A stretch of 64,000 nt of DNA from Tyto alba. Lineage: Eukaryota; Chordata; Aves; Strigiformes; Tytonidae. Position 1 is the stretch's first letter, and each line of letters starts with the position of its first letter. This document shows positions 1 through 64,000 of the stretch, one piece after another. Made by a program: the position numbers and the translations under genes. The DNA is taken from NCBI RefSeq assembly GCF_018691265.1, contig NW_024881316.1, forward strand, positions 24,219,819 to 24,283,818. Reading direction: 5' to 3'. The notes under the pieces are model-generated. The model saw nothing but the letters and a program-made list of their open reading frames with translations. It was not told the DNA's origin and did no database searches.

Positions 1-1798
1 GCTTTGTCCTGCAGAGAGGCAAGGTATCGCTACTCAGGTAAATGTAGAAAGCATTTCCTGGAATCTGGGTGTACACAAAGCCCTAACAGTTCTGCACTGG
101 GAACTCTGTTGGATCAAAAAAGGAATCCAGAAATCAGCCTGAGGAATTGGTGTCTGTGTCTGACAGAACTTAAACATCTCTGTTAGGTGCCAGACTACTT
201 TCACTGCCACTGTCCTCTTCAGTTTTTAGACCTGTATTTCTGTGACTAACTGATCTAGAAGAATATACCCATAATGATGAGTTTCCAAATAAATACAGAA
301 CCTGTAAGAATATTTCACTTAGTATTTGTGTCTGCAGTCAGTTTTCACCTTTGATTTGTCCAGCTTATTTTAGTAGATGTCTGCAATGATGCAGGGCTCA
401 TGCTGCCTTATCCCAGTGAACGACTAGTAGGTACAGCTAGAAGCCATGCAAGTTAGAGTATCTGAATAGAGAAGTGATAAAAAACAATAATGGTAAAATG
501 GCACGAGGCTGTGGGTACCAATGGTGGGAGGCTGAATGGGAAGAAAGCAATTACATGTATATACTACTCACATATAAATTGTTCTAGGATTTCTGTTGGT
601 GATTTGTTGGTACTTCAACAACTTCTCCTTGATGGCCAGGATCATAAATGTGCTTATACATCTACATCTCACAACTCTCTGTCTAACTCATTAGCAACCT
701 AAAATTGAACATTCAAGATGGTATCAAGAAAGGAAAAAAAAAAAAACACCACCTCATTTTTTATTTGTAAGAAATGACCTCTTTTTAATTCCCTGCAAAG
801 CAAAATCATTCACAGCTATAGTATAGTAGAATAAATTGACACTTCTATTATAAAGTACAGAAGATAGATAAGCAACCATGCAAAAGTATGAAGCTTTGCA
901 TGTCCTCATCAAGCTAGGCTTGAGCTAGGAATTTCTCATGTAACAGTGAATGTGAACTTTCTAGCTGACAAAGGCAGTCTAACCATATTTGTCTGTAGCT
1001 GCAGAAATTAAAAAATACTGGTTTTGGGGAGCTATGTAGTAATTGAGGAAATGAACTTGTATGTAGCGGGCTGCCAAAGTTCTTGCTTGAATAATACATT
1101 AAAGACCACTAGGATTTTGTTTTATTATCAGCAGTGTGCTGGGGTACCCACTGCCTGGCAATGAAATTATTTACATCTAAACTAATTTTTAACAGAGCAA
1201 AACTAGTCATGATAGTTTAGTTAATATTTAAACACTGTACTACAGACAGTTTTTTTTTAAGCCAATAGGGAGGTACTGTATGAAATTAATGAGGTACAGA
1301 AGGCAGGAACTATAACATCTTGGCTTGTCTTTTCCTGATTTGTCATGTCACTGCACGTCACTTTTATTCAATTTTTTATTTGCAAAACAGGAATAAGACT
1401 CATCTCTTTAGTTTGTGAAATGCTAAAAAAAATCTACAGTGGAGAGTATCAGACAAGTACAAATTATTTTTATGAAGTCTAGATTTAAGATTTATTTTTG
1501 AAATTGAAGTTTAGAAACTGAATAGTGTTTGATATAGAATGTAATTTTGAGATTAAAAAAGCTGAGGTATATGTTTGGGCAAGTGATCAAAACACATACA
1601 AGCCAAATCAAATTATCAGAGTTCTGTAACACTCCACTTCCTTTCCTCTGCACAACCTGGCACACTGAAGAATTTATGTAGTACAACATGAAGGTAGGAA
1701 AGACTTCTTGTATGAAGCATGCACATATTTTGGGATCTTGGAAGAATGTTAGTATTTTTTCATTCCTGTTTTAAGAAACATGTAGAAATGGGAAGGTT
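1..1798. other. Non-coding, probably HMGCLL1 intron
   Basis: AT-rich sequence with short chance open frames only, plus a poly-A tract near 735 and a poly-T tract near 1250. No exon, RNA gene or complete repeat was recognised. Confidence 0.5.
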
Positions 1799-2245
1799 TT
1801 GGCAGACGTCACAAGTTTACTTTCCTCTGCTGTTTACGAAGATACGCTAGGAAACTGCAGAAAAATTAACAAAGATCTCCAGAAACTAATTTCAAGGTTC
1901 ATACAGGGAAACATTAGAAAACACAGCTTGACTGAGAATAGCTGTATGGGATTCAGGAAGGGCTGGTCATGCTTCAGTATTTTGCTGGAATCCTTTGAGG
2001 CAGTCACTGCCAAAGAAGACAAAGGATATACAGTGGCCATCATACGCTTTGATTTTTCAGAAAACACTTTACAGTGTTCTGCACTGGAAATTAATATTAA
2101 GGCGTGGAGGCATGTAATAAGTGGAAAGTTGGCTAAATGGCAGGAAACAAATGGAGTTATGAAACAGAATTTTTTCAAGCTGGAAAGCACCGATCAGCAG
2201 GGTTGTAGAATTATTGGCCTGTGGGTCACAGGTTTTCCTGCTTAA
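1790..2245 (+). mobile_element. Ancient CR1-like LINE reverse-transcriptase relic
   Basis: The + frame over 1799-2245 reads through 149 codons with the order of motifs found in bird CR1 reverse transcriptase: ED-x2-GN-x-R, a leucine/isoleucine-rich stretch, GF-x-KG-x-SC, then AVTA-x2-DKGY-x-V and the palm-type I-x-FDFS. Most other residues have drifted and no flanking CR1 3' end is visible, so this is an old, internally preserved fragment. It is probably not functional. Similarity is by eye. Confidence 0.55.
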
Positions 2246-5200
2246 ATGAATAATTTGCAATATCATAATGCTCGTGTCCAGGGCAATTGTTCTAACTTGT
2301 AGATATTAAACTTTTAAAGTTGTAGATTTCCATTATGATAAACAGGATACCTAGCACTAGTTGTAAGTGTAAATCTGTGTAATATTCTAAAACATGCAAA
2401 AGAAAAATTTTGTGGTCAAAAATAAGCATATAGGAATACACATAATTTTAGGTAAAGCAAGACATTGTTTATTACACCATGCCTGTCCTTTTAAATAAGG
2501 GTCTTCCTAGAGCTTTCTACTTTTGGATTTCTCTAGGAACTAATTTATCCTATGGACTTACCAGGCATTTTCTAGGTTTAAAAATGTAAGCAATACTGTT
2601 GATTTATTTGTCAGCAAAGTAAAAGTGCTGTTAGCAATAACACAAAATTCTTTAGAAAACATCACTTTGCTTTTTTGTTTCTGTTTCCTTTTATTCCCTT
2701 TTCCTCATGGAAACAACATAGCACTTAGGTAAAGCTAGCAATTAAAAAAATCAGATGTTTAAACTGAAGGAGTACATGATATTAGGAAAGAAAAGAGTGA
2801 GTAGAATTATTTAAGACTGAAAGCCAACAAGACAGAGGTGGATAAGGCTGTGTGTTTGAAAGCAGGTAAGTTAGGGGGAAAATGGCAGGTGAATTGTGAA
2901 AAGGTAGCAGACTGCAAGGTTTCTGTGAAGAAAACTTTAAAAGAGGGTGTGTGCTTTAGGGAAGTAGAGAAACACTTGCATTTTATCAAATAATATTGCT
3001 ACTGTGAGTAGTCAGCTAGTTACTTTTGTGAGTGAAAAAACATACTGCACAAATGAATAAATCAGACCTACATATGGGAAGAAAATGAAAACATAGGCAT
3101 TCATAGTGAAAATCAAGAGATGTTTTCCTGTACTTTCTCTGGTTTTGTTTTTTGTTTTTGTTTGTATGTTTGTTTGTTTTATTTATTATTTTTTGCCTTT
3201 TTATGGGTACTGGTTCTACATTGTTGCCTGTCATTTCAGCAAAGTAAGAAAGCAAGCAAATGAACAGGCAGTACCAATCCTGCTCTTTTCTTAGATCAGT
3301 ACAAAAGAAGTAGCAACCCTATTTTTACTGCTTTCCACTGCTTTTTGCAGGATGTGCATAGTGTGCAATTTCTGAGGAGTTGAAATTTTTTGACTTTTCT
3401 TCCTATGCTTCAGAAAAACTTGATAGTCTGATAGTTCACAAATAAATTCCTCATTGCTGTTATTACAACTGTTACACTATTATTAGGGGAAAAAAAGTTT
3501 AGACTGTCTTTCAAGATTTTTATTTTTTTAACTTGTTAGGATAGCAAAGGGAATATATTTGTTATTGTATACTGAAATAGCAGCCAGAGTTCCTGAGGCA
3601 AAGATGTATTTACATGCATATACCAACAGGTAGCCTGTATGTTTTCGTGGTTTTTGTTTTTTATTTTAAATGAAATTTAGTATATTGTAAATTATTAACA
3701 AATAATAGAAATCTACATTGTTCTAGCTGCCTCTAATATGATGATTGAATTTCAGAAGCTTTCAACCCTAGTTACTGAACCAACAAACCTCAAGTCTAGG
3801 TCTGTTTCAGGATACTAATCAGACAAAGGGATCCTTCATCAGCTATAGATTATTCTCATCTCCAAAATCCCTCACTAGGGCTGACTTGGAGCAGTAGACA
3901 CAACTTCCCTTTGGCTTACAATCAAACCTCAAGTGTCTATTAAAACATTTTAAACCTTGAATTTCTCATGCAAATATACACATCTCTATATCTCAGCAAG
4001 TCCATACAGATTTATCACCCTCGGTCTAAATGGAATATGGATGGAGTAATCACTGCAGCAACTAGAGAAATAAAATCTGAAGTGGTTTTAGTTTTCTATT
4101 TTAAAGCCAAAGATAATTTCTGTACTAATTGCATTGAAGATGTGGATTTACAGAAAGAATCAATTTGGCCCAAATATTCTATACTCTTTTCTCTTTTTCC
4201 ATACTTGCATCCTTCCTGCATACTTCTACCTTTTTCTTGGAATACTGTTTTATTGTGGCTTTCCTAGTCACATCTTAAATGCTTTCATTTCTGAGTTTCC
4301 CATCCTGTAAGTGGTGTTCATTTCACATTTCATTCTTCAGTGTCAGTGGTACATTCCAATTTCATCTTCATTGATCATTTTCTGATTCATTAAATCTAGA
4401 AGCATTAAGGCCGTGCTGATTTGGTTGACCACTACCTAGAAGGCATTCTAGTATTGCTTTCATTACTGTACAGCTTTCTCCTCTTGTGAATGCACTTCTT
4501 CCCATGCAAACATAAACAGATTCAGGGAATTCACTTTAAGTGATTCCTTGGTCTTCATCAGATTCTGTTCTGCCGCATTATTCTTTAGTTGTCATATCTG
4601 GAACTATAGTTTGTCAAAGGGAAAGGAATTAGTATTAATAGAATACGAGATGACAATTCTGTCTTATTTCACCTTTTGCCAGCTAATAAGAGGCCTGCAA
4701 AGTTGTGCTTACAAACAAGGTTTACACAAAATAGCATAGAATATAATTTAGATACAAACCCAGCAGATTATATTCGCATTTGAGGATAATACTCCATACA
4801 GATGGTTAGTGTCTACCTCCCCTCTCCTTTGTTCTCACTTGTAATGCCTTTTTGCCATTCTTTGCCTCTGTCAGTGCTTAAGCAGAGTAAATATCCTGCT
4901 GGCAGCTCACTGGCAAGAAGGGAGAATGATGTGAACGGATACTGTGCTCCTACATTCACCTAATCCTAATATTTTCCCTGGCACTTATGTTAATTTTTTC
5001 CTCTCTTTCACTATTTTCCTAGTCATTGTTTGATAGTTGTAAGTCCACATGGCCAAAGCAATAGTCTTTTTACAGACCTCCTTTTATCATCCCAACTGTG
5101 TCTTGTTTAACTTGACTATTTAAATGTCTAAGAGTCAGCATCATCCAGTTCTGAAGTGGACTGGGCAGTAATCCAGCTCTTTCTGTTAGAGACAGACATT

Positions 5201-8200
5201 CATTTTTTTGGACTAGAAACAAATTACTTCCAAATGCTGGAAATGTAAGAGGGCTTTTCAAAATAGGTTTTCAGGTGTTTATAGAACAAATCAGTATAAA
5301 ATAGTTTTTGAAATGCTAAGCCCAATTTAAAATAAATATTTAGTTCTTTTAGGAGTTGTGAAAATATATCACTAGAAAACTGAAGTCACTTATCTGTAGC
5401 ATGCATAAAAAGTACAGTGAGGGCACACTGGTGTCAAATTCCCCATGCATATTTCTATTGTTCCTCAACTGGATTGCATGCATAAAAAAGGGTAGTATTT
5501 TGTTTTTTTTTTTTTTTTTACATGAGACTACATGGCTGGCTGTAGGCTTGATGAGATGACTGCCTGTAGCAATCAGAAATTGAACCGGTAACTTATTTTG
5601 CAACAGTTTTTGATTCAATTCCTGAAAATCAGTCTAAATTATCAAGATGACTAGAAAATGAAGAGTTTTCATCACCCTGAAGGTTGTTTTTTGTGCCTTA
5701 TGCAGCATCATGTAGGCCCTCTCTCATTCACAGAAAGACAAGCCAGTTCTTCACAGCTGTTACCTGTCCCTTTTGGTTTTATGATGTCTTGCTTGTCTCT
5801 CACACACCTTCCGGCTTTTACAACAAATGAAATGGAATTTCCACAAATAAGTATCCTACACAACCATCTCATCTCAGAACTGCTCCATCTTTGCAAGACT
5901 GTCCCATTCTCCCTTCTCAGCACCTCTCCCACAGCGTGCATTTCTTCATCAATTTCAGTCTCATCAGCTGTCACATTAATTTTATATATGAGACTGCATG
6001 TCTGAATAGGCTTTGCACTCCTGCAGTTGCTGTATCACTCCTTTAAAGTGTTCCTAGTCTCAGTACCTCCTGGCCTCTCTGGCACTAAGGCCAAATGTTA
6101 GGAAAAGCTTGCATCCATAAAAATAAAATTCTAACCTTCCAAAATAAGGTCAGCACTTCCAGACTGACAACTGTGAATGATCCCTAAAAGGTGCTAATTC
6201 CCAGACTGTGCCAGAAATTGTTTGGTAGGGCACTACCTGGCCCAGCCCAAAGTTGTGCCAGGGGCTGTGCAAGAGTTATAGTGGACAGTTGTGTTCCAGT
6301 CGTGATGCCATTTAGTTTATTGGTCATATATATATATAGATATGTATAGCCACAAAAGAGCACAAGTTCCTGTTTACTAACAGCTCAAAAGAGAGATTTT
6401 TGCTGTCATTCCTAGTGGCCATTCGAGGATGCCTCAAGAGCTGAAATTCGGAGGTTCTGGTCAGCACTGCATGTGCTGCTGCCGTCCCTGAGGATTTCAC
6501 TGCAGAGCTGTTACAGGTCTGCCTTAAACATCTATACTCTGCCTCCATCTCTACAGCTAAGGTGGGACTCCCCACATTGCATGTCTTTGATTCAAGGCAT
6601 GGGGGCATGACTATCCATCACTCTTTACTAGGATGACACATCTAAGTGCACATGTTGCTCTGAATAGCAGAACTATTTCAGCTAAGTTTTTCCAGAGCAC
6701 TGTAGTTCAGGGCAAATAGCTGTCCCACAGGATATCAACTTGATTAATAAAAGAGTGGCAAAGCTCTAAGCAGCTCTCTATAGCATCTGAATGTGGAGAA
6801 TGCTGGCCAGTCTTTGTAACTGACGTAGCTAACACGCCAATTTAAATTAAATTTATAATTGATATACACCACAAAAATCGATGTCTGGATTTAAAAAATA
6901 GTAATCTAAAACATGTTCTAGATCAGTATGAACTTTGTGTTCATTAGACCACATATTCATCCCTCTGATTAAGATATGATGGTGATTCTAGGATATACAC
7001 TTTTAGATACTTTCTAATCTAAAACATAGGAGGATGACAGTAGTTGTGTATCTAGCTTTGTGTTTTCAGCTAGTCTCCTTGATTGACTGTGCTACAGTCT
7101 TATTCCTTTTGCTTTCTCTTTGTGTTGAGCTTACATGCTGCTCACTAAAAAGGTACGTGGTACAGTGACAAAAATAACATACAATATTTCAATATAATTT
7201 TAAAAATAATTGTGAAAGAAAAATTCCAAAATTTTGGTGAGGATACAATTATTTTAAGTACCTTTAAAAACAGGGTTTTATTCAGGATTTAATTCCTCAT
7301 TCAACTTTCATGGTATTTTGTGATTAACTTATTTCTGTAAGAGTTGCTTGTTTTTAGAAATTCTCTCTATAATCATATTGCACTTTAATGAGTCTGTGGC
7401 TCTATATACATCAGCTAGAAGATCATCAATGGCTTTTAGACATACCTATTTTTCTACTCGATGGAAATGTCTTCCTTTCCTTTTTTACCCTGAAGTAGTT
7501 TTTGTTAAAGTTTAACAGCAAGTTTAAAATAAGGACAGAATCACTACAGTTCTTGCCACTTGGAAATGACTGGTTTTTTTCATTACCTTTTGTTATTTGT
7601 GAGCGTGTCTATTCTAGTTTCTGCCTGGAAAGGAGGGCATTGCATGGAAACTGACTTTCAGACCAAGCAAGGGTCAGAGGAGTTTGCCATGGCAGGAACA
7701 GTCCTGGGAAATCACAAATCCCAGTGTCTCCAGTAGGGAAGCGCAGTGTTTACAGGATGATGCTTCCTTCCTTTTGGGCAGCTCTACAGACAGCTGTGCT
7801 GAGGGGGTGGAACTAAACCTCTGGCCATTCTTGCATATTTATGGCTCCTCAGAACCAATTCTGTTATCATCCAGCAAACAATGAAGGAGGGAGAGTTACT
7901 TCCTGTTGCTGAGATACATCAGGTGGCTTTAAACAAGCTCTGAGGGTGTTTCCTAAGGTAGATTAAACTGCAGAGATTTTATGATCAGACAGACTGAACG
8001 CACTCTAAAAGACTGTGTTGGGTGGATCTTTGTAGCCATCTGAGAACAAGTGACTGTTCGCATAAGTGGAATAAGTCAAAGATGACTCTTCCGTTAAGAC
8101 AGAAACCAAAGCTGATGCAGTACTTAAAGTATGACAATCATCTTTTCTTTCTGTGCTGTGGTGAAGCAATACTGAACCAGTCTCCTGAGTCAATTCATTT

Positions 8201-11200
8201 GTCACTTATATTTTTTTTTTCTATTGAAATATTACAGTACAAATTGAAACAGCCAGGCTTTCAGAAATAAGAAGTTTGTGATCATTTTTTTTTAAAGATA
8301 AATGAATGATAGTTTTATACGCTCTGTATTTTTTGCCAGCTTGCATATTTTCCTGTTTATTTTTTCTCCTTTGTTGCTTAGTGCAAGTGCTATACGGTGA
8401 CAGATTGTCAGAGGCAAATGATGTGATTTACTTAACACAGAGTCCTTTCAAATGCATAAAGTAAACAATTATAGAAAGATTTCTCTCTGATCTCTTTCAT
8501 AACAGTAAGATTTTGCTTGCTCTAAGAGTTGCAACAATAGGTAACAATTTTTAATTTAATGTAGTATCTTTTCCTCTGAAAAATAAACTGAACAAACAGA
8601 ATAAAAGTGGACTTAACAAAGTAATATAATGTGCATCTAGAGCAAAAGATAAGATGCTAAGTTGAATACCTTTTTAAACAAGTGTTCTGGTTTTACTGGT
8701 AGCAGATATATTGGATGAGCCCTTTGGAACTGTTTTTTTTTTTTTTAATTAACTTTATTCAGAGTAAGGGAAAAAAAATTATAAGACATATTATTTTGTG
8801 GCTCCCCACTTCAGTGCTACCACTTAATTAGTCAAGGTACTGAAAGGAAGGATTCTTTTGGCGGTATTGTAATCTGATAAATCACTGCAATGTGATGAAT
8901 ATTACAAAATTGATCCAGTTATAATGGAATAGTAGAAGCTGAGAAACTGTCACACTTTTTTTTTAGCTTCTTGCATTATGATGAAAATCATGGTGAAAAC
9001 TTTATTTGAAATAAATATTCATTCTCCCTATGGTGTCCGAAAAGATGTTGTATTTGATTGCATCTTCTTTGGTCACATTACTGTAATTATTAATTGTTTA
9101 ATCCCATCCTGGAATTCTACTTAGGACATTACATTTTAGCACAAAATAGAATGTTCTACTTCCTTGAAGTTATATAGATGAATGACTAAAACATATATTC
9201 CAGACCTCTTAAAGGGAGGTTGCTCCTTGGTGCTGAATCTTTGCAGTAGATGCTACATTTTCCAACAAAACCTTAGTGGTCCCATTTGTTAAATACATTT
9301 GTCTGAGTCTTGAATTAAATTAAACATGTGCATAGCTGTTTGCAAGTTCAGGGGCTATTTAGAGAGAATGAATTTTAAGAAAAAAAATACTGATAGACAT
9401 AATATACTTTTTTTGTTGTTGTAGCAAACGATGTAAAAGGGAATAATCAAGTTGAAAGAAAACAGAAATATCTAATACTTTATTACACTGTAATTTCTAC
9501 TGCAATATTGCCATAACTTTTCCTTAACTAATTGGAAACCTAGTCTTTAGTTCCTCTAGAGAATGAGGTGTGCAAGAATTAATACATTTGTTTTTGTTGT
9601 TGGGTTTTAGTTTATGGTTTTTGATGTTGTATTTTTTCCCCTTGACTTTCAGAACACAGATACCAGTAAAGAAAAAAGAAGGCAGTATAACTACTGTAAA
9701 TATTTTATAAAATGTCCATCTGAAGCCCCTCAACCTCTGGTAATTAGAGGCCATACTGTGTAGATTGACAGGGTAAATTACCAGTTAATGTTTACACAAC
9801 AAAACATATGCCCAGTACAATATCCTACACTGATGTTACTGAAACCAGAGTCCGGAAATGTACAGTGGAAACAAGACGTGGTACTTTTCTTGTGCCAACA
9901 CAAACAGCAATTACAGCACAGTGTGAGAGAAGTCATAAGAAATACTACTGCATATCAGTAGTTCAACAAAGTCAGCACTTTTGTGTAATTGCAGGGGAAA
10001 AGGGCTGAAAAACATTACAGATCTCAGCAAGAAATGGCCCTTTATACTTTTAAACTGATCCTTGATAAAACAATGCCGGGGTCATGAGAAGGCTACTCTG
10101 CCAATTTTGCTTCACTGTGGGATCCATTGACATCTGGCTGAGCTGTGGAAGCTGGAAAACTTCTTTAATATTCTCTTGACAGTAAAATGGACATGTGGAA
10201 AACATTCTAATCTGTTAATCTTTGTTGCTCCTGAAGAAAAGGACATTTGGCTTTATACTTCATGATAATAAATATTAACTCTCCAGATCTAGCTGTAAAT
10301 AAGTTAAAAGCATTTCAATGGAGAATGCAGTTCTTTTTTTTCCAAATATGGGAGAAGATGGATATGCACCTGTGTAATCCAGATGATGTAATAGATGCCA
10401 GGAGGTTTTTTTCTAAGGGTAGTTTACCGTACGTTTTGGCAATCCACTTTTCTTTATGCTGAGTGTGTTTTGTCAATGAATACTGGGCAGCAGAATCTCT
10501 GAACTTCCTTACATCCTAGGTACTAAAATAGAATGAAGTATTGTTTCACTCAGGGGATTATGAGAATAGAATTAAGAGAGATTCAAAATAGTAATTACAT
10601 CTGATTAAAAAGTACTGGGTTTATATAACAGCGTTAACTGTACAAATTATTTTTGGCCTAGACTTTAAATCTAATATGGAGTGATAGTGAATGATGAAGA
10701 TATACGTCTATTCAGCTTGAGATAGGATGCACAATTCTTCATTTCTGCTGTGGGATCTATCTCCAGAAATGATAATAGGCATCTCCCACATTAGAAAATA
10801 ACTGCTAGGAGCATATATTCTGTATTGTAAGTATGAATCATATATTGTGTATATTAATATAAAATGCAAAAGATACCATGGATTATGGAAAAATTAAACT
10901 AGAATTCAAAATTCTGCTCATCCTTGTAGTACATTTTAAATTAATCTGAACAACTAAAACTGTGCATTAAGATAACACTTTTATACACTAGATAAAGCGA
11001 TTTTCCAGTTCTAAGTTGCAAATTATATCATTGTAACACGTGTACCCTGCTGGAAATGTGTGGCTTCCTTTAGAAAACTTCCAAGAATCTTCTTTTGCAA
11101 AATAAGTAGCCTCAGGAATTAACAGAGCTGTTTGTCTTTTTTATTTCCGCCCCCCCCCCAAAAGATGAAAGCCGTAACAGTTAAAAAGATGAAAACAGAC

Positions 11201-14200
11201 TTTTGTTCTCTGATCCAACCAGGTTCTTTTCTTTCTGCCCGCTTATTAATGAATTAAGATATTTCATTGGTAGTTATTGAGATCTGCAAGAGGAATCACA
11301 TCTACGAGCTTCAACTATAGGTTAGAAATAATAATAATGTTACAGTCTTGAAGTCCATGCTCTTGCTCAAGCGATCTCCCAGTGAATAATAATTTCAATA
11401 CAGTAAGAATTAGTCAAATCCAATTCATTTGTGCATTTGAGGAGTTTCAAGAGATCTGGGTCTGTATAAAATGCCAGACTCTTCTAAGAAGTGGTACTGT
11501 GCTGCCAGTGCTTTATATCTTGCTGTTACATAAGGAGAATGAAAGTGCAGCAAAATCTGACTGAAAAGTGGAGGGGCAAAGGTGAAGTTAGCTTGGGGCT
11601 AGACTTCTCAGGGATATGTACAGAACACACTACCATCCTGGTGTTTCTCAAGTAGCTGAAAACTTAAGCTTCAGCAGGACCTTCCATTTAGATGTTGTCA
11701 TGTGTTTGTGAAGCACAGCACAATTTGGGTCTCAAATGGGAAAAAAGCCATAGGCACGAGTTTTGTGTTCACTGCCTGGGTGTCCCACATACCCAATAGT
11801 TAGGACATTTATTTAGAGGGAAGATGAAGAATAAACCCGAGTCCCAGGTAGGATAATATCACTGCTTGACTACTGGATGTATTTGCATTTGGATATGTGT
11901 ATGCATTTTTTTAGCTCTACTGATGAATCTGCTCCATTTCTAAGTCAGCTAAATCTTTCTGGGATGGTTATTGAGAGGGGGGGGGGGAAAAAGTTTGACT
12001 ATAGCCTAGCTTGATTCCTATTAAATAGGTGAAATGGGAAGAAAGATATTACAACAGTTACAACAGTAAGCTGAGCAACCTTCTGGAAAGCATAGGTACT
12101 AACATCAGAGGAAAAGCCTTGGAATCATGAGATAGGAGTAGTTATCTACTTAAACTGTAATGTGCAACAGATTATTTAATACACCGTTACTGCCATCATG
12201 TTTGGGATAGTAGCCAAAACCTTCAGCAGATGCTTTGGTATGTGGCAGAGATAAGGGAGAATTGGATTGAAGTATATTTACCAACTGCTTCCTTGCTTTG
12301 TATATCATCACATGCAGAAACAAGTGTAGGTCTAGTTGACAAGGTGTGAGTGGGAACAGTACTAAAAGTCACTAATATCTGAAAAGGTCTTTTCACTCTA
12401 AATGTGAAAACTCATTATGCAGTTAAGATGGAAAGCACTGCATGAAGCTGAGTTAGTTGTGGAAGAAAAATGTCCTTGTACTAGAACTAACAGACATCAA
12501 TCTTAGTGTCCAACAACTTAAACTGAGGTCTCACCTTTAGTAAGTCTTAGCATTCCTTGGGGAAAGCTACGCAGAGGGAGACAGAGAAGAGGCTGACCTT
12601 AGCATACATTTTCAGACACCTGTAGAACCCATTAGAATTCCTGATGTCATGTTGGGGTCCCTCCATCCATGTTGGTCCATTGAGCTTCCCCAGCTTCCAT
12701 GCCAAGGAGCCAGTGGTAGTTTTCAGGCTGTGCAGACCACACATGTTGTCTGAGTGATCAGCTCCAGACAAGGAGCTGGTACTTCTGTAGGACTCCACCT
12801 CACATCTGGAGATGAGTCCTAGGGATGCGTGGGAGGTCCCCATTTTTGCTGAGTGGCAGGTGGACCTGATTTTAGAGACAATACAAAGAATGAAAGTCAA
12901 AACAAAGTGGTTTTTGTGGGTGGGTGATGTTCCTTGCTCTAGGGGAGTCAGGTGCTACTGTGTGAGGGCTTTGGCTGAATTGAATTCAGATGAGATTTGT
13001 AAATGCTGTTACTATTTCATTCCTTTAGGTACCCTGATGCTGACATACCATAATACTACTGTGGAATTAAAATAGTTCTGTTCTGCTTTCCCAGCTTTCT
13101 TATAAATGCCATCATTGCTACAAAAATATTTTATAAAAGTAGATGTTCTCTGCCACCCACCTATTTTGTTTGCAAACATTGGTACAAGCTAGTGTCCTCT
13201 GCCACTTGGTGCATCATGATGGAAGTGTTCTGTTCATACGAAGTGAGGGGAATTAGACCTCCAGGAACAGTTTTGGCCACCCAGCTTAAGCCACAGAGTG
13301 AATCAACAGCAGAAATTTGTCTTCCAGTAACTAGAAGGGTTGGGAGTTGACAGAAACGATCCAGGACTGAACAAGATCAGAAGAATTTGTATTTTCTTTA
13401 TAAGTCATAGATACCAATAAAAGGGGTACCTAAAATAGATGAACTAAGTTATATGTTCTCTGAATGTAGGAAAAATTATCCTTTTCAGATTCTGTGATGC
13501 TCAGGTCAGATTTGCCATTTTCACTGATGGATTCACATGTTCCACATTTGCGACGTGTGCTTCATGTACTAGATCAGTACCATTCCTTGATTCTCCGTAG
13601 TAGCTCTCTGTCCTTTTTCAGTATTGTAACTCACAGTGAAGTGTGCTCTCTGCAGCCTTCATCTCAAACATTGATTTTTACCTGTGGTTCCATCCTTCAT
13701 CCAACCCATTCTCAGATGACCATCCATAATTCAGCCATTATGATAATTCGGGCATTTTATTTTAGTAGGTATGTCTCTCTACTCTGCTTGTCCTCTGTGA
13801 ACCACCCCTTGCAAAGTGACTGGATTTTCTTTCTTCACTGTCAGCAGTTCCAAACATGCTTCTTCAGACCCAGCAAAATTTTCCTCTCCCAGACCAACCC
13901 AGAGTAACTTTACCATCAAGTTAAGTAATCTTTTTGTCTTCCCTGTCCATTCAAAGCTCTCCATTTCTTTTCGGGTTTATTTTTATTCATTTACACTGGC
14001 ATGTAGCGTGTGAGAAAAACCTGGTTGTCAGCCAGCTGCATGTAGGGCACAAACAGCCTGCCACAGTTGTTGCACCTCTAGACTACACATTTCTTTCCCT
14101 GCCTACCTCAAAGTTGCTCTTTGCTTTTCTTCTCCAGTTCCCCCTTTCCCTCCAGATCCCAAGAATATTATATTTTGTGTTCTACCTGTTTAACTGGTCT

Positions 14201-17200
14201 TCTGACTGTGTCCTAACTTAAACCTATACAGTTAATCACCCACATTTTTAGATTAGATTATTTCACAAGACGCAGCAAGCAGACAAACTGTTAAACCACC
14301 AGAGGTTTACTTGAGAGCAGCAACTTCTGCTGAAGAGCATCTGGGGCAATAGCTACTTCAGATCTGCAGCAGCCGAGTCAGGAAATGGGGCAATGCCCCG
14401 GGTTGTTTATGGAGGGGGGAAGGAAGGGAGACTGGAAAGTCACTCACTGCTCTGATGGTCATGGCATCTTCATGGGTTTCCACAAGACCTTAAAATGTGT
14501 CTCCTGCTCCCCCTGCAGGTTTTGTGATCCTTAACAGGGGAGCCCCTCGAATTGTGTACAACCCTGAATTAGCAAACCCTAGTGTCTTGTCAATAAGAGT
14601 ACATGTATTCAAAAAAGGAGCAAAATAAGCCTGCATAGGCAATACTAATAGTGATTTGTGAGCATCTGCTTCTCAATATGAATTTTGTTACAGTGTAGGA
14701 TTTTTAGTAGGACTTTCTAGGCTTTTCAAAATCTCAAAACCTGTCTCATGTTTAATGGCATTGATTCCCTCTAGACATCCATGAATTTTCTCTGAAGAAC
14801 TGGATCTGCAACACAGATCTCAGCTGCTCGAGCCTGCTGATGAGAGGTTTTTTGTGCAGGTGATGCACAGCCAGCCAGAGATACAGATTTTTCAACTCAG
14901 TTTCAGAGAAATGGCTTCAGTTCTTTGTTGAGTTTGAGGGAAGGAGCATGGTTAGCGGTTAGCTGCTGCTTTCTTGACCCTCTGGCATTTTAGCTACCAG
15001 ACTGAAAATTTCCTGACAATGAGGTGGAATTTTCCTAAGATCATAACTAAGTCCAGACTCTATGATTTCTTAAAACAGTGTTCCTTCTGTGCCAAATTTG
15101 AGAGTGCAAAGCTACAAGAATATCTCCAAGAGGCTTGTGTTAGAATTATTGAATATTAGCATAACAAAGCGTTTTTCTTCCCCAAAACTTGTTCGCGGAA
15201 GTGGCCAACCCCATTTTTCACTAAAACTTTCCAAAACAATCCAGCCTGAGGCAGAGATGAGGCTTGGAAAATATAAGCTCCAGCAGTTAAAGGCTGACAA
15301 AGTAATAAACAACTCAAAGTAGGGCCTTGTGATGGAAAGTGTTAGGGAACTTTAACTCTAGATGTGATTGCCAGCTTTGCTTATAATAAATGTGTCAGTA
15401 GCAATATGAAAAGATGTGTGCAATAAGTTAAAGGAATGCTGTATTAACCTATTTTATGCAGCATGTCTGCCCACAAATTGCTTGCATCTCAATATGTTTT
15501 GGGAGAAAAGGCTTTTTTTGTTGTTGTTGAATGTATTAATTTTCTAACTAAATGAACTGGGAGATTATATATATTAATGTAACAGTGACACCCTGTGGTC
15601 AGTACTGATTAAGTTAACTCTGAAAAGTAGTGTTTTCTTTTGTGATGCATTAATCTTTAGCAAGAGTGGAGAGAAAAAGAAGCAGGAAGGAAATGCAGTT
15701 AAGGTTCAGGATTTTCCACAGAGAGATGTTGTCCCATTTTATTGTCTTGTGTGTAGAAATTTATGCTTCTAATTGCTCAAATACTAGAATAATATTTATT
15801 TACACACATTTGTTTTATAAAGGGGGATGGCAAGCCTTGATTTTAGACAGCTTGATAATGTAACTCACAGAAGGGTCTCTGTGGGCACAGCAACCTTACA
15901 AAGCATTGCTGGCGTAGTTATTTATTTTTCTATGGTTATCTCTACAGGAGAAGGGGGTTTTCCTGATGGCATACTAAGTAGTGGTGGGCAGCAGACTAAT
16001 GCCAGAGATACACAGTAATATGACAGTACCACACCACACCAAGAGTGCCGGTGAGGCACTGATTACATTGTATTAGTCTTGTGCTGCCTTTTGTGTGGAC
16101 AACCTTTGACCTCCTTTTACTTCTTCCTCCCTTCCTTCTCCCTTCCTCGAACGAATGCTGAACTAACGCACTCATTCTTTGTCATATCTGCATGCACCTA
16201 TCTTTAAGGCACTGTGATACTGAACTTCACAATGCTGTGGCCCCTAACTTTGTGGGACATCAAATCTTTTCCTGTTTAATGCATACCTGGGATCCTTGAC
16301 ATTGTGGTTTCAAAATCTCATAGTTTTAAAAACATCCTAATTTATGAGACCTGGTTTATAGCTTCTGATTTATACCTCATGCATCCCTGGAGGTGCTGAG
16401 GCTGCCTTTGCCATTTTTAAGAGAGGGACAAAGTTAAACTTCTGTCAGATGAAGCCAGGTTTAAAAATCGGTAAGGAAGGAGACTCACTGTCCCAACAAG
16501 AAACTATGGGGAGGTAGTAAAGCAAACTGAGAAACATGAAGCATTTATTATTCACTGGCAATAATGGTTTCCTGTTAAAACTGGCTATTTGACAAAGGTG
16601 ATGAATTTAATTCCTCGCTCTCTCATTGGGGAATTAGAGAGTTAGCATGGGACAGGAGCAAAAAGTCTTCTGCCTTCTCTAGAGAGTAAGCTAAAGCTAG
16701 CCAAAGCGAAAGTTTGGAAGGTGTTCAGGAACCACTGTCAGGAATTTAGTGATTATCAAAACACTGCAAGTGTCAAAAAAGATTGGAGCACTGAAGTTGT
16801 CCTGGAAACCGAGCCATTGTTCACCCACACACACGTCCATATGTAAGCAGCTTGGTGAGTGGTCGTCCAGGACATATCCTACGAAATTGCTGCAGTGAAA
16901 CTTCTGATGAATCTCAGCACAATTTAGTGCCTGTCAGGAAGTGACAACGAGACTGTGGGCTTTTTAAAGATCTCATATTGATAGTGAATGTTTTGCAAGC
17001 TCAGTTTGCTGAAAGGCTTGAAACTCGTTATCTCCCATAAAAGCCTTACAAATATTGGACGTGATAAAGGAAAGAGGCTTTGTTTTACACATTATGTCAA
17101 TTTTTAGCTTTTCTTTTAGAGCCCCGTATGCTTTTAATGGCTGCAAAAGCAAAACAGCTTCATAGCTGCTCAAACTTGCAGAGAAGTTATTTATTAGGTG

Positions 17201-20200
17201 CTATTTCAGACTCTGTGCTTGGACAGGCTGGGCTGTAATATTAACCTCCAAATTAGTTAGTACTGCTGCTGAAGGATGTTTTCCAAGATCTGTTTTTAGC
17301 ACTGTTAGAATGGAGCTTGGAATATGGATTATCTAAGGACTTTTTGAATGGAGCCACATGGGAGATGAACTGCAGTGATTCTGCACATGAATCAGAAAGC
17401 ACATATTTGCCTGTACAGTGTGCGAGAGCAAACAGATGCCGCTGAGCCTGCTGCTGAAATAGCCTGTTGCAGTAGACATCAGGAGCATTGTGAAAAGAAC
17501 TTTAAAGGACAATTATCTTAAAGGCAGAGACACCCGCTCATTGTATATTAAGAGCACTGATTTGAAGGCATGTTAGTTTTGAAGGTCAGACAGAGCTACT
17601 GTATTATATACACCATGTCAAGACCTTGTCTACAACTGTCTGAATGTTAAAATGGCAAATCCATCCCGATGCAGATACAATTATAGAGACATAAACGTAT
17701 TTATACACTAATTCTGGGAAGTAACAGTTTAAGTGTCCTGTACTAGTCTGAAAGCCACCACACAGAGGATGATACCGATGTAAAGCTGTCTGTTTGCCAA
17801 TTTAGCCGCAATAGTTGATGGTTTAAAAGACAGAGCAATTATCACTGTCTGTCATCTGGGGGTCACTGCCCCCACTGCTTAGCCAGCAGAAGGCATTGGT
17901 TTTTTATGCTCTTGCTGCTTAAATTAACTCAAACAAGGGTACCAGAGAATGCTAGGATGTGCTTAGACAAAAATATGTGTTTCATGTTACCTTCATGTTG
18001 CTGTGGTATCCCACATGCCCCCATGTATTCACAAACACTTTCTACAGACAATAATAAGCAACATGTACCCCAGCATTACAAGACTTGCACTGCAAATGTA
18101 GAGTTATGGTGGCATCACAAGTGTTTGTATAAGCATATAAAGAAATTAATATGTATGTGTATCCTTTTAAGGCTGGCAATATATTGTTTCTTGTTTTTTC
18201 TCACAGTGAGAGCCCTATGAAGCACTGGAGCAGGCTACTGACAGTAATATAGGCAACAACCCACAGGAAGAGGTTCTCCCCAGTTTTGAAATGACAAAAC
18301 TTTTCTGGCTGTTTTCAGATGCCACTTTAATTGTCACCAATACAATTTAGTTGATATTTTTCCCTATTTTTGCACAAGGACAAGCGTTTCATGAGAAAAT
18401 TCACTGGGATTAGAAAGTGGCTGCTTATGTGCTACTAAAACTGTTTCTGAGTCTGTTCATCTTCCTGAGGAGTTGAACAGCTGTGATGTACCTCAGCACA
18501 TCATTTTCCTGTAGCTTTTATCCCCATGTAAAAGTTACTAAAAATAGGTACATCAAGAAGAATGCTCTAACAGTTTTGACATAACCTGACGGCTGGTGGG
18601 AAACTCCATGAAGGACCCTTTCTTCTGCCTTTTTATCCCTGAAACAATAATTTCTGATGAAGATCTTAAAATCAGCCTGAAAGAGCAGGCATGGTATTGG
18701 GATGCATGCTTGTATCATACCAGCACTTCTACATGTGAGTCTCCCTTTTCTCTTCCCCAGACCTTCACCGTACCCTAAGTCTTTCCATTAAGAGGCCTTA
18801 GGTGTGTTTCTGCAGGGACACTTGCAAACCTGACAGCTGCCACTGTGAAGCTTGAAGCGATGACTTCCAGAGTAAATGTGTGGATCTTAGCAGCTGGTGC
18901 AAAAAGAGACAGAATTTCCAGTTGAAAGCTATCATAAACACCTGTCCCCTGTGTATTGGACACAGATGTGTGTTGTATAACACATTTTCTGACCAGTGGG
19001 TTACACAAACAAAGTGTGTGACAAGTGACTGAAACGTGAAACATGTACTTTTGTGATTCACTCCATAATTCACAGATTAGTGTACTTTAAAGTACAATAT
19101 CCTTTCTTAGAGTGTCTCATTGTGTGAGCAATATTAAACAGTACTGTCTTGCCTGTCACAGTTACGCACCTCAGCCCCTTTGAGGTCTTTATTAAAGGCT
19201 TTGAGCAGCTACCTAGCTCAAGATGATGTTCCCTGCCTGAGAACAGGACCTAGGACAAAGCTTCATTGGATTACTTTTTATTACTGCTCTCCAGAAATGT
19301 TGGAACTTCAAAGAGCCTGTAAGGCCAGTGATAAAACTATGGAAAGCACTGTTAAAACTAGAAGCAAATACAACAAAACATTAGGGAAGTTTATTTCAGA
19401 ACTAAAAACCCCCACTGATGGGTATATTCGGAAGGGGGGACTTAGAAACTGCAACATGCAGGATATCATCTTTTGCCTGCCTTGCCAGCTAGTTGTATGT
19501 GTGGCTGTGAAGAAGCTCAGGCTCCCAGCTCAGCCTGTGGGGACAGGCAGGTCCTTCAGGAGGGCAATGGAAATCAGCTTGCTGTGCAGTCCGGCCTCTA
19601 AGCTGATCTTACTGACTTGCAAATGTGAGTAATAAGAATGGTTTAACCTCTGAATTTCTCCGGACCTAAAGTCAAAGTTGGAGTACTGAAAACTTAGGTC
19701 AGTGTAGGAACTCCTGCCCAGAATTTGAGGTGGGATTACACACTGATTCAGATTGCTTGGCTTCTCCTTCTAAACTTTTGGTTTGTGTCTGCCTGAATTA
19801 GACCTAGCAGGAGGATAATCTTCAAGTGTGCTTAAGGTGGAGAGAAGCTGGTGTCTTTGAAGAGCTCATGACCTCTCTGCCCAATACCACTGCCTACCTC
19901 TGATTATCTCTAGAGCCTGAATGCTTCCAAAGGCATCTAATCTTCTTCAAGGGGAAGGCTAAAGAGCTTTTGTCTGACAAGGGAGACCCAGTGTTTTAGA
20001 TCACATACCTAACATGTTAAAACAGAGTAAAAATGCTTCCAACTTTCAGCTTTGTTTTCACATGTAATCACAGAAAGAAGAGGGTACAAGAGCTCACTAA
20101 ACAAATCAGTGGAAATCACAGGCTCAGTTTCTTTCTCTCCCCGACCAATCTCCCAGGGAAGGCGTTATCCCATAGGAAATTTAATATTATCTGTTGCGCA

Positions 20201-21319
20201 GAGTTGGTAACTGGTTTACTATTCTTTATCATTAATATGCTGAGAGAGGATCGGAAGGTAGAAGGAGCTTGGATGCAATAGGAAGAAAATAAAAATGAGA
20301 GAACTATGAATCTATGAGAGCTGGCTGTTTTTTCAAGTCTTAATTTAAATGAGAAACCTTAACACCGTGTATCAAGCACTCCCTTAAAAATATTCAAACA
20401 TTTGAACTATATGGACAACTTCCGTGATATCCAAGCTATCCAGTTATTGCAAGAACCTTAAAAACTAGGCTTTTGAATGCTGCCCCAGGACTGTGCTAGG
20501 GTGTGAAATTTGCTATTTTGGGGGTTGCGTTTTCTTCTAGACTGGTGAATATGATAAACAATGGGTCAGACTCACCAGAATAAAGTTCTTTAAGTTTTTA
20601 TTTCCATTTGATTTAAACTCATGAGATCTTTAACAGATCTGCCAAAATTTAATTCTTCTTTACACTATGGTGTTCAGTTTGGGTGAAAATACCTTGTAGT
20701 CTTCCTCTAAAACAAGAACAAAAGAAATATTTACATGGTGTTTTCATGATCTCTAATAAAGAGGAAAGAAAATAAAATGAGAGGAGAGAAAATGCTGGGA
20801 AGGAAGTTCTTTGTGGAAGAATAGCCATTAATATAAAACACATTTTGAAGGGTAGATGTCCCAAAATACTTTCGATGACACATAAATCAGATGCTAATAT
20901 TAAGACTTCCAACTTGCAAAGACTAATACATATGCTTAAAATTACACATTTGAATAAATGCATTGATTGTATTTGGCTGTATGTAAGCCTATGCAAGAAT
21001 AGATAGGGACTACTTAAAGACATGTAGAGAGATAAAGATAGAAAAGACATACAACTCTGGCTCTAAACCAGCAATTATCTGCCAAAATCACATGTAGTGG
21101 ACCATAAGTTCTCTGTTCCACATCCTGTGTTTGAAGAGTCTTACCTTATAAAGATGTCAGGGCTAACGCCATTATAAGGAATTTCCTTCAAGAAACACAT
21201 CCATTTGGGCAGAAATGTGTATTTTATCCATAATAACTAATATGTGTAGCCTGCTATTTATGAATAATTATAAATAATACTCTGTGCTGATGTTGCATTC
21301 TTGTATTGTTATCTTCCAG
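2246..21319. other. Non-coding stretch, probably HMGCLL1 intron
   Basis: No exon was recognised over 19 kb. It contains simple tracts: poly-T near 5500 and 8735, TA near 6326-6345, C9 near 11151 and G9-10 near 11978. A GC-richer patch of unknown origin lies at about 14250-14560. Open frames such as 13494-13907 and 19180-19632 have no recognisable domains and no splice or promoter support. The stretch at 16.4-17.9 kb is less AT-skewed and might contain conserved non-coding elements. I cannot exclude a missed short HMGCLL1 exon. Confidence 0.5.
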
Positions 21320-21445
21320 ATGGGAGTTGCTGTAGTGGATTCATCAGTTGCAGGACTGGGTGGATGTCCCTATGCAAAAGGTGCTACTGGAAATGTAGCC
21401 ACAGAGGATGTGATATACATGCTTAATGGCCTGGGGATCAATACA
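21320..21445 (+). CDS. HMGCLL1: HMGCLL1 penultimate coding exon
   Basis: The 126-bp exon is phase 0 at both ends, with acceptor TTATCTTCCAG and donor ACA|GTAAG. It encodes 42 residues of the lyase core, starting [18 protein letters not shown], the HMG-CoA lyase active-site signature, in which the flexible loop cysteine is intact. The initial ATG is an internal methionine, not a start. Confidence 0.96.
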
Positions 21446-24400
21446 GTAAGAAATTTTTACTTTCTGTTTAAGACTTTAAGGAAAACAAAAATGTTTTTCT
21501 AGAAGACATATGATACATACCTGACAATTACTTGTGCTGTACAATAAAATATTGGGAGCAAATAGTTTTTGCAAACACAGCACTTTAGCGTGGCTTGACA
21601 CATAACATGAAAGATGTCTTCACTAGCAATTTAAAGTAGAACTGTTTTGTGTATTTGACAGGAATTTGAATAACCCCACTGTCATTACCTGGAGCTGCGA
21701 GGATCTCAGTAGCAACTACTTTGAGTCATTGCTCTGCCTCAGTAACCACAAAAAAATCACTACTGTAGACATTGCCTCGGGAGGCTGATCAGCTCTACAG
21801 TGGAATGACTGAGTGGACCTCAGCATTTTTCACAGAGCTTTGGATTTGGTTCATAGTGCTTATTAATTTGTTGCCAATTTTCCTGGCTTCAAAGTAGAAA
21901 AAAATTGTGGTGTTTGGAGTGCAAGCACAGGACATTGGTATTTCTCAGGTATTCACTTAATATATTTCAAAATTGTACAAGATCTGTTACTGGTTAGCAT
22001 TCTTCACAGTTATTTTTATTTCCAGCCCTGTCCTTCAAGGAGAGGGCAAAGCAGTTTATCTACACCAATCCGCACTTTAATGAACCTTACCCGTGAGCAT
22101 TCACACTTCAAGAGCACACATTTAGTATTCCTGGCTTTGTTATCATGTTAATTATTCTGTATACCTGGGAACCAAGTAATGCTGCTTTCTCCAAAGAACG
22201 TGTTCTTCAGTCTTCCTGTTGGTTATCATTGTTCTGGAAACGTGCCATAATGATTTCGTAGTAACTCCAGCATTACAGTGACTTAGATATAGATTTTGGG
22301 AGTTGAGTTCAAAGGACAAAATATAAAGAGCTGCCCAAACTGCAACATGTGTGGTTTGTATTTAAACTACTGCAGAAAGAGATTGAAAAGCCCAGTGTCT
22401 GAAAGGCAAAAATCTGAATTTTTGGGGAGCTTATCACTTGCCTGTTGGTTAGAGTTCAGTGTGGCATACACACCAACAGAGTTCCTTGACATAAAAGGAT
22501 CATGGAACTTGTTTCTGAATTGTACATCCCCTGAGCACTGTTAAAGCATATTCAGTACCTTACAGAGTTCACACTGTTTATCTGCTTTCGTGTGCTTCTT
22601 AGGGAGTTCTGGGTAGATGTCAGATAACTGTTTAGAAAAGGTTTAATCACAAGTGTCCGCTGCACAAGTGGGCTCTGTTTTGAACTGTTCATACGTGCTT
22701 TGGGATAGCTTTTTTCATGAAGAATGTGTTTATTGTTTTGAAACAACACAGTTCTTTGGAATAAGGAGGAGAAATCATGCATTTCACTTTACATTGCTGT
22801 GCACCTTATACTTAGGCTTTTATTATAGTTTTTCCCTGGGCAAATTGTCCACTGACATTTCCAACTGACTCATAGCAAAAGGTATCAATTAAATAAAAAT
22901 ATCCTGATTAAATTTAATGTACCTTGTTCCAGGCTTCTTGATAAAATTTATTAATCTGTTAATGATCTGGTGTCCAAACAGGACTCTAGGTTGTTCTAAA
23001 GGTTGATACCAAATCCAATGGAGATAAAAATCTCACCGTGAAACACTTAGTTCTCCTTTTCTTATTTTAATTTTAGATTATGCAACAATAAAACACAGGC
23101 CTTTGCTTCTTGACCCTTTTCTGGCCAATTAAGAAAAGAGTGATTTACTGGATGAGAGACATGGAGCCTCAAAATTATTACCTTAATATATGAGCTTTGG
23201 TCTTTGCAGTGTTGATTGGTTTTGGTACCATGGGCAATTCTGTAAAATCATTATCGCAAAAATCTATTAATACATCCCTTTTTGCGGAATGACACAAAAT
23301 GAAATTGTAATTACTAATGCTGTCCGTTTGCAAGGAGCGCTTTGTCACGTTCTTCTCAGCTATGCACTAAAGCTTTCATTTTGTTGACTGAAGTTACTTA
23401 CAGTGTCAACCAAAGGATGGATAGTATTTAAGCATACGTTACTGAGTTCAGATTGACTAGATACATCAAAACAGTAATTGATGCTTGTTCTATACTGTTC
23501 TTCAGAACATGTAACCAAGAAGTGACACATGAAATGAATCTCCATCAGGCTAAATGTGAAATAATTTTCTAGCAGAGCCTACCTACAAGGAGATTTATTG
23601 GTTGTACCGTGGTAATGGATAGATAATTATGTCATAGATCATTAATGCTTATGCAACTTTGTAGGGAGACATGTACTTTCTGTAAATACAGTTTCTATAT
23701 GGTTCCTTCGTAATTACAGTAATAGTACTTGTTCTTATGATGCTTTTGAAGTGCTTGACAAACAATAAGCCTTTCTGAGGAGCAACTAAGTACTGTTAAC
23801 CTCACATTACTGACACCGAAACCAAAGTACAGAGAGATAATAGACTTGGTATTTATAAATGCTGAATGAGAACTGTTTAATGGAAGTCAATGGGAGTTAA
23901 AGAACTTTGCCTTCTGTGAGAAGCTTTTCTGACTTAAGACACTTACCTGACTTCATATATACTATCAAAGGTACTTGTCTTTGTGTTTCATGGTTTTATT
24001 CCTTGGTGTCAAGGAATAATTCTGGATGTATGGAGTGGTTACCAAGTACACTTAAGTACACTTCTGAGTACCTATCTGAAGACATTATTTTGACTCAACA
24101 ACCTTACAAACACCTGTCACTACTCTTTTCGCCTCTCCATCTGTGAGTCATGCTGGTGAATTCTGGGGTTTGTGCCCTCATAGTAATCCTCTTTGTTTCT
24201 CAACACTTACATAAGAAGGACAATTTAAAAGGCTTAGAGATGCTTGCATTCCATTTAATGAATGTGAACTGTGAACATATGTTTCTTATCAACACATATC
24301 ACATTATGCAGTTTTACAGTGCTGAAAATGTGAATTTTTTACAGTTTGGGGTTTTTATTTTGCTATCTTCCATAATCTAACTTCCAAGTATGTCTATGGT

Positions 24401-25906
24401 GGTATGTTTCTTATTTAATCCTTGTAAAAAAACACAGATGCTCTAAGAACTTTTTAGATTGCGTTATGTTCAATAGCACTTTACAAACTAAACCTAAGTA
24501 ATGACCAATAAAGGATAAACAGAATAAGCTGAAATCACCCTTGTTATAACTGTATTAAAAAGAAACAGTTAGAAAAGGATGTCTTTGAACAGTATGTTTT
24601 AGATGGTACTAAATACTAGAGCTGATTGGAAACTTTGAAGCTTTTTTTTTTTTTTTTTCAAATTAAAAATGTTTTTAATTACATTTCTGTGAAGTAATTT
24701 CTATTCTCATTAAGGTTTTTAGCCAATTCCAAGAATGTAAAAGGCAAAGTTTACCATAGAACATGAAAATAAGTGCTAGATCCAATTAAAAGATTAAGCA
24801 CCTAAATCTAAGTCAGAACTTCAGTGCATAAATCTGTAAGTGTTGCAAAAGTGTATTTCTAGTGCAATGCATCTTGTACTCTTTAATGTGGAGTGACACA
24901 CTTCCCTCAGTTTTATGCTGGGACTGCTCAGTATATTGGTAGTTCGAAGTTCCCTTTCGCATCTCTTCTACAGAAACTTTACTGGCTTCTAAATACCAAT
25001 CTTTGGAGGAAGTACTTACATCATTTATACAATCTAACTCTAAAATTTTTACTGTACGTGAGTAATCCAGGAGACTAATAAAGATGTACATTTTTTCCTC
25101 TTTAATCAGTGATCTGATTCCATTTTAGCAATCAAGCAGTACTGATATGTATCTTATGTTAGTTAAAACCCAGTTGGTTGCTCAGGGAATGTTTTTTTTA
25201 GCATGGACAGAGCAAGCAGCTGCAATGTTTTGCTCAGTTGTGCTAGCAATGTAAATTGTAATTTTGCATTGAAAGGAACTTCTTCAAAAAAGAGATTATA
25301 TTTATTCAAGAGAATACAGGGTCCTGTTTCTCACTGAATTCAGTTGCCAATACAAGTGTGTTTCCTGCATTTTCCTGAGCTACAAATGGGATACTTATAA
25401 GCATGAAGTTTCTTAGCGTTGGGTAATAAATAAGTACAGCACATATGTAGACACCATATTTTTCTTCTGACTTCTTCTAGTTGTTACTTCAGTTCTTCAT
25501 TCTGGATTCTTTCGAGTTTGAAACATATTACTCAAGTATTTGGTCCACTGCTGTTATGATATCACTCTCAAAGTGGTAGAATCTTCCAAAAAAATGGAAG
25601 CTGTGACTATTGTATAAGTCATCGTAGCTCTACTCATCTACATTAGTGACCTATGACATGAATCAGGCCCTTTGTTTGCAATAATTAGACCTTGGAGAAA
25701 AAAAAAAAAAAAAAAAAGGGAGTTTAAGAATGGGAATTTAAGCATTTTCAACATGCGTTTATTATTCTTAATATTTTTCACCTCTTTTTTAGGGAGTAAA
25801 TCTTTCTACAGTGATGGAAGCTGGAAATTTCATCTGCACAGCTTTGAACAAGAAAACAAACTCAAAGGTTGCACAAGCTTCCTTCAATACTGGAACTATC
25901 AATTAA
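21320..25906 (+). CDS. HMGCLL1: HMGCLL1, 3-hydroxymethyl-3-methylglutaryl-CoA lyase-like 1 (last two coding exons; 5' part outside or unrecognised)
   Basis: HMG-CoA lyases cleave HMG-CoA to acetyl-CoA and acetoacetate; HMGCLL1 is the extramitochondrial paralogue (family knowledge). The two exons seen, 21320-21445 and 25793-25906, join in phase 0 and encode the last 79 residues. They include the signature [18 protein letters not shown] with the conserved loop cysteine, the segment [13 protein letters not shown], and the C-terminal VMEAGNFIC and [10 protein letters not shown]. The protein ends in a short extension (TGTIN) instead of the peroxisomal CKL tripeptide of HMGCL. That ending and the convergent GFRAL neighbour favour HMGCLL1 over HMGCL. 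The preceding exon (with the VHCHDTYGQ region in relatives) was not found upstream and may lie before the window. Confidence 0.93.
21446..25792 (+). other. HMGCLL1 last intron
   Basis: A 4.3-kb GT-AG intron, AT-rich. It contains an 18-base T tract near 24641, a 19-base A tract near 25700 and a small tandem of a 10-base unit (AAGTACACTT twice) near 24044. No other exon or element was recognised. Confidence 0.8.
25793..25906 (+). CDS. HMGCLL1: HMGCLL1 last coding exon
   Basis: The acceptor has a strong pyrimidine tract (CACCTCTTTTTTAG). The exon encodes 37 residues from [11 protein letters not shown] to NTGTIN and ends at TAA 25904-25906. The reading frame and sequence follow the family C-terminus. 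An overlapping frame beginning upstream at 25672 is a shadow. Confidence 0.95.
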
Positions 25907-26081
25907 ATGGATTTTTTTGGCAGCTTAATCACATTTGTCATCTACCTTGACCAAGAACATATCAAGAAAACAAATATAAAAAGACCATTTCAGCAAAGAA
26001 CCAAAATAGAACCCATACATAACTTCTTATTATGAGAAGAGTTATTGTACTGTACTGTCAAGAATTGTCTGATTTGTGAGA

Positions 26082-26087
26082 AATAAA
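26082..26087 (+). terminator. HMGCLL1 polyadenylation signal
   Basis: AATAAA 176 bases after the HMGCLL1 stop codon, giving a 3' UTR of roughly 200 bases. It is the first canonical hexamer after the stop. Confidence 0.6.
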
Positions 26088-29000
26088 TGACTAGTACAGA
26101 ACCCTGTGCTTGATACTTATACAAGTGAAAAAAATGTAAAAACACCAGGACATATTACCATGTTTTAAATTGAATTTTAGTTCTTTTCAGGAAAACTGGA
26201 TAGAAGCAGTGAATACATAGTTAATTTTTAATCAAGATGACTTCTAGAATAGTACAAATATTTACAGTAGTTTATGAGATCCCACACTGTGTGTGGCCGT
26301 TCTATTATGTGTTTTATTTATCTGAATCCTTACTTTTCATTTGTCAAGTTAGTTCTGTTATGAACATGGAGCCAAATCTGAATTCACCATAAGAATTTTT
26401 TAGCAATAGCACTTTTTTATTTTTTCCTTGTTTAACATCTGTTAAGTTATGGATGACTTTATCTTGTTCCAAGACTTTGTGGTGAATGGCAGTCTGCCAG
26501 ATCCTCTGAATCTAATGCAAATTTCCTTATTTGTTACATATGTTAAATTTGTTGTAGTTACTTTTTTTTCATCAACTGTATTAAAACCTAATTATATGAA
26601 GCAACTGAAAATTGGCAAGGTTTTCAACCATCATTCAGGATAATAGTAGTGTAGAAGGAGCTAAATTTTTGTCCAAGATCTCATCAAACAATTTGATTTT
26701 TTATTCTATAGTCTATGAATTTACATTCTCACTTATAAGTCACGGGTTTTTGAGGATAATAATATTCTGCTAGGCTAATTGCACAAAGGAAACCACTTAT
26801 AATTTTTTTCTGTGCTCTGCTGGTAATGATACTGTTCTTTTACATGTATTAGTTCAGCAAGATGCCAGTGAACTGCACTGTTATTTTTAGATTAATAATG
26901 GACAAATACAAAGAAGAGCCTTATCCTATCTATAAGCTGTTCAAATGTGCCATGAAAATATTGTCATTTTTTTAGCCTGAAACATCAGTACTGTTATTGA
27001 TTGTTTGTCTAGGATCCTTCTGTAATTCTCTGTGTACTTAACCTTGATCTATATTTTTTCTGAACGTAATGTGTTAACATGAAAATCTAAAACCCTGGAC
27101 TATGATCTTTTTCTATCTCCATTCTCCATTTTCCTCCAAAATATGAAAGGTTGGAAAAAGGTAAGATGAAAGAAAGTGAAAGATAACATGTAAAGAAGGA
27201 AAAGGCTGAATCATTTTTGTCTGAAACTCAACTCTGCCAAGTTACAGCTGAGTCTCAGTTTGCCTTTGAAATTCTGAAACGAATGTTTTTAGCCAGTGTT
27301 GTAGTTTAGAATTGGCACATCTTAAGAAAGTCAAACTCTGCATGCCAGGTAACTCAAAGCTATAAATTTGATATAAAACCCCTATCCTGTTTCTGCTGTA
27401 ATGATAGTCAAAACTAATGTAAGCTACATTGTTCCACTCTTCTCATGGTAACACTCAAAGAGTAAGCAAAGAAATGTGTTCAGGTGAGGCAGGAAATATC
27501 TTGCCTATCAATCCAAAACACTAAATTGCACCCCTTCCTGTGGTACCTAATAAGACTTTCAGGTACTTTTAAAGATGTGAACACCCTGATTTTCTTGACC
27601 TGCTCTGGGTGCATAGTTGGATCACAGCAGAAAATACTCTGTCCTCATTTTCCCATGTTTCAGCTGGGGCTTTGTTATTTAGCAGCCACTATCGCTCATA
27701 TATCAAAACATGAACTTTAATAAAACCAGATCTTGAACCATTCACAGATTTAAAAATTCTGTAATGAATTAGATCCAATGAAGAAGTAAGGAATCTGCAG
27801 CAGTATTTAGGCTGAACTTAGTGTAATAATTAGTAGTTAAGCCTAAATGAGATGCCAGAATTGACATCCTAAAGACTCCCTGATTCAAGTGCCATTTACC
27901 CCTGCAGGTGACTAGCCACACTGTAATACTTTTTTGTTTAACAGTGAATTTCCTCATATATTTAACAGTAATTTCCTCTTTAGTTTGCTTCTGTGCAGGC
28001 ACAGAATTAGCTCATTTAGAGCCAAAATCTGCAGTTCTCATGTAGGGCCTGATGAATTTTCTTCCACCCAAGATCCTGTGAACATGTTTAACCAACAAGT
28101 AAGATTGAGGCTCTCAAAGAATGAAAGTGAAGTCACCCCTTGAAAAAAAGTAGTTGTGATACAAACAATCTTTTAAATATTAGCATGAATGTTGGACTAA
28201 ACAACTGATCTGAGATTACCTTGCTACTGAGACGGGAGATTCAGATGCACATTTTATGGCATCCTAATCAATGGATCTAACCACCTGGCTATATTCAGAA
28301 CTGAAAAAGAACGTGCTTTCTAGCAAATTCAGATGAGGTTGTGCCACTGGGCACAACTACTTACTGAGACCAGTAGGATCACAAGAAAAAAAGTCTCTGA
28401 AACAGATTATTTTTTTTCCTTGAAGATGGTGGAGAGAGCTTCAGCTGTAGGCCAAGTTAGGAACTGAACTGATACTGTCCACTTTTCTGATAAGTATACT
28501 AACTACAACACCTTAGATAAAAGTGAGTGGTTTCCCTACTACCACAACTTTTGTGTTAAATAAAATACTTATATAGAGCGTAGACTATAGAATAAAAGAA
28601 CTAGCTCTGCTCAGTTCTTTGGGAGTTCTAGACGTCTGTGTTCCTAAGTACCATGAAGGATTGCTGCCTCTGGTGCCAAGAGACGCTTGCAGTCTGGAGG
28701 AATTTTCAGATATGCCTCTGCATAGTGCATCCTAGGCTTCTCAGCACCTGGGCTGTCAAGTTCAAAATTCTAAAGCTCTTAACTCTCCCTCTGAACTGAT
28801 ACAGGGTACCTATTAAATCGCAGGGATGAACAACCTGAAATGCCTCAGTTCTTTATTGGGTCTGTTTTAGAAACTACCTGGGAGCTTGTGGAGAGTTCTA
28901 AATGCAGGTCTGCTATTCTGTAATGATGTGAGCATTGGAAAAGATGAGCCATCACATCTGGAGCCCGTTCTTCACTCGCACGTTCAGCTTCAGCCACATA

Positions 29001-29598
29001 GTGAGTTATAGTAATCCAGGGTGGAGGTCACCAACAAATAGATTGTTTGTCAGGATCGTTACAAGGGAGGAAGAAACATAAAGCCAGATTCAAAAAACCC
29101 CCAGTGTTTATGTGCCAAAAGTGCCACCTGGGATGAATTTAGGCCTGTGGGTCCAGGTGAGCAATCCCCATAAAATCCTTCTTTACTTGTAGTGTGACTG
29201 AGGATCCTGAGACATCTCATGTTCTCGCTACTAAAATTTGTTAGGCACATAAAGTGCTGCTGCTCTGCTTTCCTAGGTGGGCATTATTTTAACATTTTAA
29301 CTGCACAGAGCATTTTAATGCCCAATCTTTGGCTTCACAAAATAGGTGTATATTGCCCTTAAGATCAAGGGCTAATCCAGTAGCTATTCCATGAGCATGC
29401 ATCACTCACATTGGCAGCATTGAATTCCACACATAATAAAGCAGCTGAGACTACATCCCTTCAAAACCATGGCAAGTCATGAGATAGTGCTACTGCTCTC
29501 CAGTGCTTCTGACTTTCTAAATATTTATGCTTATATTCAGAGTGACCCATTGCTAGTGGTGCCTGCAGGTGTTCTTATTACTATGTCATTATAAAAAT

Positions 29599-29628
29599 TA
29601 TATATATAAATATATATATATATATATT
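29599..29628. repeat. TA dinucleotide repeat
   Basis: Nearly pure TA run with two interruptions, in the intergenic region. Confidence 0.9.
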
Positions 29629-32600
29629 TGTTCAAAGGTATCAGGAAAAAGCAACAGAATGCTGAATATCATGATTACACTGTTGGAATGTGAGGACATG
29701 CTGTCTCCCTGTCTGTTTTGCTAATGATCCGCCGTAAATGCTGAAAAGGGGCTAACGTAAACTCTGAGAGCATGTGGGAGAGAAGTAGTAGTTACTGACT
29801 GCCTTCAGCAAGTATTGTGGGACACAAATTAGTTGTACCAAGATACTTACTTCTATGCTTTGGAGACTTTCTTCTGTATCTCACTGTATCACAGTCACTG
29901 CAGAGATCTCACAGAACAATATGGGATCATCCTACTTGTGCCATGGCCGTGGAGTATGTAAACTGGAGTTCCCAGGGCAGTCTTTGGTCTGTGAAGGTTC
30001 AACAGTGAACCAATGTGATATTGCTGGAATTTTCTTTAATACTTCTACAGTATTTTTTCCTGTGTTGTTGGCAATAGCTAGTAAGTCAAATAGTGGCTTC
30101 TTTGGCTGGTCAAGATACTATGTTATTCTAAAGGTATGGCTGGTGTGCTTTTTTGAAGGAGAATGATCAATGCCATTAGTAATGGGCATAATTGTTCTTC
30201 AGTGCCTTTCACAAAACAACAATGACATGAATCCTGTGCATGGATAGTGCTAATGCCTTACAGCAGCAGCTTCCTTTGTAGTTTAAACTTTGATGTATTA
30301 GGGCAACTTGGCTCTGGACCAGCACTTTAATGTTTCATTTTCATGTATAACCAGAGTTTATGGAAATAGGAAGTGAATATTCTGTTCTTGTGAATAAGTC
30401 CAGAGAGGCTTTGGCTAATTTTTCTTTCTTAATAGCGTCATTTGAGTTCATAAAACTTTTATTATTGTAATAAGGAGTCACAAAATGAAGACTGCAAGTC
30501 TGTGAGGTAAAATTCCCATGTTTGGGATCAGTGGTGGTGAAATGAAACACTACTTGTCCAAAGAGTTAGTTAAAGGTATAAGATCTGCCTATTTTTCATG
30601 GAGTTATTTTTAAGGGGTAGAAATATTGTTTAATTACTGTGACACTGAATTTTTCTGCGATTTCTCAGATTACCTTAAGTTCTCTTTATGGACTGTGAAG
30701 TGTTTAGAGAACTGACTGAACAAAACAATCAGTTTGGAGAAGAGAATGAACTTGTTTTCCAGTTCTTGACTTCCTGATCAATGCTTTTTGTTATGCTATA
30801 TTTCTGAAGATTATTTTCCTCTACAGTCCTTCTTTAATGCAGTGTTGATCTTCATTGCTGCAATAACACAGCATGCAGAAGGACTACAGCCAAAGTCAAC
30901 TTAGACCTTTGAAACTGATGTCAAAGAGATGATATGTTTGTTAAGGAATTGTCATGTATCCTCTTGGTTAAATGCATTTGTGATTTTGCAATATGTGGTG
31001 GTGTTAAAGCTGAAATAAAATCTATCTCAGTGTTTATTGAAACTGATATGCTTATGTATTACTACAGATTCAGCAGCTCTGACTAACCGGCTCACACATA
31101 CTGCGTTAGCAAATATAAGCTGTCACTCTGACACGTATGCCTGTGTTGACTTTGTTACCTTGTAATCCATTTGGAGTGCATTTTCTTAGGATTACCTTTT
31201 TATCAGTTGTTCCTGTGTGCTTTTACAGATGACAAATCTCTTCTAAGTTACTAGGGAAACATTTCTTCCCTCCATTAACTAAACATTAAAAGCTACAGCC
31301 AGGAATGGAGGTAGGAGGTGAAAAATTCAATGAGGCACTATCTAACTTCAGATGTTCTGCTGCAGAGTAGAAATCTGTGCCCTCCTACACACTTCATGGG
31401 AGACTGAATGACTTCAGCATGTGGTCTGAAACATCAGCATGTTGATCAAAGAACTTTCTTGGAAAAGGCAACAGTAAAATTCCCTACTCCATGCTACCAT
31501 TGAAATGCCTCAGCGTGAGCTGCAGTTAGTTATCTTCAGCTTGAATCCAACAGTTAGTATTTTTCCTGGTGGAAGGATACCCACAGTAATTTTTCTGAGA
31601 GAACTGAATGGTGTTCACACTTTTAAGGCACCCTCTTGGGGATGGCATTGGTGCTGCTTCCAGCCATCATCTGTGCTGCTAGCTTGAGCTGACACTGAGC
31701 TCAGAGTACCAGGATGGGATTCCCACAAGAGCCTGAAAAGGCCGAGCCCATGCCTGTCTCTCCAAGCAGCCCATTCTCTCACCTCACAAACAGGTGATAC
31801 AGCTGAGGAAAATCTTCCTTTCGAAAAATTCAAGACTCACTGTGGCAATACAGGAGGAGTGGAGACTTGGACTTTACAGTCTTGTAGCTTCAATAATGCA
31901 TAAGGAACAGCTAGTAGTGCATATTTCTCTCAAAAACTCCTTACACATTTAATTTGAAACAAGCTTTAAATAAACTGCATAAACAATCTTAAAAGAAAAA
32001 GCTTGAATCCAATATTCCCCCTTTCAAATGAGAGTGCTGTAAGGCTAAAATGTATGCCTTCTCCTAGCCCAATCAGTCTTCATTTCTTCACTTTGCAATG
32101 TCCTAGCTGCAATGGAAGAAGGATGGATGCTACATCCTTACCCAGAATGACCTATGTCCTAGGAATCCCAAGTCATCAGTGAAACTTAATTTTACTCATC
32201 TGGGAATTAGGTGCAGATATTTCCACTTCAGGGGAAAAGATTTTAATGATGAAGCTCTTACAAAGGTACTACTTCTTCTTCCATCATGAAACTGTTTCAT
32301 GAAGCAGGTAGTCTAATCATGGTCACTTGAACACGGCAGAAATTCCTTTATTTAATAATTAATGACTAGATACAGTTGGCAGAATACAGTGTCACTATGA
32401 AATATGAATGAAAAGAATATATTTTACATGTATAATGGAGGAAATGTACTTTTTCCTTAAGCATGAAAATCAGCTCTAATGAAGAGAGCCTGTAAAATTA
32501 CAGAAGCAACACAACAGCCACTAAATATCTCTCTGTCTTTCAGAGTGACTCACACACTTACCCTGAGTCAAATACATTTTACATACACGTGTGTGTGTAT

Positions 32601-33067
32601 GTGTCTCAGCACATATACGAGTAGAGTTACTAATAACTCAGATAATTAGAAGACAAAAAGTTTATAAGAGAAAGTTACAAGAGATGTTTTTATGACTGAG
32701 GTTTATTTAAGTCTGAATATAAATGGATCTCTTCAAATTTTGTGACATAGAGGCTTCATCATTTCATCATTGTTTTTTGAAGTCAGACTGAAAATCAACA
32801 CAGGGTTCACTTCATATGTATATTTCCTATATAATTTTTTTTTTTTATCCAACACTGATAAGAACATATTCTCAATAGTATTTTCAGTTTGAACTTTTTC
32901 CTCTTCACAGTTTTAAGATAAAGACTATTCATATAATACTTTCAAAATACCTTCATGGTGGGAGGTAAACTAAATGCTTCAAATCACTGGACTGATAAAA
33001 GAGATTGTTTTGATTAACAAACTAACCAACTTCACACTTTTCTGTGGTTTTTTTTTTTTTGTCCAAA

Positions 33068-33130
33068 GGCTGATTTAGTAATGAGATTGTATTTAGTAAT
33101 GCTGACTTAGTAACGAGATGTATTTGATTG
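33068..33130. repeat. Imperfect tandem duplication of about 32 bp
   Basis: Two copies share the pattern GCTGA-T/C-TTAGTAA-T/C-GAGAT followed by GTATTT. They differ by a few substitutions and a short indel. Probably a local slippage duplication. Confidence 0.7.
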
Positions 33131-34525
33131 CAAAGCAAGAGGAATTTTTGGTTTTATGCAGATCCTAAAGTAGGAAAAAATGCATTTTGTAATATTTGTT
33201 AAAGATTTTTAAAACTCTCCCTAATATAATTACACACCTAAGATTTTGATCTCACAGTAAGTCGTTTCACAAACTACCAAAGCCAGAAGAAAAGTCACAT
33301 TGAAGAATAGATATTCCTGCTCCTCTGATCACATCATAAATTTCTAGCCCTAGGTCTGAATCAGCCAGGGTCAAAACTGGAGCTGAATTCAGTGGAACCA
33401 GTATTTCATTCCTGATCCTATTTGTTGTGTGAGTTATGTTTAGTGGGAATTCAAACAAAATTCAAATTAATAAAATTCAAAATATCAATTTATCAGATGC
33501 TATCAAAACAAAACAATACATATGCTACTCATGGTAACAGTTGTATAAGAAATGCCAGTCCATTTTCCTGTGCTGACAAGACCCAGATTGTTACAGATAC
33601 AACAAAGGCAACTATTTGTTAGTATATAGAAGCTTAAATCTAGCAAAGCAACTCAGCTACAGGGAGAAATCCAGAACTCATAGCCAGAAAGTGGGATCCA
33701 GAGTGGTGTGTTAGGGACCATGGCTCCCAGTACAGTGCACGGGGAGAATTAAGCACTTCGGGTATTGCCTGGAGACAATGAATAGGAAACACAGATGGTG
33801 AGACAGGTTGTAACTTCTCTCTAGAGAAGTAGGCACTTCAGTCTCAAGCAAGTGGCTCTCTTCACTGGGCATTCAGACCACAAAATGCTTTCTAAAATTA
33901 CTGTATTCAAATTGGCAAGGCTCACTCATTTCTTTTTGAACATACTGGGGGAGAAAGAAAAAACAGCTTCAGCAACATACTGAGGTCAAGGCATTATAGT
34001 TAAAGCAAGATAGTCAAGAGTTTAATTCCTCTTTGTACTGAACGGGTTGTAATCCCGATCTCCTCCTACCCCACCAAGTGCTCCACCATCAAACTACAGG
34101 CAGCCTACCTGTGCCTGCTGCCTTATAAATATTGCATCAGGTACTTGGTACCTGGGAACCTAGTGTACAAAACTACCGCATATGTACTTTTTAACACCTC
34201 TATAAAATGCTTCTGAATGTATTTTTTTCCTTTCTGCCAGATGAGTTCAGATCAGAAGGGTTGGGTTTCAAAGATTGCCACTGCTAGGCAGATTCATGCT
34301 GATACAACATTTATACCATTGTCATGTCCATCTAAAGATGTGGGAAATGTGCAGCTCAGGACAGGTATGTGAACCTACGCAAATGCGAGAGAGCACAGTT
34401 CTACCTTGGTTTTTTTTTTTTTTTTTTAGCTTGTTAAAGGTTTAATATGTGTTAATAAATATAAAAATCTTTTTTATGCTCAACTACAAAATTCAATAAT
34501 TTATAGTAGTTTTTCTAATATATAT

Positions 34526-34531
34526 TTTATT
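34526..34531 (-). terminator. Candidate GFRAL polyadenylation signal
   Basis: AATAAA on the - strand, 64 bases beyond the GFRAL stop codon, in AT-rich sequence. This would give a very short 3' UTR. Other downstream signals cannot be excluded. Confidence 0.45.
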
Positions 34532-34595
34532 ATCGCATATGTACAACAGGCTGGCTTTCAAGAATAGCCTTAAAAAGCATAAGCAACAGAGTAGT

Positions 34596-34683
34596 TCATC
34601 TGTGGCTTTTATAATGGACCATAAATGTTTCAGAAGAATGATCTGTCGAGGTACTTCTTGACTCACGTTTTGTTCTGCAGGCT
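34596..34683 (-). CDS. GFRAL: GFRAL coding exon 11 (cytoplasmic tail and stop)
   Basis: The acceptor is TTTGTTTTCAG; the phase fits the preceding AG to make arginine. The exon encodes 28 residues rich in R, K, S and T and then TGA at 34598-34596. The length and basic/Ser-rich character fit the short mammalian tail, but residue similarity is low, so this rests on splice fit and composition. A GTGAGT inside the exon (AAACGTGAGTC) is a possible cryptic donor. Confidence 0.72.
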
Positions 34684-37600
34684 CTGAAAACAAAGAATGT
34701 GCATGTATTTAACAGTAAACTATATGGCTTTTGGTTTGAACTTTGGCTTAATTGAAATCAGTGGCAAAATTCCCCTCTTTTTATGATGAACACTGTGGTA
34801 TAAAATAATTCCCTTCATCATTATTAATGTACTGTTCTTTCTTCCATCCCCTCTATTCTTTAAATCTGAGTTTTATTTATATGCTGATATTCCTGTAACT
34901 GCAAACCTAAAGAGAAAGCCTCTGTTCCCATATATCTTTGACTTGCCTTTTGCATTTTTCTGCATGATTCCTCTTTGATCTGCCTCTGAATTTAATAATG
35001 AAATTTGACTCAATATCCCTCCCACTGTATATAGCTCCTGCTACATCATGTTCTGTTACCTATCATCTGACAGTGTAATTCTTGAAATCTGGCCATTTAA
35101 TTTGGTCCAAGAAAATGTATCATTTAAGAAAAGGCCGTGTTCATTTGGCTAAGTGAATGCACATTTCTGTTTTCTTACCAAGCACTGGTGTATGGGCAGT
35201 TTCTCATACTGTGTGTGTGGGAATGTTTACAGAATCCTATCAGCAAAAATGGAATTTGGCAAGATTATTAACTACAATAGCAGCATTCACAGTTAGGTTT
35301 CTAAATATGTTATAATGCTGAATATTCTCATTTCCTTTCTGCATTACCTCTGCCTGCTACAGGGCTAGGAAGGTAGCCTTGCAGAATTTTTGAATTCAGA
35401 TTTCACCTTCCCCTGCCATGGGACAGGAAATGAAACCTCCTGCAGCCTGGAATCTCTGCATGAATGGAGGGCATTGTAGATATGTGTCGTATTTCACTCG
35501 TTCTTGCTGACACCCACAATGTCAGTTCTTTCCATCACTGGGGCATGCTGGACTGTTTTTAAAGACAATCACAGTGCCAACCTCTCAACTAAGTCAAAAC
35601 ATTTTATTCTCTGCTTTTCCAATTTCCTAGAGCCAGTGATTAATATGCCTATCAAATTACCTGATCTTTAGGAGAGTCGACAAGACTATTCCTAGGATGA
35701 GAACTACGCAGGAGGAATAGGCAATAATGTAGACTTTTTCACCTATAAGTAAAAAACAGAAAGCAGACATAAAACATTTACTTCCTCGGTAGTAAGAATC
35801 AGATTTGAGATCTGAATTGCAATGCATATATATGAAAGCTTAATTAGCAATCGACTCTGACATCAGTAATTAAAAGAGGGAAAAAGACCCATGTGGCATG
35901 CCAATGGTAGGAATAACTCTTCCTTCACCAGTTGGTGCAAAATAATTTTCAGAGTCCTTTTAGTAAATACCAGCTCCAATAGCACTGCATATGTGTAGCA
36001 CTGCCTTTTACTCTGTTCCACTCCAGGGGAACTGCAACAGCTTGTTACTCCGAATTGTGTTTTGGAGTACTTTCCCCATTGATTTTAAGGTGTTAATTTT
36101 ATTCTGTGTATCAGAGGAGACCTGGCTCTTGCTTACTTGCTAGACCTTTTTTCCTTTTTCACATATTACCATAATTGCAATGTGCAGCAATACTTGATCT
36201 AGAATCAAATTAATGTAAAATGGGATCTAGTGTTGCTTCTGGGCTCCATGCCCATGGAGTTTCCTCTTTCTCTTAGGCTTCTCACCAAGAAGTCACTTAG
36301 GCAGTTTCTGTGCTAAAAATTCCAACTCTTGAAAAACTGGGAGTTGTTTCAACTTCTGTTTTCCAAATGAGGAGAAACTTATTTTTCCTGAAGGAGTGAA
36401 TCCATCAGTTTTGGTCAAACATTCAGAAGGAAAAATTTCAGCTGAGAATGTAACAATCCCACAACCTGGGATGGAGAGCTTAGACGACTTGACAAGAGGA
36501 CTCAAATCCAGAGCCGCAAGCATAAAACATAAGACCTTTCTGTTACTTTCCTGTTGCACTGATTCTATCATGTTTATACAACTAAGTAAGTTTTGTTTAG
36601 ACAGGAACTCAAATGCAGAGTGGCAAATAAGGCCTTAGCTGTTCCCAAGGTGTTCTACCTTACATAGTGAAATATTCACTGAAGAGATGGAGTCCCAGCC
36701 CCCCCACCAGGCTGCTTACCTGGGCTGTGAGAAGGCAAAATTCTTGTCTCTGAAACAGTTATCAGTTATTACATATTGTGTGTTTGTGCATATGGACACA
36801 CAGACCCTAAATAAGACATTTTTGTATATACTACATATATGCAACAAATGCAGTCTATAGCATAATGCAAACAAAGGCGGTATAAATACTGGAGCAGCTC
36901 CAGTAAGAAAGAGTGAATATATATATTTTACCATGAGGGGACAAGTGAGCAAGAGCTGATCAGGGTGTTGGACCTACCTGGTTTTTATTATTATCACTTT
37001 TTCTCAAAAATATCCCCAAATCAAGTTTTCCAATAAAATAAAAATGAACACAATGACTGAACCATCACAAGTTGCACAGAGCAAACATACCACTTATGCA
37101 GCAAGCTACTGAAAAATATTTAATGTGGTGAATTTTTGAAGGAAGAAGGGCAAGATCTGTCTTAGTCTTGGTTCAGGACTGCTAATATCATACACTAAAA
37201 ATATATCAGCAGTTGGCTCTCCTCTCAAGTTACATTCCCTTAAGATGATGAGTTCTAGAAAGAGAAAAATTTTAGTCTTTTTTGCTCTTTCTCAATGTTG
37301 ATTGTTCACTCATTTTTTAAAACTTTCTACAACTGCAGGGGCAGTTGTAGAGGCAAGAGTTTCCTAGTTTTTTGAAGTGGAAAGTGAAGTTCACACATAT
37401 CTAAAGCAAAAGGAATTTTTTTTAAGTACATCAATTACCACAAAACTAGGAAAATTAAGAGCAACGGTCATGGATGGTTAAGAATAGGCTAATATTTCAC
37501 CAAAATATTATTTTTATTGAAAGAGTTGGGAGAAAAAGTCCAATTTTGATAAATCAAAACACTCTGAAATGATCAAATTAAACAAAAATGGTGTTTGGTT

Positions 37601-40600
37601 TTTTTTGTTTGTTTTTTTTTTTTTTTTTTTCAAAATCCTATAAAATGCTATGGTTCTGGTGAACTACTTGCTGGTAAAAGATATTGATTATAACATTTTC
37701 TGTTCTATGGGGAACACAAGAAAGATGTTAATGATGAGATCATGCTAGAAGCTATATATTTTCTCCTGCCTTCTGAGAAATAAGGCTAGGAGAGGGCAAA
37801 ATTTTGTGGCTGAAGAGCTAATTCTTCATTTTAGGTATTCTTTCTGGTTTAACTACTTGAATGTGCTTATTCATCTTCCCTTAAAAATGTTGTTGAGATG
37901 TGTACTTCTCAAGTGTTCTCCTCTTCTTTAAAAATCAAAAGAAGCATTTTATATAAATTTTCACTATTAATCTATATCCGATCAGTTCTTGAAATGTGAA
38001 ATAGTGCTAGGGAAGTTAAGAAATATAGATATGAAATTTTGGCTCTGTTCATCCCAAATCTTATCCATGAAAACTACTAGAATCCACATTTAAATTCCTG
38101 TATGTCATGATATTGATTCTCTGAACATGAACTAAATAACAAGTTAAGGCTTAAAAAGCAGTGCCCTAAACAAAGAATAAAAACCCTAACTGAATTTAGG
38201 CACAACAACCTTGGCTCTCATCTTATGTGCCCATTTACAGCTCACTGTAGAGCAGACAGATCAGTCACAAGCATTAGAAACACAGTTAAAAGTTAGAATA
38301 AGTTCCTATTCTTATCAGAAATGGTAACAAATGTAGTGTACATAACACGCCTATGTCATTACCCTTCTGAGGAACAGCTGTCCCTATTTCAGTACTTCAA
38401 CTGATTGAGGTACAGAAGAGCAAGCCTGGTTTGGGTTTTCTGACTGGATGAGTACAACGATCTTGCACGTACCATGGAGAAAAGCACACGCAGCGTCTGA
38501 GCACCCGTAATAGGGGGTGGCTAAAGGACGAGATGTCTCCAGCTCAGTCCTGCGGACAGTGAATCGACATGAGCAGAGAACAGTCGTTTCCACTGCGAGG
38601 GGAGGGGCTGGCAGGGCTGCTGTGGGGGGCCTGTGGGGTGGCCTGTAGCCATGGGGAGCTTGTGGACCTCCTCACCTTGGGGCAGGTCTGTAGCAGGGCC
38701 ACCATGGCCGCGTGGTACACGCCTTGCCCTTCGTGGGATGGGCTGCAAACCTCAGGAACACAACGACTGGGGCAGCAGGCACCACTGAAGTGCTAGCCAG
38801 AGCTCTCTTTATGGACACACGGACATTTCCAGTGACGAAGTTTGGTAGAGGATAGCCGTGGGCTCAGCAGCTGGAACAATTAGTGGGATTACACTCATGT
38901 AAATCCACCTGTTTATGTGTACCTAGTGAAATGGCTGTGAATATTCATCGGACAGATTAATTCCAGCTGGTGCTCAGAGATTTCTTGGCTACCCGCATCT
39001 CGTCACAGGTTTTTTTCTACGTTTATAAAACAATCAGACTGACAATGTTTCATACCTTACAAATTAAAGTTGCTGGAGCTGAACTAATCTCAGTTCCCAC
39101 AGCAGCTGGTATAATTATAGATAAACCCTGCTAATTACCGGTTTATCTAGATTCTCACACAACAAAACTCCTCAGTGGGAAATATATGGTAACTCTACAG
39201 TTTAAGATGAAATTAGATTAATGTCAACAGTTTGGGGTCAATCCCAGTTTTTTTGTATTTCACAAGGACAGGATAAGAGTTCTGTATTTCTACCTTTCTC
39301 TTCCAGCCAAAAAATACTTTCGCTCCAAAGCTGTATGCTGATGAAAGTAAATGCTTATCTTCACAGATGAGTAATTTTTCAAATTAAAGTGTGGGAAACA
39401 ATCTTTTAAATTATGTGGATCTTTAAAATCATGGAGATAATTTGCATAAGATAAAGTCAAAACCACACTCAGAGTGCATAGCTAGGTAGGCAATAAAAAT
39501 ATTTTTGAAGCTTGGAGAATTTTTGTTCGATTTAGCGTTTCTTGATGTTATTCCCAAAATGACATAAAATTCTGGCCCCATCTAAGTTTACAGCAAAAGT
39601 CTCATTAAGTTAGGACTCTGCCCACATCACATCTTGTTAACAGGGTTGTAGCAGCCCACAGACAACTGGGCTGGCCTTTACCCTCCTGGGTGTGTGAATG
39701 AGTGTAAATCCAGTCGAGATTTTTAAACAATACTGTTATCACACCAAAAGCTGGAATACTATTCTTCCAACTAAACAGGGTTATATTTATTTGCAAATAT
39801 ATATGAATATATGTATATAGATTTAGATTTGTTATTTATTATGAAAGACTCCTTTTATTAAAGTCAGTCTTACCCAATGGCATGATTTGCAATGCCACTG
39901 AATAGAATGGAGAAATCTTACTGTTTTTTCAACAGTACGTGTTTTTTTAATTGTAAAATTAAGAAAGGGTTAAAGAAATACTGAGTTTATTCTGAGCATG
40001 TTCATCTGTAGACAGTCATTAGTTTGGACTGGTGAAAGACATCCTTGTATCTTTCAATGACAAACTAAATAAAGGATTCTTCTGAGATTTTGATGTAAGA
40101 ACAAGACATTGGCAAATTCTGTCTCCTGCTTTCCAAGCAGAAAATAGCCAAGAAGCAAATATCTTCAGATATCTTCATACACACAAAAGGCCATATTTGA
40201 CAACTTAGCCATTTTGCCTCTGCACCCTGGGATTCTTCTTGGGATTTAATTTCAGTAAAGATAAATATTTTGTAAAGATGATAGCTCCCTTTGCAGCCTG
40301 AGTAATGCACATTTACTAGCATATGAATCTAGGATACTGGGTTAGATTTTTGGCAGTGGGATTTATGAAACAATTTGCAATATGGTTTTTATCATCAGGT
40401 ATATACCCTGAATCAAATTCTTCTCCTTGGCCTGGCTTCTTATGAGACATTTACAGCTTAGAGATTTCCCAGCTAGTGGACATGACAGCTCCAATAGAAG
40501 GAATATTTTATTGTATGGTTTAGGCTGGTCAGCATTCTTTTTATTTTTCTAAGGCTATCCAAAATTCTGTTAAGAGTTCAAGGACAGGTTTCTGGAAATT

Positions 40601-43600
40601 ATTCAGACTTCAATGGGAACAGAATTAACTGGGTGCAGGCTTCATTTTACAAACATTTATCTGAATCTCTGAGGGAAAGTTCTGCAGTTAGAACTAGTCA
40701 CAAGGGTGAAATATCTCACATTTTACATTTTCTCACTTAGGGCAGGATTTCTTGCATTATAACTTGCATTTCTTAACCACCAGAGTCTCATTCCAGCTAG
40801 AGATTCAGGCTCTGCCTGTAGTTGGCAAAGAGAAGACAAGACTTCCAGGACGTAGGAAATACAGTCTGAAAAGGTGGGATTAATCTTCTTCTGAGGGTCC
40901 CTGACTTTTTTCTCTGGCTACCCAGAGCACTTAGATGACATGCATGATTCATAGGTAAGTAATTTTAATGCTAAAATTACAGCTGAATGCTTCATTACTT
41001 ACATACAGGTCTCAGGAATCCTATTCCCATTAATCTACTGTTATATTTCCCAGGTTGCCCACTTCAGCAATAGTTGAAAGATGGAGATCATGGAAACCCC
41101 TTCATTTTGTACTGCATGCAGAGCTTGAATTATCTTTTCACTGTTAAAGGTGTTTAGTAGGAACAGTTCTGGGAACTAATTCATAGTAATGTCTGGATTA
41201 TTGTAATCTGCCCCGTGCAAGGTAGAACAGGTCATTCTATTTAGAGTTGATATTTGTGCATTAAGCTCTTTAGTGTTCTCACTCTGTAACTGAGTCCTTC
41301 TAAAGGAAATATAAAATTAATATTATTTCAACCATGAGAAAATTTGTGTATTAATTCAATATCCTATAACTTGATGTCACTTAATTGCTCCCGTAAATAA
41401 ATGGAAATAAAACCAAATGCAGCTCTATAGCCCATGGGATATCATGATCCGCAATTATGTCCCCTTCTGTTGCACAAGTAGGTAAAGTCTGATGGAGTGT
41501 AACACAAATGCCTTCTCAGATCACTTACTATGGCTTCCTAATTTTTTTGTTGTAACCACTATGGCACAAAAAGTCAAGAGATATAAGAAAGAAGTAGCTG
41601 TGACATCAGAGATAATATCTTGTATTACACATTATGACTACTACTCTCTAATGACTGTACAGAGAGTCAGTCTCTGGTGGGCCTAGTAACTTAATTTTCT
41701 CCAATTATAATATAGTGGTTGTGAGACATCTTTTTCAAAACCACTTAGAGGAATTGGTTCAGTCTCATTATCTTTATTTTGTGGTTATATAAACTAAGCC
41801 AAACAGGTAGAGAGATTTTACCACACTCTGTTAAATGAGGGAGTGACAGGTAGAGCTCACTTGCCTGAACCCACCCAAGGGACCCAACTTTTAAGTCTTC
41901 CCTATGATACACGAGGGAAATATCAAGAGTACTTCCATTAAAATCATGGGTTGATTTGCTCAAACTCACCGTTAATTGAAGAAGAATGGAGCTGTTCTCT
42001 GGAAAGCTTTTCTCCTGGTATTTTTGTATTTAACCAACGAAAACCTTTCTTCTTAATGGAAATTCGACCTGAATATTGGAAAGATAATACCCATTCAAAA
42101 TACTACTTTAAAATAAAAATTTAAGCAAATTTTGATAAGAGTCACTGAATTTATAAGGAACAGCTATTTAAAAATATTGTTTACTGATACTCAATGAACA
42201 AAGTGACTGAAAGTTCTTCCTTTGACATTTCTGTTATACCTCCCCTGTAGTTTATCTTATGGGGGAGAAGTGTGCTTTTAAAATAGTCTCTCCCTCAAAA
42301 CAGCTTCAATTCTCTTTTCACAGAAACAATTTTAGAAATAGGCCCACCAAAATAAGTAGGCCCACCAGACCAATATAGAAGTGATGAGAAATGGGTAGTA
42401 GTTTGAAACCATTTCCAAAAAGCAAAGCTTATTTTCCAAATGAATTGCTAGACCTCAACTCTTTCACAAAGGTCTGTCCTCTTTGTGGGCATATTTTCAC
42501 TAGTATATCTGAAAATACATATCTTCTGTTGAGACGACAAATAAGACGTCTACCTAAGTAGAGCAGTTTACAGAGCAAGAGGCTAAACCGTGCAAGAATA
42601 TTCATGGTCACTCACATGAACTGTAAAATGAGAAATTTTTATTCCTTAGGGGAATTAAAACAATATGACAAAGACTCAGGTTTGCAGCCTGGAATGTCAT
42701 CTAAATAGCAATGGACTAAATCTCCTTGTAATGTAGCATTTCTATGAGATCCAAAAGTACAACCCAGAGTTAAAATATTTTTGGAAACTTATTTTTTTAT
42801 TTTCTGTCACTGGCATTTTTGCTTATTCCTGTTGTGACACCAATCCTACATTGGCACTGATCCATGCTGTGCTTCTGTCTCATATACTCACAGTTCTTAC
42901 CTTTTGTTGAGTCTGCAGCAAGCTTTAATCCTGTAAATGCAGCCCCAAGAGCAAACATTTGTAGCAAGGCAGTGCCATACAAGAGTAGGAAGGTGTGATG
43001 GTGTAGACACCACTTGCAGGTCTGTTTACACCAGTTCTAGAGGCAAAGATCCCTTTTGCTAGCCCTGGGTATTTGCCTGTTCAGAAATACTTCAATGTTA
43101 AAAGTCATCACTACTGTAAGAGTGAAAGTTATCCAAAGTCAGAGCCCAGGCCAAATGAATAAGTTTGCAGAAAGGGTTGGATGAGGTCTGCACCAGAGCA
43201 CTCACTCCACATCTCTGAACTGCAATGCAGATATTGCTGTTTAACATGGCACCTTACAATCAAACCCATAATCATCTCTCTCTTCAGTTTAGCTGCATTA
43301 CAACAAGACATCTAGAAAAAACAAAAGCAAGATTCACAAGAGTGCAAATGTTCTGTAGAGTAAACGCCGATCCTTTACTCCGCTGAAGGCCCTGGATCCC
43401 CAAACTCTTCTTGTTTAACTAGCAAGAATTCATTTCAGCACAGGAGCAAGCAGGCTTCTGTTCTTCAATCTCAATTAGGTTAGGGAAGTTTCCATCACAA
43501 AAAAACATTTTATCCCGAGACTGCTTCAGGGAATGGCAATATCTGATGAGCATTATTTGATTATTATTATATGAGCATCATCTTTCTGCTTTATAGGTAA

Positions 43601-46600
43601 AGAATAACTAACAATGGTGTGATCACTCATTTGGACCATTAGATGCAGCCATAAAGCAAACAAACAAATAGTGCTCATCAGCAAAACACCACCAGTGTAG
43701 TCACAAATCTAACAGTCTTACAGTATCACTTTTCCAGGGAAGCTGGCAAGTGATTTTTAAACTTTTCTTGGAGTCTGAGTTCTAGTAGCAATTAACTAAG
43801 CTTAAGAGCAGTGTTTTAGCAACTTGATTTTAATTTCTGGTTATACTTTGACTGACAAGAAAAAATTACACCTTTATCAGTGGTAACATTTTGGCTGCTA
43901 CCACTAAAAAATTACCTAATTCATTCAATGAAATGCATACATGCAAATAATACATGGAACTATGAAATAGTCATTGCTTTTCATCGAAATCTTTAGATAC
44001 AGTTACTTCTCCCAAGGTTGGGAATATACATAATTACATATAGAAGATGACTGGCATAGGGTATGATGCACTAACAAGTAGTGTATCTTTAGAGGATAGC
44101 AAAATATCTGGTGTGATATAGCAGACATTTGAGAAGAAGAGGGTACTTTGGTCTTTAATCTGGTCCATGGACCGGATACCTGGATTTATCTGGAGCATTG
44201 CAGAGGCAGCAGATGAACTTTCAGGTTCAGTTTTAGGCTGCAGGAGACCAGGAACCACCCTGTGATGTGACCCATGGCACAGTAAGTAGGGACAAACAGG
44301 GGATTTGTTTTGAAGGCACACTCCAGATTCAGACTAAACCATTAATATTTGCTTTCATATTGCCAGTCATTGTGCTAACAATTCTCTCCTGAACAAAGAC
44401 TTGGCAAGGACTTTTATATTTAACAAAAATAAGTGGCTGATTTAGCACATGAAAGGATTTACTGGTTCTGAGAACATACATACATTTAATCCAAGTTAAT
44501 CCCAGTGTTTTTACTGAAGGCCAAATGCTGAAGCCTCCTTTCACAGCAGATTTTTCTTTGTGAGGTCCTATTTAAATCATCAAAGTTACTTGCTGTGGAA
44601 TGAAGTCTGTTGCTAAAGGCATGTAAGCTATACTAATATTTAGACTCCAAGAAGAAAAGAAAGAAAAAACAACATAATGTGTCATATTACATAATGTGTC
44701 ATTACAGTGCTGTTTAACATCTTTGCTGGTGACACGGACAGAGGGATTGAGTGCACCTTCAGCATCTTTTCCAACCACTCCAACCTGTGTAGTGCAGTCG
44801 ACACGCTGGAGGGAAGGGATGCCATCCAGAGGGACCTTGACGGGCTTGAGAGGTGGGACTGTGCAAACCTCATGAAGTTCAACAAGGCCAAGTGCAAGGT
44901 CCTGCACATGGGTTGAGGCAATCCCATGCAAAAATACAGGCTGGGAGATGAGTGGAGTGAGAGCAGCCCTGCAGAAGAGGACTTGGGGGTGCTGGTTGAC
45001 AAGAAGATCAACATGACCTGGCAACGTGTGCTCTCAGCCCAGAAAGCCAACGGCATCCTTGGCTGCATCAAGAGAAGCATAGCCATCAGGTTGAGGGAGG
45101 TGATTCTCCCCCTCCACTCTGCTGTTGTGAGACCCCACCTGGAGTACTGTGTTCAGCTCTGGGGCCCCCAACATAAGGAAGTGGACCTTCTGGAGAGAGT
45201 CCAGAGGAGGTCACAAAGATGATCAAGGGGCTGGAGCACCTATTCTGTGAAGATTACCTGAAAGAATTGGGGTTGTTCATCCTAGAGAAGAGAAGACTCT
45301 GGGGACACCTAATAGCAGCCTTCCAGTACTTAAAGGGGGCCTACAGGAAAGCTGACCTTTTACAAAGGCATGTAGTGGTAGGACAAGGGGCAATGGCTTT
45401 AAACTGAAAGAGAGTAGATTTAAATTAGTATTTGGAAGAAATTCTTTACTATGAGGGTGGTAAGGCACTGGCACAGGTTGCCCAGAGCAGCTGTGGCTGC
45501 CCCCTCCCTGGAAGGGTTCAAGGCCAGGTTGGACGGGGCTTGGAGCAACCTGGTCTGGTGGGAGGTGTCCCTGCCCATGGCAGGGGGGTTGGAACTAGGT
45601 GATCTTTAAGGACCCTTCCAACCCAAACCATTCTATGATTGTATGATTCTATGATACTATTTGTAAAAACACTGTACCAAAGTACAACATTAAGGCAATG
45701 ACAGGGAGGCTTTGGAACTTTTCTAGTCTGCATAATATTATAGGCCCCAGAAATTATTCCTTTGTTGCTATTCCAGCAAGTTCATGTAATGAGACATGTA
45801 TTTGATGTTACTGATTTGTTACTAATAGAAAATATTTCCCCAAACCAAAAAAAAAAAAAAAAAAAAAAAAAAAGAATTTGATTAAAAAAACAAAGATACA
45901 AATCTTGCTGAAATCAGTGACAGGAAAGTTATAGTAAACATTTGGTGGAAGTCAGTATTTTAATACTCTTTAAACCTGATTATTCTTTAAAGTATTATGT
46001 GTTACTCACGTAACTCAGTGAAGCAGGATTTGCTGTGAAGCATGTGATGGAAGAGCTTGCACAAAGACTGCTCCGCGGGAGGTAAATTCTGGCAGGTACA
46101 CTCCATGCGCAGCATCGTGCCCCAGTTGCTAATGTAGGCTGCTTTGCAATCAGCATTTGCAGAACAGGGGATGTCATCCTTAATTAAAGTTTCAAGACAA
46201 GCTTCATCATTGTAGCATTTTTTTGTCATATGTCTCCAACACTTGGACTGAAAAGATGTATATTTTTTCCTGGTGGAAAAAGAGAAGTATACAATGACAG
46301 TTTAAAAACTCTGTGATTTCAAAAAATGACATGTAAATATCATCATGAAAAGAGAATGTAGTCCCTAGGTACCACTCAAGCCTTAAAAATCACAATATTC
46401 AGTGATAGCTGGTCTAAATTCTGCTCCGATTTGCACCTAATTGGTTTGAGTGAAATCTGCAAAATTGTAATTGGAGGAAAATCTTGGTTTTAGCAAAAAG
46501 TTTTTGAGAAAAAGGAACTTCTAACCAGCACCTGTAGACATTTTCCCAAGGTCCAGCAAAAATCCATGTGAATACCAACAGTCTCAGATCCTCAGAGAAG

Positions 46601-49600
46601 AAATGTGAATAGAGGAATTAGACCAGTCAGCACAAGGAAACCGAAACAGGTGTTGTTCTAGTGGATCTGTTTGTTGGCCCGTCTGAAGGAAGAATGAATA
46701 TTCAACTTGTTTTACATAAAATAATCTACATTCAGTGCTAACACCTCCTCCGCCTGAATGCTAATGAAATAAAAAATGTTCAAGGCTCAGGAAAAATCAG
46801 AAGTAATTCAGTTGACCTTAAAGATTAATTGATAGCAGAGATAAGTTACGAGAAGAATTAACTTGTTTTCCAGCTCAATAATATCAAATTATTTTAGTTT
46901 ATTTTCTCTTAGGATAGAAAAAAATTGGCCTTTAATGCTCTATGTATGACAATAGAAAATATCTATTAAAAGTTAACTAAGAAATCTGTAGATATTAGTT
47001 AGAAACAAATTTATCACTTACATTAAATGTTAGTGGACAGTAAAGGTAAACTGTTGTATATTGTACATTAATATGTTAGAACATTATTTCCTTAATCATA
47101 AAATTAGGCTATTAATTTACTATTTCTATTGTGTAACTGTAACAAGCAAGTCACATGGAAAAACATGGATTCTTATAATACCAGCTAGGACATTATTGTA
47201 AATATTTTCATTACACAAGCAAAGGTTTCAAAGCAGATGTCACCTCTGTGCTAATGGAATTATGTTTATTCACCTCCTGATTTATAGATATGGCTAGCTA
47301 TAATTCACAGACTAATTTTGCTAATTATATCCACTTATTTTCAGTGCCAAGAAACATTAATGTTCCCAAAATAATAGGTAATTCAGCAAGTCACCATTAT
47401 GATATTGCATGTGTACACATGCACATGCACAGACATACATTTGTAACCCAATTCTTCTTGACATAAAAAGGGGCAATTCCCACTGACATCAACCTGAGTA
47501 GCCTGCACAGAATTAAATCATCTTTTGTCCTCCTCATTTGTTGACTAAAGGTTAATTTGTGCACAGCTTTCAGGTAAAATTCAGGTCTAATCCACAAGGG
47601 AACTGGTGACTACACTGAAAACCAAAGTGAGCCAACTGACCATGCACAAATGGTGGCAATTAAGTAGAACTACAAATATGGGCTGATCCTGTTGTGTGTT
47701 TTCTCAAATAAACTAAAATCTGAAAACTCTGTTATTCTTCATTAATTTGGTGGTCTGTGCATGTTTCAGGGCAGCTTTTTTCAAGTATCAGTATGCTTGA
47801 GATGAAAAGAATATGACAGTTTTCCGAACAGGCCAAGTTGGTTGTATGGCTGTTGGGTACAAAGGGTCAGACTCTGCAGTGGAAGAGGTAATTACTTTAA
47901 CCAAACAAACTTTGTCCAGTCTGCTGCACAATTTGTGCAAACTGCTAGAGGGCAAAGGTGCAGACTGGCAGGTGTTATCTGAAGAAAATGGTAATGAAAA
48001 TATGCAACAGCACAGTTTGTCCAGCAGAAATAGTGTTAAGAGTCATAAAAGAGGCAGAAGCAAAGTCCACACTAGATTCTAGACCTTTCTGAAAATTAAC
48101 CTTTTCAGTTTACTTGTGGAATTACCACAGCTGATGCAGACATCTGTGAAGATGAAAACATGAGTGATAATATATAATAGATACAGAGCAGAAAAAAATT
48201 TTGCTATACATGAGATATATGGCGCATATGTAAAAATGATTTAATCAAATCTTTATTCACAGGAACATTACTAGGCAAAATCTTCCTTCTACTTACCTAC
48301 AAAACTCATTCTCTTCACACATGTGGATTACATTCAGACATGATGGGGGTGGAACTGTAGTAACTGCGCAGGGTTTGCCATGGAGAAGTTCTTTGGCTCT
48401 GTGGCAGGATTCATCAGGCTGGACACAGTCACAAAATGTAAGCATTTGGGCAACTTCAAAAGGCATATTTCGATAGAAGAAACTTATGGCTGCTTGACAT
48501 TCTTCCATGTTGCACTTCTTATTTACTGAGCAAAACTTAAGGTACAGGGACAACTGTTTGTTACATACTTCATCTTCAACACACTCCTTGTTCACATCCA
48601 AACAGGTTCTGTTTGCTGTGTATGCTAAAAAGAGTAACAGTTTTTAAAATGAAATCACAAGAAAACCTTTCTCAAGTGATGATCAGTTGTCATCATGTCT
48701 GCAACATTCCCATTAAAACCAAGTTTGACTCCCCAAAACTCTGATCCAGCTCTGCAAGTTTCTGCCCCCACCAGATAAATACAGGAGAATAAAGTGAAAA
48801 CTGGCAACATGGAAGTTTCTTCATGGTATGTAATAATTTCTGGAAGATAGTGGCTAGAAGATACCTGAAACTGCTGAAATCTCCATCATGCAGTCTTATG
48901 CTAGGCTACATAGTAAATAGTGGAGAAGATAATATAAATGGCATTTCTGTGCTTTTAAAGCTAGTTTAGGTTTTTTCCTAGCCTATGCTATAAACCTTCC
49001 AAAAAGATCTAGGTAATGACCCTAAAATGTTTATGGGATAAGATTTGCCTCTGTAAATTTAATAGTATTAGGATTGTTACCTGATATTTCTGGATTCTTC
49101 TCTACCCAGTAGCTTAAGTGAAAATATGTTGGATCTACTGACTGCCTACTCTTCAGTGATTTGAATGGAAAGTATTAATTTCAATCTCAAAATACATTGT
49201 ACACTATCTGAAACCAGAACTAAAACTAGTTATTAGGATTCATAAGTAAATTCAGACTTACCTTGGTTGGACAGAGCAGATAAACTCCATTGTAATTTTG
49301 TTTCTGTACTAATATTATCTAGAAAAAGAAAGATACAGATACAGGCATAAGTGATAAATCATGTCATAGCTTAGTTTTTAACTTTAAAGTATTGGCTGTG
49401 TTGCTGGCACAGTGCCAGTAGTAAAAATAAACAAGAATAAAATAAATTAGCTTGACAAAATAGAACCTGTCAGATTGCTAACAAATTCTCAAATAACTGT
49501 TACATATATTCATAAGTTTTGGAGTGAAATCACAGTTTATCAGTGGCTGCTGATAACATTCTCTGTATACTTATAGATCCTGGGAGCTCGAGAAGAGTTT

Positions 49601-50098
49601 CTAGACCTGCTCAGTGCAGTACAAAGCCGTATTTCTTGTGAATAAATAAAGGCCAGAAGCCTTAATGTGTTCATCAGTGCACACAGTTTTCAACTAACTG
49701 CTTGTCATGGTTTAAAGTCAAGGTGGGCAGACAATTCCTGCTATTAGAAAATTATTGTTATTGGTCTTATATTGTTTCTAGTTATTATGTGATACTAAAA
49801 GGGACTGATTTGGATCAGGTCATATCAAATTAATACATTGAAGGACAATAGTATTTGCACTTAGGCTATCATTTTGCTATCAGATTATTCATCTGCATCT
49901 AAATAAGCTTCTTAAAACTATCCTGTTTCTAATGTTAAACAGCAAATAATTAAGAAAACCTTTTTACCAGACTTGTACACACTTCTGTCATGTATGAAAG
50001 CACTCCAGCTGCTGGAATACCCCTAACCTGTGTCAGTGTCCTGATTTTTCTCATCATCAACATCATCATCGTCATCATCATCAACACCATCAAGGTTG

Positions 50099-50164
<66 letters not shown>

Positions 50165-53100
50165 CTTTCACTAGCTGCTGAAGCTTGGCTTTCTTGAGAG
50201 TATTGTAAACAAGGATTGTTAAATATTCCCCTCCATATTTTAACGCATCTCATCTGAAGTGGCTCTGAGCACTTGCACTCTCCCAGCACTGTTTTCCTCA
50301 GTTCTTGTCCCGCTGACAAACACTCCTGCTTGACCCTCGGGAGCCTGCATTTTGCTGTGTCCACCTTGCACGCTCGCTGGAAGCTCTTATAGACTAAAAA
50401 GCAGTAAGGGTCCTCTTGGCAGCGTTGTTTTGCAATACTGCAGTCGTTCTCTGATTCTTCCGGGTGTCTTTGGCCTTTGACATTTCTGTGTTGCCTAAAA
50501 TTCTGTCCAGCGTCTGATCTTGAGGAAGTTTCCAAATATTCTGTACAAATAGGTACAAACAGAGATATACATCAAATGGAAGAGAGGGCATCATCACTGG
50601 TCAGCTCAAAACAAACTCAGGAAAAGGATAATTGTCTTAATGCAGTAAAATGAATGAAATAGCCCTATTTTCATTCTCAGATGTACATAAAAATATAATA
50701 ATTTTGGAGTTTTGCAGGTTAATGAATCTTCCTCATGCTTACTGTGTCCTCATGGCTGTATAATAGAATCTACTTTAACAGTTCAGCTGCTAACAGTAAC
50801 ACGAGAAACTCTCACTGTAATTACTGCATAAAGAGATTCATCTCACATAATTTTAACCACAGATTAGACATATCGTGGATTATCATCTTAATTCAATGCA
50901 TAATTTGTGAAGAGAGAATGGCAATTCCAGAGAATTGTTCATTCATTACCTAAAATAGTCATTTAAATTAGACAGGGAGAATTATTCCTGAAAGTATCTA
51001 CCAACACCATAATCTATCATGTATAGGTAAAACCAATACTAGTGTAACTCCACTCAACCTTTTTGCTATACTGGTTAAAAATGTAATCTCAATCAGCAAA
51101 AAATATAAAATTACTTCATTTTGCCAGAAGCAAAAGCAACTGTTCCAATGACATCAACATCAGGTTTTAGATACCCACTCTTCTTGTTAGGGGCAATGAG
51201 TAACAGATCAGGATGTTATTATTTTCTCTATAATAAAGCCATATATTCTACTACTATATGACGTACACTGATTGGTGCCAGGAGGGAATGATGGATCAAT
51301 GCCAGGAATCAAACTTGGGGATCACGTTCCAGACTCTCATTTATTGGCTGATTTTGCCTTTTTTATGTCAGCTTTGTTAATCATTACTTTAGGAGACATT
51401 GGATCAGAAACTGCAAGCCTTTCATGCACCAAATAATTCTCAATTATAGAAACAGATTTTCTGAAGGGAAGATAGTTCTCAGGATAATAAAAAACAAATT
51501 CAGAGGAGATGGGCGCATTGCTTACAATAGATTTTTTTAAAAGGATGAACTTTATATATTAAGTACAGCTTTATGAAGGCAGTAACTACTTCCCACATCC
51601 ATTAACCTCTCCTAGATGTAGTGAAGATGTTCCTGTAACACAGTGTGGCACAACTGCAGAGCTGTGCATCCCCATTCACCCACACTCCCATTCACAAGGT
51701 AGCTGGATGTGGCTCTCTATACATAACATAGATCCAGTGGCTCTCAAGCCTTCTTGCGCAACAAGTAGACCTCAACACGTCTTATTTTCACTCTTGCTTT
51801 CCATTGGATTGAGCAAAAGCTTTAAAACCCATTTGAATATATCACATGCCTTTTATTGTTTTTTAATTTTATTTTAGAGCACATATAGCATCGCTTTCAT
51901 ATGCATATTGGTGTATGAATAACATAGAAAAGACAAAACTATTTTTTGGGGGGAATTATCAGATTTGAGAAATATGCAAAGAGACTTGAAACCAGTTAAA
52001 ATGAGGGTTACAAAACTGCATATTTCTTTTTGTTCTTCATAATTAATTCTTTATGTTTAGTTACCTTTATCAATGCTGCACTGTTTCCCAAGCAAAGTCG
52101 TGATGCTACAAAAATTGTCTGTAGTGCAGACACAGGTTTTAAATTCTGGGTATTTGTCAGCCAGGACCTGGATGATTCTATTACATCCAATAGCGTCTTC
52201 TGCCTTGCACCTATTACCTAGAACTTATCATTAAAATTATAATGTTGTTAATGTTTATGAATGCTTAAGGGATACGGTTACATAAAACAATTCAACTGAG
52301 GCACAAAAATAATATCTTTTGCCCAGAGAAGATGGTTTGAACTTAGTTTTGTTTGAAAACCTGTCATAATTTACAAATTTTAAATAACATTCAGAGGGAT
52401 ATAATAAAGTTGTGGGTATGATATTGCCTTCTTTTATTCTATCTATCTGATGCATTGCCAGAACATCTTTTTCTGTTCTCATTTCCAAAGTACATAAAAC
52501 CTTAAACTCATACCTTTTATTCTACGTAGATGATGTACAGCAACCAAACTAAAAAGGTGCACATGAGTTGAGGGGCACATCCTGAACTGAGGCAGAGACG
52601 CTCATCTGTGTGGAAGTTAGGTGGTTGGTACAGGGGCGGGAATTCACAGTGCGGGGTAAGGTACTGCCGTGTAACCGAGTAAGAGAGGGGACGCGGGAGG
52701 GCAGGCGCAGTCCCCGGTGATGGTGGTGCTAACCCCGTCCTGAGGGATGCCGGCTCCGGTTCAGATCCGTCACTCACGTGAGGATGACACGAGCCTACAA
52801 ATGCCTGGCCATTTGGATATGCCCTCGGACTGCTACCCTGTAGAAGAACTTTGCTGCCTAAGTTTGGCAATGACAACAAATTTGAAATAGCCCAAGGATA
52901 TTCTGATTTTTATTTTTTTCATTATAAAAATAAGGAGGAATTTAGCATTAAAAAAAAATTACGCAGAAGCCTGGGTTGCGAGTCCAGTTTCAAGCCCGTT
53001 GCTTGCATGTGCACTTGGACTCAATGACAAAGACACTCACACGGGCTGTCAGGTCATATTTTCCTTGTATGCATAGTAAAAATAAAGTGCATGTACTAGT

Positions 53101-56100
53101 TTGTGGTAAATCAATTAACCCTCTATTTTATAGGCTACAATGTTTTAAAACTATTTCATTGTAATTGCTTATAGAACTTACTGAAGAAAGTTACATAAGA
53201 ATCAATTTAAGAAAATTATGTAAGAAGCAATTTAATACCATTTAAGACAATTTTATTTTGTGAAAGCCATGGTCTACTTTGTCAAAACAGGTTTGCAGGG
53301 CCCCACACCAGCACACTGCCTCTCTTTGCCTCATAGGTATTAAGTATCTCACAATCTGTAAGATAAGGAGCATGTGGCTCGCAAGATCCAGCTGGTCACC
53401 GGGCAGCACGAGGATCGGTTTTAACCTACCGCGCACATACGCTATTGTCTCTGTCCTGTCAACGGTGATGGCTGGCTTCCTGCCTCGCTGCTTCCCTGGT
53501 GACTGGCGTGGAGCGGCAGAGACCGTGCGCTCGGGTGGAACTGCAAAGCTAGCAGCCACGTGTCACGGCTGCCACGGGCAAGCTTTAACGTGGTTAGAGT
53601 TCTAATGTCATTTCTGTGTCGTTGACACAAATAGCAGCAGAAGGCAACGTAAGCAAAGACCTGCGAGGGGAAATAGTGCATTTTGGCTGTGCCTGAAGGA
53701 ATGAGTATTAGCTGTTCCAGAGCTAATACATCCCCGTCCTGCCACTCCTAAATCCTTTTTCAAACGGTGTCTGCATTGCCTTTTCTCCAGTTACTGTTGC
53801 TGACTGAGGGGGGTTTGGGGATGTATTAAAATGGGCAGTTCTACAGGGGGAAGTCGCAGTCTGGAAAGAGCTACAGCACCCAGCCTCTGCTCCCACCTCA
53901 CCTCTTGAATGAGAAAAGGAAGAGGTCATGGTGCCCAGCCTTGTGTGTATCTCTCCAACCCCATCTCCAATTTGCCCTCTGCATTTTTAGAAGTAGAGCG
54001 TGACCCTGACCCTTAGCCCTCATATTTCTTTCTTTTTCCAGTAGCCAAGGAGCTCAGGAGATCTAAGTAGAAGTTACTGAAGGTCATAGACATAGGACAC
54101 TCCCTGACCATAAAGATAGGATGGAAAGTATGTGGTGACATGGGAACCATGGAGGCCCATGGAGGTGGGTGGGTGGATATTCTACTCTATATGTTATCAA
54201 GTGAGTAAGGGATAATAAAAGGGTTTCAGGACACAATTTCAGGAGGACAAATTCCAGGGCTAGAACAAGAGCAACAAAGATCAGAAGGAGCTTGTGTAAA
54301 AATTAGCTAATTTACAAAATTTATGTCTGCCTTCTTCAAGGTCCTGAGGACACTTCAAGGATGGAGGTTGTAGAGACAGAAGAATAAGAAATACAAATCC
54401 CACTATATTTTATGCAGCACCCCAGCCTCACTTAGCTCACTTATCTTCACGACACTAACAAGTTGTGGTTGGGAGTCGGGTGCAGGGGCTGTGTTCAGAG
54501 TGGCCCTGTGCGCTGTGAACACACTGCGCTGAATCACAGTAGCTGACAACCAGGGGGTGAGATGTGGGTTGTGGTGTTATGTACATACAAAGGGCACAGA
54601 CAGAATCAGGAAACACATCAGATTTATGGGGTTCACTTGCCTGGCCTCTTGAAAGTTGTGTAGAAATAACCTATTATCAGTATTGGTCTGTTTGTTCACT
54701 GTGTTGATTCAGCTGTGATGAACAGCAGAAAATATTTTTTTGCTGGTTTTCAATTATTGTTGCTCTATCATTGATTAGTTCTAGGCAATATATTTTAGTT
54801 TATACGTATGCTTCCAAGGCATTTACAAAAAGTGCTCTCTGGCCTAATGCTTGGCAGGCATAATTTGTTTTATTTATATGTACATAATTTATGTACGTGG
54901 GACCACAGATAGAAGCATGACAGAATAGTAGCTGACACTTCCAGGGTGATAATCTCTGTTCTCACACAGTCAGTTCTTCAGTCATTTCAGTGGGAATAGG
55001 ATCTGAAGACTGTGGAGTACTGAGTTTTCCCCTCTAGCACTGTTAAGATCATGTCTGGAGTGCTGTGCCCAGTGCTGGGATCCTGAGGACAAGAGGGACA
55101 TGGGCATACTGGAGTGGGTCCTGCACAGTGCCACAGATGTGATTAATGGACCAGAACATCTGTCTTTTGAGGAGAAGCTGAGAGCTGGGACTCCTCAGCC
55201 TCGAGGAGGGAAGGCACACATATCTGTATGTATAAATACCTGATGGGAGGGGTTTGAATAAAGCAGGGACAGACGCTTCAGTGATATCCACTGACAGGAC
55301 AAGAGGTACAAACTGAAGTACAAGAAATTCTATTTAAAGGTCAGAAAAAACTTTTTTACTGTGGGGATTATCTAACATTGGAAGAGGTTTCCCAAAGGGG
55401 TTTTGGTGACTCCATCATAGGAGATATTAAAAATCCAACTGGGCACAGTCCTGGAAGACAACCTGCAGTTGACCTTGCCTGAGCAGAGGGGGTTAGGCTA
55501 GATGTCGAGAGATCCCTTGCAACTTCAGTGATCCTGTTTCTCTAAAAAAAGTAAACTTACTTCCAAATCTAATTCAAAATGTGATTCCTTAATATTTGAG
55601 CAATCTGATAATTTTTTTTTAACCCAGATGTTTCCAGTTCTGAAAAATCAAGAAAATGTATACTCATGGTTAAATCGAAGCTCAGAAATTTCTATTTTTT
55701 CAATCAGTGAACTAAAAGAAGAGAAAACAAGCAAACTCCAAATGATTCTGCAGTGATGAAACATTTCTGACATTTTCAATAATGAAAACTTCTGATTCCA
55801 CCAAAATTAAATATTTCAGTCTTTTCCATCCTGATCTGGAAAGTGACTCATAGACATTTTCACCTTTTTTTTTTTTTTTTTTGTTAATGTATCTTGGCAT
55901 GGAAAAGGAAGTGAAATAAGGATTGTGCTCAGAGGACTATAAACCGAGACTCTGAAAACGGTACTGTAGTAGTAGAGGAGTAGTGACAGACAGTTTGACA
56001 GAGAAAGGAATGATTTAAGCAGTCACCTGGAGAGTGCCCCCAGATCTGCTCTGAAGAAAAAAAGACAGAGGTCCTGATAATTCACACATTTAATTTGGAG

Positions 56101-59100
56101 ATTAGAACCTCAGGGACTGAGTTACTGAACTCATACCATAGAGTAGGAGTACATTTATCATTTGTAGTTAGGTTTTTCATAAAGAAACTAGCAAAAGGAA
56201 TACTTGTCCCACTGCATGTTGCCTTCAACTGACATGCTCCTGCTCAGCCTTTTCCATTCACACAATTTACCCATGAAGTTTTTAGTCTTGCACATGTAGA
56301 GTATTTTTGACAGATAGTATAATGTTATTCTTACTAATAATGCTGTGGGTAGATTTTTTGTCACTGTTTCTGTGGGTTCTCTGAGAGGTACCATCAGCTG
56401 TCTGACTGCAGGTTACACCCTCTGGGGTGATGGTACCTAATAACCACATTTAGAATAATTTGTCCCAGACTAAATGCAGTATCTGAGTGCCCTGCAATGC
56501 TGGAGAGTCCTTGCCAATATTATCCTAATGAAATATACAGATGCAAAACCAAACAAACAACCACAAGAAGCATTCATTTGCAGCAGACTTCTCTGACTCA
56601 GTTACAAATACCATTAATATCAGTGAATAAGCACATAGGACAGTAAGTGAGGCAAATTGCATATTATGGGACAACGCAACAAATCCAAAGAGGAGACCAC
56701 AGAAGTCATTGTGCTGGCCCACTTCATCTGGTTGCAAGGTATGATGTAGAGTAGTTACAGTACAAAGCCTGATCTTTATATCAAGTAGTCTTGGTGATAA
56801 TACCTTTGTGAATGATGTGAGAGAAGCAAATTCAGCTTCTTCTAATTTGGGGAAGAGGTTTGGTTCTAGAAAGCTCATCTTTAGGTCACTATCATGAGCC
56901 TGAAAGTACTGCATATTCCAATACTTATTTCAAACAGCAGCCATATCTTTTGAAACTGTTCCGCTTCACATAAAATATTTAAAAAATCAGTAGAACATGA
57001 GCTGAAACCCAGTTCCTATGGGGACTGTTGTAACCATTAGGTTATCATGCATTTTTCATTTACTCTGTTCATAAAAGTATTCAGCCATTCTATGCAAAGC
57101 GGATATGTATCTGGAACAGGACACACTAAGAAAGATCCCTCAGAGAAATTTCTGCTCTAATTATATTGAATACCACCTTGTGACTTTGGATGATTGGGTT
57201 CAAATCTCTGCAACAAATCAGACAGATAGAGGCATTCAGGTAGCTCACACTGCAGGTGAATGTTCTAGCAGTGGGTTATTGAGGATGAAGTCAAGCAGCA
57301 TCTTCTGCTACCTGGCTTCCCACACAGAGCAAACGTTAGACTGGGTCTTGATGTCACAACAGACAGAGGGACATTCACTTTATCAACTCTGTTGCAGCTG
57401 AGGCTCAGAACAGATTACGGCATCAGGATATGGCTGGTTTTGTTCAAATAATGTCAATATAAGGAGAAGGGAACTTTCCGTGGAGATATAGATACCTCCA
57501 ATTCCCAGTGACAGAGAGACTGCCTTACTTAATTAAGTTGCTGGAAATGGCAGTTATGTACCTAAATATCCTTGACTACATTTATGAACAGAATCAAGGC
57601 ATGGGCTAGGCTAATGGCAAGTCACTGTGTCTATACTGATGCACTTTTGCATGGCACCTGGTCTGGACTGAACCAGCTAGACTGGTAAGATAGTGTGGGC
57701 CTCAAGTCACTCCCAAAAGGCAGTTTTGTGCAGCCTGCATGGGGGTAAGACTGTTTACTTGTATGGATAAATGCTGGCCCATAACAGTTGAACTCAGGGA
57801 CAGAAAATAGTCCCTGGCCTATTTTATTTGCTAGTACTGATGTAGCCTTGGTATATCAAGGCCTTTGACACTTATCAGTCAACAAAGGCATCATTGCTAG
57901 CTTGGTCTAATGACACTACCACTCTTCTCTTCCCTTCCATATTTAGAGCATCTGACAGGCAAATATTCAATGTTTAACAGCAAGGTCTTGGAGGGATTTA
58001 AAGAAAGAGAGAGATGGCGACTGATCCAAGATTTGTTCAAGAAGTTAATAGACCTTTAGAGAAAGGAATATTTTCATCTAAACGATAACAGAGATTAGGA
58101 TGACTTTCGGGTCAACCTTAGAATCATAGAACCATAGAATGGTTTGAGTTGGAAGTCATCTTAAAGATCATCTAGTTCCAACCCCCCTGCCATGGGCAGG
58201 GACACCTTCCACTAGACCAGGTTGCTCAAAGCCCCATCCAACCTGGTCTTGGACACTTCCAGGGAGGGGGCAGATCAACTCCTCCGAATTATGGAAAACA
58301 AGGTTGGAACTTTTTTTCCAGCTGCATGTTGTCTTTATTTAACAGGATCCCACAAGAGCATAATTTCTGCTGAATTCAGACTTGTGTTGGTTCAGACTCT
58401 GACTTTGTCCATAGTCCTGAAATTTCATTTATCACCTTACTGAAGAGGCAGTATGACTGTTAGTGAAAACAATCTTGGCCACTGTCAAGGATTTCAGAAG
58501 TTGACTGTCTTCTGCCATCATTTTCTCTTTGAAATCTTACGGGTTTCATACAGTTACTACAGCAATACTATGCTAAACTGTGTATATGCAACTATTCAGC
58601 AATTCAAAATAAAGGTACATACACCATAAAGAATTACCTGAAATATTGCAGACATCTTCAACTACCTTCCAGACACTCTCACATCCATTTGCAGCATTTA
58701 TACACTGCTCCCTCAAGTGCAGACAGTCAGCAGTCTGAGCAGTAGATACACTTGTGAAGTACATGAACAACACTGTAAAACCAGAATATAATGATTATTT
58801 ATTACATTAGATAGTGTACTGACCTTTTTCATTTACACTTAAATTATAACAATATAATTTACTGTAGTTTATCTATAGATTCAAATTTTCTACCAAGTGA
58901 ATTTTAAACAGAATATTTTTTTTCCTCAGTTTCACAGCTGGAAAATTAAATTTAAATTTTAAATTTTCAAAGTTGCAGTGTGGCATATTTTGTATTGGTT
59001 TTATTCCAGTATTATACATCAATCATAGCTATATATGGTTTATATATATATATATATATATATAAAATAGATATATAGAAATGGCTGCAGTTCTGAGATC

Positions 59101-62081
59101 CATAAGAAATTATAGAAAGGAAGACAGACAATATAAAATTCAGAGGAAACAGCATTTTATTTGGACTGCAATTTCATCAAGCTAGAGACTACACAGGAAT
59201 TCCTATGAATAGAGCATGTGAAAGAGATCTGACAGTTACATAACTGTTAGATAATAAATGAGATATTATTTCATAATACAGTACTCTTCACCATCTTTGT
59301 TTTTACTTCACAGATGCATCATTTCTTGAAAACAACCCACTCCTTTACGTCTTTATCTGCTTCCCCGAGTGCACTGAACCTAAAGGCCATGTTAATTGCA
59401 TAAAAAAGTTCTGAAACTGAAGACTGATACAGAAGTTTCAAGGTAAAGAATTTTAAATCAGCACCATCTCTGGCTTATGAGTAGAAAATTTAATTGTCTT
59501 GCTAAGAAAAGACAAATTAGTTTGGGTTTAGCTCTTTCATCAACATTTATGTGGTAACACAGCCCCTAATTTGTAACCATGTGTCATAATTTTCTATAAA
59601 ATTAAGTTTCAGACAGTGATTTCAGGCCTTATCAAACTAGGTGATAAATACCTAATGGGATTGTTTTCCTTAGGTATTGAAGGACACAGCATCTCCCAGA
59701 CCAAGTCTCCTTTTTTTTTCCTTATGTTCAGGTAAATTCATATGTAACCTGAGACTTTTCTAGTACTAATTCCTTAAATGTCATCTGCAAGAGGCATGAA
59801 ATATTCCCTCAGGATTTGTCCAGATCATATCCATAGAAATTAAGTGTTTCCAGTGGTACATTTGAGAAATAAGAAATTAAATACCAAATATTGCTCTTAA
59901 TAAAGAGGCATGACAGTTTAGAGGTGATGCCACCCCTTCTGGAAATTATTCTTACCTGTGATATAACAGTGCTGCCATAGGGAAAGCTTTCTGCGTGCAT
60001 GTTGGTAAAGACGAAGCAACATTTAATACTTTATAACTGACAAGTACAGTAGCATCTAGGGTGCCTATGAGACACTGAGATACCACGTGCTTACTGTAGC
60101 AGGTGCTAATCCTTCCCCAGTTGTGCATAGTCCTGCCAGTTCCCAGATCTGTGCAAGGGTTGGTTGTGATGTCAGTGATTTACAACCTGAAATACTCTTT
60201 TAGGCTGCATCTGTCGCTCAGCCTGAAAGGCTGATTGACAGAAACAGCCTCTGCCACTTGACATTGAGGAATGCGCAGCTGGCCCATCCATAGGGACAAT
60301 TTTGGCTCATTATGGCAATATTTTAATCCTGAGACCGTCTCCAAAAGTTCTAACTGTGAAATTATTCACTATTATTTCAGATGACAGAGAAAAAAAAAAA
60401 AAAAAAAAAAAAGTTGCCAGATACCTTACAGGTCAAAATTCCTGTATATATAAGGCAATACAAAATTACAAACCTAGAAACTTTTTAAGAAAGGGTATTT
60501 TGCTGGATGACCACTTGCCTATTTTTTAGGTACTAAGACAGTGGAAGATTTATGCATCTGATTAGGATCTGCAGCACAAAGACTTCATACTGTCTCGCTC
60601 CTGCTAAAGCAGCTTTTCAGAACCAGTGACTGAAAATTAATAAAGTAGGACTGATTGCCAATTAGCAGCTCCTACTCCTTTGTTAGGATTATTTCAGAGT
60701 GTGTTTATTTTGAACCCACCTGGAAACTGTGCCTACAAAAAGGAGGAGATGCTACTGCAAAATAAACAGCCAAGTGGCATAATACATGATTGAAGCTAAT
60801 TCAGTCTAAGAGCTTCTCCAGATCTAATGACATCTTACAGATGGGTCTTTTGTTTCCTCAGCAGTACACAGGGAGCATACTGTGGCAAGCCTACATGAAA
60901 CAAACCAGCCTATATGATTTCAGAATGCAGTGAACTGTAGCTAATACAACTGTTAAAATTAACAATCACTTCAGTCATTCACTTTAGTTATTTACTCTAC
61001 TGTTTGGAGTACTCCGCAACTGTTTCCTACTTAGAAGAGTTCAGGTCATCTAAGAGTTAGTTTGTAGCTAAAACTTTTAGAGGGATACATTTTGGTATGA
61101 AGATACATAAATATAGATTTCTACAGTTGTCTGTATTTTTGTACAGGTGTCTTGATTCACTGGGTAGGTGTAAAATTCCTTGTTCTGAAGAATTTGGTGT
61201 CTAAAGTGAAAAGAGGGGAAAGAAGGGCATTTTAGCACCTTCATTTTGCAGATTGGGAACTGTGGAATGGAGGAATTGCAGTGTCTCTCCCAAGATTGCA
61301 GAATTATTATCTGGCAGATAATAATGAATAATGGGAAACCAAGCTGTGGTGTCTATCTAACTGCAAGAGCAGCAAGATAGGTAGCTCCAAAGGAGAAAGG
61401 CAAACTAGAGTTGAATACAGATTGAGTATAGTTGAAAAGTGATAAAGGATCACTTTATTCTAACAAAGCCTGTGGCAGAACTACTTAGAATGTTTTTTAA
61501 CAGGGGAATATGAGTTTAGAGTAGCGGGATGTTAAAGAGTTCAGCATGTATACAGTAGGTAGAGGGGAATAAAAGAAATGAAGATACACTTGTCTCAACG
61601 TCTCTTGTGCCAATCCCGTTTCTACCAGGTTTCTTGATTTTCCCTTTTCCTCCGTTCAGACCCCAAGGGAAATGCCAGTAGCCCCCCTGCGTCGCACTGC
61701 CAGCACTAAACTCTTCCCACGTAGCAAACAAGTGGCTGTTTATTCAGACAAGCCGTCCCAGTTGCGGGACTCCTCGCCGGTTCAACTTCTGGCCAGCGCC
61801 ACCCCCGCCACCCCCGCCTGGGTGTCCAGGGCCTGGCCGTCGCGCAGGGGTGGGGACCCCCGCCGGGTACCTGCTCGCCCCCCTCCTTCGGGCTCCCCGC
61901 GGGAAGGATCAAGGGACGGAGCCCTCAGGGATCCCGCGGGGAGGAGAGGCCAGGAGGCGCGGGGCGCAGCGAGGGTCCTGGCCAGGCTGGGGGGCTGCCT
62001 CCTCCCACCCCAATTCTCTCTTCCCCTTCCACCCCCCCCACCCCTCCCGCGGCACTTACCGAGGCGGAGGAGCGCGGCCAT
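34596..62081 (-). CDS. GFRAL: GFRAL, GDNF family receptor alpha-like (complete, 11 coding exons)
   Basis: Type I membrane receptor. In mammals it binds GDF15 and signals through RET in hindbrain neurons (family knowledge). Coding exons on the - strand, 5' to 3': 62081-62060, 58772-58638, 52217-52065, 50540-50028, 49318-49262, 48624-48297, 46269-46010, 42930-42901, 36749-36720, 35742-35661, 34683-34596. All introns are GT-AG and every splice phase matches. The total is 1698 nt, or 565 residues plus TGA. Residues 1-19 are a signal peptide. Ten-cysteine domains lie at about 24-99, 137-214 and 301-379, and a third family domain (D3) starts at 389. The membrane segment is about 513-534, with a 31-residue basic/Ser-rich tail. 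Identity rests on clear similarity to mammalian GFRAL in D1, D2, D3 and the membrane exon, and on HMGCLL1 as convergent neighbour. The second domain is extra relative to human. Without it the protein is 394 residues, equal to human. The two 30-bp exons are the least certain parts. Confidence 0.93.
34684..35660 (-). other. GFRAL intron 10
   Basis: 0.98-kb GT-AG intron between the membrane and tail exons. Nothing recognisable inside. Confidence 0.7.
35661..35742 (-). CDS. GFRAL: GFRAL coding exon 10 (transmembrane segment)
   Basis: The 82-bp exon runs from phase 1 to phase 2, with acceptor TTTACTTATAG and donor ATCAG|GTAATTTG. It encodes GEKVY followed by about 20 hydrophobic residues, ending LLKIR. 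The start (GE-x-[VI]-Y) and the lysine/arginine stop-transfer end match the mammalian GFRAL membrane exon. Reading past the donor gives AGG TAA, an immediate stop, so retention of intron 10 would make a receptor with almost no cytoplasmic tail. Confidence 0.9.
35743..36719 (-). other. GFRAL intron 9
   Basis: 0.98-kb intron. The 92-residue open frame inside (36293-36571, - strand) has no recognisable domain and overlaps a similar + strand frame; neither is supported. Confidence 0.6.
36720..36749 (-). CDS. GFRAL: GFRAL coding exon 9 (30-bp stalk microexon)
   Basis: This microexon lies between acceptor CTGTTTCAG and donor CCCAG|GTAAGC, phase 1 on both sides. It encodes TRILPSHSP directly before the GE that opens the membrane exon. 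The human stalk has an HSP tripeptide at the corresponding place just before GE, which supports the call. A second AG two bases downstream (36748) would shift the frame and is less likely. Confidence 0.65.
36750..42900 (-). other. GFRAL intron 8
   Basis: 6.2-kb intron. It contains a T tract near 37612-37630, a GC-rich patch at about 38570-38780, and a possible conserved non-coding block at about 38870-39180. No exon or transposon was recognised. A pyrimidine-rich acceptor at about 42635 (TTTTACAG on the - strand) leads in phase to a stop after 12 codons and could serve as an alternative end, with low confidence. Confidence 0.55.
42901..42930 (-). CDS. GFRAL: GFRAL coding exon 8 (30-bp juxtamembrane microexon, tentative)
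   Basis: This is a tentative microexon between acceptor GCATTTACAG and a strong donor AAAG|GTAAGAAC, phase 1 on both sides. It adds [10 protein letters not shown] after D3. Similarity to the mammalian stalk is weak. Including it keeps the frame, and together with exon 9 and without exon 4 it gives exactly 394 residues, the human length. It could instead be chance; RNA evidence would settle it. Confidence 0.5.
44703..45662 (+). mobile_element. CR1 LINE, 5'-truncated 3' end of ORF2 plus 3' UTR
   Basis: The + strand encodes the CR1 reverse-transcriptase C-terminal region in broken frames (44707-44916, 44926-45222, 45219-45407). Typical pieces are [41 protein letters not shown] and LLERVQRRS. 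The typical 3' UTR follows (GGTTGCCCAGAGCAGCTGTG) and ends in the ATTCTATGATTCTATGATAC tail. Stops and frame changes show it is dead. It lies in GFRAL intron 7, antisense to the gene. A 14-base direct repeat with 17-base period abuts its 5' end (44672-44702). Confidence 0.95.
45849..45873. repeat. Poly-A tract
   Basis: About 25 consecutive adenines in GFRAL intron 7. No retrocopy was recognised upstream of it, so it is listed as a simple repeat. Confidence 0.85.
46010..46269 (-). CDS. GFRAL: GFRAL coding exon 7 (bulk of domain D3)
   Basis: The 260-bp exon runs from phase 2 to phase 1, with acceptor TTTCCACCAG and donor TTAC|GTGAGT. It encodes the D3 segment with FQSKCW, KAAYIS, CTCQN and [13 protein letters not shown], all clearly matching mammalian GFRAL. 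D3 contacts RET in the mammalian complex (family knowledge). Reading through the donor meets a stop after two codons (R-E-stop), so intron retention or intronic polyadenylation here would give a secreted ectodomain. Confidence 0.96.
46270..48296 (-). other. GFRAL intron 6
   Basis: 2.0-kb intron between exons 6 and 7. AT-rich, with no recognisable element. The + strand open frame 47813-48082 has no support. Confidence 0.75.
48297..48624 (-). CDS. GFRAL: GFRAL coding exon 6 (domain D2 and start of D3)
   Basis: The 328-bp exon runs from phase 1 to phase 2, with donor TGTAG|GTAAGTAG. It encodes all ten D2 cysteines (301, 308, 314, 325, 331, 336, 358, 360, 367, 379; spacings 6-5-10-5-4-21-1-6-11) and then the first D3 cysteines at 389, 396 and 402 after a PPPSC motif. 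The block QAAI-x-FFY and AQML-x-FCDC is nearly the same as in mammalian GFRAL. In mammals D2 is the GDF15-binding domain (family knowledge). Confidence 0.97.
48625..49261 (-). other. GFRAL intron 5
   Basis: 0.64-kb intron with nothing recognisable. Confidence 0.8.
49262..49318 (-). CDS. GFRAL: GFRAL coding exon 5 (short linker exon before D2)
   Basis: This 57-bp exon is too short for simple open-frame detection. The acceptor is CTTTTTCTAG and the donor CAAG|GTAAGTC, both excellent, with phase 1 on both sides. It encodes [19 protein letters not shown], which matches the mammalian GFRAL linker in sequence and position (DN-[VI], K, W-x-L). N276-I-S is a potential glycosylation site. Finding this conserved linker after exon 4 shows that exon 4 is an addition, not a diverged version of the linker. 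Confidence 0.87.
49319..50027 (-). other. GFRAL intron 4
   Basis: 0.71-kb intron between the extra domain exon and the linker exon. Nothing recognisable. Confidence 0.75.
50028..50540 (-). CDS. GFRAL: GFRAL coding exon 4: extra GFRalpha-D1-like cysteine domain plus polyaspartate linker
   Basis: This 513-bp exon lies between an acceptor TTTGTACAG and a donor CAG|GTTAGG, with phase 1 on both sides. Residues 137-214 form a complete ten-cysteine domain with spacings 6-5-10-6-8-14-1-7-11. Its signature features (EC-x-SA-x3-L, CKC, CVKIW) resemble the first domain of classical GFRalpha1-3 rather than GFRAL D1. Residues 230-251 are 22 aspartates in a row, followed by seven more at 257-263, giving a strongly acidic linker before D2. 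Human GFRAL, as I know it, passes directly from exon 3 to the small exon that follows, so this exon has no counterpart there. It could be constitutive or a cassette exon, because skipping it keeps the frame. The open frame, cysteine pattern and splice sites argue for real coding sequence. Confidence 0.78.
50101..50163. repeat. (ATC)21 microsatellite within GFRAL coding exon 4
   Basis: 21 pure ATC units on the + strand read as GAT on the coding strand and give Asp231-like runs; with the adjacent GAC they make 22 consecutive aspartates. A second, interrupted set of ATC units at about 50050-50085 encodes seven more. The purity suggests recent growth and likely length variation. The 20-plus methionine or isoleucine runs in other frames here are artefacts of the repeat. 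Confidence 0.95.
50541..52064 (-). other. GFRAL intron 3
   Basis: 1.5-kb intron with no recognisable element. Confidence 0.75.
52065..52217 (-). CDS. GFRAL: GFRAL coding exon 3 (second half of domain D1)
   Basis: The 153-bp exon has phase 1 at both ends; its donor is AAAG|GTAAC. It supplies cysteines 56, 64, 81, 83, 89 and 99, with the family CxC motif (CVC at 81-83) and the segment LLGKQC near the end. Together with exon 2 this makes a complete ten-cysteine GDNF/GAS1-type domain with spacings 6-6-10-6-7-16-1-5-9, matching mammalian GFRAL D1. A forward-strand open frame over the same bases is a shadow. Confidence 0.95.
55030..55550 (+). mobile_element. Degenerate CR1 LINE 3' fragment
   Basis: The fragment shows the CR1 order: GTGCCCAGTGCTGGG, GAGAAGCTGAGAGCTGGGAC, then CTTCAGTGATATCCACTGACAGGACAAGAGG, then GGTTAGGCTAGATG and the closing GATCCCTTGCAACTTCAGTG. 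It diverges more than the 44.7-kb copy and lacks a clear octamer tail, so it belongs to an older subfamily. It sits in GFRAL intron 2. Confidence 0.85.
58121..58277 (-). mobile_element. CR1 LINE 3' terminal fragment, reverse orientation
   Basis: It starts with the inverted tail (ATCATAGAACCATAGAATGG) and continues through the inverted 3' UTR (CCAACCCCCCTGCCATGGGC, ACCAGGTTGCTCAAAGCCCC). It is a severely 5'-truncated copy of about 155 bp, in the same orientation as GFRAL. Confidence 0.93.
58638..58772 (-). CDS. GFRAL: GFRAL coding exon 2 (end of signal peptide, first half of domain D1)
   Basis: The exon is bounded by a pyrimidine-rich acceptor (GGTTTTACAG) and a donor GTAATTC, and both ends are phase 1 (135 bp). 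It completes the signal peptide and encodes the start of the first cysteine-rich domain: cysteines at residues 24, 31, 38 and 49, including the segment DCLHLREQC. This matches the beginning of mammalian GFRAL D1 closely. N50-I-S is a potential N-glycosylation site. Confidence 0.93.
59039..59064. repeat. TA dinucleotide repeat
   Basis: Pure TA run of about 13 units in GFRAL intron 1. Confidence 0.9.
60390..60411. repeat. Poly-A tract
   Basis: About 22 consecutive adenines in GFRAL intron 1, with no recognised element attached. Confidence 0.85.
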
Positions 62082-62250
62082 GCCCGGCCGCCGCCGGCTG
62101 CAGCTCCGCGCCGAGCGGGGTCGCGCCGGGACGCGGGTGTCGGGGCGGCGCCGCCCCTTCAGCACCCGCCGCGGGGACAGCGCCCCGCCCCCGGCCCCCC
62201 CGCCCCGTCCTACTGCCCCCCGGCCCCCCCTCAGCCCATCGGTGAGGAAC
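61750..62250 (-). promoter_or_regulatory. GFRAL: CpG island / GFRAL promoter and first exon
   Basis: This is the most GC- and CpG-rich stretch of the window and it surrounds the GFRAL start codon. A GC box (GGGCGGGG on the - strand, 62190-62183) lies about 100 bp upstream of the ATG, and I see no TATA box, which fits a CpG-type promoter. Long open frames on both strands here (for example 61672-62259 +) follow from the GC content and are not called as genes. The transcription start cannot be fixed from sequence. Confidence 0.7.
62060..62081 (-). CDS. GFRAL: GFRAL coding exon 1 (start codon and first half of signal peptide)
   Basis: ATG at 62081-62079, with G at -3 and G at +4, encodes MAALLRL and ends in phase 1 at a strong donor (G|GTAAGTGCC). 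Spliced to the acceptor at 58773 it gives [19 protein letters not shown], a convincing signal peptide with S at -3 and A at -1. An in-frame upstream ATG at 62165 would add 28 mostly arginine-rich residues and bury the signal peptide, so the downstream ATG is preferred. The exon lies inside a CpG island, as expected for a first exon. Confidence 0.85.
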
Positions 62251-62478
62251 CCTGGCTGAAGGGTTCCCCCCTCACCCCCCCCGGCCCCCCCTCAGCCCAT
62301 CGGTGAGGAACCCTGGCTGAAGGGTTCCCCCTCACCCCCCCCCCCGGCCCCCCCTCAACCCATCGGTGAGGAACCCTGGCTGAAGGGTTCCCCCCCACAC
62401 ACACACACCGGCCCCCCCTCAACCCATCGGTGAGGAACCCTGGCTGAAGGTTCCCCCCTCACCCCCCCCCCCCCCCCA
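62221..62478. repeat. GC-rich minisatellite, four copies of a 61-64-bp unit
   Basis: Units start at 62221, 62282, 62345 and 62409. Each contains CCCATCGGTGAGGAACCC followed by a perfect 8-bp inverted repeat (GGAACCCT - 6-base loop - AGGGTTCC) and a long C run. In copy 4 the stem has lost one G. Copy 3 ends in an AC dinucleotide run and copy 4 in a poly-C tract. The array lies 140-400 bp upstream of the GFRAL start codon. Confidence 0.95.
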
Positions 62479-62585
62479 GCCCCCGCCAGCTCCCTTTGGT
62501 GCCGCCGTTACACCCTTCAGCCCCTGTCTCTCTTTCGGCCGTCATCGCTAATCGGGGCGAGGTGGTTCCCAGGCGTTTCTCACTT

Positions 62586-62608
62586 GGGGTGGGGGGTGGG
62601 GGTGGGGG
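62586..62608 (+). repeat. G-quadruplex-type G tract
   Basis: Four runs of 4, 6, 5 and 5 guanines are separated by single T bases. This is the classical intramolecular G4 pattern with one-base loops. It lies about 500 bp upstream of the GFRAL start codon, next to the minisatellite. Confidence 0.8.
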
Positions 62609-62609
62609 A

Positions 62610-64000
62610 AGGCAGCTGGCACTGCCTGTGCATCCAGCTCTCCGCTGATTTTCGGAGAAACTAACAGAACAAGTCTGGCGGACGCCTGCGATCTCTCCAG
62701 ATAAACGCCTGTTGCTATGCCTGACCGCCTTCTGCGAGCACTTTTCAATGCGTTTTAGAAGTGGATTTGTTTTCGTCTCAGACGCTGAACAGGATCATGA
62801 TCTGCTAAGGAGACAGAGGAGCTATGGAGGATGTTGGCCAGCAGACCAGAGGAACAAATAACTAGTCTGTAGTCTAGACCCATCCTAGAGTATGGGCCTA
62901 ACTTCAGGAGTTTCACTAAAATACACCAAAAACCAGTCTGGCATAAAAAAGTGAGCAGCTGACTTGGGTACTTAATAAAAAAGAAATCAGCCATGAAGCA
63001 TACAATCATACACCTGCTGGCTTCACTGGATGCTTTTTGCTTTTGCACTGGAAGGAGGAAGAAACAGCAGATCCCTATTGATTCCTCCACACTACCTGTG
63101 CGTCTTGTTTTCACAAATTGCTTATCCCATAAAGAACATTTTAAATTGGATTTGGTCCTTGAATGCTTAAACCAAAAAGATATCCTAAAACTTCCAGCAT
63201 AACTAGCAGAGATAGAGATAACTTGTGTGGAATCCTGTCCCTATATTGGCAAAGCAGAAGTTGAACCAAATCCAGATTTTGCTTAATTTTTTGTTTAGGT
63301 CAGTGTCATGATTTAGGAAAATTCAATCTTGCAATATTAAAAAAAAAAAAACAAAAAAAAAACTTAGTTAATTTATCACATTCTTTATTTAAACTCTTAA
63401 ACACTGCTAAATTCGTCTCAGCTTTAATCCGTTATAACATGCAACAGTAGGTTGCGATGCATCTTACAGGGAGGGCTGAGTCAAGCTGATGTTTACTGTG
63501 CTCTACTTCCTATAAAGCACTCCCCATGTTAATGACGTGCATCAATTTTGCTAATATCAGAGATGAGATGGTGTCCTCTATACAGTCCAAAAGAAAAGGA
63601 AAACAAAATGCCTTTTTGGAGGTGGAGAGGGTAAGAAATCACCTTGCAGTCATTGTGACTACAGGGCACAAGCTTTTCACTACAGTGACAACAGAAAAAG
63701 AGAAGGAGGTCAGGATATCAGACCTACAAGATTGTGAAATGTGTTGAGAGACAAAGTACCAGAGTGATGGTGGCACAGCAATTTATGTATGTGGGAACAA
63801 ATATGTTGTAATTTAAGCTCTATGTCTAATGATATGTCCAAGCAGAAACAATGGCATGAGAATTCAGTTTCTATGCTCCTGAGTTGCTAGTGGAAATATC
63901 AGAGTACTAAAGCAACGAGAGGTAACAAAACACAATTAAAGCTCAGCTTTCAGATAATTTTCAAGGTTTATAGGCTGGATAAGAAATGTGCATTCCTAAC
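62610..64000. other. Upstream flank of GFRAL, nothing recognised
   Basis: After the GC-rich promoter zone the sequence returns to AT-rich composition, with an A tract near 63340. Open frames such as 62755-63114 (-) have no recognisable domain. In mammals HCRTR2 lies beyond this side, but none of its exons is visible here. Confidence 0.5.

Follow-up and report, generated by a model that had tools for sequence, protein, structure and literature searches.

An additional exon of sauropsid GFRAL predicted to encode a fourth cysteine-rich domain resembling D1 of GFRalpha1–3

The appetite hormone GDF15 acts through GFRAL, its receptor in the brain, which is also a drug target for nausea, cachexia and obesity. 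The human gene comprises 9 exons that encode a protein of 394 aa with three domains and a transmembrane helix, and binding of GDF15 in mammals needs D2, as stated in passages of PMC7299427. According to passages of PMC8266384, residues 247–266 of mammalian GFRAL around the disulfide C252–C258 provide additional contacts to RET; D1 of GFRalpha1 packs on D3 via an SPYE linker, whereas the density assigned to D1 of human GFRAL was located elsewhere, beneath RET CLD1-2 and beside D2 and D3. GFRAL D1 was described as disordered and not visible in a passage of PMC6760901, as was D1 of GFRalpha1 and of GFRalpha3 in the same study. In the excerpts cited, these structural papers deal with the three-domain human form of GFRAL.

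Longer arrangements of the same kind of domain have been described elsewhere. The Drosophila Gfr-like protein (DmGfrl) possesses four domains named D0–D3, and four domains were predicted for C. elegans (excerpts of PMC3527400). The GFRalphas are GPI-anchored (excerpt of PMC8266384) and lack an N-terminal D0. Here we report on a bird GFRAL gene with a coding exon that has no counterpart in human GFRAL, and on the domain that this exon is predicted to add.

The window, the whole stretch of 64,000 nucleotides that was analysed, contains a complete GFRAL gene on the minus strand. It is the DNA of a bird, and the nearest gene models among the matches listed in a protein search were those of birds. 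Ten coding exons with AG/GT borders can be joined to a protein of 578 aa; an earlier note on this DNA had arrived at 565 residues, and its joins on both sides of the extra exon and the frame were confirmed while the length had to be corrected. Coding exon 1 (62060..62081; this and all following features lie on the minus strand) holds the start codon and the first residues of the signal peptide. The remaining signal peptide and the first half of an N-terminal ten-cysteine domain, called D1 in mammals and proposed below to be a D0, are encoded by exon 2 (58638..58772), the second half of that domain by exon 3 (52065..52217). The extra exon, exon 4 (50028..50540), adds a domain that we call X, with a long acidic tail. 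Exon 5 (49262..49318) encodes the DNI...W linker to D2, collinear with human GFRAL, and exon 6 (48297..48624) encodes D2, the ligand-binding domain of the human receptor, together with the start of D3 (Pfam E 2.3e-13). The rest of D3 including a GFRAL-type CYNDEAC loop follows in exon 7 (46010..46269), the juxtamembrane stalk in exon 8 (41970..42068), the transmembrane helix in exon 9 (35661..35742) and a short cytoplasmic tail with the stop codon in exon 10 (34596..34683). Signal peptide and transmembrane helix were placed by eye and by homology to other models.

The gene was identified as GFRAL by the collinearity of its N-terminal domain, D2 and D3 with the human protein and by the presence of a transmembrane helix in place of a GPI signal. 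Once the extra exon was left out, the window protein could be aligned with human GFRAL (6q2j_C) over the stretch from the N-terminal domain through D3 (E 6.7e-100), in agreement with the earlier claim of a fourth cysteine-rich domain without human counterpart. Together with the 9 exons of the human gene versus 10 here, this collinear alignment indicates that the bird gene has one extra coding exon, located at one clean place. Mammalian GFRAL (human, PDB 6q2j and 5vz4), the GDF15 receptor with RET, thus shares the order of N-terminal domain, D2 and D3 and the same junction, but has one exon and one domain fewer. The loop of D3 closed by C252–C258 is present as well, as CYNDEAC in the window and CHEDENC in human.

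The extra exon is 513 bp long, is entered and left in phase 1 and contains no in-frame stop. Its acceptor reads ctatttgtacag followed by AATATT and its donor ACACAG followed by gttagggg; a T at position +3 was seen in this donor only, the sole such case among the nine donors of the gene. It joins to position 52065 upstream and to 49318 downstream with continuation of the GFRAL frame. Hence, an exon with good splice sites and an open frame, situated between the N-terminal domain and the DNI...W linker, was found just as the earlier note had placed it, and the ten cysteines of its translation have exactly the spacings 6-5-10-6-8-14-1-7-11 given there.

Domain X (NDCSIAK...NPCLQ) is encoded at 50203..50448. 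Downstream of it comes an acidic linker containing 22 consecutive Asp, encoded by a GAT/TCA triplet repeat of 38 copies (50051..50164). The exon translation passed the Pfam profile PF02351 of GDNF/GAS1 domains (E 2.1e-6, 28.8 bits with the cut-off at 22, covering all 87 positions of the profile), and X shows the ten conserved cysteines with a C-x-C that are a feature of this family. In a phmmer search of the PDB, the translation matched the D1 stretch of GFRalpha3 (E 4e-5); a ribosomal protein in the same search (E 1.2) was taken as a chance match. The predicted structure of X has the helical fold of GFRalpha domains. GAS1 belongs to the same domain family, and an acidic stretch follows its second domain; unlike sauropsid GFRAL, it has two domains, which match X more weakly than D1 of the GFRalphas does.

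Gene models of birds, turtles, alligator and squamates (lizards and snakes) contain this domain in the corresponding position. The protein search gave 152 matches, and the best 120 of the 152 belonged to birds, three turtles and two alligators. When X of a turtle was used as query, 25 of 27 candidates matched, from 17 birds, 2 turtles, 1 alligator and 5 squamates, and with X of a worm lizard 9 of 12 candidates matched, from eight squamates and one turtle (queries counted in both). No amphibian, fish or mammal was among these 25 and 9 matches, in searches that need many exact shared words. All matches listed for the turtle query shared at least 8 exact words with it, and it missed further models from sauropsids that had as many as 12 words in common with it; since even sauropsids were overlooked there, the absence of amphibians, fishes and mammals means little.

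For an alignment, 59 models of at least 480 residues were combined with the window to 60 rows, and P0038 was left out since it covered under 80% of the domain columns. In all 59 remaining rows (58 models plus the window), the ten cysteines of X were invariant, a count that tells nothing of the frequency among species because the queries that yielded these rows held the domain. Between the window and four squamates, identity amounted to 55–56% in X, compared with 54–56% in the N-terminal domain, 57–63% in D2 and 44–53% in D3. The flanks of the domain within the same exon were far less similar, with 13–19% identity before the domain and 27–31% in the acidic stretch. Conservation of a domain whose flanks drift on both sides within one exon is the pattern expected from selection on the protein. 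Its conservation in birds, turtles, a crocodilian and squamates argues, at the level of sequence, that the exon is coding and dates to the common ancestor of these groups. A chance open frame was discarded on the Pfam score together with the conservation, and the view of the exon as an annotation artefact or a dead exon, open by chance and never translated, is already very unlikely from the conservation alone, given the intact cysteines in every row, the identity to squamates and the fast divergence of the flanks.

A domain scan detected X at least partly in 71 of 129 sequences, and the full order of N-terminal domain, X, D2 and D3, i.e. four tandem GFR-type domains, in 55 of them (window included in both counts). 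Of the 128 models other than the window, 57 lacked X while having the N-terminal domain, D2 and D3; among these, 49 were 330 aa or shorter and most of the 49 were named partial. The turtle model P0119 is among the models without X, while model P0031 skips exon 3 instead.

The relationship of X to individual domains was assessed against 17 comparison domains, consisting of D1–D3 of human GFRalpha1, 2 and 3 and of zebrafish GFRalpha1, two domains of human GAS1 and the three of human GFRAL; D1 of GFRalpha4 lay outside this set. With an HMM built from 59 X sequences, the four D1s of GFRalpha1–3 scored 28.1–33.9 bits, and each of these scores was reached by 0 of 200 shuffles with fixed cysteines. 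The D3s of the GFRalphas scored 15.3–20.2 bits and their D2s −0.9 to 2.9, the GAS1 domains 14.6 and 10.6, and D3, D2 and D1 of human GFRAL 13.8, 10.0 and 7.8 bits, respectively. In the reverse direction, the GFRalpha D1 HMM was the best of three for 59/59 X rows (mean 27.2 bits, versus 11.7 for D3 and 0.0 for D2); the same test assigned 59/59 GFRAL D2s to the D2 profile and 59/59 GFRAL D3s to the D3 profile. Comparison of profiles by hhalign gave E values of 8.8e-10 for X and D1, 4.5e-7 for X and D3 and 0.12 for X and D2. When a ten-sequence X profile was searched against the PDB, the best 7 of 14 rows were D1 stretches of GFRalpha1, 2 and 3 (E 9.5e-5 to 1.6e-3), the next row having an E of 0.58; Notch rows in this search (E 0.86 and worse) were taken as chance.

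The spacing of the cysteines points in the same direction. The 14-residue gap before C-x-C in X occurs also in 4/4 GFRalpha D1s but in 0/13 other domains, and is 27–29 residues in GFRalpha D3. The D1s of GFRalpha1, 2 and 3 stand, like X, directly before D2, and the EC-x-SA-x3-L feature of X is present in GFRalpha1. In contrast, all four GFRalpha D1s have eight cysteines, not ten, and the SPYE motif of the linker between D1 and D2 was found neither in the 128 models nor in the window; because of this absence, we propose X only as a homologue of D1 and do not file it as a D1–D2 unit of the GFRalpha1–3 class. The closer resemblance to D1 of GFRalpha1–3 than to the N-terminal domain of GFRAL, put forward in the earlier note, is borne out by the sequence comparisons. 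In the profile comparisons, X was closer to D1 of GFRalpha1–3 than to any other domain tested.

The N-terminal domain of GFRAL behaved differently. It contains ten cysteines, yet gave no Pfam hit. Its HMM scored 83.5 bits with D1 of human GFRAL, 6.9 with D1 of GAS1 and no more than 3.8 with any domain of the GFRalphas. Searched against the PDB, its profile matched human GFRAL (E 9.8e-21), a single further row (E 1.7) was taken as chance, and no GFRalpha was among these matches. The hhalign E values against D1, D2 and D3 of the GFRalphas were 0.044, 0.43 and 0.1, respectively, and of the three profiles, D1 scored highest for 40 of 50 N-terminal domains and D2 for the other 10, always below 10 bits. 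By these comparisons, the domain called D1 in mammalian GFRAL shows no clear match to any GFRalpha domain.

Trees of the domains placed X with D1, with a strength that depended on the rows included. In the best tree with all 49 domains, X and D1 were joined with support 79/20, and the program warned that long branches meet here and that the join may be false; in a tree of 38 rows, without GAS1 and N-terminal domains, the support rose to 98/93. Tree tests rejected neither a group of X with the D3s of the GFRalphas and of GFRAL (p 0.309; 0.165 with 38 rows) nor X with the N-terminal domain (p 0.128), nor a pairing of the N-terminal domain with D1 of the GFRalphas (p 0.139). One set of trees was run again with identical numbers, which is not an independent repeat. 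The predicted structure of X, a good domain model, aligned best to D3, even in chains long enough to contain D1, and a Foldseek search with this model gave no match reaching E 0.001; structure alone hardly separates paralogous domains that share one fold. For the flamingo orthologue P0001, a full-length AlphaFold2 model was set aside (mean pLDDT 54, pTM 0.28). The domain type assigned in the earlier note is hence upheld by sequence, firmly by the tree with 38 rows only, and not by structure, which is nearest to D3. Homology of X with D1 favours a loss in mammals, and softly so because the tree is firm only after removals and the structure prefers D3.

X could also have arisen as a duplicate of a D3, either of GFRAL itself or of a GFRalpha, rather than being a D1. 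We give this possibility a small chance, as D1 ranked above D3 in every sequence comparison made, the gap before C-x-C differs from that of GFRalpha D3, and the tree tests gave low p values for X with GFRalpha D3 (p 0.0507 and 0.0465) and with GFRAL D3 (p 0.0326 and 0.058). A gain in sauropsids is the main rival, although we consider it unlikely. Here, exon shuffling would have brought the D1 exon of a GFRalpha paralogue into GFRAL of the stem sauropsid, and mammals would never have had it. All 25 matches of the turtle query and all 9 of the worm-lizard query were sauropsids, an exon of phases 1-1 can be inserted with the frame unbroken, and X with D1 of GFRalpha3 alone was not rejected (p 0.171 and 0.123), the values for X with either GFRalpha3 D1 alone or GFRalpha1/2 D1 alone ranging from 0.117 to 0.195. 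The missing anamniote matches are, however, a weak point given the exact words shared by every listed match of the turtle query, and the D1s of GFRalpha1–3 clustered apart from X (support 97/91 and 94/93) in a set without D1 of GFRalpha4. Moreover, a stem-sauropsid copy of a GFRalpha1–3 D1 would need to regain two cysteines, as X has ten and the four D1s eight.

A further possibility concerns the use of the exon rather than its origin. The brain receptor might mostly skip it and be a three-domain protein as in mammals, with the long form confined to certain tissues or stages. The exon is symmetric so that the frame survives skipping, its donor alone carries T at +3, and it is absent from the 57 models mentioned above, including P0119, while P0031 lacks a different exon. 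Those exon-less models are mostly short and partial, though, and may be projections from mammalian proteins; the conservation of X, equal to that of the other domains, argues for steady use. We therefore consider such a minor cassette unlikely.

The reading we favour, and judge probable, is that the extra exon is a GFRAL coding exon that adds a D1-homologous domain, so that sauropsid GFRAL has the order D0-D1-D2-D3, with a D1 that is ancestral and was lost in mammals. The exon, spliced in always or alternatively, would contribute an entire GFR-type domain, a homologue of D1 of GFRalpha1–3, and the sauropsid receptor would read D0-D1-D2-D3-transmembrane helix, its D0 being the mammalian 'D1'. 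D1 would have been present when GFRAL and the GFRalphas split and would have disappeared as one exon on the line to mammals; owing to its phases 1-1, loss or skipping of this exon keeps the frame and yields the three-domain mammalian form. The more specific proposition, that human GFRAL 'D1' is an older D0 whereas sauropsids retain the true D1, which disappeared from the mammalian line together with one symmetric exon, we regard as evenly poised. The simplest history would start from a four-domain ancestor, from which GFRalpha1–3 lost D0, mammalian GFRAL lost D1 and sauropsid GFRAL kept both. Drosophila Gfr-like, likened here by its description in excerpts of PMC3527400, carries four consecutive GFR domains of ten cysteines each, the layout proposed for sauropsid GFRAL, but differs in its mass of 114 kDa, in being GPI-anchored and in belonging to animals without known GDNF ligands.

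With regard to the receptor complex, the collinearity of D2 and D3 with human GFRAL and the retained CxxxxxC loop lead us to expect the same core complex, in which GDF15 and RET would be engaged as in mammals. X would sit between D0 and the GDF15-binding D2, which would increase the distance between D0 and D2 by about one domain, the flexible acidic linker lying in between. X may occupy the place beside RET CLD1 that is held by D1 in GFRalpha1 and GFRalpha2, but since SPYE is absent, a GFRalpha-like packing cannot be assumed. If human GFRAL D1 is really a D0, its different location in the RET complex needs no special plasticity.

Should this D0 assignment be true, it would explain the apparent other seat of human GFRAL D1, its disorder in cryo-EM and the missing SPYE linker, and the mammalian GDF15 receptor would be a shortened form of an ancient receptor with four domains that birds and reptiles have retained. 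With an ancestral sauropsid form, the domain numbering used for mammals would conceal that the domains are not homologous, and history would simply account for the unusual position of GFRAL D1 described in passages of PMC8266384. A receptor in which D0 and the ligand site lie at a different distance from each other would then be available from nature, in birds and reptiles. Gene models projected from mammalian protein would also keep dropping a real exon.

Among the matches listed, titles and the starts of abstracts of open papers contained no mention of a fourth GFRAL domain, the older comparative literature lying outside this scope, and none was described in passages of PMC3527400, PMC7299427, PMC6760901, PMC8266384, PMC5415192 and PMC4349606. 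The extra exon itself already forms part of publicly available gene models, which are simply named GDNF family receptor alpha-like.

Coding exon 3 of GFRAL has a tandem acceptor pair (52224-52217), the upstream member of which is chosen in some of the public gene models (P0001 and P0014), adding Val-Leu. Ten models (P0027, P0029, P0031, P0044 and six more) have the N-terminal domain only in part and keep the extra domain encoded by exon 4. In P0031 exon 3 is skipped, so that, judging from the gene models, splicing may be able to leave out either exon 3 or exon 4, each of which is symmetric.

A further variant concerns the transmembrane exon 9 (35742-35661) and the segment 34683-34493. Joining exon 8 to exon 10 without exon 9 changes the frame and gives a product of 585 residues. 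Its new tail is also found at the end of two of the 128 models, P0019 from duck and P0023 from chicken. The exon-9-skipped transcript would possibly encode a version of the receptor that lacks its usual membrane helix.

Inside the extra exon, a GAT/TCA triplet repeat of 38 copies (50051-50164) encodes a run of 22 Asp residues, the longest among the 71 sequences having the linker region, with 11 in the runner-up. The linker following the extra domain is short and acidic or neutral in the turtle, alligator and squamate models shown; it reads EEDYDDERDQD in alligator P0055 and EDDYDDERNQ in turtle P0053. Both are similar to the acidic DEDYDDEQR behind the second domain of human GAS1, a likeness that could be due to chance.

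Elsewhere in the window, a tandem array of a G/C-rich 63-base unit (62216-62472; 4.1 copies, 90% matches) lies upstream of GFRAL coding exon 1, at a distance of some 135 bases. Pieces at 44917-45222 and about 55000-55500 are candidate fragments of avian CR1 retroelements, which they resemble, and one of them contains a reverse-transcriptase-like open frame.
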